A stretch of 64,000 nt of DNA, taken from NCBI GenBank assembly GCA_036924285.1, contig JAYKYS010000009.1, positions 4,898,001 to 4,962,000 on the forward strand. Reading direction: 5' to 3'. Each line of letters begins with the position of its first letter. The first letter of the stretch is position 1. The position numbers were made by a program, and so were the translations under genes. The notes under the pieces were generated by a model. It ran no database searches. It was not told the DNA's origin and saw nothing but the letters and a program-made list of their open reading frames with translations. Source of the stretch: Asterella californica. Its lineage: Eukaryota > Streptophyta > Marchantiopsida > Marchantiales > Aytoniaceae. Shown in pieces: positions 1 to 64,000 of the stretch.

Positions 1-3000
1 CATCATTTGTGTACGAGCATCACCCATCAAATGAACGTTCTCCAAGATGTACGTTGGAGAATCCATCTGATGCATCTGGAGATGTCGTAAGATTTGTAAC
101 ATCCCTCAGAACATCCTAGATCGTAGATCATGTAAACCCTGACCTCTTCAACACGCGTGTGATCTTGACATGACCACGCGACTATCACCAAGTGAATGGT
201 GTCAACAAACGTGAGATCTTGCACCCCCAACAGCAAAATATCCGACGGTAATGCTTGCTGGTATTCTTTAATGGCTGATATGGACAACAACTCAAGATAT
301 CTCTACACCAAACGTGCCACATGTTGCAATGATATACGTCTCGTAACCTCATCTCTCTCCACATACAAGTATCGATGTACTTGTATACCTGCTTGCAATA
401 TCGCAGCCAATCTTTGTTGATCTCTCCAAACAGCTCCAACACACATATACTCTCCTCTAGATACTATCACACAATGAGAGTCGTATCCAACAGTGATAAG
501 GTCACAAGGTCAGTAGCAAGAACAACCTTTGGTTCCTCTACTGGTGGTACAAAGACTTCACTCCAACCCTGTTGCACCAACCGATCAGCATACTGCCGCA
601 ACTCTCCACTCGAACTCCAGAGTGGAACATCCAGATGGTACTACCGTAATCATACTAGGCATGTCCTCCATCTCCTCAAAGACCGGAGTATCATCCGCAT
701 GAGCATTATCCTCTAACAACTCGCTCGGCCAAGTGATGATCGAACTGAACCCTACAACAGATATCATCGTCTCGGTGTATGCTCCGTTGTCTCAACTCTA
801 GCATTGAACAGCACTAGTAAGCGGCTCACTCGTCCATCACCGGACTGCCAACCTGGTCTGTAAGATGCTGTCTCCGCTCAATAGTCGATCACGAACCTCA
901 TAAGATATAACACAACACCTCCAACCAATACATCATAGGACTCCGCGGTCGTAATGATGACTTTGTCTTTACCATAGATCCATCAGTGGGATGATCTAGT
1001 CGAACTCTCATCGTCAACATCTCGCGTGTCATGTGTAGAGCTGTACCTCCTGATCCTCTAGAGATGTCTGTAGGTAGAATGGACATCTCTCCACCTCGGA
1101 CTTCTTCAGACCCAAACCAATACACACCGCCTTCTCCAACATCAACGGTTAGACTCCAGAGTCTTACAAGACTCTCTGTGGTCGATACACCTTCCCTGAA
1201 GGTGTCACTAAACAGAAAATACCACTTCTGTTGTCCACACCTGGTGCCAATCCAGCACGGTCAATCGTCGGCCTAGCTGATAACTAATCTAACTTGGCAG
1301 TCGCCGCTTGCCAAGTACCACTGGTAGCTGTCTTGATCTTCGATTCCATGGACACGTCTACCATCTCTTGCTGAACCACCTCAGCACTAGAGGTAACAAC
1401 ATCCTCGCTCTCATTGAGCGTAACCGCCAACTGGAACACTAGAGTCAAGCTGACTCCCAAAGCTCTCATATCCATGGCTGAAAATAGTGAGGCTCGCAAA
1501 ACTACTATAGTCGCCTTCAACATCGGGTTCGACGTCGCATCCATAGACGTCAAGGATTGACTCACATCACACCCCTCTTTGATGTCGATGCCTTCAACTC
1601 CACTACATCATCGGTAGGTCGTTTAGGAACCATAAATGTGGTCCTCAACGCCTCCGATAACATGAACGACTGGGGAAGCCTGACTTGTCTACCAGTCTCC
1701 TCGCTTTGTGATCCAACTCCACTAACGCACCTCGTGGCTCAGAGGCACGTACTGCACCTCTAGTCACTACCGCAGATGTCTCAATCTGCGCCACACCAGC
1801 CATAAAGTCGAAGTCACCTCTTTCTCTTTCATAAGACGTGAAAACTTCTGTTCCACCAGATCTCTACTAAGCCATAGCCATACTAGCTATCCTCTACTTC
1901 AACTACTCAATTCGAGCAGCCATATTTGCTTCTGACGTCGTAGCAGACGATGGACCGACTGGTCCTCTCTCAGGTGCTGGACCTCTATCTCAACTCGACC
2001 ACCACAGCCTCTCTGAGCTCCTCCGCCTCGTCCACAATCAGCATTCTCTTGCCGTAGCTCGAGATGGAGATCAAAACAACGGTCACTATTGTGATCAGAT
2101 CGTCCGAAATGCTCACATTGTCTAGGTATCGCTTGAGACGTCCTTGACATCTCATAACCACATCTCCTCTGTGGACAATCTTTTTGCTGATGAGGATCAT
2201 CACACGTGCAACAAGGACCTGCTTGCTGCTGACTATAGAAGGACGGCATGAGCTTTTGTCCACCAAATCCTCCAACACCTCCTTGGGATCGTGACTGCTC
2301 TGCACGATCCTTACCACCACCATCACCACGCTGTTGCGTAGCTTGTGATCCTCGAGATGAGGTGGTCGCCCCATGTGGTGTCTCCTTGCTGAACCCAACA
2401 ACCACCACTATCTCTTCCACCATGTTGAGCTCAATCCGCTCAACCAAACCAAAGACAACTGCTAACATCGAAGCGGTGTCTCTAAGAAGAGTGGCATCTC
2501 TGACTCTCCTACGCAGCTCCCGATCTAGTATCTCATATCAAAACTGGACTGCCTGTACTTCCGTCACCCCTTGGGTAACGCTGATCAACCGCCTCATGCG
2601 AGTAAACGCCTTGCTTAAACCCTCTCCAGTCTTCCGCTGGAACTCCTACAGACTCCTCAACTTGTCGGTCCGCACACCTTGATAGTTCTTCCTCAAACAC
2701 TAGAAGAATTGAACCACAGGGTTAAACCCTGTTGGTATCCCGCTTATACTACCACCTGCTCAACTACTAGTGGATGCACCGTCGGTAGTAGGTACTCCGC
2801 CACCTGTGGATGTAACACTGCTACTGACACACGAACTCGTAGGTGCTACGCCTCCTGAAATTGCATCAGTAGTGATAAAAACGAAGTTGGGAGACCAATG
2901 TTGTCTTCACAACTCAATCTCCACACTGTAGTCTCACTGGAACTCAGGGTAATCGTCCATCGACGGTCCCTCCAAGTGTTGGAACAAACTCTTCCACGCC

Positions 3001-3466
3001 ATGAAGGATGTAAACAGCTGTGAGTTCCTCATCTACCGCAAATCACATCAACTGTGGAACTCCTGGATGAAATCATCCAGCTCGATGGTATCCATTGTAC
3101 CCGAGTAACATCGAGATACCTTCGTGACTCCATAGATCTCGTCCATGTCTCACAATAACGGTGTGGTGACAGTCGACTCATTATCAAAAATGCGTTATCT
3201 GCGTCTGACTTGTCCTCTGGAACAACCGACGGCAATGGTGTAGATAGTCGATATCTCACCCCACTCTGTGTATACCCACTGTCCGAGAAATCCTCACAAG
3301 AACCTCTTGAGAATTCCGTGATGATAGAAACTCTATAACACACTCTCCAACCAGAATGTTGAAATCCCCGTCACCATCATAACCACCACTTGCCTAACCT
3401 CGCTCCTACTGAGCTCACCTATCCCCTACTAGGATGGTCAAGGTAAGGGTAACTTATACTTGTCAA
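1..3466 (-). mobile_element. Decayed, truncated copy of the methyltransferase-bearing Ty3/gypsy element
   Basis: This stretch aligns by eye, end to end and in the same orientation, with 24836-28326 of the better-preserved element. It covers the N-terminal half of the methyltransferase (near position 1), the protease, the zinc knuckles and Gag, and ends in the 5' leader near 3466, where similarity stops abruptly in AT-rich DNA. It runs off the window on the left, so the pol half may lie outside. No long frame survives: the Gag, protease and methyltransferase pieces are in several frames with many stops. In the first 120 bases I count about 11 substitutions against the good copy, about nine of them transitions, plus a 2-base indel. 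It is a pseudo-element without coding capacity. Confidence 0.93.
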
Positions 3467-5791
3467 ACTTCTATTTGTTTACTATAACATTTTCAAAGCC
3501 TTATTTAAATAAACAAATAATAATATATTTTTAGTATACCATTTTTATTAATTAATAAGAAATATCCTTTCTTAGAAGTTTCTTATATCTTATCTTACAT
3601 GATTAGTACAATCTAAGAATTGTGTTATGGTTAAGACTTGATTATATAATCCTTGGAAAACTTTTGTTGAGGACTTATAGCTTACTTATCGTGAAACAGT
3701 TTGAGTTATGTTACATATGAATTCTCAAATCAGCTCATTTTTAGAATATCGAAGAATAAATTATATATCAGTTGTCCAAATTAAGAGTGGATCTTTCTTA
3801 TAATAGAAGATACTTTTTTCTAAAAAACAATGTGATAAATCTAAGTATAATTTAAACTTTTTTGTTCACATAATTGATTTTATCACTGTCATTCCAACAA
3901 CTTTTCTTCAATTGATATAAATAATGGACATATGTTTACTTACGTCAACTACTATACTTGAAGTTCATAGTTTAGACAAACTTGACATACGAATATTTGT
4001 TATAACATAAAAAACACCTTAATAGTAAAAATAAATTTTTTCCAGTATGAAACATAAATATATATAATTTTCTAATTTTGAAAATTTTAATGCTAAATAC
4101 TATATTTTACAATCAACAGTTTGTTTTAAAATCTCACAAAAACTTATTAGAAACGCCACTTTTATAATTGCACGTGTTCTTAACGAAAATCAACCATGAA
4201 CCCTCGAGAGAATAGTGCTTAAGATGAGAACTGCTCGCTCTCAGTCAACAGTTGACTTGCAATTGCTTAGGAGTAAAAAACGTTAGGTTCGAACGATGGA
4301 TCCATATTCTTGTTCACGAAACTTTAATGTGTTAGTACATGCATAATGCACGAAACGTTCTATATCGTGAACAGACACTGTTCTAGCAAAACTATCACAG
4401 TAAAGAAAATCTACCGGTTAGTACTAGGCAGTTTATGTTAATGACAGAAACTTGAGCACTGAAACCGGCACACAATATACATAACGCTGCAAATGATGAG
4501 AGTAGTAAACCCAACAAGCAACTAACGCTGGCACATTTACAAGCACGGTCCGAATTTTGCAATATCACATTAAACTCCGTACTGTCCAGTATAGCAGTCA
4601 ACTGTCTACATGTCGAAATCTGAAAAGCATCCCACGGACTTTGCTAGATCACAACCACCCCTAACTTTGCAATGTCATAACCAACCCTCTAAATGGAAGC
4701 AATCTTCCATTTCCCTAGATGCAGACTTTCCGACCGAGCTGAGAAAAGAACACTAGCATGAAGTGCCGAACTCGGACATATGCAAAATTCCAACAACGAC
4801 TCGTTTGTCCACCCCAACAGACCACCTCGATCGCTCCATGAACCGCATATACATAAGCAGAAATGAGGCGAAACAACGAAACTATTGCATCAACTTACAA
4901 TTTCTGAAGGTTCAGTATACACACGACACAGCAAGTTCACGGCGTGTGACTCGAGTAAACGATACAATTCCAGCATAGACTGAAATCCACTTGCCCGGTG
5001 GAGCAAGTTATGTCCTGAATTTCAAGTTCTGCGCTAAGGCTTGAACTTGCCGCTCATAGAAATGACAGGCGTCCACGTGACAGTCTTTTCGTGCGTCCAG
5101 TTGGCCTCCTCCACGCATCATCCTACAGTAACTCCGCTCGCGAAATATGTAGAAAGGGTAAGGAGAGGTAAGTCACCCCAACATTACAAACCGCAGAAGA
5201 TGCCATATGCTCGTGAATATACCCAAAACAAAAAGTGCGCGGGGGAGTCGGAAACGTTTGCTTATTGCCGAGGCCAACAAATTGTGTTGAGGTAAGCGTA
5301 ATAACTTGATAGTCGGCAGAGACCCTTACAGCCTTGCTACTTATGTGACCGGAAGTACGAAGTGACTCCTTGCATGAAGCCAAAGTAGGCGTGTACGTTG
5401 ACGGAACTTCTCGTGTGTACGCCCTACAGTAGAGCGTTCCGATGCCGGGCGGGCGGTAGAGAGAAGCTCCGGGCCATTTCGACGCCATTTGAAAGGAGTC
5501 CAGTGTCAGGATTCTGACCAAGCAGTGAGTGCCAACGATGATCATCCTCTCGAGAGGGAGATCATTGCTGGGAGATTCAAAGGCATTTCCTACATTGAGG
5601 AAGACAAAGAATAGAGTACGAAGGTAGAAGCACGGCAAACCCTATTGGTTCAAATCAGGACGTATGACTCGGGATTTTGCCCATGCTCTTCAATTACACT
5701 TTTCCCGGGTTTCTGGCAAGGGTGTGGAACCAAGAGGGTGTTTCAACATATTGCAGTACTCACTCTCGGTGAGGAGCTACTGTGATTTCCA
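3467..5791. other. Gene-free interval upstream of TIC236
   Basis: Positions 3467 to about 4200 are strongly AT-rich with runs of T and A and no credible coding sequence. From about 4200 the composition returns towards that of the gene. The final few hundred bases must contain the TIC236 promoter and 5' leader, but I see no clear TATA box or other motif that I would defend. Confidence 0.6.
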
Positions 5792-8700
5792 ATGAAATGT
5801 GCGAGTCTCTCTTTTCTTGTGAATGCAGGGAGCTCTCCGTGTCCGATGCAAGCTACGGTGAACCTTGGAAGCAGCTCGAACTCATTGTCGTTACCACAAG
5901 GTTGTCATAATTCGCCCGGGATTGGGGCTCGGGGCAGCAACAGCCGATTTCTGGGTGTTGGCTCGTCTAAATGGCAGGATTTACGATGGAAGAAATTCCG
6001 GAAGCCATTCGTCACGGGAGATTCGATTTCTCTCTCGTCCCGGAAGAATGCACGTTCCACCCTTCCCCTCCGGCCTCCTTACGACCACCGGAGCCAGGCA
6101 TTCACCCGCTTTTTTGTCAATGGGCGTAAGTGGGGCCAGAAGGATCCCTACTCGCAGGAGCCTCAGAACGCCGAGGAGCCTGAAAATGGCGCGGAAATGA
6201 CCACTTCCATGCAATCATGGGTCCAGAGACAGAAGAAAAATCTGTTGCAAAAATCCGCGTGGGTTGCAGCAGTACTGTTGATGGGCGGCGGAGCTCTTTA
6301 CGGACAAGCCAAAGCTCAGGCTTATATTGAGTCAACACTCTTGCCTCCTGTCGCAGCCATGGTTGGGGAATATTTTGGCAGAGAAATTGATCTGGGAAAA
6401 ATTCAAAGTCTGTCTCCCTTAGGGCTAACGTTGGGACCCTGTTCAGTCGGTACGCATGAGGATGAATTTTCATGTGGGGAGATTCCGGGTGTGGAAATCA
6501 GAGTTCTCCCTCTTGCAAGTCTTCGCAGAGGTCAGCTTGTTGTGGACGCTGTGCTAGCTCAACCACATTTGCTCGTTGCTCAGAAGGAGGATTGGACTTG
6601 GCTGGGAATTCCTATCATTTCAGACGAGAAAAAGAAAACTCGCCACAGCTCCGAATTGAACACTGACTCGCGAACAAAAATTAGACGATTATCTAGAGAG
6701 CAGCAGGGAGAGAAATTTTTGCGTGACCGAAATCAAGCTGCTAGAGAGGCTGCAAGGAGTGGGTACAAGCTTGCTAGAATAGGTGTGGAAATTGATGGCA
6801 AGAAAGGCGTTACCACCAAGTCAGACTTTGCCGGAGCACATAAGCAGGGTAAGGACCAGCATATGGAGATAGAAGATTCAGATAACGATGAAACACTAGA
6901 CACGAGTCCTCACTATCTGGGGGAGGTCGATGGAATTAAGGCTGGGCAGCAAGTGGAGGAAAGATTGAATGGAAGTCACAAACTGAACAGTTTGAATGAG
7001 TGGAGGAACAGTATCACCGGAGCTAAGGTTTGGATAAACACCAATATGATGAAGCCAGTGAAAGGCGGAGTGCTTCGAAGGTGGACTCGCCATGGAATAA
7101 AACCTGTGACGAAGATCGCTTTGCAGAAAAAGAATCTTGAACTAAGCGCATCGGCAGCTCGAGCTTATTTCGAGCAGTTAGATCGAGTGCAGTCTCCAGG
7201 ATTGACGAGCGAGGGAAGCGGTGGTAGGGAAAGCTCAAGAGATGCGAATCCTCGAGAGAATAGGGAAGTGAACGACTTGAGTAAAATTGCTGTAGTCGCA
7301 GCAAGCGAGATCGCATCCCCAGCTCAGTTCGGATCTAAATCAACCAATAAACCGTCGATTGTCACCCCTGATGCCCAAAGGCGAGAAGGTTACAGAGGTT
7401 TCTTTTCAAGTGATCACCGCCCTACGCTACCTCCAATGTCTCTTTCGAGCGCTCTGGGCGCCAGAGAACACAGGAAACACGAGGGAAATACTAGAGCTGC
7501 TCCTGATAAATCCTTGCTACATGTTGAGCATTCTCTCAGGAAGCAAAAGAGTCAGATAGAGCATGTAAATATAAGGAGATATGGTGGCAGACAGCATTGG
7601 CGTAGAGCACTGGGCAGGAAAGATGTGGCGGATACACTTGATCGTTATGGTCAAGAGAAAGGACAGGAGAAGGAGGCAACGGCTTGTGATAATCCGGTTG
7701 CTGTCAAGCAGTCTGGCATCGCGGAGGGTTCCTCACTTGGGCCAGGACAAGAAGTGAAAGAGTGTCTCGTGCAGGCCATTCGCGAACGGCAAGAAACTAT
7801 CAGGAATCAGAGGGATAAAGCATCGACCTCTGCCTCTGAACTTGCCAAGTTGAACTCAGACCTTCAACAAGTACCCGACTCAGGGAATTTAGAGTTGGCG
7901 GGAGGCCTTAACGAGGAAGTCTTTGACGACTTGAGTTCCTTACTTGATTCTAAGGATTACGCGCAACTTCGGGATTTCCAGTCTTTGAGCAACAATACAT
8001 CCGAATCGTATGAGTCTAACAAGTTATCAGATTCCTCGGATCCGAGAATTTCTGATTTTACATATCAGGCTGAACTACGTTCCCTTTCTCATGTCGATCT
8101 GGGAGGCTTGCCATCTGCTGTCACTGGCAAGCATATGGATTTTACTAGTTTCAAAGAACCATACAGAGATTCTGTAAGTCAACCCAATCTACACGCGGCT
8201 GAAAATGCTAACTTGTCTACGCATGAGAACGGCTCAGTTCCCCAGAAGGTGGCTCACGACGAGCAGTTCCAAGCGGACTGTTCCAGTAGTAAGGAAGGGG
8301 CTCAAGACAAGCTAGAAAAGTCAGATGATGACGAGCCAGACAGTGAAGAGTCTCATCCAAAGCCCACCAATGTGGATTCAGCGCGTCGGATACCAGTAGC
8401 TCTCAACTCTGTGTACTTCAAGGAGGGAAGTCTCATGCTGCTAGCCTACGGCGATCGTGAACCCCGGTATGATGTAGATGTGTGGAGTTTGCTGGAAGCA
8501 GTGCCTGTCGGTGTTAGATAGTAACTGCACGTTGAAACCTACTGGAAAAGTATGTTTGAATCTCTTGGGGTTCATGGTTCATAAATTTGTACCACTTCAG
8601 CAACTGCACCTGGCACGGGCTCTCCACAATTTTGTTTTGATTTCGCGTTCATCATTGGTTGACTAGTCCTGTTTACGATGACAGAGTTATGGAAAAGGCT

Positions 8701-11700
8701 GCGGGAGTCGTAAAGTTTGGACGCACCTATGATCAAATCAGTATTCGCGTCAAGGGGAATCCTAAAGAGTGGAGAACGGAGAATATCAAGGGTGATGGCG
8801 GAAAGATATTTGTGAAAGTGGCGGTAGATCTTGCAAAGCAGGAGTGGCACTTGAAAATCAGAGGTCGCAATTTATATGCTCCGGTCAGTGGATGAGTCTT
8901 CGTTTGAATATAGTTTTATGTGACAAACCCCGCACCTCAGAACATGTTGATGAGCCTGTTTACGTCAAGATGGATTTAGTTGCAGGGTGGTAAGAGAAAT
9001 CGGGATTGGAGATAGTCGTAGGAGAAAGTTTGTCTAGGAGAACAGTCTAGAGCAGGGTTTATTGACATTCGTAGTTCTCGGTGGCCATATTATGTACCAC
9101 TGCGGCGCAAAACACAGGTTGAACTTGCATCTTCGTCTGACATAGTATTGTTGTCGTTGACAGCTGTTTGAGAGGCTTTTGGAACTGCCTCTGGATTGGA
9201 CTGGGGGCAGGGCCAGCGGTGAGGTGAGTTCTCAAAGCTGCATAAGCTTTTTGGTAACCGGACCGGCAGTCATTAATCCAGAGACCGATGTGAAGCTGGA
9301 AAAATGTTGTCCAAATTGTGAGCTGAACGTTTTATAACCTAAAACGGTAGAAGAAAACTCAACAACATTCCTTGCTTATGCGACCTCTAGTATGGGTCGG
9401 CCAAACTCTTATATTTGTTCGATGAATTAACAACTTTAAGCTGCAAATAACTGTTGGCATCTTGCTATGAGAGGAAAGGTAGTGTCTTGTGCACCTAAGG
9501 GTTGGTCGAGACGTTTGTCCCTCTGCTCAAGTTTCTCTCCTGATGTAGGTTCATGCGTGGATGCTCAAAGGTGATCAGTTTCCGAGCTTTGGGGGTCGTG
9601 TGGGCATCAGAGGACTTGATTTTTCCATATGGGACGCTCCCGCTCCGTTTAAGGTAAATGGACCTGTGGAATAACTTTGACCCAGGGTAGGACTTTGTTT
9701 GACTAAGATCTTGCAGCTGTTACGTCTTATACTTCCCTTAGTCCGTTATGAAGATTCTATGGGAACAACTGTCTTAGAGGCCAGTCTGCTAGTTAGATAT
9801 ATTGTGGCGAATTTAAACAATGCATCTTGAACTCTTAAGACTTGGGCAAGTTTTCTGACAGCATGGTTCGTATAAACGCCATGCAGGGAGTGGATGGAAC
9901 CCTTTTTCTACAGGGACAACGATTGTTTTTCCATAATACCTCTGGGTTCTACGGCGCAATTCCTTTGCAAGTCTCTGGAGATATGGACTTGAATCCGGAT
10001 GAAGGAGAATATCGTCTCAGTTGCCAGGTCGGTATCAGAGTCGCTTTAAACTGTCATTCACCGCAATGGTGTGTACGATAGTTTTCCTCTATCTGAGTCA
10101 GATCGGCTTCTTGTGTTGAATCTGTCTATTTTATACACTTTCTTTTAGCATGGAGATTCAGTATGGCTGTAGGCTGTAATTCCAAAGGGTTGAGGCATGT
10201 TACGCAATCCTTTGACATTTCCTGCGGCAAAAGGAGATTAGAGAGCAAGATCATAGTTCTTGTGTAGTTTTCTGCATGATATATAATATCTAGGGATGCG
10301 TCCGTATAGAAAGTCTGGTCTAATGAAGTATAACACAGAGGTCAGTGTTACCCGTAAAGATCATTCAGAGAGTTTTAAGGCATCGCGAGGATGTTACACC
10401 GTGGGTCGAATTGCACGTTATAGAGCGGATTTTACGAGGTTACATTTATCTGCGGCAACTTGCAGGGGGTTCAGCATACCGCTTGGATTGAACCCATAAA
10501 CGGAAAGTGTTTGGTGGTTCTACTTCAAATACGTGTAGTTGACGAAAATTAGAAACTTGTACAATCTCGAAGATAATGGGGCCATCCCTGATCAGGAAGG
10601 TTGATGTCCTAGGACGAGTTCCTCCCTAAGGGACTGGTCCAAGCACTAGCATACCATTTTATAGATGCACATTAATATTTCTGGTAGGAGGGTCCCTTTT
10701 TAGGGACCCTTACCCATTAACTCAAATCAGGATCTATGAAGCGTAAGACCGGTGTCTAGAGTACTGTGAAACTGTTTAGATGGTTAGTTCAGCTTTGAGC
10801 TGTTGATGACTATGCAGTATGTATCCCTTTGGGTTATACGTGTACAGGTTTCTGGCGTGGAAGCAAATTCTCTCATGAGAACGCTCAAGGCTCAGCCTCC
10901 TCCTTATCCTGTACGTTGCTGTTCCCTTACCAGATCTGGTAGACTAATTAGTACAGTCTGTTGACGTCAAGGGGCGGCTTATGTACTGGGCTTGCTATCT
11001 TCGTCTGCAGGAAGTTTTTATTGGTGCATGTCTACGGAGTTAACGTCGGAGTTCAGGATTAGGATGGTAGTTTGTTCGAAAAGTCTGAACAGCTAGTTGT
11101 TGGTTCTCGTAGATGAGTCGCGTGGTATAAATATCATAATTTCTTGGTAAACCTGTCTACCCTTGTTGTAATTGGTTACGTTGGCCGTGGATCATATACG
11201 AGCAACAATCAATTCTATAAAGTTGTATGAGGTAAGGAACATAGTTGCCCAACGCCTAGAAACTATCAAGAGGGACAAGAAGATTCTAAAAGTTATAGGC
11301 ATGACTTGTTTCGAGGCTTCGATACCTTCGGCTTTTTGAAAATTATGATTACTTGCTTTACAAGTAGAGTTTCACTGGTTCGTAGATCCTTATCTGATAA
11401 TTTCAGACTTAGAATCAAATGGGAAGTGAAATTTATTCATATCTTTGGTCATGCAGCTTGCAGGGGCACTGAAAGCTGTTGTACATTGCCGAGGTCCATT
11501 AGATGCCCCTATCTTCGAGGGTGCTGCGGAAGTTTCTGGAAAGCATTTGCAATCGGTTTTTGAATCTCCCACGTCAACTGCGACTACTGCAATCAAAGAT
11601 AATATGGCTGTTGGTGCAGTTGCCGCATACGATCGTATCCCATTTACATCTGCATCTGCAAGCTTCACATTCAGTACTGATAATTGTGTAAGTAAGATCT

Positions 11701-14700
11701 TCAAGTAAGAAGCCTGTACCGTTTGAGCACTTTAAACTTGTGATTCTTCTCTATCTGTGCCTTGGCAGATTCATTCACCTTTTCCTTACTTCGTGCGTCT
11801 CACTCACTAAGTTGCCTGTGCATTTGTTACGGTCTACGTGTCCTTTTCTTCTTTAAGTTACTGATATAGTTGAAAGGTGTGGCTCACTAAGCTGAGCAGT
11901 GCATCGTTCACTGGTCTACGCCATGTCCCTAAGTGGTTCTTATCTTCTTGCTGCGATTCTGTACAACTTTCAAGGTTTCGTTCCTATGCTTCTCTGCAGA
12001 TGGCTGAGCTATATGGCTTGAGAGCAGTACCTGTTGGTGGGGGGGAGATTCGCGGTGGTGGCAGTGTGTGGGTGTGTCCTGAAGTGAGTGAAGCCTCAAA
12101 ACCCTAGTGTCTGCCTTCATCGTTGGTTAAGGTTTGATTATCGTTTTGTTGTTCTTGTGAACTTTGACCTTACACAATATACTTATTGATTGTGTATTGA
12201 GGTGATTCTAAACTTGAACCTGAAAATTACTGCCACTAATGACGTGTTTTTGAACGGTTATATGTTCATGGCTACCAATACTGCTTAGAATTGTAGGACT
12301 CAAGTTGGTCTGGACTATCTTCAGCTGCTCTCCATAATGGATCTATCAGTAGATGAAGAGTATTCTCATACATGGTGACAGTAAGTTTTTTTTTCCTCTG
12401 TATACGTGCACAGGGAGAAGTGGATCCTTCAGCCGTGAACATCGACTGCTCAGGACAAGTTGCTACCGATCCTTTACTTCGGTTCTATATTCCAACCGGA
12501 GTCGAAATCCCCTCTTCTACCTTTGGAACTTTGCACAACGAAGCAAAGATTCGAGGCTCCATCCTCATGCCGTACATACTTGCCCCTCTAACTTGTACTG
12601 ATATTTCGTCCTTTGATCGTCTCGGTTGCTTCCCTCTTTGTTGTCTAATTTATTGCGTAATTCATGTAGAAGCATCTGGCCCTTTTCTAGTTATTCGATC
12701 CATGACAAATTGCGTATGGGGTGAAAGCCCGATCTTCGGCCTCTGCACTTAGTTACATCAACCTACTGTAATGCATGCAGCCTATAACCTGAACGCAACG
12801 CAAGGCGCGTGTTACTCTTCTGAGGACTCAGTCGTTACTCTTCTGAGGACTCACAACTGACATCATATTTTCTTCCGCATATGCTTGTAGATTGGATATA
12901 TCCTAAAGATTGATGATTAGCTGAATCTTGTATCTTAATCACAGTCCTTGGGATAATGAACGTGGAAATGTGGTGTTACGTTTTCAGCGTCTTTGACATC
13001 AAGTGGAATACACCAGAAGCGCAAGGTCCGTTTAGTGGAGCGCATGGTAATGTGCATATTTCGCGCGAAGCAATAGTCCTGAACTCTTCTGCTTTCACAT
13101 ATGACCTGTCATCGAAACTAAACACTCTGCACCCTCCAATTGATCCTAAGAGGAAAAAGGTGTTTGAATACAAACCTGCTCCACCACCTACCATCGAGGG
13201 GCTTGATGTCGACTTGAGACTAAGGGGGTTTGATATTATGGGAATGTCCCATTTACAATCACCTCTGGCACCTTCATCGCATATGAAAGTGACGGGCAAA
13301 GTCAAATTCAATGGATATGTGCCAAAGTCAGAAATCAACGAGGCAGCAGTGGAGGGAACGTCTTTGAGATCGGAGTCGAAGGATCGAGCTGGAATCTCGC
13401 AATCAGGGAAGGGAATCCCGGGTCTAAAGGGTGAGATCTCATTAGCGGGCGTGAAACTGAATCAGCTTCTTGTTGCTCCTCAACTTAATGGTTCTCTGGA
13501 AATATCTCCAACTAGCTTCAAGGTAAAACTGTACTCCACGGAATGATAGATTCATTCATCTGCTGGTATTACACAAGTTGCAGACCTTTTTTACAGAAAA
13601 AGTGAAGCTTAATGTGGCACTCCACTTTGTTACATACCAGGATGTTCTTGTTGTGTTTCGTCCTGTTTCATCCGAAGTAATCTGAAAGGAGATGTAAGTG
13701 AACCTGGGGAATTTAATATTTTTTGATCTGTTTCAGGTTCATACAACAGGGAGGCCTGATGAACATCTCCATGTTCTTGTATCGAAGCGGTCGGTGGGTA
13801 ATGCACCTGCTCCAGATTCCTTCTTTGAACCATTTGACGAAGGTGCCTCATTCTCCTTACTAAGGGGTCAGCTTCGCACTGACCTGCACTTTCAACCCGG
13901 TCACTCAGCAAGAGTAGAGGTTTGTTAACCTTGTCCGTAACCTCCCTTCATATGCTGCAAAGTCCTTGAGCGGTTGTTGTACATACTGGTAGACCTATCA
14001 AATTGAAGGCTTGGAGGTATGGTTTGCAGATACGAAATTTGCAGCTTGATGAGCTAGAACTTGCATCTTTGCGAGGTGCCGTACAAAAGGTGAGATTTCT
14101 GACCAGGTTCCGGTTGCAGCGTCAGACCTAGAAGACCTTTCTCAGTTTGCTATGCATTTCTTTCATAGTTAAATCAGGAGTGCAGTCTGTAAACATGTGG
14201 TGGTCACACTCACATGACTGGTGGACTTATTTTGCTGTACTGTTGACAGGATACATTATAGAGTGCGCGTTTTCCGTTGGTGTACTAAACGACTTTCTTA
14301 ACTTCGCGCATACGTGTCGAACAGGCAGAGTTGGCACTTAATTTTCAGAAGAGGAGGGGGCAAGGAAATTTATCCGTTCGTCGACCCCGTTGCAGTGGTG
14401 TACAGGGAGAATCATTGGATATCAATGCGCGGTGGTCCGGTGATGTGGTACTGTTTCGCTCAACTACCCTAGTGTGACGTTACGGCGAGATCTGCTGATT
14501 CTATGCTTTTGTCTTTCTGTATGTGAAACTCGTGGACATATTCTGATCTTCCTACATCAGTGGGCACGCAGATCACTCTTGACAAACTGCTTCTGGAGCA
14601 AGCGAACAGTAGGTACGAGATGCAGGGCGAGTACGTTCTTCCTGGGTTACGCGATCGAACTGTCATAGAGAAAGGGAAGGAAGCTAGAATGTGGGAGAAA

Positions 14701-17700
14701 GCGATGGCAGGGCATCTAGGGAACATGATCACCTCTATGGGACGATGGCGCCTTAGGTTGGACGTTCCGAAGGCTGAGGTCTCTGATATGCTGCCTGTTG
14801 CCCGTCTGCTTTCCAGAAGTAGCGATCCGGCCGTCGTTTCAAGGTCCAAGGTGAACACATTTTGCCGAAGTGCCTTTCTTTGCCGAAACACTTCTTAACG
14901 TGGCTGGATGGAACTGGAGGTCATGTAAATGCATTTGAGTCTGAATGCGAGCATATCGTGAGCTTGGAGTCGTTACTCTTCGTGAATGAGCTGTCACAGA
15001 AGTCGTTCTGTCACTATTGTTTGACTTCCTAATCCTTAGTTTGGGTCTGTTCTCTATCGTCTCTAGCGCTTTCTAGTCAAATCAAGGCCTTGTTCCCGTG
15101 CTCTTGTTTTAAATAGCCAAATGCTTATTGCCTGGATTTGTTTCTTGGGTGGTAATATTTGATCGCTTCCTTGGGATGTCTATGTAGAGGTTTCAGATAA
15201 TGCTTTCCGCTGAACGCTGACGCTGGACTCGCGAAAGAATCGCGGTATAGCCAAACCTTTACTGGTTTCCAGTGTGGGTCGGTGACTCCCGCTGCATACC
15301 GGGGAAAACATGGGGATCAGTTTAGGTCAGATGAAATTGGACTGGACTTGAGGTCCTTGTTGAAGTATGTGAAGGCTGGAACTGATCTTGATTGATTTTC
15401 TACCTGCAGGAGTTGTTTCTGGAAAGTGTGTCAGCTGTGGGTTTTCATGCGGAAAATCTCAAGGAGCACCTTGAGGTAGGATGTCTATGGCAACAGTCTT
15501 CCTTCTAGATGAAGGCACGGTCCTCTAGAGTCGTTTTGGGGTGATCCGGGGTTCATACATGTCCTTGCGCGCATATACGTATTAAGGTTCTGCTCTGCTG
15601 TTATTCCTGGCATACGACACCTTTTCTGATTATATCTTTTGGCCGGTAGATTGACAACTAGACTTTTGTTCCTGTTTCCCGAACATATGTCTTACTCTGA
15701 CGTGAGAATTGTTTCCGTTGGAGATGTACTGTTTGAGTCGTATGCTTGATTATTATTGCTGTAATAAGTAATGAACTAGGGCTAAGAGCTGATCAAGCTT
15801 CCGTTTGTTTCTAGCCTAACTGAACTAAATACTAAATCTCTCGGATCTTTCAGTATCTACGAAGGAGCAAGGGCACGACTACGTCAGAGGGCACTCCTGA
15901 GTCTATACCGCTCCCTGGTCTCGCGGAGTTGAAAGGTGCATGGCATGGAACTCTCGACGCAAGTGGTGGCGGAGATGGTGATACATATGTACGGATCTGT
16001 CTACTTGTACCATTTTGATGGGCGATGTTTTAATTGCTGCTTATAATTGTTGCTAGGCGCAAAAGCTGATTACTTCACTTGTCGCAGGCTGACTTTGACC
16101 TTCGTGGCGAGGAATGGGAGTGGGGTACTTACAAAACCAAAAGAGTAATAGCGATAGGAGATTACTGCAACACTGATGGGCTTCGGCTTGAAAAGTTTTT
16201 CATACAGAAAGACACTGCTACCTTGCACGCAGATGGAACTCTTCTCGGACCGAAACCCAATCTTCACTTCGCTGTGTTGAATTTTCCTGTCGACCTTGTT
16301 CCACCCCTGATGCATGCTATCCAGTCTTCAACGCCTGAACCTTTCTTATCTCCTTCCACGCGACCTTACCATACTCCAATCAAAGGGATATTGTATACGG
16401 AAGGTGATTTGCGCGGTACTTTAGCGAAGCCGCAGTGTGATGTTCAAATCAGGTTGTTAGATGGAGCCGTGGGTGGTATCAGTCTCGGCAAGGCGGAGAT
16501 GGCTGCGTCCATAACTTCAGCCAATCGACTAGCTTTCAATGCGGTCCTAGAACCAGTTGCTCAAAGTGGGCATGTCCGCGTTCGTGGAAGCTTGCCGATG
16601 GGCCCTGGCGGCTTGGAGGAGAATGAGGTGGAGGTTCAAGAAAGAGACAAGGAAAAGCGTAGCAGGACGAGAGGGTGGGGAAGAGAAAGGAATCGGGATA
16701 GGAAAGATGACGAAGAAGATGAAAAGAGCGAGAGTGTAGAGAAGGGAGGAGAAGAAGGGTGGGAAGTGCGCCTTGCTGAAAGCTTGAAGTCATTAGATGG
16801 AGAGTTTCTTGAAAGCGGTGCAGTGCAAGTTGATGCAGCGGTTAAGGATGGAGGCATGATGTTGCTTACAGCCATTTCTCCAGGTTTGCATTGGCTCCAG
16901 GGTAACGCAGATATCAAGCTGCAGGTACACAAAGCTCTTCTGCTCTTGAAGGTTTTGGTCAGAATTTTCTGGTTGTACGGACTACTTCTTGATGCTTGAT
17001 GATGATGCTTCTGGGAGGAGGGGGAAACACTGCCAGCAGTCCGAAAGCTAGTAGGTCAGTAATGTTACATTAGAACGCGCTCGTGGATGGTGGACGTAGT
17101 TCTGGGGTGAGCGTAGACATTGTCAGTAAAGATGTCCGGAATGCCGTAGGAACTTGACTGGATCGTTAGAATACGCAGGGGAGTGTAGAGAAATTGACTG
17201 CATGATGGTTGCCACAGGTGAGAGGTACTGTCCAGCAACCAGTTGCAGATGGGATAGCGTCTTTCCACAAAGTTGCCATCTCCTCTCCAGTCCTTCCGAG
17301 ACCATTAACAAACATGGGAGGCACTATCCGTGTAAAGAACAATCAGCTTTTTGTTGAGGGGTTAGAAGGGCGAGTTGGTCGTAGAGGTCTGGTGGAAGTC
17401 AAGGGACAGCTGCCTCTGAAAGTCAGTGACATTGTGACGAATGGTGATGCCATTGAACTGAAGACTGAACATCTTGAAGTGCGAGCCAGAAATGCATTCA
17501 GGTAACATGGCTCGACCGATCTTTCAGTGCCTGGTGAGAGCGACGTTCCTCTGAGCAAGTATGTGAGCAAAGTCTCGTGTAAGCTCCGAAGTGGTTTAGG
17601 CTTCGAGGTTCTAACTGATTGAAAGTCGTGCGTATTGACACTAATACTGCAGGGAGTGTCAGAGTCATTTCAGTTTACAGCTTGGTGTTTTCAGTGTACG

Positions 17701-19563
17701 GTCGCGTTGCATCTATGTCTTGTAGCAAATGTGGTCAGCTTAACTTTCTTTCAGATGTTTTGCTTGTTCTTATTCCTTTCCGGTTGTGAACTATTGGACG
17801 ATAGCGGTCAAGTAAACAGTCAGGTGAGGTTGATGGGAACGCTGCTGGAACCGGAAGTGACTGGTATGATAAAGCTCAGCCACGGAGAGGCTTATCTTTC
17901 TCAAGAGAAGGGCAGTAGTACTCCTCCTTCGACTATATCTACAAGCCCACCAGGAGGAGGATACAGCTGGATGGCAGCGGCATCGAGTGTTGCTCGCCGC
18001 GGTCCCGACATCTTTCCGCTACCAGAGCAGCTTGTGAACCAAAAACCTGGTGGGTTCGTAAGTTCTGTACGGATGGCATGGTTGGGAGACCTAATTTTAA
18101 ACTGTCGAGCTTCACGTGCGGAGGTGTTAGTATCTTCTTGTACATAGAGCTGCATATCTTAAGAAGTTGTAAGGCTGTAACAAGTCCATTTCTTGCTGTG
18201 ATTCCAGAGAAAAAGGAAGATCCAAAAGATGGGAGAAGCCTTGGTCTTCTGCCGCCTTTAGATATTCGTCTACGGAGTTTGAAACTTTTACTCGGACCAG
18301 AACTAAGGATGGTCTATCCGCTGATACTAAACTTCGCTGTCAGTGGAGAATTGGAGCTCAATGGCTATGCAGATCCTCTTCGCGTCAAACCAAAGGGTAC
18401 ATTGACATTTGAAAATGGTGATGTCAATCTGGTAGCTACTCAGGTACAATCTGCTCTTCACTCGAGATATTCAAACCGGTAGTCCACAATACCGGAAACG
18501 TCTTACAAAGAGTTTCGTGCTTCGTGTATGGCTTTGATCGTCGAAGCACGTTTCGCGCAAGTCCATGAGCCGTGTTTATCCAGGATATTTGACCATACGC
18601 GTCTTGCAGGTAAGGCTGAACAAGGATCATCCAAACAGGGCCAAATTTGAGCCTGAACAAGGTCTAGATCCGAGCTTGGACTTGGCCCTGATCGGTGCTG
18701 ACTGGCAGCTTAAGGTGCAAGGGCGAGCAAGGAATTGGCAAGACAATATTGTCGTCAGTTCAACTCGGTCAGGAGAACAAGATGCTCTCACACGAACGGA
18801 GGTTCTTTTCGCTTCTTCTCTTATTCATGTTAAAAAGAAGGTCATATACAATTTGCTTTCATCTTTGAAGTACATACGTAGCAGTGGACAGTGTTTTGGT
18901 TTCCTACTTGACAGTGCATCTGTACACTGCAGGCCGCTAGAGTATTTGAGAGCCAACTTGCAGAGTCTCTTCTAGAAGGAGACGGTCAGCTTGCGTTTAA
19001 AAAGCTTGCCGCTGCAACAGTTGAGACTCTCATGCCACGGATTGAAACCAAGGGAGAGTTTGGGCAGGCTCGATGGCGTCTGGTATCAGCTCCTCAAATT
19101 CCTAACCTTCTTTCTCTGGATCCAACGACTGATCCCTTCAAGTCCCTTGCCAACCTTTCTTTCGGAGCCGAAGTGGAGGTGCAGTTGGGTAAACATCTCC
19201 AGGTAACTATACGCGAGAACTGGACCTTTTCCCAGTTCCAAGGAACTAAATGTCGAGATAGGGCATAGGTATCGACAACTGGTTGTCAAAATTCCTAGAC
19301 GAATGCAACGTGACAATCACCATACATCTTATTGATTCGGTGGTTTCTCCATACCTCTTTGACATCCTAGTGTGGTTGAAGGTACTGATGGATTTTGAGT
19401 GGCATGGCAGGCTTCAGTGGTGCGACAGTTGAAGGAGTCTGAGATGGCAACCCAATGGACTTTGTTGTACCAACTGAACAGCAAGCTACGGTTGCTGTTC
19501 TCGTCTATACCTTCTGTGGACAATCGGCTGCTCTTTGAATATTCTGCTACTTCACAAAATTGA
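5792..19563 (+). CDS. TIC236: TIC236, plastid inner-envelope translocon protein of the TamB/DUF490 family (23 exons)
   Basis: TIC236 is a plant homologue of bacterial TamB. It is anchored in the inner plastid envelope, reaches the outer translocon and is needed for protein import. Exon 1 encodes a Ser/Arg-rich transit-peptide-like N-terminus, one membrane segment near residues 154-172, a conserved AsmA/TamB-like stretch to about residue 275, and a long charged low-complexity region. It ends with the conserved YFKEGSLMLLAYGD block. Exons by GT-AG and phase: 5792-8466, 8685-8883, 9164-9223, 9549-9653, 9851-10027, 10848-10910, 11457-11687, 12000-12083, 12414-12571, 12988-13522, 13737-13919, 14030-14089, 14325-14447, 14572-14850, 15410-15475, 15854-15988, 16088-16924, 17218-17501, 17805-18057, 18210-18443, 18610-18801, 18933-19202, 19411-19563. 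The sum is 7356 nt (2451 aa plus stop) with no break in frame. C-terminal landmarks include NPDEGEY, LDELELASLRG, EWEWGTYKT, HADGTLLGP, ENGDVNLVATQ and LLFEYSATSQ. The least certain joints are the starts of exons 5 and 20 and the 5' start codon. Confidence 0.95.
10690..10709. repeat. Short perfect hairpin inside a TIC236 intron
   Basis: GGGTCCCT and AGGGACCC form an 8-bp perfect stem with a TTTT loop within the 820-bp intron between exons 5 and 6. The intron otherwise shows nothing recognisable. A function is not implied. Confidence 0.5.
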
Positions 19564-20278
19564 TCCATTTGTACAGATTGCTGAACGTGTTCTCACCCAT
19601 AGATTACGGTCAACCTACCCTTCATTCCCTCCTAGTACATACACCTTCAAAACAAAGGAATGCGGGTTCTTTGAGGGATCCTCCCTCAGATTTTGAGTCC
19701 TACTTTGATCGAGAGACTGTTCTCGTTGAGACTGCTCTGCAACTGTCTTTCTCAGTCAGAGCCCCTCCTTCGGCCCGAACTTTGGACTTCTTTGTTGATA
19801 GTGTCCCGTTTGTCTAGGAGAATAGATACCCCACTGAACATGCCTGGTATCATCTAGGTCTTCCACATCTTCGTATCGCAATCCGCGTTCTTCTGTTAGT
19901 TCTTCGTCGCCTTCCCCTAAAGCGGGTGACTCTGTAATAATAGGATAATTCACCCAGCAGGAATACCGCTATGACAGATTTGGGGACTAATCAGCGGTAG
20001 CTTTAGGGCCCAGCTTTCATCGACGACAAGTGGGTTCTTTGTACCATGAAGTTTATTATTCAAGCCATTGGAAATTACGCCCGGTAGTTTGCTTGCAATG
20101 TTGTCTGATTGTCGTCAACACATTGATCTGAACCGGCTTACAGGATTCTATACAAATCGATATATGTCTGGCGCCTTCTTATTTGATGTCAAGAATTTAA
20201 ATCCCTTGGAGCTCAAAAAGTGAAAGTAAGTTAAACTTTATAGATCAAGAATACTCTACAGGAGATTGCATTCATGTG
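19564..20278. other. TIC236 3' flank and target of the gypsy insertion
   Basis: This contains the TIC236 3' untranslated region and flank. No other gene is visible. It ends with ATGTG (20274-20278), which is repeated at 29927-29931 on the far side of the retroelement and is therefore the likely target-site duplication. Confidence 0.6.
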
Positions 20279-20386
20279 TGTCGTGCGCATACACATCGTT
20301 ACACAACATACATCGCTTTCAGGGGTACATCACACATACATATAACACATGGACGATGTCATACACATACACAAGTGTATCACAAT
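20279..20386 (-). repeat. Terminal repeat B2 (outer copy, 108 bp)
   Basis: This matches 20683-20790 over its full 108 bp with six substitutions. It is CA/TG-rich, contains many ACACAT motifs, and starts TGTCGTGCG at the element boundary. Confidence 0.9.
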
Positions 20387-20680
20387 TAATCTGAATACAG
20401 AGATTATCATCTCCAACACAATAACAAGGACTATTCACAAACAGTCAAGCCAAACCCACTCTAAACGCGAAGAGAATCCGGGTTACATTCAACTAGACTA
20501 TCCACCATAGCCTGGAGCTTGAAGGCTCAACTCAAAGAACTAAGGCCTCCAAGCCCTACCTGCGAAGTTTACCCTTAGTGTGCTCTCTCTCCAACTCGCC
20601 CTAACGGCACTAACGGCCTTACCGGGATGTGTCACTTCGCACTCGGTCAACCTAGCCGAGGTGCCCAAACTGACGTGACA
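20387..20680 (-). repeat. Terminal repeat A2 (294 bp)
   Basis: This matches 29634-29927 over the full 294 bp with about 11 substitutions, mostly transitions. It is preceded directly by B2 and followed by GC and then B1 in plus-strand reading. Confidence 0.93.
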
Positions 20681-20682
20681 GC

Positions 20683-20790
20683 TGTCGTGCGCATACACAT
20701 CGCTACACAACATACATCGCTGTCAGAGGTACACCACACATACACATAACACATGGACGATGTCATACACATACACAAGTGTACCACAAT
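20683..20790 (-). repeat. Terminal repeat B1 (inner copy, 108 bp), likely U3-like
   Basis: This is the inner copy of the B repeat. In sense orientation it directly follows a G-run (complement of 20791-20798), as a U3 region follows a polypurine tract. It is joined through GC to A2, making the perfect 10-bp palindrome GACAGCTGTC at 20677-20686. Confidence 0.9.
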
Positions 20791-20801
20791 CGCCCCCCTA
20801 A
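20791..20801 (-). promoter_or_regulatory. Candidate polypurine tract
   Basis: The plus strand reads CGCCCCCCTAA, which is TTAGGGGGGCG in sense orientation, immediately before repeat B1. That is where a plus-strand-priming polypurine tract is expected in an LTR retroelement. It is short, so the call rests on position as much as composition. Confidence 0.55.
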
Positions 20802-20961
20802 CTGGCGGTTAGGTCCCTCTAACTCCAGATAGCTCCATATCCCAACTACGTGATACACACCTTCATGGGTGCAAGGATCAGGAGGCCGGGTGCTACATTG
20901 CCTCATCGTTAGTCGCCTGTCTGCAATCCATACCACGCAAAGATCTAATCGACTATCTCCG

Positions 20962-23900
20962 CTATATACATCGAGGACAAACCCACCGTCCAGTAGGAAC
21001 TACACTGAGAGGTGGAGTCAAACATGACATGTGCCAACCTCTCGAACAACCATCACACACCAACATACGGGCTGCTCCACCAGCAGACCCACACAACATA
21101 CACCTCAAGCCCGCGCGTACAACTGCTAAGCTTGGGTCAACGGTACCATCAATGTTGGGAAGATGACATGGCGCGCAATTACGCACATGGTCCTTCCACA
21201 CAACACCATCACGGCCCTCTAACATGAGTACTCCAGAAGGTAACACCTCACGCACTCGTAAAATAGTGCGTCCTGCGGTCACGTCCAACGTCGTCGGTGC
21301 AGTCTGCTGTAGATAGATATAATCGCCAGGATGAAACCTGCGAATCGACGACCGATAACCTCCTCCTCGGATAGTCGCATACCTCAACGTGTCTCTATGC
21401 TGGGCAATCGCTAGGTTCTCAAAAGCCATAGGCATAACTCTCCGAAATGTCTCTGCTCGTTGAGAACATGCTCTCACCCACATATCCGGGTCATCAAGGT
21501 CCAGCACCCCAGCAGAATCACGACGAATGGCCGAAGGTAGATCTGGATCTCGGCCATACAATAAGAAATACGGTGAGAAGGAAGCCAAAGACGCTTGTCG
21601 GCTAAAACGGTAGCCCATAGCCAACCATGGTAGCTGCACATCCCAGTCTCCCAAGTGGCCCTTCTGCAAGCCATACTTGCGCAATCCTCTCTTCACCGTC
21701 TGAACTACCCTCTCCGCCAAACCATCCGCCTCAGGATGATCTCGAGATGTAGTCCGATGATCAATCAATGCCTGATCACACAAGGCCTGAAACTCACCAA
21801 GGAACTCTGTACCTTGGTCTGTCAGCACTTCAGCTGGTGCTCCAAAACGACTCAGCACTCGATCTAAGAACGCATACGCTGTCCCTTCACTCGCCTTGTC
21901 TGGTAATGCCACCAACTCAATCCACTTGGAGAAGTGCTCCACCATCACCAACACATACCGGTGGTGACGTACGGTCAACGGTAAGGGTCCCGCAAAATCC
22001 AAACTCCAACGGTAACCCAACCCCATAATCGGTAAGGGGTGTAACTGTGGAGTAGGAGCATTAAACGATGCTCGTACTCGATCACAAACCACACATCGTG
22101 CGACAAACTGTTGCACATCGATGTGCATACCACTCCACCAATACTGTCCTTGGAATAAGCTATGTGTACGCTTCACTCCAAAATGTCCCAACTCCTCATG
22201 GGCATGTCGTACTAACTGTGCCCTCTGGGATGGATGTGGCACTATTCGTACCCTTCCATCACCCCACACTCGAAGTACATGTCGTCCTTCTCGTCGAAAT
22301 CTCTTCGCTCGTTGAAGAACACGATCTCGCTCCTTGGCACTTACTGTGCCTACTATCACACCACTGCGTAGATACTCCATCACGGTCACATCATCATGGA
22401 TATCCCGCTGATCTGGAACACCATCTCCACCCTCAGGATCTGGAGACTCGTCATCTACTCTCTGACCAGAGAAAGATACGACTTGGCCCTCCATACTAGA
22501 GTTCATGGCCAACACACAAAGAAAGGCAGATGCATGCCACCCTAGCACTATCTCCTCATCAACCTCGTCATGCCATCGAGCCCCAGTCTGATCCTGCTGA
22601 CTCGTGCACGGGTTGCGACTCAACCCATCGGCATCTAGGTTTGCAACTCCAGGTCTATGTACTACCTGGAAGTCATACTCCTGTAAGATCAGAGCCCATC
22701 GTGCAAGCTTCCCTGTAAGCTTGTCGGACTCCATCAACCACTTGAGCGGCTGGTGATCAGTGATGAGAGTAAAGGGGTTCCCAAACAGATAACATCGAAA
22801 GTGTGCAACAGCCCACACTGCCGCCAAACACTCTCCCTCATACGAACTATACCTCGCCTCCGTTGAATTGTTGGAGCGACTGGCATACACCACCACGAAC
22901 TCCTTTTTCTCATCATCATGCTGAGTCAGCACTGCTCCAAGTCCCAACATACTCCAATCGGTGTGCAGTTGGAAAGGACGCCCTCTAACGAGTCTACTCA
23001 AGATGGGAGCAGATGTCAACGTATCCTTGAGCTCTACAAAAGCTCGCTCCTGCTCATCTCCCCACTGCCACTCCTGGTCCACCTTCATCAGCTTGGTCAA
23101 CGGCTTCGCAATTGCACTAAACCCTTTCACGTATCGACGATAGAAGTTCGCCAAACCAACAAATGCTCGAACTCGACTCACATCTGTGGGGCGTGGAATA
23201 CGTGCAATAGCCTCAACCTTCGTCTGTTGAACACCCAATCCACCTGGATAGATGGTGTGGCCCAGATACTCTACCAACTCCTGGAAGAACTTACACTTCC
23301 CAGGGTGTAACTTCAACCCATGAGCTCTCAACCGCTCAAACACATCCCGTAAGTGTCTCTCGTGCTCCTCCACTGTAGCACTATAGACTAAGATGTCGTC
23401 AATATAACATCTGACAAAATCCAATCCTGCTAGGATTCTGTCCATCACCCTTTGGAACTCAGCAGGGGCGTTCTTCAACCCAAATGGTAAGAACCGCCAC
23501 TGATACAAACAATCCTTGCCGTGAGAGTCAATTCCCCAGAATGCTGTCTTGGACTTATCTTCTTCTCTCACTGGCAACTGATGATACCTTGCTCGAAGAT
23601 CCAAAGTACTGAAGACCTTCACATGCCCCACTGCATCAAAGATCTCCTCAGGTGTCGGCATGGCATACTTATCGGACTTCGTCTGCCGATTGATAGGACG
23701 ATAGTCCCCACACATCCGTCTATCTGTGTAGTTGCCATACATATCCTTCTTGGCTGACATAACTGTGGCAGATTCATACTCTCCATGCGACATCTCCACC
23801 AACCCAGCCTCCAACAAGTCTTGAGTCCGACTCTGGATCAAGGCTCTCTCCATGTCACTGTACCTGTAAGGACGTCGAAAGATTGGCGTGTCATTAGCCA

Positions 23901-24057
23901 AGTCGATCCGTATACCAGGTCCCTTCAAAGTACCCAAATCCTTCATACTGAAGGCAAAACAATTCCTGTAGCTCTTCAGGAATCTTTGGACTCTTCGTCT
24001 CTCCTCTCCTATAAGCTTGGGTCCGATCTCCGGCTCCCAAGTATCCTCTGTCACCAT
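20962..24057 (-). CDS. Pol polyprotein: reverse transcriptase, RNase H, integrase, C-terminal PHD finger
   Basis: This 1031-aa frame encodes the enzymes of retrotransposition. Reverse transcriptase has YIDD near residue 218. RNase H follows with HTDWS, YEGECLA and ITDHQPL. An HHCC zinc module (HEELGH, CVVC) precedes the integrase core, with catalytic D687, D747 and E782 and the conserved HPEADGLAER. The last 46 residues form a C4HC3 PHD finger (C986, C989, C1001, C1004, H1009, C1012, C1027, C1030), in the place where chromoviruses carry a chromodomain. PHD fingers commonly read histone H3 tails, so a role in target choice is a reasonable inference. The first ATG is at 24057, but the frame is open back to a UAG at 24088-24090 and is continuous with the methyltransferase frame upstream, so pol is probably made as a fusion. 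Confidence 0.95.
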   Translation of the reverse strand: MVTEDTWEPEIGPKLIGEERRRVQRFLKSYRNCFAFSMKDLGTLKGPGIRIDLANDTPIFRRPYRYSDMERALIQSRTQDLLEAGLVEMSHGEYESATVMSAKKDMYGNYTDRRMCGDYRPINRQTKSDKYAMPTPEEIFDAVGHVKVFSTLDLRARYHQLPVREEDKSKTAFWGIDSHGKDCLYQWRFLPFGLKNAPAEFQRVMDRILAGLDFVRCYIDDILVYSATVEEHERHLRDVFERLRAHGLKLHPGKCKFFQELVEYLGHTIYPGGLGVQQTKVEAIARIPRPTDVSRVRAFVGLANFYRRYVKGFSAIAKPLTKLMKVDQEWQWGDEQERAFVELKDTLTSAPILSRLVRGRPFQLHTDWSMLGLGAVLTQHDDEKKEFVVVYASRSNNSTEARYSSYEGECLAAVWAVAHFRCYLFGNPFTLITDHQPLKWLMESDKLTGKLARWALILQEYDFQVVHRPGVANLDADGLSRNPCTSQQDQTGARWHDEVDEEIVLGWHASAFLCVLAMNSSMEGQVVSFSGQRVDDESPDPEGGDGVPDQRDIHDDVTVMEYLRSGVIVGTVSAKERDRVLQRAKRFRREGRHVLRVWGDGRVRIVPHPSQRAQLVRHAHEELGHFGVKRTHSLFQGQYWWSGMHIDVQQFVARCVVCDRVRASFNAPTPQLHPLPIMGLGYRWSLDFAGPLPLTVRHHRYVLVMVEHFSKWIELVALPDKASEGTAYAFLDRVLSRFGAPAEVLTDQGTEFLGEFQALCDQALIDHRTTSRDHPEADGLAERVVQTVKRGLRKYGLQKGHLGDWDVQLPWLAMGYRFSRQASLASFSPYFLLYGRDPDLPSAIRRDSAGVLDLDDPDMWVRACSQRAETFRRVMPMAFENLAIAQHRDTLRYATIRGGGYRSSIRRFHPGDYIYLQQTAPTTLDVTAGRTILRVREVLPSGVLMLEGRDGVVWKDHVRNCAPCHLPNIDGTVDPSLAVVRAGLRCMLCGSAGGAARMLVCDGCSRGWHMSCLTPPLSVVPTGRWVCPRCI

Positions 24058-24081
24058 GCTAGAGGTAGAAGACGAAGTCGT

Positions 24082-24090
24082 TGACTGCTA
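24082..24090 (-). promoter_or_regulatory. In-frame UAG stop in a readthrough-type context
   Basis: In sense orientation the sequence is UAG CAG UCA. The methyltransferase frame and the pol frame are the same frame, separated only by this stop. UAG followed by CAR-YYA is the known leaky context of tobamovirus-type readthrough, and CAG UCA fits that consensus. A plain CAG-to-UAG deamination mutation would look the same, so programmed readthrough is an inference. Confidence 0.55.
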
Positions 24091-24822
24091 TCTTGCAGCC
24101 TCTGGAGCAGTTTCCTTCTGCTCACCACCAACAACCTCCACCGCTACTGTGTGTAAAACTTCTGCAGTTCTAGCTGCAAACTCCACACTCTCTCCTATGA
24201 CATCCCATGATGTCCAAGGATGACGAACTCCACGTGCCTCGTCCCCAGCCTTTGCCTCCACCGACCCGGTAGGCAAAGAGCTCAAGAGTGCTCGAGCAGT
24301 AACACCCATCGATCGCATCCGACGCTGCTCAGCCAATCCAAGGCTAACAATCCATGTCAAGCAATTCAAGTCCATTGCTTGACCCAATACTTGACGACGT
24401 GAAGCCTCCGACACCGAAGCTACTGCCGTCGTACCCGTAGTGAAACCCATCGCTCGCTCTCTCTCATCGGCATTGGGCTCCACCAACTGCCGTAATTGAG
24501 CATCCCACACAAGCCCAGGTCCTCCATCTCTGTAAGCATGTGACGCTGGAAAGCTTACCAATGTGGGTAATGCTACCATGGGCCGTCCCACTAGGTTCAC
24601 CACTGCCATGGGTGACCTATCGACGACTCTCACTACTTGAGATCGTCGTCCTGCATCCAAGATGCTATCAACCGTGAGGTGCGCTGGTCGTCTCACTCCA
24701 TCGTGTGCGCACTTAAGCACCTCTCTCGGTAACAAGTTCGTCCACCACAACCGTGGACGATGTGCACGAGATCCCACTCTCGCTGCATCCAACAACACTG
24801 CTGGTCCAACCCAAGACCGCAC
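24088..24822 (-). CDS. C-terminal half of the element-encoded cytosine-5 DNA methyltransferase
   Basis: This 244-residue open stretch continues the methyltransferase domain from the preceding frame. It has an RPRLWWTN block like the R-x-R/TN segment after motif VI, then DERERAMGF and RRQVLGQAMD. The last two correspond to the C-terminal motifs around ERxxxxGF and motif X (LGxA/S), which complete the AdoMet pocket in C5 methyltransferases. The first residues overlap the end of the Gag-protease-methyltransferase frame, so the true join is a shift near 24801-24836 rather than an independent start. The tail (VEVVGGEQKETAPEAAR) looks like a linker and ends at the UAG before pol. Confidence 0.8.
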   Translation of the reverse strand: MRSWVGPAVLLDAARVGSRAHRPRLWWTNLLPREVLKCAHDGVRRPAHLTVDSILDAGRRSQVVRVVDRSPMAVVNLVGRPMVALPTLVSFPASHAYRDGGPGLVWDAQLRQLVEPNADERERAMGFTTGTTAVASVSEASRRQVLGQAMDLNCLTWIVSLGLAEQRRMRSMGVTARALLSSLPTGSVEAKAGDEARGVRHPWTSWDVIGESVEFAARTAEVLHTVAVEVVGGEQKETAPEAAR

Positions 24823-27800
24823 TTGGGTTGGACCAGCATCTGTGTACGAGCATCACCCAACAAAGGAACATTCTCCAAGATGTATGCTGGAGAATCCACC
24901 TGATGCATCTGGAGATGTCGTAGGATCCGTAACATCTCCCAGAACATCCTAGATCGCGGGTCATGTAAACCCTGACCTCTCCCTGCACGCGTGTGACCTT
25001 GACATGACCATCCGGCTATCACCAAGTGAATGGTGCCCACAAACGTAAGATCCTGCGCCCCCAGCAGCGAAATATTCGACGGTAATGCTTGCTGGTATCC
25101 TCTAACAGCTGATATGGGCAACAACTCAGGATATCTCTGCACCAAACGTGCCACATGTCGCAATGAGATGCTTCTCGCAATCTCATCTCTCTCCACATAC
25201 AAGTATCGCTGTACTTGTATACCTACCTGCAATACCGCAGCCAAACCTGTGCTGATCCCTCCAAACAGCTCCAGCACACATACACCTTCCTCTGGATACT
25301 GCCACACAATGGGAGTCGTATCCAACGGTGATAAGGTCACAGGACCAGTAGCAGGAACAACCCTTTGTTCCTCTACTGGTGGTACAAAAGCTTCACTCCA
25401 AGCCTGCTGCACCAACTGATCAGCATACTGCTGCAACTCTCCACTCGAACTCCAGAGTGGCACATCCAAGGCAGATGGTATTAACGTAGACATGCTAGGC
25501 ATGTCCTCCACCTCCTCATAGATCGGAGTATCCTCCGCATGGGCATTACCCTCCAACAACTCGTCCGGCCAAGTGATGATCGAACTGAACCCTGCAACGG
25601 ATGCCATCGTTCCTGGTGTAGGCTCCGTCGTCCCTACTCTAGCACTGAACCGCACTGGTAAGCGGCTCACTCGTCCCTCACCGGACTGCCAACCTGGCCT
25701 GTAAGATGCTGTCTCTGCCCAATAGTCAATCACGAACCCCATAGGGTACAACACAGCACCTCCCACCAATACATCATAAGACTCTGCGGCTGTAACAATG
25801 GCCTTGGCCTTCACCATAGAGCCATCCGTGGGGTGATCTGACCGAACTCTCACCGTCAACATCTCTCGTGTCATGTGTAGAGCCGTACCTCCTGATCCCC
25901 CTAGAGATGTCTGCAACTGGAATGGACATCTCTCTATCTCGGACTTCTTCAGACCCAAACCAATACACGCCGCCTTTCCCAACATCAACGGTTGGGCTCC
26001 AGAGTCTAACAAGACCTTCTGGGGTCGATACACTTTCCCTGAAGGTGCCACCAAACAGAAGATACTACTTCTGTTGTCCAACAACACCACACCTGGTGCC
26101 AAACTAGCACGGTCAATCGCCGGCCTAGCTGATAACTCATCTAACCTAGCAGCCGCCGCTTGCCAAGTACCACTGGTAGCTGTCCTGATCCTCGACTCCA
26201 TGGACACGTCTACCGCCTCTTGTTGAACTACTTCAGCACTAGAGGTAACTACATCCTCGCTCTCACTGAGTGTGGCCGCCAACTGGAACACTGGAGCCAA
26301 GTTGACTCCCAATGCCCTCATATCCGTGGCTGAGAATAGTGGGGCTCGCAAAACTGCTGTAGCCGCCCCCAACATCGGGTTCGACGTCGCATCCACAGAC
26401 GTCGAAGGTGGACTCACATCACACCCACTCCTGGATGTCGATGCCTCCAACTCTACTGCACCATCGGTAGGTCGTTTAGGAACCATAGATGTGGTCCTCA
26501 ACGCCTCCGATAACGTGAACGACTGGGGAAGCCTGGCTTGTCTACCAGCCTCCCCGCGTTGTGGATCCAACTCCACTGACGCACCTCGTGGCTCAGAGGC
26601 ACGTACTGCACCTCTAGTCACTGCTGCAGATGCCTCAATCTGCGCCACACCAGCCATGAAGTCGAAGTCACCTCCTTCTCCTCCATAAGACGTGGAAGCC
26701 TTTGTTCCACCCGATCTCCGCTGAGCCATAGCCATACTAGCTATCCTCTGCTCCAACTGCTCAATCCGAGCAGCCATACCTGCTTCTGACATCGTAGCAG
26801 GCGGTGGACCGATCGGTCCTCTCCCAGGTGCTGGACCTCTACCTCCAGCTCGACCACCACGGCCTCCTTGAGCTCCTCCGCCTCGTCCACGATCAACCTT
26901 CCCTTGCCGCAACTCGGGATGGAGATCAAAACAACGGTCACTACTGTGACCAGGTCGTCCGCAATGCTCACATTGCCTAGGTACTGCTTGAGACGTCCCT
27001 GATGTCCCTGACGTCTCATAACCTCTCCTCTGTGGACAGTCCCTCTGCTGATGAGGACCATCACACGTCCAGCAAGGACCCGCTTGCTGCTGACTAGAGA
27101 AGGACGGCATGGGCTTCTGCCCACCAGATCCTCCTACACCTCCCTGCGATCGTGACTGCTCTGCACGATCCTTACCACCACCACCACCACGCTGTTGCGT
27201 AGCCTGTGATCCTCGAGAAGAGGTGGTCGCTCCATGTGGTGTCTCCTTGCTGAACCCAGCAACCACCACCCTCTCCTCCACCATGTTGAGCTCAATCCGC
27301 TCAGCCAGACTAAAGACAACCGCCAACGTCGGAGCGGTATCTCTAAGAAGAGTAGCATCTCTAACTCTCCTACGCAGCTCCCGGTCTAGTATCCCATACC
27401 AGAACTGGACTGCCTGTGCTTCCGTCACCCCTTGGGTAACGCTGATCAACCGCCTCATGCGAGTAAACGCCTCGCGTAGGCTCTCTCCAGTCTTCCGCTG
27501 GAACTCGTGCAGACTCCTCAACTTGTCGGTCCGCACACCCTGATAGTTCTTCCTCAAACATTGGAAGAACTGAACCACAGGGTTAAACCCTGGTGGTATC
27601 CCGCTCACACTACCACCTGCTCCACTACTTGTGGATGCACCGGTAGTAGGTACTCCACCACCTGTGGCTGCACCACTGCTACTGGCACCCGAACTCGCAG
27701 GTGCTACGCCTCCCGAAACTGCGCCAGTAGTGATAGAAACGTAGTTGGGAGACCAATGTTGTCTCCACAACTCGATCTCAACACTGTAATCTCGCCTGAA

Positions 27801-28223
27801 CTCATGATAATCGTCCATCGGCGGTCCCTCCAAGTGTTGGAACAAACCCTTCCACGCCATGAAGGGTGTAAACAACTGTGGGTTCTGCATCTGCTGCAGA
27901 TCGCACCAACTGTCGAACTCCTGGATGAAGTCATCCAGCTCAATGGTACCAACTGTACCCGAGTAACGTCGAGGCCCCTTCGTGACCCCATAGATCTCGT
28001 CCATGTCCCACAACAACGGTTTGGCGACACTAGACTCACCACCAGAAAACGCGCTGTCTGCGTCTGACTCGTCCTCTGGAACAACCGACGGCAATGGTGT
28101 AGGTAGTCGGTACCTCACCCCACTCCGTGTATACCCACTGTCCGAGAAGTCCCCACCAGAACCTCCCGAGAACTCCGTGATGAGCGAATCCCGCCAACAC
28201 CCTCCCCAACTGGAATGTCGCAA
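24693..28223 (-). CDS. Gag - aspartic protease - N-terminal half of DNMT3-like methyltransferase
   Basis: This is a 1176-aa frame. Residues 1 to about 340 are a Gag-like region with a Ser/Gly/Ala/Thr-rich linker. Two zinc knuckles lie near residues 382 (CWTC) and 418 (CEHCGRPGHSSDRC), in a Gly/Arg-rich context suited to RNA binding. A retropepsin-type active site, LLDSGAQ, is near residue 740. From about residue 980 there is a cytosine-5 methyltransferase. Motif I is LELFGGISTGL, followed by GIQVQRYLYVERDE. The catalytic motif IV is GWSCQG, with Cys near residue 1070 and Ser in place of the usual Pro. Motif VI is ENV near residue 1117. The FGGISTGL and GIQVQRY layout is closest in my memory to DNMT3/DRM enzymes. 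The frame ends in out-of-frame sequence just after a hairpin, while the rest of the domain continues in another frame. Confidence 0.9.
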   Translation of the reverse strand: MRHSSWGGCWRDSLITEFSGGSGGDFSDSGYTRSGVRYRLPTPLPSVVPEDESDADSAFSGGESSVAKPLLWDMDEIYGVTKGPRRYSGTVGTIELDDFIQEFDSWCDLQQMQNPQLFTPFMAWKGLFQHLEGPPMDDYHEFRRDYSVEIELWRQHWSPNYVSITTGAVSGGVAPASSGASSSGAATGGGVPTTGASTSSGAGGSVSGIPPGFNPVVQFFQCLRKNYQGVRTDKLRSLHEFQRKTGESLREAFTRMRRLISVTQGVTEAQAVQFWYGILDRELRRRVRDATLLRDTAPTLAVVFSLAERIELNMVEERVVVAGFSKETPHGATTSSRGSQATQQRGGGGGKDRAEQSRSQGGVGGSGGQKPMPSFSSQQQAGPCWTCDGPHQQRDCPQRRGYETSGTSGTSQAVPRQCEHCGRPGHSSDRCFDLHPELRQGKVDRGRGGGAQGGRGGRAGGRGPAPGRGPIGPPPATMSEAGMAARIEQLEQRIASMAMAQRRSGGTKASTSYGGEGGDFDFMAGVAQIEASAAVTRGAVRASEPRGASVELDPQRGEAGRQARLPQSFTLSEALRTTSMVPKRPTDGAVELEASTSRSGCDVSPPSTSVDATSNPMLGAATAVLRAPLFSATDMRALGVNLAPVFQLAATLSESEDVVTSSAEVVQQEAVDVSMESRIRTATSGTWQAAAARLDELSARPAIDRASLAPGVVLLDNRSSIFCLVAPSGKVYRPQKVLLDSGAQPLMLGKAACIGLGLKKSEIERCPFQLQTSLGGSGGTALHMTREMLTVRVRSDHPTDGSMVKAKAIVTAAESYDVLVGGAVLYPMGFVIDYWAETASYRPGWQSGEGRVSRLPVRFSARVGTTEPTPGTMASVAGFSSIITWPDELLEGNAHAEDTPIYEEVEDMPSMSTLIPSALDVPLWSSSGELQQYADQLVQQAWSEAFVPPVEEQRVVPATGPVTLSPLDTTPIVWQYPEEGVCVLELFGGISTGLAAVLQVGIQVQRYLYVERDEIARSISLRHVARLVQRYPELLPISAVRGYQQALPSNISLLGAQDLTFVGTIHLVIAGWSCQGHTRAGRGQGLHDPRSRMFWEMLRILRHLQMHQVDSPAYILENVPLLGDARTQMLVQPKCGLGLDQQCCWMQREWDLVHIVHGCGGRTCYRERCLSAHTME
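24801..24836 (-). repeat. Perfect 15-bp hairpin at the methyltransferase frame change
   Basis: CTGGTCCAACCCAAG (24801-24815) and its exact inverse (24822-24836) are separated by six bases. The hairpin sits exactly where the methyltransferase domain leaves one frame and continues in the other. It may be a templated foldback mutation that caused the frameshift, or a structure that promotes ribosomal frameshifting. The sequence alone does not decide. Confidence 0.85.
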
Positions 28224-29633
28224 TCTCCGTCACCACCGTAACCACCACTTGCCTAACCCCGCTCCTACTGAGCTCACCTATCCCCTACTAGGACGGTCAA
28301 GGTAAGGGCAACCTGTACCTGCCATCACCACAGGCAGCCTCTCACGGTCTGTTGGTCGTCACTCCAACCGCACCGTGAGAGAGACAAAGGTAGTCTGACT
28401 GGTCCGCAACTCCAGCCTCACTACCGACAGCACACTGGAGTGAACTCACTCCGGAAATCAAGCGCCAACACAAGCAAACGCGGCGCACAAACAGGAAGCA
28501 GAATATGGAGGGGTTCCAACCACAAGAAGTCCAAACGATAACCCTCCACACTCAAACATTCACATAAAGAGAAATCCAGCCCCACTCGGACTGACGTCTC
28601 CTCGTCAGTGACCACATGCACAATATATGATCACCAACTGTCGTAACTGACACTGGAGGTCACTAACTAGATGTCCACACCTCTAGTAGCTCCAAAAACA
28701 TCCACGTGGTAGCTCTACTAGCTCACCCAAGACAACTGCCACCAACTGCCTACATACGCGTCTCTACGGTATAGACAAACACTACCACAACTATAGCTTG
28801 CTCCTAATACTATGGGGTCGCCCTACCACTCCTCTAGGAACGTGCGAGAAGGTCTCCTACTACCTTAAACAAGTCCATAAGTACTTGCACGCATCCCTGT
28901 AGGACACCAAGAGCTATTGGTCTAGTGGTAAAGCCAAAGCTAAGACTAAAAAGTCAGGAGTCCAGATCCAGAAATAGTGTTGGGATGGGTGACCAGCTGG
29001 TTTTACCCTTCCCACACACTAGAACTTGGATACCTCTCTCACGCACGCCAGCAAGCTGGCTTGCGGCGGGCGCGGGCTCGGGCTCAGGCTCAGCTCCGCT
29101 CCGCCTCCGCACTCTCGCACTCCGCTCTCACGCCTCCGCACTCATGCACCTCTGCTCCTCGAAGCTCCTCGAAATTGAGCCAAAATCTGACGTAACTAGC
29201 CTTTTAGTGCTTGCGGGTTTCACGGCAGCGAACTTCGACATGCCATAACTTCTTCAGTCCTTGGCCAAACTCCACGAAACTTAGTGCGCTAGAATCGTCT
29301 CTCCAATGCGCTTCCAAAGAGTCCACTCCGGCCCGACATTGACAAGTATTTCAGCTGCTACGCCCAAACGCGCAATCCGGCTCCAACAACACACTTCAAG
29401 AACATTCCGCAAAATTTCTGCAGCGCTTCCGCATGACAGAAATCTCCACTCGACCCCAACGACAGCAAATCGATCTGCGACCACCAATGTAGCACGGCGT
29501 CCACACACCTCGATCACAGCTCCAAACAATCAACCACGAACGGCAACGCCCGAAGATACCAGCGGACGATTTCCGATTTCAGATCTGCGAGCTCTTACTG
29601 AACTCCGCCTCGACCTGCACTCAGTTCTTTGAG
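28224..29633 (-). other. 5' leader of the gypsy element
   Basis: This is the non-coding region between repeat A1 and the first long frame. No standard tRNA-Met primer-binding site is recognisable just inside A1; the sense sequence there begins CTCAAAGAACTGAG. The segment 29040-29170 is a GC-rich CTCCGC-type simple stretch. A tRNA-like or 5S-like patch lies at 28911-28998. Confidence 0.6.
28911..28998 (+). other. tRNA-like / 5S-like patch (possible SINE relic)
   Basis: The patch has an A-box-like TGGTCTAGTGG, a degenerate B-box-like GTCCAGATCC about 50 bases on, and GGGATGGGTGACC, which resembles the conserved internal segment of 5S rRNA. It lies antisense inside the gypsy leader. It is too short and imperfect to be a working tRNA or 5S gene. 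Confidence 0.35.
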
Positions 29634-29927
29634 TAATCTGAATACAGAGATTACCATCTCCAACACCACAACAAGGACTACTCACAAACGGTCAAGCCAA
29701 ACCCACTCGAAACGCGAAGAGAATCCGGGTTACACTCAACTAGACTATCCACCATAGCTTGGAGCTTGAAGGCTCAACTCAAAGAACTAAGGCCTCCAAG
29801 CCCTACCTGCGAAGTTTACCCCTAGTGGGCTCTCTCTCCAACTCGCCCTAACGGCACTAACGGCCTTACCGGGATGCGTCACTTCGCACTCGGTCAACCT
29901 AGCCGAGGTGCCCAAACTGACGTGACA
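29634..29927 (-). repeat. Terminal repeat A1 (294 bp), 5' end of the element
   Basis: This matches A2 (20387-20680) over its full length. It is not accompanied by a B repeat on either side, which is what makes the terminal arrangement unusual. It is followed by TGTG and host DNA. Confidence 0.93.
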
Positions 29928-29931
29928 TGTG

Positions 29932-30769
29932 GTTGAACTAATTATTTATTTCGCATATAAAGAACTTCAGGATACCGGTCTCCATAATAGTTAATTATTT
30001 TAATAACTCCAGTTAAATGCTCTTTGTCATTTGTGGATTCATATACATGATAGCTTTTGGAATTCTGAGGTATCAAATAAATTTTCTTCGAAGATACATA
30101 GTTGTATAGCTTACTGCAAGCAGGAGATGGGTACAGAAGTTGGCGATAGAAGTGAGTGATAGATGGTGCGAACTATGAGAGTATGTCGCAACATCTATCA
30201 TGTCTTGAGAGTAGATAGAAGCATGAAGAAGTAGAGAAGTAGTAGACAAGTTTAGATATTAGATATTCACCTCCTCCATTTCTCGATGGAGGAGGCAAAT
30301 ATGCAGGGGTTTAATTTAGTATTTAATCCTTCCGGCGCAGGAAGGGATAGGTACTAAATTAAAGTCACTGGGAATTAATGTATAAACAGCTTCAGGTTAT
30401 CAGATTTGTATTTTGGAATCATGGATGTGTATTCATGCTTTATGGATTATATCTTGGTTTATTCGTGTTTCCAGGCATGAGTTAACAGTTAATATTTATT
30501 ATTTTTATTTACTTAGTATATAAATTTCAGTTATTATTTGTAAATTTTTTAATATCATAAAAATAATAAAATTTCCCTAGAAGTTATATTTATTATTTGT
30601 ATTTATTTGCTATAATTTTATTTTTTTTACATTTACATATTTTTTGATATCATAAAAAGAACAAAATTTCCCTAGAAGTTAATAGAGAATGTTTATTCAT
30701 TGCTTTCTATTAGGGTAGAGAGACACTCCCGTTTAACTAAACTTAGGAATCTAATCTTATTGATACGAC
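29932..30769. other. AT-rich gene-free DNA with one hairpin module
   Basis: No coding sequence is seen. The segment after 30480 is extremely AT-rich, with a short repeated phrase (ATAAAATTTCCCTAGAAGTTA and a near copy) at about 30560 and 30660. Confidence 0.6.
30262..30363 (+). repeat. Paired-hairpin module, copy 1
   Basis: Two adjacent stem-loops. The first has 10-bp perfect arms CCTCCTCCAT / ATGGAGGAGG (30270-30295). The second has 24-nt arms closing around CTTCC-GGCGCA-GGAAG (30310-30363), with several G-U pairs. Between them is the phrase AAATATGCAGG, shared with the other copies at about 40.8, 53.6 and 55.4 kb. Confidence 0.75.
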
Positions 30770-31440
30770 GAAAAAAAGAAACACATATCTAAAGAAAGAT
30801 TATAACATAACTATATCCAAAGAATGCATATGAGTAAAGAGTCTTCGCAGGGAGAACACACATTTTGATATACATATCTAATCAGAGGGCAAAGAACATA
30901 GCCATAATCGTCATAATACATATCTAACAAAGAGGTCTAGCATCATACACTTTGGTACACATGTCTAAGGAGGGCAAGGAACACAACTATAGCTAAAGTA
31001 TGTAGATCTTACATATATCGAATGAAAGAGCAAGGAACATCTAATATACGATATACATATCTAATGAGTTGAGAAAGAATTCGTTATACACATATCTAAC
31101 GAAAGAGAAAAAGCACAACCATATCTAAAGTATGCAGGCCATATATATATCTAACGAAAGTGCAAGAGACATTGATTATACAGTACACACATATCGATGG
31201 ATAAAGAATTCACCATATATATATTTAAAGAAAAAATAAATAACACAACTATATCTAAGATATATAGACGATATACATATTTAATGAAAGGACAAAGAAC
31301 ATAGCGATACCCAAGGTATGCAGACGATACCCAGTTCATATACTCTGGTACAAATATGTAACGAGTGGCATACATATCTAACGAGCAGGCAAGGAACACA
31401 ACCATAATTAGCATATCCGAGATATGTAAATAACAGAATA
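30770..31440 (+). repeat. Degenerate tandem array (unit roughly 55-65 bp)
   Basis: About ten imperfect repeats share the core ATATACATATCTAACGA, then AGGGCAAAGAACACAAC, then CATATCTAAAGTATGCAGA. The copies are diverged and differ in length. No coding potential is evident. Confidence 0.75.
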
Positions 31441-32963
31441 GTCCTCGGAAAGAGACCATACAAGATTTTCCCCGACCGGCTAAACAGAGTAAAACCATGT
31501 ACCTAACCTCAAAACACTGGACTCGTACGCGAAACCCCTTTAGAAGAAAGGAAGACAGAATCAGTGCTCAGCCGGTTGAGAAATATCGCTGGAACAGCTC
31601 TGGGCTCCTACCTGAGCTATCATATATCATATTCTGGGTTCACCTGAACCTAAAAAGGTGTAACAATGACTGGAAGCTCCTACTGGAAGCTCCTAAAACA
31701 AGTTTCGAGCTGGATGGAGAGATGAAAGAGTTGAGTTTCACGAGAGACTCGAAGGATCCCACAAACTGCTGATATCTTGCTCGGAAGGTCAAGCATGGTT
31801 GACGTGCGTAATAGTCTCTCTTGGAGCATCTCCAGCGTACTCTAACCTTATTTTGAAGTATAGTTCTTCCAGTGGTTATTGTATATTGAACTCTCAACTT
31901 AGTTCCACAAAGTTTTGCGCTATCAAATCAAATTCCTATTTTAGAGTTTCATGTATTTCCATGTTCTTGGAGCGTGTGACTAGTACCGCCACTCTTGAAA
32001 ACAGTTGAAGATGGAGTTTTACCGCTAGAAAGAACCATCTTTGAAGTCTTGCTCCCGGCCTGGCAAGTCCAGGTCGGGGTTCAACCCCCGACCTAGCTGC
32101 CGGTAACTAGGGGTTAGCTTGTGCCCCGACCTGCTGGTTGTAACCAAGACAGACATAGTTTCCAGGAAGAGCGCAGTCAACAGAACACCTGGTAGCTCGG
32201 ATGCGACGGGGACAACCTCCACAACAGATATCAACTACATCATAGCGAGATTCACCAAATGCATCGAGGATACTCCATTTCAGGTCCATCAAACGTAAGG
32301 AAGTGCACGGTTGATGATCCTTGAGAGTGCTTTCAGTGATATCAGCGGCCATGGCGTACAACCCAACGAGCTTAGGTGGGAGCAACTCCAAAGGGCTTCC
32401 CAGATTTCTCTACTCCATCGTGCTCTACTCGACTGCTATCCACCAACGTGGCCACTCAATCATTCTGTCAACATCTAAAGTTACGGACAAAATCTCTTCT
32501 GATATATGTTGACGTTGGCCCTATCAAGCGGTGGACTGGAGGGGCCATGTAATGCAAGATCTAGACATTCCGTTCCCTATTCGATCTTTTACGAAACTAT
32601 CACTCACCGCCACTCAACTTCTCTCTCGATGCATTCTTTCCGCTCCGCGCCGCTGCATTGTTATATGATTATGAAACTCTCGTGGATGAGTGAAAGAACG
32701 CGAGACTGGAAGCTCACGTATATGAATCGCTCATGATCAGTTAGTACTACTTATTCCTTTTCCTTGCTTGCTGCACCACACTACTTACGTACTAGCTTCC
32801 ATGATGATATGCTCCACCTAGCTAGCTAATTAAGCTTCTCTTGCTGCTTTCTCTAAATCTTCTGTCAAAAGCATCCGGATCTGATCACATAGAGTAGATG
32901 TGATACGTGATTTAGCTGTTGCAGCTGCAGCCGCTAGCGGTACATAAGGGTGTGAACAGGTCC
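31441..32963. other. Intergenic DNA and probable 3' flank of the glutamine synthetase gene
   Basis: No convincing gene is seen. A SINE-like patch is at about 32050-32125. The part next to 32963 is the expected 3' untranslated region of the minus-strand glutamine synthetase gene. Confidence 0.5.
32050..32125 (+). other. Possible tRNA-derived SINE fragment
   Basis: GGGGTTCAACCCCCG resembles an RNA polymerase III B-box inside a small GC-rich hairpin in otherwise AT-richer DNA. There is no clear A-box, tail or target-site duplication, so the call is weak. Confidence 0.3.
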
Positions 32964-35900
32964 TCATTTCATAAGAATGGTGGTTCTTGCAATCATAGAT
33001 GTAACAACGTAAGGGTCCATGTTTGATGCCGGACGGCGATCCTCGAAGTAACCTGCAATGCAGCCACGGCAATTGGTCAGTCCATGAACCACAAACATTA
33101 TATATATATATAGATAGGGAGAGAGTTGATGTTCCAGCGACACGAGCAACGTAATCTTTGAGGTAAAGTGGCACTTCGCAGGGAGTGCGTGCCTCGCCGA
33201 GCTTGGGATCCGAGCTGCCACTGTTTAGCGACTAAGCTAGACGTCACGACGAGATGAAAGTTGTCGGCCCCCATCACCGAATCGGATACGGACAACTGAA
33301 ATGATGTGCGATCCATGGAAATTCCAAGAGAGGGGTTTCTCACGTACCCTTGCCATTCTTCTCGGTGTCCCGGCCGACACGAACGGAGGCACCGCGGTTT
33401 GCGACTCCCTGCATGCATGGGGATAGCACAGATGTGAGAATCGATCGAAGCTTCGGACGAGCTCCATATATATACGAAACGCCACCGGCCAACGGCGAGA
33501 ATCTGTCCAGACTTTACGGACCCCGACTGTGAGTCGGAGTTATAATGACTCGTGGTGTGCAATATGTAGAAAGATCATCCATGCTTATAAGCTCCGATCG
33601 AGGGCAAGAGTGTTATGATTCAGCTCAATACAGAAGATTCATGTGAACAGACAGGGAACGGCAGGAAAATATGCATGCATGTTGAAAGGCAACTGTTGGT
33701 CGTCAGTCTCAGAAATGAGAATATTTCCCTGCGAACCATTAGTTCGACACGATCGATCAGTAGTAAAAGAGTGAATGAATACCCATGAAAAATTGTTGAT
33801 AGAAGCAGTCTCGTGCTTCCCGGTCAAGCGGCGCTCATTGCCTTCACCATAAGCAGCAATATGCTCCTTGTGGTTCTTACCCAACTTCTCTATAGCCTTC
33901 TTGATTTCGGTGTACCCTCCCTCGTCCCTCATGGTCCTCGTACTGCCATCACCAACCCAGTCCCCGTCAGAAAACCCAAAACACATCTGCCAACAACATG
34001 CCAGACTTCATGGATCATTCCTTACAAGCTGGAGCTACGTATTCAAAGCAACCCATTAGCCTCAGAAGTATGGAAATTGAAATGCTACCCCCAACATTCT
34101 TTCGGCATGTCTCGAGGAAGAATGTCTCAAGACAGAAGCTCGAGCAAATAAACGACTCCAGTACGTATACAGACTCCACTGAAAGTCTGTTCAGCAGCAT
34201 GCATCATGCACTTGTAAGGGAAGATTTTACCTGTAGTTGGTGTGACATCCAGCACCGTTCCAGTCTCCCTGTAAAATCAAACAGGTCACGGCAATTGCTC
34301 CGAGCAAGTGAGCCAATTACAACTTTTACGGACTGACATATTTTAGTAGAACCAAACTCTTGTGGGGCGCAGCTAGTTGCGACGGTAAAGCCAGCAAATG
34401 AAAGCAAATGAAATGAAATGCGAACTTTCCACGACGAGAAGTGGTAGATGAAATGGGTGAAACGCACCTCGATAGGTTTTGGGTCAAGGGAAAGGACGAC
34501 TCCTGCAATTTCAGTGATCCTTTCCAGAATGTAACGGGCGGCCCAGAGTTGGTCTCCGGCAGAGATACCGACTGCGGGACCTACTTGAAACTCCCACTGT
34601 CATCACACATCAACGCCCGCTCGTCAGAAATTAATTGCTTCCTGATATTTACTGGATCGGTCGATGCTGTCTCTCTCTAAATTCATTCCTCGAGTTCCCT
34701 TATATCTAGCCGCTTCAAAAACTCGTCCTGAGCTTCGTCTGCCAAAATAATCAACACCCGTCTTCTCCTCCTCATGCACGTCATACTGACGATTAAAGGG
34801 TTACGGTAGTACATATATATGGATGTTGACTCTACTTACGTACCTGTCCTGGCATGACCTCCCCGTTAATTCCACCAATCTGGATCCCCGCGTACAAACA
34901 GGCCTTGTAGTGAGCATCGACGATGTCCCGGCCCCAGGCTTTGTCTGCCCCCGTTCCACAGTAGTAAGGTCCCTGAATGCATTACTCACTCGTCAAAGAA
35001 AGCCACAAGCTTGCAGCAGAGTACTAAGTTCAAATCAATCACGTACGAAATGAATGTCCAGAATTAGAATAACATATATATTCTTGCGCGATCGAGCTCT
35101 TGGATGTGATTGAGAAGTAGATAATCGACAGACCTGAGGTCCGGGATAACCATTCACGGGCCAGCCGATGGGCCACTTCACTTCCTTCTGGAGCAATGTG
35201 TACTCCTGCTCAATGCCATACCTGCGAAACGATATTTTCAATCGGACATTCCACGAGTCAGCATACTTGGAGCAATATATCTGAAGTTATGGACAGGACT
35301 AAGCTGACTGGCATTTGTCAGATGGACAAGTGAAATGTACTCTCCATCTACGTAATATACCATCCTCCTCCAGTATCCACACTTACTGATTCTCTCGTTC
35401 GTCTATGGGAACTCATACTGTAAGAAACCTGATGAAATTATATCCGAAGCGATTTCGCTTCTGCGTACCGAACCCAAACAAGGCAGAGTTCTAAAGAGTG
35501 TCAATGGCAGTCTGCTGACCATGTCTCCTCCTTGACCACGTCGGGATGCTTGAAAGTCTCAGCTGCAGCAGCACGCTTGTTTGTGGGAATAGGTACACCT
35601 GCTGGGGTGTAACAGTCGCAGATGACCTGCATGCACATATCGTCAGCGCCGTCATTGATCAATCACCGACTTGAATTCATGCAGTTCCCCTCGCAACGGT
35701 CAGGGCAAGTTAAACGAGTACGGTGAATGTAATCCTGATCCATATCCTATTCGGCCGTAAAACTGGGAGCAAGCTGATACTAGAAACAAACGCGAGCCCT
35801 TAGTATGGATGTTATGCTCTCGAGCAAAACAAGCTGGAAATTAAGCCAGCTCGTACCAAAATGTTGTTTCCCCGGCGGAAAGGATCCCTGAATATAGCCT

Positions 35901-36748
35901 GGGGGCTGCACACATGCCAACGTTGGAAGAGCGAGCATTCATCAACACCTATACCACCAACGTAAAAAGATGCGGAATATGATCATAGGAAATGGAGACA
36001 GGAAAGTTGCACCGCAGAATTCGGAAGATTATATTAAGTAAATGGATTGATAACTAGTGCAGAATACGGTTTGGTTGCGCACTATAGAATGACTTCGCTG
36101 TCCTTCCCTGGCGCTTGACCGGTGCTGGATCCGTCGTAGTTCCACTGGGGCAATGCACTGGGGCTTGTCACAGGTCCAGGTAGAGTCTGAACATCAAAAC
36201 ACAACGCACAAAATTAGTAACCGAAGCTGATACAATTCCCCGTGCATCATACATGTATCAGAACCTCTATACGTGAGAAGAATCCTCTGTACTTACTGAA
36301 CTCTGCAGCTGAACTTTTTCCTAAGAAGATTCTGACCCAACAAAACCATTAAAGCTGGACTGGAGTAATTCGATACGTGATTATAGTTAAGCCTTGAACT
36401 ATGCGTGCAAGGAAGGAAATCGTGCTTACCCGAGCCTTGCTACGGATATCAATACCTGATCCACCGATCCTGCAGTAGAAACAGTATATCAGTCATGTTA
36501 ACCATCAACTATAATCTGCTGGAAAAAGCTTCGCACTTAAGAAAATGTTTCGGATTAAACATGATGATTCCGAGGAAACTGCAGCTGCCTGCCTGCATTT
36601 TGTTTCCAGAACAAGCGGACTTGAGAACGGTAGCTACGAAACACAGACTTTCGAGTCCAGGTCCAAAGGGCTACCAGATATACTCAGCGATGATGCTGTC
36701 GGTGACATCTTCGAGTTTCAGGTTGACCAAATCACTGAGAGTCGACAT
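32964..36748 (-). CDS. GLN1: Cytosolic glutamine synthetase (GS1 type), 12 exons
   Basis: Glutamine synthetase joins ammonium to glutamate using ATP and is the main entry point of nitrogen assimilation. Exons in sense order: 36748-36675, 36469-36430, 36186-36083, 35905-35857, 35626-35520, 35221-35134, 34972-34844, 34596-34468, 34268-34231, 33942-33783, 33408-33348, 33052-32964. All have GT-AG introns and compatible phases, summing to 1068 nt (355 aa plus stop), the usual GS1 length. Landmarks are [64 protein letters not shown] and [14 protein letters not shown]. The N-terminus [14 protein letters not shown] matches the cytosolic form with no transit peptide, although an upstream in-frame ATG at 36889 would add 47 residues. 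The C-terminus ends TTILMK where most plants have TTILWKP, and SINNFSW replaces DINTFLW. Both changes are conservative in place and do not touch catalytic residues. Confidence 0.96.
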
Positions 36749-39200
36749 GTTTGTAGGCTGGCCTGGTCTAGAGATCGGTATCGATCGTTCGATGGACTTC
36801 TCGCAAGGAAAGAAGTGGCATACACTACTTCTATACCCCGGGGTGTCAACTCCGGATCCCTGCTGTCTCAGCTCAGCTTCGTGGACCACGGAAGATGTTT
36901 GGCGACTCTGAGCTTATGAAGGCTTCGGTCTGTTCGTCAACTCGTCCCACTGGAGCCGTTCAGCCGGGCCCTGGAAGAATCCGAGACTCTTGGTGGGGAC
37001 CGCCAGTTGTAAAGTGAGGGCTGTTCCTAAGTAATCAACGTAAGCTTACGTAAGTGATGATCAGTTAGGACCATCGACGTTTCTTGCGGCGCAAACCCCA
37101 ACCCGTACTTCCAGCCCTACACAGCTCGTTAGTCCTCTGCACAGTGAACTGAAAGCCATCGAATGTCTCCTTTCGTCCTTGCATGCAGTCCCCTGAACCA
37201 CTCTTGCAGATTGACGGGCATTACTTTTCAGGTCTCCCTTACTTTACTTGTTTAAAGTTATCAAGTTCGAGAGGAAAGGAATTTGTTTTACGAAATTGTC
37301 CGTTTATATCACAACCTTCATGCTACCATGTACACTATTAAAACCTTCGAACTTCATCGTAGAAGTTCTAAAACTGAACACGTAGTGAAACGATTCGAAC
37401 TAAATTCCATTCACGGAAATAATTTTATGCGGCACAAAACTATTGGAGTTTAAGGTTATGGTACCTTATGGTTTTGTTACTAGTTTCATCCCATGATTTA
37501 ATATTCCCCCCTTTATTTTCATAGGAGAGTTAGCATTTCAGTTTAACTTCCTCCGCTTTTGAGAAGAACTGCAACTTTGAACGTCAACAAGCAAGACTGT
37601 CTAGATCTTGAACCTCAATTCTCATGCTTTTCTTTCTACTTGAGTGGAAAGGGAATCGAAGTATTTTCTAGGGTGGTCTCCACTAGAAAGAGTTGAGCTG
37701 GTCTGGAACCAGCTTTGGAGTCTATAGTAAAACTTTATACCATAGACTCCAAATTGCTGTCATCGGTTCGACCCGTTACTATTACTGGTTCAGCCAAGGA
37801 ACACTACTTAACAATTGAACTCTAATTACACTTTAACTACGGGTAACATTTACCGGGCTCTCTATCCGTAATCTAACTACAGTTGTTTCAAACTGAAACA
37901 TTTTTACTCTAGGTCCATGTAAGCCCAACTCTTTCTAAAGAGAGTCATCCCAGTAAAACCTCGGGTGCCGTTTTTGTAACAGTGTGTTCAACTTTCACGG
38001 CACCAAGTTACCAACTCAATTGCCTATTTATCATTAATCATCTGTCAGATTCAGTGAAGTGCAGGACCTCCCTAGTTGCGTCCGTGCGTTTGTCTGTACG
38101 TTTATCAGACATGCGGTCCTTTAGATATGCGGCAGTAGGTAAAAGGAAGTGAAGATATCTTGACCGAAGGTGGTCCCACACCTTCCTCGATTATCTGCAC
38201 ACTCTGTCACTGAAACATATTTCATAGAATAAAATTCAATAAATACACGATACACAAAGAACCAAGAAGAATAAATAGGATCCATACATTCATTCAAACG
38301 TACAAGAGGAACAATGCACCAAAGAATATTAGTATCATGGGAGAAATCAAAGTTCTTAAATAATATGAATTTTAAAAACTAGTTACTACTATTATTAATA
38401 GTGAACTTGTGCTTTGATGCAAATACTGGAAGTCTTAGAGCTATTCAGATGTTTGTGAACTTTGAATGCCAGAGGATGATTAATGCTCGTTCTTTTGGAG
38501 TGCCATCGAAAAGAATGATCTACTGAACATAAGATGTTGATACTGATAGTACAGACTTATTTATTATTGACACTAGACATTCATATGTTGTATGATGTGT
38601 AGCACTGTTACATGTTTCCGAGATAGTGATGTCATTTTTGCAAGGATATTACTTCTTATTCCATTTGACCGGAAGCAAAAGAAACTATCAGAGAAAGAAC
38701 TCATTCTTTGATAATTATTGTTGTTCTCGTACTTGTCTTAGATTGAGTTGTTACTTGTGAAAAAAGAGATTTCATTTAGGAATCTAGAGTTGGTGACGTC
38801 GAAAGACTAACGATCATTAAAGAATGAAAATCTCCACGTATCAATTGGTAACGTGAGGTGGACTAGCTTGTCAATAAGTGTGGATTACCTCGAAATATAA
38901 TAAAAATATAATAAACATATGCTAAAATTGCTTCTCAAATAAAGTGATAGACTATCCTTATCTCTTCATGAATCATAACAAGTATATGAGAGACCTATGC
39001 AAATGACGATAAGGTAAAGGAGCCCCAGAGAGATAGAATGTGGAAGTAAACTCAATGAAATTCTTGCAATGATATTGGGAAAACCAAATATAAAGACTAA
39101 TGTATAGACGTAAATTCTATTACGAGACAGAAACAAAGGTAAACCTCCAGAAGGATCGAGGCTTATTAAAACTTCTCAAGATGGTAAAAGAGTGTAAAAC
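36749..39200. other. Gene-free interval upstream of glutamine synthetase
   Basis: The first few hundred bases should hold the GS1 promoter and leader. Beyond about 37.2 kb the sequence is AT-rich with no coding signal. A 12-bp perfect inverted repeat (TTTGGAGTCTAT / ATAGACTCCAAA) occurs at 37714-37753. Confidence 0.5.
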
Positions 39201-39253
39201 TTTAGAGAGTTATATCTAGAGATGAGAAACTCAAGGAGAGAAAATGCAAAACG

Positions 39254-39293
39254 AGTACTAAATGCAACTTGAACAAGAGTTGCATTTAGTACT
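39254..39293. repeat. Perfect 16-bp hairpin, possible fifth module copy
   Basis: AGTACTAAATGCAACT (39254-39269) and its exact inverse (39278-39293) are separated by eight bases. The preceding GGAGAGAAAATGCAAAAC resembles the spacer of the paired-hairpin modules, so this may be a diverged member. Confidence 0.6.
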
Positions 39294-40749
39294 TATATTA
39301 GAGGAGAAAGACGGTAAACGCCTGTTAATGTCCTCGTCACATACCTCCTTTTTCCTTTATGGGTGTACTTCTATATCATGCACGATAATTACCATTTTTT
39401 AAAATTTAAAATTTAACATTTTATAGTTTTTGAAGAATTTCAAGAAAGTGTATTATTGTATATTTGTTATCTTCATAAATATCAATATTGGAATATATTA
39501 CTTCATATATCTTCAAATATGATAACAGTAAATTATTAGAAAAGCTTAAAACATCAAGAGGAAATATGTCAAAATTGAGTTTATATGTCGTTTCTTTATC
39601 TCACATGTAACTTGATTTTCTTGCTAATGATAATTGTATTTCAATTATTACATCTCATCCTAATCTTCAAGCACTATGTTATCCCATTGGCTTTATATAT
39701 CTTCATGAAAAAAGTTAGATTTCAATTGAATCTTATACAGTAATATTTAAATATTGTTATAATAATGGTCCGAACCTCATTTGTTATAATAGTTAATTAT
39801 TTCTAATATTCTATAAACATTTTTTTAGAGGCTTTGGTAGATCGCACATAGTTATGGGCTACATCCATATTGACCACCCGTGCATACTACTACATGTGTT
39901 TTCAAAGTTTCGTAATCTGCAACATGACAATGGACACCAACACAGTTTCTCACAAACAAAATTGCAACGGCTCTGCATCTCGTTCCACAACTGGACTGTG
40001 GGTCGAATTCCACTCTAGAAGCACGGTCAAACATGCAATCGCAGCGTGAGAAGCCGCAGGGAGAGTGACAGTCTAGTCACTTTTCAAAACAGTTTCCTGT
40101 CGTCACGAGCCAGACAATGAGGATGAAGACAAGGACACGCGTCAGACCAAGACAAAGCAATTAGTCAAAAAACGCGAAAATGGAATGTGGGAGAGAACCC
40201 AGGGAAACACGAGATATGCTTGTCGAATCTGGAGATATTGTTGGTATGCATATGCGTAGCTAACCGTCGATGGTTACCTGTAATTTGCCGGTGGTTTGTT
40301 ACAGGTGACGGGTATTTGTGTTAACTTAGCGGGGTTTTTTAGCCGTCGATGTTGCTGACGTTGTTGTTGTGAGAGAGGACAAAAGCCGGAAGGCAATGTG
40401 AGACTTTCCTTGTCGTTGTGTATAGGAAAGAAATATTCAGTTTAAAGATTAGGTATCTTTATAAATATGGCTGGTAACCCTGGTAACCGGAGGACAAATA
40501 TGCATGCTGGATGAACTCCGGGAATTTTTGTTCGCTTCATGTTACTGGTAATATATACATGTGTTAAGTAAAAAACATATATTAAGTAAATTTAAAGAAT
40601 TAAATTATTTTTATAAAGATTATTTGTTACTCATGTTTGAAAAGACGGAGAGAATAGAGAATAACCCATAAGTCTCGACCCGAGTGCCGCGCTTCAGAAG
40701 ATATAAAACTGAGATTTTATAATCGTTTATACATTAACATATACTGAAG

Positions 40750-40856
40750 TTTAATTTAATACCTAACCCTTCTTGCCGGAAAGGTTAGATACTAAAATAA
40801 CCACCTGTATATTTACCTAATATATATTTTCGATAGAGGAGGTGAATATGCAGGTG
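40750..40856 (-). repeat. Paired-hairpin module, copy 2 (inverted)
   Basis: This is the reverse-oriented equivalent of the 30.3-kb module. A stem closes around CCCTTC-TTGC-CGGAAAGG, next to a second stem ending GAGGAGGTGAATATGCAGG. A partial direct-oriented piece (GGAGGACAAATATGCATGC) lies about 250 bp to its left at 40490-40508. Confidence 0.7.
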
Positions 40857-40966
40857 CTCTGATAACTTCACTAGATGTAACCTGGGTAACCAGAGTTCTT
40901 TATTTTGCGGGTGGACTGTTTGGGAATAAAGAGTCTAAACATTATATCCAAAATACTTTTGCTGAT

Positions 40967-41101
40967 AGAATTTACCTATGAGAATCAAGTGTTTTAGATA
41001 AGGATTTAAATCAGATCTCTTCCATAGCTTTATAGAATTTGCTTATGAGAATAAGATTTTTTAAATAAGGATTTAAATCCAAGCTCTCCCATAGCTTTAT
41101 A
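40967..41101 (+). repeat. Two-copy tandem duplication of about 67 bp
   Basis: Both units start AGAATTT and contain TAAGGATTTAAATC and end CCATAGCTTTAT. The second unit starts at 41034. They differ at several positions. Confidence 0.8.
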
Positions 41102-41689
41102 TTGCATAATTTATTTCACAACTAATTATCCAACCTCTAACATAGTTCCAACACATTTTCTTAAATATAGTTGAATAACAGTTTAATAGTTGAACTTTAA
41201 AATAGAAGTTCTCAAGCTTAATACAATACATATTCAGTCAGAATTTGCAGTCTTAAGTAAAATGTTCTGATAAAACGATCACTTGTAAAATATACATTTT
41301 GACTTTTTGCTTTTAAATTTCTAACATCTTGCATAATAATTTTAGTACTAGATTTTTACAAGGTCATTCAATCAAAAATTTATATAGATGTCAACATTTT
41401 GTCAGCAAAGCTTAGAGAATAACCCAAGTCAGCAAATTATACAGATTTTATGATGTGGTTTCACTTGTGATGATGATAATCTATCATAGATGGAAAATTT
41501 TACATTCTGATAGAATTATTTATTCTCACAAGAGTATAAGTATGCAACCTATATGTTTTATCTAGTATCGAGATACGACTGTATATCTAGACTAGGTCTT
41601 TTCTTTGGATACATCTTATGATAAAGATAAAAGATAAAATTTTTATCATGTCCATTTTATCTCTTAAGGGGGATCGGACTGTCTTTTGT

Positions 41690-41815
41690 GGGTAACCACA
41701 GCGTACGCGTACCAGATTCACACGACAGCGACTTTTAACACCTCCAACCGAGAGCAAGAGGGTTTGAACCTCAGACTTTTCGCTTAGAGGCCTGAGATGC
41801 ATAGCTAAAAGTCAA
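41690..41815 (-). other. Probable tRNA-derived SINE fragment
   Basis: On the minus strand GGTTCAAACCC is a good polymerase III B-box, preceded by TAGCTATGCATCTCAGG, which could be a worn A-box. The fragment is locally GC-rich inside very AT-rich DNA. I cannot define its ends. Confidence 0.4.
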
Positions 41816-41819
41816 TTGT

Positions 41820-43655
41820 GAATAACGGGAAGAAGAGAGGTTTTTCTATATCTTTTAGTATATTTAGTTTACTAAATGACCAATAGAGAAAAACTTTAGC
41901 CTGGGATAAGCTTTTAATGTATTCAATTTATTAGATGACTGAAGGGAAAAATATTTAGACTGAAATAAATCCTAGATGCATAGCCCCACAATTACATAGC
42001 AAGCGAATCACCTTGATAGACTTGAGCGAAAATCACCTAGCGAGAACCACTACCTATCCTACCACAATAGCCTCTATAAGCTAAATATCGACTGGTGTGA
42101 AAAGACCCTAAGGAGAACACAAAAGGGCTCTGGTTGGTCTGACGGTCCTCCTGTTTGTCTCTTTTCATATTAATAAAACATCAGACTTACAGCCGTCTTT
42201 CAAAAAAAGAAAAAGAAGAAAAGAGAGAGAAAATAGTGAAGAAAGCTTGTTCGCCTCAACTTCAGTGTGGAAGTACAAAAAGTTATATGCAATTTATCTC
42301 AAAACATACCAAGACTGTAGAATATATATAGAATGGTGAGATACCAAGAGTAGGGCTGAGCAGAAAATTGCGACGCTATGTACTTTGTACAGCAGAGATA
42401 ATAAACATAGTGAGTGACAGGGGAATAAATACTGAAAATGCACGGGAAATTAAAAGTAAAAAACTACGACTTTTATCATTTGCTAAATTCTTTCTAAATC
42501 GAGAGGTAGCTATGCAAATGAAGAGCAAAAGTTAAAAGGAGCGCTATTCTCTATCTACTGAAGAGAAGATCTGAGCTCCATGAAGAGATGTAAAGAGAAA
42601 TCTGCTAAGGGGATCTTGGACCATCTGTTTACTCTAGACTTTAAGACATTTGCTCGACGAAAGCAAGAAACCGCTAAAGTTTGTATGATGGAAGTATAGA
42701 ATGCTAGAAGATGAGTCAACAAGTAACTTGCAGGTAGAGTCTAGGTGATCAGTCACTCACCCTCTAGTAATAACTCATGTGCAACTTAATGAAGATATAA
42801 AACATACTCAAAGAATTTGAACTGTAATTTTATAATAGAATATTAAAGGTAAACCATGGAACGTTAAAGATGTAAAATTATCAGTTACTAACTTACACTC
42901 AAGAGCTTAAACTTCATCTTGATTATGTAGAAAGGAGAGAAAACTATCTTTCTTTCTAGTTATATATATAAAATCATAAATAAATATCTCAATGTGTATA
43001 ATACAATCGTGTGTAAAATAAAATCGTATTTGCTAAAATTGTACACTTGATAGATAATCATCCAGAATTTCGTGAATGTAATAAATACGAATTAAACTTT
43101 TCAGCTTTTATACCTTTAATCATCGCTCCAATTACAGTTACTGTAGTACCCTTCTTCTACACAACTGTTGCGTGGTGTTGCATTGTGGGTGGGCTCTCGT
43201 CCCCAGGTGAAGATCTGGGGTGGATAGGCTCATACGGGACCTTGAGCAGCCTTGAACGGGCGGATAAGGTTGTGATTCCAGCATTGTGCGTATATCAGGG
43301 CCGTCTATTTATTTATTTATATTTATTGAAATTGCGTTGAGAATTTTGGTATGATCGATGCGCGAACAGAACAGGGAGCAGATCAGATGAAGTTGACGTC
43401 ATCGGACGGTCATCCCACACTTGCATGCGAATAATACTGGCGCTGATTTGGTTAGTCCCCCACTTTCCTCCCCGAGAAGATGTTTCTTTACCGAATACCA
43501 TCCAGAATCCAGATTCTGTTGAAAAGTACGACAGGAGGAGAATGAGAATCAGAGAGGACAAGAAGCAGAGAAGCTCTATTTAGGAACAGTCTTCTCGATC
43601 AGAAGGTGTTTGCATTTTGAATCTACTCCACCCTTTCTCTATCTGATAGTGTAGA
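41820..43655. other. AT-rich gene-free interval
   Basis: No gene is recognised. The segment 42110-42230 (AATAAAACATCAG, then CAAAAAAAGAAAAAG) resembles the 3' end of a retroposed sequence with a short A-rich tail, but no coding part is visible upstream. Confidence 0.45.
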
Positions 43656-43672
43656 TGTGAGAACTCGAAACC

Positions 43673-43999
43673 GTGTACTGTGTCTACCTACTTCTCGGAA
43701 TTGTGCTCTTTCTTTCCATTTCCTTCCTCGAGGGGAAAACACGTTCAAACACATGCTTGGGATTCTGTGGACAGACACCGAAAGAGACAGACTGGAACCA
43801 AATAGCCATCTGCTCCGACTTGCAATTTTATTTTCTCTCCGAGGGTTTCATGGAGAATTCGAATCTTCGACACGAACCTCCCTCGTACGTGGTTAGAGTG
43901 GGACACTGTAGACCCCATGTCGAGACGCGGTCCAGGGGTCGACTGCTGAGATTCCTTCTACCCCGGATTATTATAACCAGCGACAGATCGTTGCACTGA
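43673..43999 (+). CDS. Unrecognised small ORF with a signal-peptide-like start
   Basis: This 108-aa reading frame starts with a hydrophobic stretch (YLLLGIVLFLSISFL) that looks like a signal peptide, followed by TCLGFCGQ and ICSDLQ with cysteines. It could be the first exon of a secreted or receptor-type protein, continuing through an intron after about 43860, but I do not recognise the family and found no following exons. Chance cannot be excluded. Confidence 0.25.
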   Translation: MYCVYLLLGIVLFLSISFLEGKTRSNTCLGFCGQTPKETDWNQIAICSDLQFYFLSEGFMENSNLRHEPPSYVVRVGHCRPHVETRSRGRLLRFLLPRIIITSDRSLH

Positions 44000-44309
44000 G
44001 AACTTGTCGCTTCACCGTACAAATCTTCTCGAGAGAAAGTGTCGTTTCCACGCGATCTTGTCCTCATGCTTCAGTCCATTTCGAGAATACCCTTTACTGA
44101 GCGTGAGATGTCAGAGTTGTTATACAAGAGGAAGGTTCAATACACATTCGAGAACTTCACGTTATCATCGAGTTAGTATATTAACGCGGTGTCAACGTAG
44201 AGGAGCGTTGAAACGTGTTCAATGGGAAGTGTGTAGGAGTGAGAAACGCTTTACGATTTGTTATGCAACATTGTCTTCACTAGAGATCAAGGCCCTAAGT
44301 AAGTAAGGC

Positions 44310-47123
44310 CCTGGGATTGCTTACTCCGGAGCATTGAGTGTATTACGCTGCTCCCAGTGGGGCGCTTGGCTTCGGCCTTCAAACTCATGTACCTCCTCGA
44401 CTGGAGGTTGACAAGAGCAAAAAGTGGAGGGCTAACTTCTCGAGATCACAAGGTCTTGTCAAGACCTTCCCTTGAAGCACGTTTAATTTGTACATGATTG
44501 CTGCTGGTGTAGTGTGGAGCGCATGAGAGTTGAGGTTGGCCTTTCGTCTACGGCTTAGAAAATGAATGCGTGTGAGTTTGCAACAGGATGACCCTCTCAC
44601 AACTTCATCATACCTGAAAGCTTGTTGTATTGTGGTCCATTCTAAGGTCGAACTCGTTCATAGGCTACTCTGTTTTAGAGCCGCTCGCATACTTGAGTAC
44701 AGACGACCTTGCTGAATCCTCCAGTCCTAACTGAGGGACTGCACAAGCAGTGTTATGGAGGTGTAGACTATCTGTTTACATCGCACTCTTCTGTGAACTT
44801 TTCTTATCCTCTTTTACACTTGTTACGTGGACAAGCAACAGGTTCCACCATCTTCACCAGCCCATGATTATGAGCTTTTCATACTACTCGACTTGTGTGG
44901 AGGAAGAGCAGCTCATTCAGCTTCGATAGTCATAAAAGTTCCAACTACAGTGATTCCTTTCCCGTGACTTCTTGGAAATGGAGTATTGTTCCTTTTTGTC
45001 GTCACTAGCTCTCTTCAACAAGGGTGTCCAACGATTCATAGCCCAGTAAATCATCCACGTTGACTTGATTTTGTTACTGATGTCTCTTCGCTAACAGGTG
45101 AGTTGTTTAAAACATTTTGTTCTGCACTCTGTTTTGTTCTCCCGGAACCGATGTTAAGGTGAATATTTTACTCTCACATATCTGCTGTCTGGTGGGATAT
45201 TCTAAGTCCTTCCCGTTCACATTTTCATTGTGGCCGAGAAGTTGAAGTGAAGTTCTAGTCTTTTACTTTCTTCATGATTTGGTCACTTTCACATAGTTTC
45301 CTCTCGTGTACCACCTTCTGAAGCTAACGTTTGTAAGAGGTTTCAAAATGCCTTCCTCCTTTCCTTGACAATAAAAATATCAGTTGAGGATGCCAGAGAA
45401 TGGGCTGGTATACACAATCTTCATGATCAGAAGGTGCAAAGGGTCCAACGATCAGCTCAGTTAGATGCTTTGTGAGTCAAATTTAATGTTGAAGTGTACG
45501 AAGGATTTACTGCCTCGATAGAGAATTCTAGACCGGGATCCAAAGTCTCTGGTCACTCGAGAGGACTTGTGTCTATGCTAAAACGAAGCCTGTAGTTGAT
45601 GAGCTCCAGTAGCTTACAAGGGCCTTGAAGACTCAAGTCGGTGTACAGAGTCAGAACTGCAACTCAAACGAATCAGTCGGTTGGAACCTTTTCTCAGCAT
45701 AATGAGGTACGACTAAATTAGGTTAACTTCTACAGCTAGGTTTGCCTTTCAGGTTGGGATCAGGGGAGGTGAAACTGAGAGTGCGTGATGAGTTCCTGCA
45801 TCTTTTATCACTCCAACATATGGCAGACGATTTACTTCCTCCCCTGTTCTTCAGTGCAGCTAACTACTTACCGTTCTTGAGCTGCTTGGTAGACTTTGAA
45901 CTTCAACCCGAACTTTTTAGGCCATAGACTTCGCCCGCCTAGTATCTGAAATCCCAACGCTTTGTCACCATTGTCACTTAATGAGTTCAGTCTCTGACGA
46001 GGGCCGTTTTGTGTAGTGGAGCGTCACAGGGAAAATGACTCGAGGAAAAGGACCACTCAAGAATCAGTATGACTGCCTCCTGATACTAGATACGATACCT
46101 TAGCTATGGAGAGGTAAAAGACCAGTTAGGTTGTTATATTCGTACAAATGTGATTGTGATCTGTGCATGACTTCCACAGTAAGGGAGAGGGCCTTCTCGG
46201 CTTTCAAAGCTCCTTTCTGAGCCTAAACAAATTTTCTATCGTCAGGAACTACATCAGCCGTGGTTCGGTTTGTTCGCTGACCCTCCTAATGCATGTTCCA
46301 TTAATCTTTCAGTCGAGCATCAACAACCAACCTGTCCTTGATATCTCGTTGCCAGATTGTAAAAGAGGAAGAAGAGAGAAAAGGAAACTGTTTCAGCATT
46401 CCGTCGTTCTTCTTTGTGTGGAAGGCCTCCTTTGATAGGAATCCGATGATTTCATCCTACTCTTATCCTCTAAGTGCCGGCTCGGAAGTCTCGCTTGGAA
46501 GTTAGTTCGTTGGAAAGTTGTTAAGGATGATATCTCCGATACTAGCCTGTTTCGGTTCATCCCCAGACCTCACTTTTATTATTTGTCCTGTGTCCGTCCA
46601 AGGACTTCGTGAATGTCGCAATAAGTCAATCACTCATCTACACGGTTTTAACTTTTAGAACGTAGGTCGTTAGTCTATTTCTTGCACTGAAATTCTTGAA
46701 GTCGAAACTGTTGTATATCCAGTACAGTTTGGATCGTCGTAACAAGATAGAGGATTAGATCGAACTTACCTGAAGCTCGAAGAATGACACGCGATGACGT
46801 CCCGTCCTTTCATCTGGCTTTTGTTGGCGCTGGGCTTTCTGACACAAGTCGTGAAAATATCGTTCCTGAATTACTCCATCGAGCTTCCTGTCCATAAGAC
46901 GTATACGTACGTTGCTCTGGCTCTCCAGTTGTTGTTCAGTAGGTCATTCTTTTGATCGCGAGTTGGGATTCTGTGTGCGAGCTGCTGATAAGAGTGTATG
47001 ATACGATATGAACGATGTCTTCACAGGAACATGAAAGCGTACATTCCTCCTTCTGACTGAAGTGTCTGTTTGAGTTCTCTGTAACCTAAAAGCTGTAAAG
47101 CTATTCTTGGTAATGCTCCTTAA
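44310..47123. other. Mid-GC interval without recognised gene
   Basis: Composition here is closer to that of the host genes than to the AT-rich repeats, and several short open stretches occur (for example 45742-45927). An unlisted short frame with a hydrophobic start (MTSRPFIWLLLALGFL) begins near 46794. None matches a family I know. This could be introns and small exons of an unidentified gene. Confidence 0.35.
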
Positions 47124-47137
47124 ATATCGAACTCGTT

Positions 47138-47299
47138 TTTGTTTGGTTTTTTTTTTAAGCCTCTTTTCTCTGTGGGGCTTTCTGCAGCCGTATGCTGCTG
47201 CCCTTGCACAGCATGAGTCCCCTCGTTAGGAGGACTCGACCACACGGCGCCGGGCTACAGGCGGATGGGGTAGCCAACAAGCTATTGCTTGCTGGCTTC
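47138..47299 (-). mobile_element. tRNA-derived SINE with poly(A) tail and target-site duplication
   Basis: On the minus strand the element has an A-box-like TAGCTTGTTGG, a B-box-like GGTCGAGTCC, and ends in ten A residues (T run at 47147-47156). It is flanked by near-identical 14-mers, ATATCGAACTCGTT at 47124-47137 and ATATTGAACTTGTT at 47300-47313 (12 of 14 match), as expected for a target-site duplication from LINE-mediated insertion. Length is about 160 bp. The family is unknown to me. Confidence 0.8.
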
Positions 47300-47313
47300 A
47301 TATTGAACTTGTT

Positions 47314-48221
47314 AAACTCATGAATACTTGTATTGGAAGCAGAGCCTCTTGCTAGCACGACCTTTCTTGGGGTGCTTTTTGCAGTGAAGCAGAAAGGGAA
47401 AACAAAACCGGTGTCTGAACATCGGTGTTTCCCTAGCATTGTTTTCGCATGTCTTCCATCCTTGCCAGCATATATTCACTTTGCTGCGTTCATTCATCGC
47501 CAGGGTCACCGGGGAAATTCATGACCGTGCTCTCGTGGGTGCATTTTATATAGATTCAACGATTATGCTCTCATAGATTCAACGAGAACTCTCAGGAATA
47601 TTGGAAAAAAAAGTGAAATTACGGATTTAGGAGCGATCTTCACGAACTCAAAGGGGAGGATGTCGTCCATAGGATTCAACCTTGAACCTCCTTCTAGACC
47701 TTCCAGGAGAACAAGGGAGTAGAACACTGCACTATCTGCACGAAGTGGAAGTTTCACTTGTACTTATTTAATACGTCCTTTATGCAGGGTACAGTTTCAT
47801 CTCTATTGAGTAGATTATTTCGTTTGACTCTGTGTTTGGACAGCAGCTGCTATTTTCTGCTCCCGACACTTAAGCAGGCTGTTTCAGTCACCTAGCAAAC
47901 ACAAGTAACTTCCTGGCTAATTCTATCCTCGATTTTTAACATCGACCTTCTAAACACCATCTCCATCTTCAGAACACATGTCCACTTTGGTTACATTTAA
48001 TATATTGACATGACTCCTTTGCCAGGATACAGATGACGAGAAATTATATGCACTTCATATAGAGGCTTACGTTTGCAGGTAACAGAATCGTCTTTCCGTA
48101 ACGAACTACTAAAGGAGAGTTCACATCACTTTTATACACGTTGATTTGATAGGTGGGACGTCGAACGTACATGCATGATATGTAAGCAAATAGATGATAT
48201 TGTCAAAGTGTGCTTGTTGCT
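47314..48221. other. Gene-free interval before the Helitron
   Basis: No gene is recognised. AT content rises towards the Helitron. Confidence 0.4.
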
Positions 48222-48280
48222 ATGTGTTAGCGCATAGCTTACTACCAGTTTTTTGCTATGCGTTAGCGCATAGCTTACCT
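48222..48280. repeat. Two tandem copies of a GCTATGYGTTAGCGCATAGC hairpin
   Basis: The second copy has perfect 8-bp arms GCTATGCG / CGCATAGC with a TTAG loop; the first differs by one base (GCTATGTG). They are about 36 bp apart and lie less than 150 bp from the first recognisable Helitron Rep residues, so they could mark that element's end. Confidence 0.65.
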
Positions 48281-48399
48281 TTTCGAGTAAGGAAAAAGTA
48301 AACTACAAGGCTTTCCTTTGACGGCGAAACAAGTCAAGGATGACAATTTCAAACAACAACTTCTTATATCAGATAAAGTTTTTCCTTGTTTGTCCCAAT

Positions 48400-49540
48400 T
48401 ACGATTCACTCATGTATTACCAAGTCGTTAAGCGAAATCTTTTCACGATTATTCGACAATTAGAAAAACCTACATTTTTCATTACTTTAACTGCAAACGA
48501 AAAAAACTGAAAACCGTTGATGAACACCTTATTCAAATTGAACAAAATGGATAACCATATATCATTTCCGGACGATGAAGAAACCTTAAAGTTCTTCACA
48601 ACTTCAACTTCAACTTCTTAGACAAGATCCTGTCACATGTGCACGATATTACGAACATAGAACACAATTTTCCGTAAGCTTATTCAACATAACCAATTAA
48701 TTTTGGGAAATATATCTGATTTTTTTTTCGTAACTGAATTTCAAAGCAGAGACAGTCCACATGATCACGGACTACTGTGGATAAAAAATGCTCATGTTTT
48801 CAAGATAGATCTTGATGAATCAATAACAACTTTCATAGACGAGTACATTTCTACTGATCATCACTTATTGAGCGAAGAGATGATCAAATGTCAAACTCAT
48901 CATCACACAAATACTTACTATAAGAAAAGATCTTTTTCTTCTTGTCGATTTTGATTTCCATGGTATCCCATGTCGAAGACAACAATATTATATCCTTTAA
49001 CTAACGATGAACTTGATGATGAAACGACGAGAGATATAAAGCTTAAATCTATTAGAATTTCAAACATCATTTCTTCTTTCAAAATTGGATTGGATATGAA
49101 CTTCGATCAGTATTTTCAACATTTAGAACTTACATATGAAACTTACTTATTAGCTTTAAGATATTCTATATCAAAACCTTCTATATATCTCAAACGTCAT
49201 CCAATAGATACTTACATTAATTATTTTTCAAAAAATGCTGCTTCTATTTGGCAAGCCAACACAGATTGTCAATACGTGTTGGATCCACATGCTGCGACAC
49301 AATATTGTACCTCATATCTAACAAAAGTAGACAATATAATAACGAATGAGATGAAGAAAATTAACAATAAATGTACCGAGGAAAATCAAGAAGTAACCAC
49401 ACGGATAAGAAAGTTAAGCAATGCATTCTTGAATTCCAGACAAGTTTCGGCTCAATTAGCCATCTATATAATCTTAAAATTACCTTTGTATCATGCTTCT
49501 TGTTGTTTCAATTCATAGACACTAGTAGTCCATCCGATTG
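48400..49540 (+). pseudogene. Helitron Rep (HUH nuclease) pseudogene
   Basis: Pieces in more than one frame resemble the rolling-circle initiator of Helitrons. There is a stretch like IIRQLEKPTFFITLTANE near 48450. The HUH motif is SPHDHGLLWI near 48760, where both metal-binding histidines are kept. A Y..Y region, QYVLDPHAATQYCTSYLTK, is near 49270, where catalytic tyrosines are expected. A tail near 49440 reads LNSRQVSAQLAIYIILKLPL, like the start of the linker to the helicase. Stops near 48610, 48690 and 48950 and at the end of the 49518 frame show it is dead. Confidence 0.85.
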
Positions 49541-50199
49541 AACCTTCCTCCTCAAAAGTTCCAAACAACTATCTTCTGAAGATGATTCTTCGACAAACAT
49601 AAGATTGTCATCCATCATAGATAAGTATGCACGACGTCCACAACATCTGCAAACAAATTCAATGGCTTTGATAGAATTCGTAGCCAAGTTGAATACTTCA
49701 CAAAATAGAAGATTGAGAAAATCTAAAATCGTTCGATGGATATGTTTCGACCAATATAAACAACCGGAAGACTATTTCAGAGAGCAAGTGCTGTTATATG
49801 TCCCTTTTCTTTACGACGAGAACAACATTAAAGATTCAACTGAAACATGAGAAAATACATATAATAGACATAAATCACATATTCTATTGTTACAAAATTT
49901 GTATACTTTTAAGTACAATATGGACGAAGTAAACGAGGATTGGAAGAAATTTGAGGATGAGGTGGCAGAACTTGAAGAAATAAGAGAATATCATAACGAA
50001 CAAAGTGAACCGAAACAGGATTCAAGCAATTTGGATTCGGACAATGTTGACTTAATGCAACGAACTACTCTTAAATGTACTTCTAAGAGTAAGAATCGTG
50101 AAAAAACCTTCCCGATCAAAGATCTTCTAATACTAATAGAATCATTTTGTGCTGAGTTACGTCAATTGAACAAACAACAAAAGCTAATCTTCAATGATT

Positions 50200-51658
50200 G
50201 AATGTACAAAAAAACACTTTCCACATGAACCAATCCATTTATTTCTTACGCGAAAAGCAGGAACCGGTAAAACATTCACCTTATTAAAAATTATACAAGG
50301 ATTGTCATGGATATACGAAGATGATAAATCTAGGTTTAATGATACTGAACAAATAAAGTTTTGAAGATAGCATACACAGGACGAGCTACATATAACATAC
50401 AAGGAATGACTATTCATAGTACCTTAGCGATCCCTAAAGACTCTTACGATATGAACGTGTCAAAATTAAGTCCAGATCGATTAGATAAATACATCAAATA
50501 TTAAAGCCAATTAAGATTAGTAGTGATAGACGAAATCTCTCTAGTGGGCACAAGAATGTTCTCTTACATAAACCAAAGGTTACAAGAAATAACTCAAAAT
50601 TTCAACCTTCCATTTGATGGCATAGATATAATTGTTTGCGGTGATTTTTATCAAGTACAACCTGTTCAAGATTCATGGATTTTTCAGTATTCTAATATTT
50701 ATTCTCAAAATATTACCACTAACATATGGTTTGCATTTTTCAAACACTATAACTGACTCAACCTATGCATCAGAACAATATAAATTTTATACAAATTTTG
50801 AATCGTATTCGCATCAACCAACAAACATCTTCTGATCTACATTATTTAAATTCAATTTATCAAAAAATGTATTCTAAACCAAACGATATACCTCATTTAT
50901 TTTACACTAACAAAGATACGAAACTTCATAATCAACATGTATTTAGTATAACTGATGGGAACGAATATTTATTCTATTCAAAAAATAATTTTTCTTCTGT
51001 TATATCAAAAAGATTTAAGATATCCATAAATCCAAAAGATATAGCTGGATTACACAGTACTTTTTCTCTAAAGGTTACCATGTTAGTAGAATTATGTTAT
51101 AATTATAACACACGAGATGGACTCACAAATGGAAGCGATGGGATTTTCATGTTCACAACAACATATAACGATGATCAAATCATTTGGATCCAATTCTTTG
51201 ATCTAAATATTGAAACACAAACTAGGAAGAAACAAAAACATTTGTATTCCAATAACATCAATCCATCTTGGACGCCCATTATGAAAATTTCACAACAGTT
51301 TTCAATCAATAAATATACCAGAGAACATAAGATCACTAGAACATAATTCTCTGTTCAACAAGCATCTGCACGAACTATCCACAGATCGCAAGAATTGACC
51401 ATGCATCATGTAGCTTTCAATCCCAAACACATAAATCGACACAGATTGACATACATTGCATTATCTAGAGTGAGAAATCCTAAGCACTTACATATATTAC
51501 AATTGATTGAGCATCGTCATATAGTTGTAGACAGCAGAGTCACTCTCAAAATGGAACGGTTGAAACTAAAATCATCATGGCAATTCCACATCCATGATCT
51601 TCATATGAATATCTCATCTTCCACTTACATGCTCATACAATTTCTAAACACAAGATGA
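50200..51658 (+). pseudogene. Pif1-like helicase pseudogene of the Helitron
   Basis: A Walker A-like KAGTGKTFTLLKII lies near 50250. A Walker B-like LVVIDEISLVG lies near 50525. VCGDFYQVQPV follows near 50640, and the late motif YIALSRVRNPKHL near 51455. These are hallmarks of Pif1-type helicases attached to Helitron Rep. At least four stops or frame changes separate the pieces (for example near 50365, 50503 and 50755). Confidence 0.88.
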
Positions 51659-51799
51659 TTAATAAAACATCATCTTGATGTTCGAGCAGATAATAATTTA
51701 CAACTATTTGATATGTTGTGCTTCAATGAGACACTTATACAAAATCCTACTTCTGTTCCGCATTTCATAGACATCGAACGCTTTCAATATATACATATG

Positions 51800-52260
51800 C
51801 ACACAAGTCGAGGTTTACTACTAACATATCGAAACACAATGTAACTCTCGACGCATAATATTTTTAGAACTCATAACATGGAAATAATTTCTGCAGATTT
51901 CAACATTCTAACTCGTCGTGCTATTCACATCATAGTTGTATACAAATCTCCTCGTATGCATGTCGATGAGTATTTGATCAATGTTACTACCATTATTCAT
52001 AATATACCTAAGGATTATCCCACGATAATGTAGGAGATTTCAATATCGATCTGCTCAAAATTGATCATCATCAAACTACATCTTTCGCATCTTTCATGAC
52101 TTCATTCAACTTTTTTCCAACTTTCACAAAACCAACCACAAAATACGGATCAAATCTAGATAAAATATGGACTAACGTTCCCCAATACGAAAATCTTTTT
52201 TCATCATCACATGCTTATTGGACAGATCATGATCCTATTTTTATTCTCTATAAAAAGCCA
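51800..52260 (+). pseudogene. Endonuclease (EEP-fold) pseudogene of the Helitron
   Basis: GDFNIDLLK near 52035 and SSSHAYWTDHDPIF near 52205 match the conserved GDFN and SDHxPI blocks of apurinic-type endonucleases carried by LINEs and by Helentrons. Upstream pieces such as IIVVYKSPRM support the same fold. It lies directly downstream of the helicase, which supports a Helentron rather than a nested LINE. Stops interrupt it. Confidence 0.75.
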
Positions 52261-52269
52261 TCACAAGTT

Positions 52270-53590
52270 AATATGTGCTCATTTACGTGAAAATCCAAAT
52301 CCAATCTTCTTTTCTTCGTGTACTCATCAATCGAGCTATACGATGATGTTCATGATCATATATTTCAGATTCAAGAGATTTTCAACACTTGCGAAACAAG
52401 ATATTCCCTTTTACGTTTCTTGAAAAATAATATTTTTTATATAAATTGTAAATCATCATCATGTCATGAGCTATTGACTTTACAAAATTCCTAAATGTAT
52501 GCATCCACAATTGTTCAATACAATATAAACATGCTCATTTTAACATCCATAATATTCCAAATGTTTTGTTTCGCAGTTACAATTCATCATTGCTCTCAAG
52601 ACAACCTCAAGATTCAAATCATTCTATACATTTCTTGCATATCTTATATATTATCGATACTCCAATGTACATAATCTTCACAACATCTCTCACAATCTTC
52701 ATTATATATTTTTTCATTTCAAAAATAATCATATGTTATTATAGCTAAACAAATTAGTCTATTTATTTTCTTAATACGTTCATTATTTGAACCATTCAAT
52801 ACAAATTCACATGCATCGAGTTAAAGCTAATTTTAACAATTATGACATCATATACTTCTGTATATATTTTTTACAGTAATTGCATCATACACAAACTGAA
52901 AACTAGCCCAATGTCATTTATGTATCTTTTCCTAAATTCCATAAATTTTGAAATGTATGTAATAACACAATGTGAAATTATCTTTCCTTACCTCCACAAT
53001 ATTCTAAATGTTCTTTTCTGCAGTTGTAACTTATCACTACCTTCGAATCGGTCCAAAGACTCATCAACTTCTACATTTTCATACATTTGAAGATTCTTAG
53101 GATCACTATCCTCAAAATGATCCGAAGCTTCAGAAGTATATATTTGCATAAATGATGCAGACATGTTACTATCACCATATGAAGACATGTTGAAAGATGC
53201 CCGTGGTGAGTTACATAAAATTTATAAACTACTTCTTTCAATCTCAGAAGATAATTTTATCATGGCTTTCAAAGACTATATTAATCTTCATCATTTTTTT
53301 AACATTGATCCACATCTCTAGAATTGCATTTTCACATATATCACTTTCTAAGACTCGTGAGATGAGATGGATTTCATTTTTAACATTCACCTTCACAGAT
53401 TTCACCTTCTAAGATTGTGAGGTCTTGCAAACGCAAAGCCCTTGCAATTCCATTGCATGTGTAGCGACTTGTTTTCTTACATCTTGTTTATAGATTATTT
53501 ATGATCTGTGTTTGACTTAAACAATCCGATATTTGTATAAGTGTAACAGTTGTTATTGTTGTTGTGAAGGATACTAAAGTAACCCTTCAT
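52270..53590. other. Very AT-rich gene-free DNA downstream of the Helitron
   Basis: Only short AT-rich frames are present, and none is recognised. It may be the 3' part of the Helitron. Confidence 0.45.
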
Positions 53591-53664
53591 ATTCAAAAAG
53601 GCAGATATGCATGGGTTTAATGTTACCTAACCTTTCCGTTAGAAAGAGTTAGGTAATAAATTAA
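53590..53664 (+). repeat. Paired-hairpin module, copy 3 (first stem worn)
   Basis: The second stem is well kept: its arms close around CCTTTC-CGTTA-GAAAG, with TTACCTAAC opposite GTTAGGTAA. The first stem is reduced to CATATTCAAAAAGGCAGATATGCATGGG, which still carries the ATATGCA phrase. Confidence 0.7.
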
Positions 53665-53830
53665 TTTCTAGTTTAAATTAATCTATTTTTGATAATAGTT
53701 TTCGGAAGTGCTTCGGTTCACTTTCGCTTTATGGGTTATATCTGGACCATCCCATAACTTTACATGCGGTTACCATTAACACTTAAAAGATACATTTAAT
53801 ATTTTTGATATTTTAATATAGATTTTCAAA

Positions 53831-54372
53831 TAATATTTATATATTTTCTGAACAAAAAGCGAGCAAAAGTTCTCGAAGTTGATCTTCAACATATATACAT
53901 CTCCATGGTCATTTTTTTATACATCATCGTGTTAATCTAGGTTGCACTGAAATATGCTAAAACAAGAGTTGCAGAGAGATAATGTTACGATCCAAAAATA
54001 AATAAATATCCACTCTATTGAAGTGTATGAAACGTTAAGCAGAAAATATGCAATTAGCTTTTGTTTAGGAAATATCAAGTATACGTGGGGAGAGACCGAA
54101 TTCAGACCTACTTAACTTATTAATTTTTTTTTGTCGATTATGTGTTTGAACTTTGACAGCCTTATAACCAACTGAGTACTCTTCTTTATGGTCATATTGA
54201 TAACTGATGTTGCACTTATTTATTTTCGGATCGTAACATTATCTCTATGCAACTCTTGTTTTAGCATACTTCAGTGCAACCTAGATTAACATGATGATAT
54301 ATAAACTGGATCAGGGAGATGCATCTATGGAACTTTTGCTCGCTTTTTGTTATCCGAAAATATAAATTTTGT
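53831..54372. repeat. Large imperfect inverted repeat (arms about 160-175 bp, spacer about 210 bp)
   Basis: The left arm (53831-54005) contains CAAAAAGCGAGCAAAAGTT, GTTAATCTAGGTTGCACTGAA and AATGTTACGATCC. The right arm (54217-54372) contains the same phrases inverted, with a few substitutions and small gaps. The spacer has no recognised coding sequence. It resembles a foldback or MITE-type element. Confidence 0.8.
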
Positions 54373-54379
54373 TATTACA

Positions 54380-55390
54380 GTTGGAGATAATTTAAATAGA
54401 AATAATTTTCGTCAATAAAATTTCTTCTTCGATATTTTTGTTATCAGAAATATCGAAGAAATATTGAAGAAATATCCATTACAATAATGAAACGACTGGT
54501 TGTATACCATGAGAAACGAGGGCAATCATGGCAGATTTCACAGCAAGAGATGAAACTTGGAAGATGCGAAGATGTTAATTTTGTTGACAGCAACATAAAA
54601 GATGACAGTGGAACAACTCCTTCAGTGCAACCCGCCGCAGACACAGTTGGAGCCGAAAAGTGTGAAGGTGTAGACTGGCAAAGAGAATCATAATGTATAA
54701 AGGTAGTTAGACTTGATGTGGCAGAGAAAACCATTGAATATTGTACCTCTTCTTGCAGTATGAAGCTTAATTCAGATGTTGTACTTCTATGAGGCTTTTC
54801 TTGAGTAATGAATATTTGGATTTTGGTTTTCTAGACAATATAATATACATCCAAAGTGAACAATTGCCCAAGGTACAGAAAAGGACAAACGTTCATGTAG
54901 TTATCAAAAATAATCGAAAATAATTGGTTCAGAGATGATTAGAGGCGACAAACTTCAGCTTAAAAATAATAAATAGACTGTGAAATGGAGAGGTACGAAG
55001 TGGGAGTAAAGTGTTGATTAAATTTAGTATAAGTAGCTTAGTACAATTCAGTTCTGCGTGAAATGCTATTGAGAAACTGCGGTGATACAAACGGATTTGT
55101 AGACTACTTTTTTAGATTACTGAACCTCCGAGGTCAACGTGTGTGCTTAAAAAAGATCACTTTTCTCATTTCTGCGAGAATCTGGATTGATAGCAGGTAC
55201 TGCTACTTGGGATGGGGTTCTGCAGCAGTGCTCAGCATGGGCCCGGTTTTAGATAGAATCTATAAATAAATTTCGTATCGTACACATGGTTACCCTGATT
55301 TCAAAACCCATAAGTACAGGACAGAGAAGTATCTCCTTCAACATATAAAGCCCTTGGCCCGAAAGGAATAAAAATATTATTTTTTGTTGA
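54380..55390. other. Gene-free interval
   Basis: A 68-codon open frame at 54487-54693 is not recognised and may be chance. No other feature is evident. Confidence 0.4.
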
Positions 55391-55494
55391 TGTTAATTTA
55401 TGCACTAACCCTTCCAACAGGAAGGGTTAGTGCATAAATTAACACCTTGTATATTTTCCCCTCTTCCGAACTTGGAAGAGGTGAATATGCAAGG
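55391..55494 (-). repeat. Paired-hairpin module, copy 4 (best preserved)
   Basis: 55391-55415 and 55420-55444 form a perfect 25-bp stem around an AACA loop, with CTAACCCTTCC opposite GGAAGGGTTAG. Directly next to it is a second stem, with CCTCTTCC / GGAAGAGG at its core (55445-55494) and TGAATATGCAAGG at its edge. It is the reverse-oriented equivalent of the 30.3-kb copy. Confidence 0.8.
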
Positions 55495-56001
55495 ATTTTA
55501 ATATCGATGGGTTTATTCCACCAATTTTGGTAGATTTCCTCCGATAAATCACTGGGAGAACACATGCATGCCGATACAAAATAATTATGATGTTTATTGA
55601 GTTGTGAGAGATAATCTTAGATATAGTGTCATACGTGTTTAACGAAAATAGGTGTCGAACCTCGATATCTTTTCTGTAAAAGAAGTATGGAATGAATATC
55701 AGAATAGAAGGAATTTCACAACCATGGATACTATAAGGAGGAACATTTGCCGCAGAACACATTCCAGTACAGAAAACATCTTTCCTCAATCATATAAAGT
55801 AATATATCCCCATGTTCTCAACTAACGGCAAAAGAATTGAAACAAAACAGATAAAAATTATCATTCTTGAAGCGTATGCTAGAAGTTTGTCTGTTTTAAA
55901 GCAAGACTGTTAATCGATGTCGAACCTCGGCATCTATATTAAAACATTGATTCGTCAGTTATTATTGTTTATCTTCAGCCGTGGTTTAAGACAAGAGGGA
56001 G

Positions 56002-56091
56002 GAGTTGTTTGATTTTAAGACAAGACATAAGAGTTTGTTGGATTTTAGGGTAAGACATTCAGCTTTGTTGGATTTTAGAATTAGAGATACA
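56002..56091 (+). repeat. Three-copy tandem repeat of about 30 bp
   Basis: Units start near 56002, 56031 and 56062 and share TTTGTTGGATTTTAG; the first unit is diverged. Confidence 0.65.
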
Positions 56092-56354
56092 CTATCGGAC
56101 AAATACAAATATTAGCAAAACACAAAGGAGTCATTCAGAGAACATGTTTCTCAGAGCACGAACTCCTAAGTTGCAGTTTGAGGAAGCAAGATCCGGGATC
56201 GAGGATGGACAAGAATTATTGTCATAGTCACGGATACGGAGCTCGTGTATACAAGCTAATATCACGTACTATAAAAGTTGATAAGATAGTCATTCTGTGC
56301 ACCGTTTCTTGAAGGTTCCTGCTTACCTTCCTGGGAGGAGGTAAGCAGGAATGG

Positions 56355-57557
56355 GTGAATATCGCTAAGGCTAGCATTGTAGAGGCAATGACACACGGAC
56401 GACATAAGAGGAGAACGAGGGGGTGGTCCTCGGAGGAGGGGCTGCTTATGCTGCCTCAACTACAGGTCCGTGCCATTCCGACTCTAAACAGTATGCTTAA
56501 AAGTTGGAGATTGGTCCACCGCAATCTTGTCTTCGAGGGGGGGACGGCCTTTCTGCCTGGGGGCCTTTCAGCGAGTTTAGCCGCAGAGGTTTGAGGAAAA
56601 GCGATCCAGTTAAGCGAAGGAGAGGTTAGGAAGGCGGTTAGGGGGCTCAGAAGATCTAAGCTAGTTACACTCAACGATTTAAAATTGAAGGATCTACGGG
56701 ACTCTATGAGCTTCGTCTCGCTATCGCTCACAAGGAGTCGGCAGGGGGGAGAGGATGAAGGGGCTTTGGAGCGACTTACCAGATGGGCGGGGGAATCCCA
56801 GATCATCAGGGGGGGCCTGCAGGAAAGTACTTGCTGGACCTGGAAGACCGAGAATAAAGCTCTAAAAGGATAGAAGAGGGAGCTAAGTGAGTGGAAGAAA
56901 TTACTTACGGCCTCCACGTCGAGCGGTACCAGTCTCAACGCTCGATGAGGAGTGAATGACTCAGAGAACCGATGGAAAGAGAGATGGAAATGCTTGTGGA
57001 AGGAGGGGAGAACGATGAGAACAAATTGCTGGCTATGGAGACTCCTCAATAGGGGTTTCTTCTCTAACCATAGGGCCCTACTGATGAGAATTGGAGACGG
57101 GCGCTGTCCAAGAGGGTGCGGTGAAATAGAGTCACTAGAACACATGTTTTGGGAGTGTCCGTGGGCCAAAAGAAGGTGGCAGCGACTCAAACTCCATGAG
57201 CAGGGAAGCGAGCTGGCTTGTGGGGAGGGTAGCGGACTGCTGGAAACAATAGACAAGGCTCTAAGCACGAGAAAGGAAAACGCGGCCTTGTTGCACATTC
57301 TGGTTGAGCACACTCAAGTAACCTGGAAAGAACGTGCCGATCGGGTGTTCAGAGGTCAAGAGTCTGAAAGGCCGGCGGCGAGGATACTAGCGGAAGTGGC
57401 GAAGACTATGTGGGCCGGGCTTAGAGAAGACTCTAGCATGCGTAACAAAAAAACCTGGGAGGCGACAATGTGTACCTTAGGGAATATTCAAAAGAAACTA
57501 CAGGAGAGGACAGGCAGTGCACAAGAACCGACGGCGTTTAGGGACGAATCTCGATAA
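56355..57557 (+). pseudogene. C-terminal part of a LINE reverse-transcriptase polyprotein
   Basis: A single frame, interrupted by stops at 56592, 56871 and 56946, ends in a zinc-binding segment typical of plant LINE C-termini: RIGDGRCPRGCGEIESLEH followed by MFWECPWAKRRW. The reverse-transcriptase core itself is missing through 5' truncation. It has no coding capacity now. Confidence 0.85.
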
Positions 57558-57563
57558 TCATCG

Positions 57564-58343
57564 ATGGAATATTACACTACCGGGAAGGAAAGGAAGAGGG
57601 TGAGGGAACAGAAACCGACCTGGACGGGCATCCAGCCGAGAGGTCGACAGCATGAGGACAGGTTGCAGCACTCGCCTGTTAGGTCGTCGGTCGGCTCGAA
57701 GGGGAGGGGCGATGACGGTCTCCGTGGCAGCAGCAATAATGAGGAGAGGAAGAATCGATACCTCAAGCGGGCGTGGGGTCAGGGTAGCGCGGTCCTCGCT
57801 CCGTCTGTCAGAAGGCACTCCTACAATCCTGTCAGAGACAACCAAAAGGCCATGATGAAGACGAAGATGCAATCAAGAGCAACAAAGAATAACGACGGGA
57901 GTGAGTTGACGATCAAGGATAGCAAGAAGGCGTCCACGTTGGTGAGAAGGGATGACGAGAAGGCGAATTGCTCGATGGCTGTGCCCTGCCATGGCGGCCG
58001 TAGCGAGTGGGAGAGGACGAGTGCGGTCAGAAGCGCGCGTAGAAGGAAAAGCGGGGAAAATGGTCAGAGCATCGGGTGGGCGAGCCGGGGTAGGACGAAA
58101 GCGGGTGAGGGGAAAAGGGTCTCCGTGAATGCGAGGGTGGGGGGTGACGGGCTCCCGGCTACGCCCGAGAACTTGACGTCCGGGTGGGGTGTCGCGGGTC
58201 GGAGCCGGGCTGCCGGGTCGAGCGGGCATGCTGGGCTCGGGCGGGCCGGTGTTGGGAGTGAGTCTCCTGCGGGGGGGCTTTTGGAGCGGGCCGGGTCCGA
58301 CGTTGTGTACGGGTGGCACCCTTTAGCCATTTCAAATTTATAA
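57564..58343 (+). other. 259-codon open stretch in the LINE 3' region
   Basis: It is in the same frame as the upstream LINE pseudogene, just after its stop. The product would be very Arg/Gly/Ser-rich and low in complexity. It looks like GC-rich 3' untranslated sequence that happens to be open (the antisense strand is also open), not a real protein, but I cannot exclude a basic tail domain. Confidence 0.3.
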
Positions 58344-58811
58344 ACTTTCTCGTGGTCCCTTGTGGTCTTTAAAAAAAAAAAATAAAAAAAAAAAAATACC
58401 ATTTCTTGAAGGTCGAGTTTGTTGAGTTAAGAAGAACTTTCATACAGTAGTAGATGCTAAGAGTGTCGAGCAGGCGGTGCAGCAAAGGATGGAGACGTAA
58501 GAGGAATTTGAGAGCACCTCGGTGATAGTGAATCATTTGAGAAGAAATGGATTGCGTGGTGCGACAAAATTTATCGTGGATTGCAAGATGTGGAAGACAA
58601 CTGCCTAGAGTACTTACAATAGAATGAAGCCGTTGGAGACCCGTTGTGTCTACCCGAGACATATGAGGAACCCCTCCTCTCCTCTATCACAACCATAGAA
58701 ACCCCGGATGAAAATAGTTGTAAATGTTCTGTAAAGTACGAGATGAAGATATCAAACTTCGACATCTTTGAGTTGCTTGTTTCTAGAACTACAATGATGT
58801 GTTTTTAACAG

Positions 58812-60400
58812 ATCATAACCAGAATATAAATCTCCAATGGAGTAGATAGCTCTCCTTGCAAATGCCTCTGCTACTTCATCAATCACAGGACCCGTCTCAA
58901 CATTACGAATGATCACATTATTCGCAGGTTGTAGATCTTGAATGAAATGCAAAGCTCATCATTTCTTGGATACAGTGAACCATCTACTAAAGTACGGTCC
59001 CATAGACGACTCAAGTATCCTCATCCGTACTTTCTCTTTCAGCAACTCAATAAGTTTAGGCAACAAGGCACGAGGAACCGAAATCGGATTCAGATCGCAA
59101 GACACATGAGGGATTGTGAATATAACTATAGACGCTATCACCTTTGGATCCACATAACTTATCTCCCCTGCTGAAAAGGAAAAGGCTTTACCATGATCTA
59201 CTATCATCTTCTCAAAATTTGTCTTCTCAACCTTTGTCAAAAAGTCATCCCCTCTTATATGGAGCTCCTTCAATGTCTCCTCGGTAAACTGATGCCTTAC
59301 TTGTCTATGATCACGCAATATAGGCTAAGTCCTCACTAACTCTACTTGCTGTTGGGAGTTAGCAGGTAGTTGAGTTGTTATCGTCTTCACCTTTTTTAGT
59401 ACAGATTTGTACTTCACACGGACAATGCTTCATGGGAACGCACACAAAAACAGACTGCTTCTCTCCTCTCACTATTATGCATTGGATGAGGAAAGAACCG
59501 CACATACGTAGCAAATCTCCTCATATATGTGTCAAGAGTGGATAGGGATCATCATCATATTATCTTTCTTTTTCATCAATCTGCTTACACTGTCCAACCA
59601 ACTAGCAACTGACTGTACAGACACAAACTCTTCAAACAAGCCCAAAATCACATCATCTTCAAATAGAATCCTTGCACGCCACAGCTCTGATACATGTTTC
59701 ACCATCCATCTTTTTGTATTTTCCTCCATGTCTTCAACTCTTGTAAACTGACTCCACCCATCCGCCTCAAACATCAGCAATCTAGACTACCAACTCTGTA
59801 CACTACACATATCTCCGAGCCCCTGTACATGTCTCGCTTTCGACCTTTCTACCTTGTGTACCAACTCTGACGAGATCTCAATAGTAGGTTTTATACCTCT
59901 GTCTTCCCGCTCTGCAAGAGTGGACTGCGAAAATCCTACATCTCTTTGTCTGAGAATCTTTAAGGGTTTGTTGATTCCGCTCATGTCTTGAACGAACAGT
60001 CAAACACTGTACTGAGTACTTGTCATCAGGACTCCGAACTCTAGCATAATGAGACTCATCGTTCATCATCTTTGTCTTCATTCGGACAGCGATGATGTAA
60101 GATTGACCCAATATGACTGGATAAGAGACAGACGACTATACAAAGAAATGTTGATCAACCTCCACATCTCCAATCCTTACACGCATATTGGGACAGGCTC
60201 CATATAACTCACCCTTCTGATTATTTACAGCACGAAGTACCCAACCATGATTCTTTTCGATTGACCACTGCCCCTTCTCATGCACCTCCTTAGAAATGAT
60301 GTTGATTTTTTATACGTGATCCACAAGTGCAAGTACAAGTTGAGAAAATCCTCCAAGTCGAACCTGCGTTGTCGTGTCGTGGACCAGCTCCTACTTGAAA
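58812..60400 (-). pseudogene. Remnant of a second Ty3/gypsy element (protease, linker, start of reverse transcriptase)
   Basis: In sense order there is a retropepsin-like region (ALVDHV, stop, KINIISKEV, then VRIGDVEVDQHFFV) near 60310-60130. Next is a linker with VRMKTKMMNDESHYARVRSP. From 59318 down is the N-terminal reverse-transcriptase region with IPRALLPKLIELL-like residues (VPRALLPKLIELLKEKV), MGPYFSRWFTV, then HFIQDLQPAN and IYSIGDLYSGYD. Similarity stops near 58812. Several stops and shifts occur, and the protease active-site DxGS is destroyed. It is a different lineage from the element at 20-30 kb. Confidence 0.8.
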
Positions 60401-60442
60401 ATCAGACTTTGATGCTTGATGCTCCAACAACACTCATGAGAA

Positions 60443-60930
60443 AAGCAAGCTAGGTCTCAGCTTATGAGCTTTTGGTACAATTCAGATCTCCACTTTCATC
60501 GCATCAGTGGATAGAGCTCTTTGTCAGCACTCCATAGGCACTTCGTCTACTTTGTTTGGACGTCTAGTGGAGAAGTTACAAGACTCGAAAGATGGGAAAG
60601 ACAAGCTAGACCTCAGCTTACGGGCTTTTGGCACAATTTCGGATCTTCACTTTCATCGCATCAGTGGATAGAACGCTTTGTCAGCTTTCCATGGGCATCT
60701 TGTCTACTTCATTTGGACGCCTAGTGGAGAAGTTACAAGACTCGAAAGATGAGTAAAACAAGCTAAGCCTCAGCTTACTGACTTTTGGTACGCTTTCATC
60801 GTATCGATGGGTAAAGCTCATTGTCAGCTTTCCATGTGCATCTTGTCCACTTCATTTGGATGTCTAGTGGAGAAGTTATACGACTCGAAAGAAAGGAAAA
60901 TCAAGCTAAGCCTTAGTTTACTCTGCTGAC
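60443..60930 (+). repeat. Tandem array of about 150-157 bp units
   Basis: Units start with CAAGCTA at 60446, 60602, 60759 and (partial) 60902. They share TTTCATCGCATCAGTGGATAG, CATTTGGACG, CTAGTGGAGAAGTTA and GACTCGAAAGA. Three full copies and the start of a fourth are present. It directly abuts the second gypsy remnant and may be part of it. Confidence 0.85.
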
Positions 60931-61338
60931 TGGGTATTTACGGCTCCAAGCGCTATACTAAAGACGCAAGGGAATGGAGTATATTCATGGTGTGTACTCT
61001 GTTCATGTTTCAAGCATTGGTTTGGATTCTTAACTGATAATGTTCACTTTGCACCATGGTGTTGCAACAAATATATTTTGCACTTGTAAAATTGCACTTT
61101 CGAGCATTGGTGTAAAATCTATAAGGACAAAAAGTTTTGCACTCATAGAATAGCACTTTAAGATACATACATGGTGTTTAAAAGATCAATAGTTTAAACA
61201 TTTCACAATTTGCACGTTTTAAGTAATCCGCTACTTTAATCCTGAAAGCTTGGTGTGAAAGAAAAATGACACTGTTACAAGAGTGAAAACCGTGTAAAAT
61301 TTATTCCATAGTGTAGATATCAAAGTGCAATGAAGTAA

Positions 61339-61545
61339 TGTTTTCCTGTGGTACCCGGCTTCTTCACCAACTTGCTGCTCGTCGATGCCCGCATCTCTGC
61401 ACACTTTTTTCTTCTACTCGCATTCGTGTTTGCGCACTCGGAGTTCGTTCTAGTGCTAGTAATTGTTCCTCTGTGTGCGGGGCTCGTCATGTTCCAAACG
61501 ATGGTAGAAACTGGATATCGCCTACGTGCCAGCGCTAAAATCTAA
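61339..61545 (+). other. Unrecognised ORF fragment with two hydrophobic segments
   Basis: After a stop at 61336 an open stretch encodes CFPVVPGFF, then two membrane-like segments (HFFLLLAFVFA and FVLVLVIVPLCAGLVMF), and ends RASAKI. There is no convincing start codon, and no family is recognised. It could be an exon or a relic of a membrane protein. Confidence 0.3.
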
Positions 61546-61763
61546 TAGCTAGAAACTACGGGCAAACCTCCCGTAAGTGAGAAGAAATCTAGGCGAACGA
61601 TGGCACCACTCACCAGCGACTCCCGTCCAGATCTTAAATTTGTACATTTCTTTTCTAGTAACTTCTTCTGGTTGATTCCACCACCATGCATTCATCAGTG
61701 ATTTGGTTTCTGTAAACCAATGCTTCTGCCAACGAAGACAAAAGTGATCAATGATCATGATCA

Positions 61764-63174
61764 TCATCGACTTCTTTGAACCAGTCGCCTTCTGGGATCC
61801 ATTCTCCTTTTTCTGCTGCTACTGCTGCTTTGTCTCCTCCTTTGTCCCAAATCATCTTCAGTTCCATCACAAGCCACCTTCAGAGTGAGTTGTTTTGTCT
61901 CGTCATTCACTTCCACGACTAGTTTTGGCACCTTCACTGTGATCGGTACGTCATGCCGAATCCAGATGTCTAAAGAGTGAGCGGAAAAGAGTCCATATCC
62001 ATTCGTTTGGGCGATGCAGCAGACTGCATGCGGCAATAAATGAAACGTCTCTGCATCACCCAAAGTCGCTTTCAGAAGAGCAGACCCAAAAGAGTACCAT
62101 GTGTAGATATTATTGTGAAGCTCCTTTTGGTGAAATGTGAGATGTACATTTCACAAATAGGATCGTTTCTGTTGAGGTAAAGGTAAGGCGACCATTTGGC
62201 CAGTGCTTGGTACTCTTCATACTGCTTCTTCATCCTCTGCCCACCATCCAGTATCTGGTTGAAGGTCATGCTAATGCCCATCTCAATTCTACAGAGCTTG
62301 TCCTTGATTTTTTCCACCTTGGCATGACGCAAGATTGGAGAGAAAAAATCTCGTGTCCATTTTCGTGCCAGTGCATACAAAGTAGCAAATGGAGGGTTGA
62401 ATAAGTGGGAGTCCAAAGGAGAACCCTTCAGAGCAAACTCTCGAGCCACCAGCATGGCGTTTGAAGCACCCAGTGAATGACCAGTCACAACCACCTTGGA
62501 GCGTTCAGCGGTTCCCATATTAAATTTTTCAAACAGTCGTGCGATCACAACCTTGAGAAGTTTCACCGTACTTGAGGTATGCAGCCGCTCTAAGCTGATC
62601 TTTACGTCGTCTCGTAAATCATGCAGAGAGAATATATTTGTCCCCCTAATGGCTACTGCCCACTCTGGAGCCAAAGGACTCGCTCTTGCCGTATTCTTCT
62701 TGTGTAAAACTCCGAAGTATTTGTGTTTCTCCTCCTTCTGTAGATCTGCGCAAACATAAGAACGGAGGACGGGTAAAGGTCAAAAAGTTTAGAAGATTAG
62801 CTAGAGCTACAATAGGCAACAAGTGCAAGTCCAGTCTTGCTAACGCAGAAAGCAGAAACGAACAGGAAGAAAGACTAACGGGTCAAGTAGCTAGACGCAC
62901 AATGTCCAATGCGATCCGGCTCATCCTGTTTGAGAATGGACTGCAGGGGAACGAGCTCATAGTGATATCTTTCCCACCACTGACTGTAATTAGGCTTATT
63001 GTCCACCCTCTCGTACATGCCCTGAACTAAGCTTGCAAGAATGATTCGTTTCTCCTTCATATCACTGTTACAACCAGCGTCAGAAGTTTCCAAGCGTCGC
63101 CGTTCCTTCTTTTTCTTGTGATGTTTGTAAGCAGCGTAGCCAATGCCAGCGCCAAGCACCAGCACCACGCTCAT
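61764..63174 (-). CDS. Lipase-like alpha/beta hydrolase (At4g10955-like), with an apparent frameshift
   Basis: The product resembles plant alpha/beta hydrolases of the At4g10955 group, annotated as lipase or esterase-like with substrate unknown. Exon 1 (63174-62901) starts with a hydrophobic anchor-like segment and a Lys/Arg run, then RIILASLVQGMY and WWERYHYEL. A GT-AG intron (62900-62746) joins in phase to exon 2, which contains WAVAIRGTN, the nucleophile elbow GHSLGA (Ser), the NDPIC Asp region and FNPP. The frame stops at 62072, but the expected continuation (SALLKATLGDAETFHLLPHA, with the likely catalytic His) is present in another frame from about 62090 down to 61764. One missing base, or a short undetected intron, near 62085-62110 would explain this. 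The gene is either a recent pseudogene or contains a sequencing error. Confidence 0.8.
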
Positions 63175-64000
63175 ATCTCCAGATGGAGGAGGGTGCTCCT
63201 ATGATCACTTCCGGACGGGGCCAGTCGTTCTCTTCTACAGATATATGTTACCCACGAGTCTACCAGCGATTTCTGTTTTTGCTGTAACTCTCATTTCTTG
63301 TCACATATCCCATGAGGAACGGCCCTTCCTAGGTCCCAGCCTTCGTCAAGTACAAAACTGGGTAAAGGTCCTCACTTCCTAGATTCATAGGAAGTGATAG
63401 CAGCCTATCAATATGTGCACATGTGCAAACGTTGCAGTAGCTCCGCAAAGCACAACGAAGCTTGGTGCTTGAACACGCAACTGAGCGCAGATGTGCACAT
63501 ATATATAGAGGCTCGATGTCCCAGTCTCAGTGCCATCTAATCGTCCATGACGATTAGACTATCTCTGATTTCTGTTGTGTGCTCTGGTGTATATCTTATA
63601 CCAGAGAGTCAATTTCAGTGAGGACCGGCCCACCACCGTCGACTCACGTGTTTGACTCACGAAGCGGTCAACGCGGGACTGTCCACCACGAACACAAGTG
63701 ACAATGACTGTTTGTGCCCCACTTCGTGGTGTAGTGAATATAGTGCACTCACGAGCTTGTTTCATACGTGAGAATCTGTGGCTGCGTCGGGCTTAACCAC
63801 AACTCCCGGTGTAAGAGGAGGAAGCGAATATTGTTTTTCTCTCGTTCTACTTTAGAACTCCTTAAATCTCAGTCACTACTCACTAGATTTCCTAGAACCA
63901 TATCACAAAGTGTACAACTAGTGGATAACCTTCAATTGAATCCATTCTTTTCCGATTCTATGATCTACTGATAACTCTTTCATCAAAAGCATTTTTACGT
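63175..64000. other. 5' flank of the hydrolase gene, with small hairpins
   Basis: No gene is recognised. A TATATATAGAG sequence on the plus strand is at about 63500. Two hairpins lie close together: CTAATCGTC / GACGATTAG at 63537-63557 (perfect 9 bp) and CTCTGGTGTA / TATACCAGAG at 63582-63606. Their role is unknown. Confidence 0.45.

What the first reader, a model, noticed from the sequence alone, without database searches (positions are those of the whole stretch)
20279..29927. A gypsy retrotransposon that carries its own DNMT3-like DNA methyltransferase and a PHD-finger integrase
Seen: methyltransferase motifs I, IV (GWSCQG, catalytic Cys kept), VI (ENV) and C-terminal ERxxxxGF/LGxA-type motifs lie between protease and reverse transcriptase. 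A C4HC3 PHD finger closes the integrase. Known, from memory: capture of cytosine methyltransferases by retrotransposons has been reported in the charophyte Klebsormidium and in dinoflagellates. Chromoviruses use chromodomains on integrase for targeting. Inference: this element couples a histone reader for target choice with self-methylation, perhaps to hide from or cooperate with host silencing. I do not know of a description of this exact combination.
Basis: partly seen in the sequence, partly recalled or inferred. Interest (0 to 1): 0.92.

Follow-up and report, generated by a model that had tools for sequence, protein, structure and literature searches.

The report
Methyltransferase retrotransposon with scrambled ends
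A plant genome, likely a liverwort's, holds hundreds of traces of a jumping gene that encodes a predicted DNA-methylating enzyme and a predicted histone-reading finger, and whose scrambled end repeats suggest that its DNA copy is likely joined into a ring before an integrase pastes it into the genome, a route that this class of jumping genes is not thought to take.

Summary
Window 20279-29927 (minus strand) is a Ty3/gypsy-type element: gag, protease and a DNMT3-type methyltransferase in ORF1; RT, RNase H, DDE integrase and a PHD finger in ORF2. The window's methyltransferase frame is broken; ORF1 is open in 15 of 21 copies read. A DNMT3-Gypsy with DIRS-type repeats was published for Klebsormidium (PMC5890265). 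Added here: (1) a likely liverwort host; (2) a PHD finger in 74 of 79 family proteins long enough to show one; (3) two domain orders that separate in both the methyltransferase and the RT tree; (4) an in-frame UAG-CAG-UCA stop (a known readthrough motif) in 21 of 21 copies, which would put the enzyme on the Gag side; (5) ends A-coding-B-A-B with 4-bp target duplications in 23 of 23 such copies readable at both ends, whose A-B joint differs between near-identical copies and once carries the polypurine tract. Simplest reading: reverse transcription makes an ordinary linear DNA with B-A repeats, its ends are joined, and the integrase cuts an internal B|A site. Why only one of two B|A sites is used is unexplained. 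Self-methylation and histone-guided targeting remain untested.

The parts
29634..29927 (-). A1, 5' terminal repeat (A only, 294 nt)
   Evidence: 96% to A2
29928..29931 (.). target site duplication TGTG (right)
29778..29788 (-). 11-nt stretch in A1 complementary to the primer site: predicted self-primer and RNA 5' end
   Evidence: perfect in 18 of 19 copies tested
29623..29633 (-). predicted primer binding site CTCAAAGAACT directly after A1
24693..28223 (-). ORF1: gag (knuckles 27036-27074, a variant spacing, and 26931-26972), protease (DSGA 25989-26015), N part of the methyltransferase (motif I 25257-25280, motif IV 24996-25013, motif VI 24861-24875); the frame breaks within the domain in this copy
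   Evidence: zf-CCHC E 0.46, below Pfam's cut-off
24088..24822 (-). C part of the methyltransferase in another frame (motif VIII 24751-24765, motif X 24442-24465)
   Evidence: no Pfam hit on this piece alone
24088..24090 (-). in-frame UAG stop followed by CAG UCA (24082-24087): predicted readthrough site between methyltransferase and RT
   Evidence: 21 of 21 copies
20962..24057 (-). ORF2: RT (YIDD 23395-23406), RNase H, integrase H2C2 and DDE core
20968..21102 (-). C4HC3 PHD finger at the end of the integrase
20791..20799 (-). polypurine tract AGGGGGGCG directly before B1
20683..20790 (-). B1 (108 nt)
20681..20682 (-). GC spacer of the internal site GACA-GC-TGTC (proposed integrase site)
20387..20680 (-). 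A2 (294 nt)
20279..20386 (-). B2, 3' terminal repeat; A2-B2 joint at 20386/20387
20275..20278 (.). target site duplication TGTG (left)

Best explanation
This is a multicopy Ty3/gypsy-type retrotransposon that encodes gag, protease and a DNMT3-type methyltransferase in ORF1 and RT, RNase H, DDE integrase and a PHD finger in ORF2, and that likely inserts from end-joined (circular) cDNA cut at an internal B|A site rather than from the ends of linear cDNA. Shown: insertions read A-coding-B-A-B between 4-bp target duplications, with termini TGTC...GACA; a polypurine tract abuts B1; the 11 nt after A1 are the perfect complement of A positions 140-150 (18 of 19 copies); the A2-B2 joint differs between copies that are 99.9% identical. 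Inferred steps: RNA starts at about A140 and primes itself as Tf1 does; reverse transcription gives a linear DNA with repeats B-gc-A (404 nt), bounded by the polypurine tract and the primer site; host end joining unites the right end (CAGATT) with the left end (ATTGTGG); the integrase cuts GACA-gc-TGTC of the upstream repeat and inserts the two new ends with a 4-bp stagger, giving A-coding-B-A-B. The UAG-CAG-UCA stop is predicted to be read through occasionally, so that the methyltransferase would be made at Gag levels and likely be packaged with the cDNA, which it would methylate; the PHD finger would bind histone H3 near the target. These last two roles are untested.
Against: A ring with two identical B|A sites should also give A-B-A-coding-B; 0 of 25 copies with both ends readable show it, so an unexplained asymmetry is needed. 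No ring or linear cDNA was observed. 20 of 26 joints are the same standard joint, which precise copying would also give. Four of 31 copies end at B1 without A2-B2; two of them have readable target duplications; they fit a one-repeat ring, but also later B1 x B2 recombination. The copies are close kin, so the conserved stop is not 21 independent events, and other means of expressing ORF2 are not excluded. Priming by a host tRNA was not compared. The Klebsormidium retrotransposon DNMT gave no methylation in yeast, called inconclusive by its authors (PMC5890265), and copies there carry CHH and CHG methylation as silent elements, so carrying a DNMT is no shield there.
Confidence: 0.68

Rival explanations
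1. DIRS/PAT-like copying: the A-B-A-B order is copied through the RNA, the incomplete ends are finished on the internal B1-A2 copy, and the integrase then joins ordinary linear (or nicked) ends A and B to the target.
For: The repeat order equals PAT split direct repeats (PMC4157794); B2 and A1 would be real ends, which explains at once why only one permutation is seen (0 of 25 alternatives).
Against: The A2-B2 joint would be inherited, yet near-identical copies have different joints and one joint carries the polypurine tract, which marks the left end of a conventional cDNA. No tyrosine recombinase model hit the ORFs at E up to 1. The accepted DIRS1 model makes no target duplication (PMC3266345).
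Confidence: 0.2
2. An ordinary LTR retrotransposon whose repeats were rearranged once, or an assembly error.
For: The window copy alone would allow it.
Against: 26 of 31 copies examined have B-A-B at the 3' end, on many contigs, with different target duplications. Of the 100 B|A junctions listed (of 639), none has a same-strand partner at 9-11 kb, as a B-A-coding-B-A insertion would; one same-strand pair lies 14.9 kb apart and was not looked into.
Confidence: 0.02
3. The methyltransferase is a passenger (one-off transduction) without function for the element.
For: It is broken in the window copy; the tail after the domain has pN/pS 1.72, on very few changes.
Against: ORF1 open in 15 of 21 copies, pN/pS 0.19 for the domain; present in liverworts, a moss, Klebsormidium, Closterium and many environmental proteins with catalytic residues kept; methyltransferase and RT distances correlate (r 0.65 for all 41 rows, 0.79 without one long branch, 0 of 5000 permutations).
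Confidence: 0.04
4. One reading: the PHD picks chromatin targets and the methyltransferase marks the element to hide from or cooperate with silencing.
For: The PHD is closest by sequence to those of CHD4, KMT2C, DPF2 and KDM5B (that they read the H3 tail is recalled); PHD pN/pS 0.03.
Against: No binding or methylation data; 25 insertion sites show no clear sequence motif and their flanks have the GC content of the window, which says nothing about chromatin. Compatible with the best explanation.
Confidence: 0.35

Closest known systems
KnitGypsy-Dnmt3 of Klebsormidium nitens (de Mendoza et al. 2018, PMC5890265; abstract, found passages and sections 9-11 read)
   Same: Gypsy domains, non-rearranged DNMT3 methyltransferase under purifying selection, and repeats that one legend sentence calls the same as those of a DIRS retrotransposon.
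   Different: There the DNMT is reported inside the Pol ORF; here it ends ORF1 before a UAG-CAG-UCA stop. What I read gives no target duplications, primer, polypurine tract, joint variation or integration model, and PHD occurs 0 times in the main text. Figures and supplement were not seen.
PAT / DIRS retrotransposons (PMC4157794, PMC3266345; found passages read)
   Same: PAT: A1-B1-A2-B2 split direct repeats; a circular intermediate is proposed for DIRS1.
   Different: They use a tyrosine recombinase, and the DIRS1 model gives no target duplication; this element has a DDE integrase and 4-bp duplications.
SymbioDIRS-Dnmt3 of Symbiodinium (PMC5890265)
   Same: DNMT3-type enzyme within a retrotransposon; it methylates CG in yeast.
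   Different: Tyrosine recombinase element, reported as an independent acquisition.
Tf1/sushi and Tcn1 chromoviruses (PMC6317226; found passages read)
   Same: Self-priming of reverse transcription; a chromatin-binding domain on the integrase (recalled).
   Different: Chromodomain, not PHD; no methyltransferase; ordinary LTRs (recalled).
IS3/IS30-type bacterial insertion sequences (recalled)
   Same: A DDE enzyme cuts a ring at abutted inverted ends with a spacer of a few bases.
   Different: DNA transposons; analogy only.

Membership tests
Ty3/gypsy LTR retrotransposon | protease, RT, RNase H, then DDE integrase | tested here: met
   (protease by its DSGA motif only)
Ty3/gypsy LTR retrotransposon | identical LTRs at both ends of the insertion | tested here: not met
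   5' end is A, 3' end is A-B
Ty3/gypsy LTR retrotransposon | short fixed-length target duplication | tested here: met
   4 bp in 25 of 25 copies with both ends readable
DIRS/PAT order | split direct repeats A1-B1-A2-B2 | tested here: met
DIRS/PAT order | tyrosine recombinase | tested here: not met
   no such Pfam hit in the ORFs; rve and H2C2 integrase instead
DIRS/PAT order | no target site duplication (stated for DIRS1 in PMC3266345) | tested here: not met
DNMT3 methyltransferases | C5-methyltransferase motifs in the order I, IV, VI, VIII, X and DNMT3 as closest fold | tested here: met
DNMT3 methyltransferases | de novo cytosine methylation activity | not testable with these tools
   no assay
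KnitGypsy-Dnmt3-type elements | gypsy pol with a DNMT3 domain, kin by RT and methyltransferase | tested here: met
   K. nitens protein P0098 has MT, RT and IN and falls on the MT-RT side with the window in both trees
KnitGypsy-Dnmt3-type elements | PHD finger on the same K. nitens element | tested here: inconclusive
   K. nitens P0107 has RT, IN and PHD without a methyltransferase hit; P0098 ends before the PHD place

The most novel reading that the evidence does not exclude
An ancient streptophyte lineage of DDE-integrase retrotransposons inserts obligatorily from a ring: host end joining closes the cDNA, and the integrase opens it at an internal abutted-end site, in the way bacterial IS rings are used and in the way once proposed and then abandoned for retroviral two-LTR circles; a Gag-level DNMT3 enzyme in the particle marks that cDNA and a PHD finger guides it.
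Probability: 0.45. Interest if true: 0.9.

Novelty: new variant of a known kind. Interest (0 to 1): 0.76.

Why it matters
If right, joined cDNA ends, usually regarded as dead-end by-products of LTR elements, are the substrate of insertion in this lineage, and A-B-A-B ends have arisen in a DDE element with a different enzyme from DIRS. The element also makes the question why retrotransposons carry DNA methyltransferases testable in plants: methyltransferase and pol have travelled together through bryophytes and streptophyte algae, and the enzyme sits where it would be made at particle levels.

Tried and rejected
Rejected: a one-off transduction (methyltransferase region in 21 of 21 copies read); a non-methyltransferase fold; ordinary LTRs; inheritance of the A2-B2 joint. 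A tRNA primer is less likely than a self-primer: no TGG follows A1 in the copies printed, but host tRNAs were not compared. Led nowhere: viral contigs with P0036 and genome contigs with P0049 found no relative; 25 insertion sites gave no clear motif. Among the papers opened on PHD with integrases, one has PHD in Ginger DNA transposons and one only cites a CR1 report. The host was not identified: the closest named pol relatives are Calypogeia (82% over 73% of the query), Marchantia (81% over 41%) and Riccia (80% over 50%). Genome counts of the A|primer-site, standard A-B joint and PPT|B patterns did not complete, so the standard joint has no genome-wide count; the joint with an extra A has 19 exact matches, control 0.

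Prior-art searches: (open-licence PMC papers only). None of their listings showed, by title or start of abstract, a description of liverwort DNMT3-Gypsy elements or of ring integration by a Gypsy element; most listed papers were not opened, and most subscription papers are not held.
Full report
WHAT IS THERE. The finding's span is exact. On the minus strand the window holds A1 (29927-29634), coding region, B1 (20790-20683), GC, A2 (20680-20387), B2 (20386-20279), with TGTG on both sides. Pfam places RT, RNase H, integrase zinc finger and core, and a PHD finger in ORF 20962-24057, and a C5 methyltransferase in ORF 24693-28223, whose C part lies in another frame, 24088-24822. The window copy is older and damaged: A1/A2 match at 283 of 294 and B1/B2 at 102 of 108 positions, against 294/294 and 108/108 in six of the other copies printed. 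Copies with the ORF1 frame open exist: 15 of 21 have at least 1260 codons open. ORF2 has no stop inside the match in 33 of the 45 copies that one search scored; the 44 others are 98% identical to the window's.

COPIES. The own genome has 516.7 Mb in 773 contigs. The protein search scored only 45 of 31,314 first-look candidates, and the 24-mer across B1|gc|A2 occurs 639 times (reversed control 0), so the family and its remnants run to hundreds.

ENDS. At the 3' side 26 of 31 copies have B-A-B, four stop at B (L021, C52, C526, C21) and one is broken by an inverted piece (L022). Where both ends can be read, 23 of 23 A-coding-B-A-B copies and 2 of 2 A-coding-B copies have perfect 4-bp target duplications at TGTC...GACA termini, at 25 different sites. 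None of these 25 has B directly before A1. Of the 100 B|A junctions listed (of 639, exact matches only), none has a same-strand neighbour at 9-11 kb; one same-strand pair lies 14.9 kb apart and was not followed up. So no conventional B-A-coding-B-A insertion was found in that part.

WHY THIS POINTS TO JOINED cDNA ENDS. A polypurine tract, AGGGGGGCG, abuts B1, and the primer site abuts A1; by ordinary retroviral logic (established knowledge) the linear cDNA is therefore B-A-coding-B-A. The 11 nt after A1 pair perfectly with A140-150 in 18 of 19 copies, while the next base varies (G, C or A) between copies. An 11-nt self-primer at the RNA 5' end is how Tf1 starts (recalled; self-priming of Tf1/sushi elements: PMC6317226, passages). 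The A2-B2 joint is mostly CAGATT|ATTGTGG (20 of 26, two of them with a base change beside it), but two copies keep one more A, one has an extra T, one has TGAC, one a 23-nt filler and one a 19-nt filler followed by GGGGGGCG, the polypurine tract itself. L011, L018, L019 and L020 differ by 0.03-0.09% inside yet have three different joints. The joint is thus made anew at insertion, by something that looks like end joining of cDNA ends. The order found follows if the integrase cuts GACA-gc-TGTC in the upstream repeat of a joined molecule. The weak point is the one-sidedness: cutting the other, identical site would give A-B-A-coding-B, which I did not see.

TRANSLATION. ORF1 ends in frame before ORF2 with UAG CAG UCA in 21 of 21 copies, an exact match to UAG_CAR_YYA, the type I readthrough motif of tobamoviruses; the same review says that some leaky contexts allow 0.3-5% (PMC3542737, passages). 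If it works here, methyltransferase would be made many times more often than RT and integrase. Inferred, not shown.

RELATIVES. Searches (each scored about 8000 candidates) gave 54 proteins for the methyltransferase and 400 for pol (120 listed), with named ones from Marchantia, Calypogeia, Riccia, Sphagnum, Closterium and Klebsormidium, and many unnamed environmental ones. In 41 rows with both domains (proteins with too little of either were dropped; the window's RT was paired with the methyltransferase of L012) two orders occur: methyltransferase before RT (15) and between RNase H and integrase (26). The second order is one clade-like split in the methyltransferase tree (98/97) and in the RT tree (100/99); in the RT tree three elements without the enzyme fall inside the first side. 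Distances correlate: r 0.65 for all 41, 0.79 without P0097, 0.90 within the first order, 0.53 within the second, 0 of 5000 permutations each; such a test does not correct for kinship. A PHD model hits 74 of 79 proteins (the window's counted) with at least 235 residues after the integrase core; of the other five, P0055 and P0167 have a C4HC3 pattern, P0082 a degenerate one by eye, P0124 and P0145 none. Many Closterium models end before that place, so absence there is unsettled.

KNOWN AND NEW. de Mendoza et al. 2018 (PMC5890265; abstract, found passages and sections 9-11 read, no figures or supplement) described KnitGypsy-Dnmt3 with DIRS-type repeats and purifying selection; its DNMT showed no activity in yeast, which they call inconclusive. 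A 2025 survey says that DNMT3 members sit in LTR Copia and DIRS elements of streptophytes and dinoflagellates (PMC12344493, passages). I found no account of the joint variation, target duplications, ring integration, in-frame stop or liverwort members in the searches named in Tried and rejected. Hence: a new variant of a known kind, with a mechanism that would be new for a DDE retrotransposon.

LIMITS. One genome, close copies, no expression, methylation or extrachromosomal data. The host is inferred from the element's nearest named relatives only. The roles of methyltransferase and PHD are inference.

Noticed in passing
window 1-3465, minus strand: A second copy of the same family, cut by the window edge, 87.6% identical over 3.5 kb, i.e. 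an older copy or subfamily.
   Followed up: partly
window about 5792-18500, plus strand: Exons that look like a plastid TamB/TIC236-type gene (recalled resemblance, not searched); the element lies just downstream.
   Followed up: no
L009 5' region; L022 3' region: An inverted A-B piece lies between A1 and gag of L009, and L022's A2 is joined to an inverted copy: nested or foldback insertions.
   Followed up: partly
C526, C21 (loci L061-L062, L067-L068): Insertions of form A-coding-B with 4-bp duplications: products of a one-repeat ring or of later B1 x B2 recombination.
   Followed up: partly
methyltransferase family alignment, motif IV: The proline before the catalytic Cys is Glu in 28 of 76 rows: 18 of 28 with the RT-MT order, 6 of 17 with the MT-RT order, the rest in partial proteins; unusual for C5 methyltransferases (recalled).
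   Followed up: partly
protein P0049: A member of the family is filed under a bacterial MAG (Minisyncoccia), probably eukaryotic contamination of the bin.
   Followed up: no
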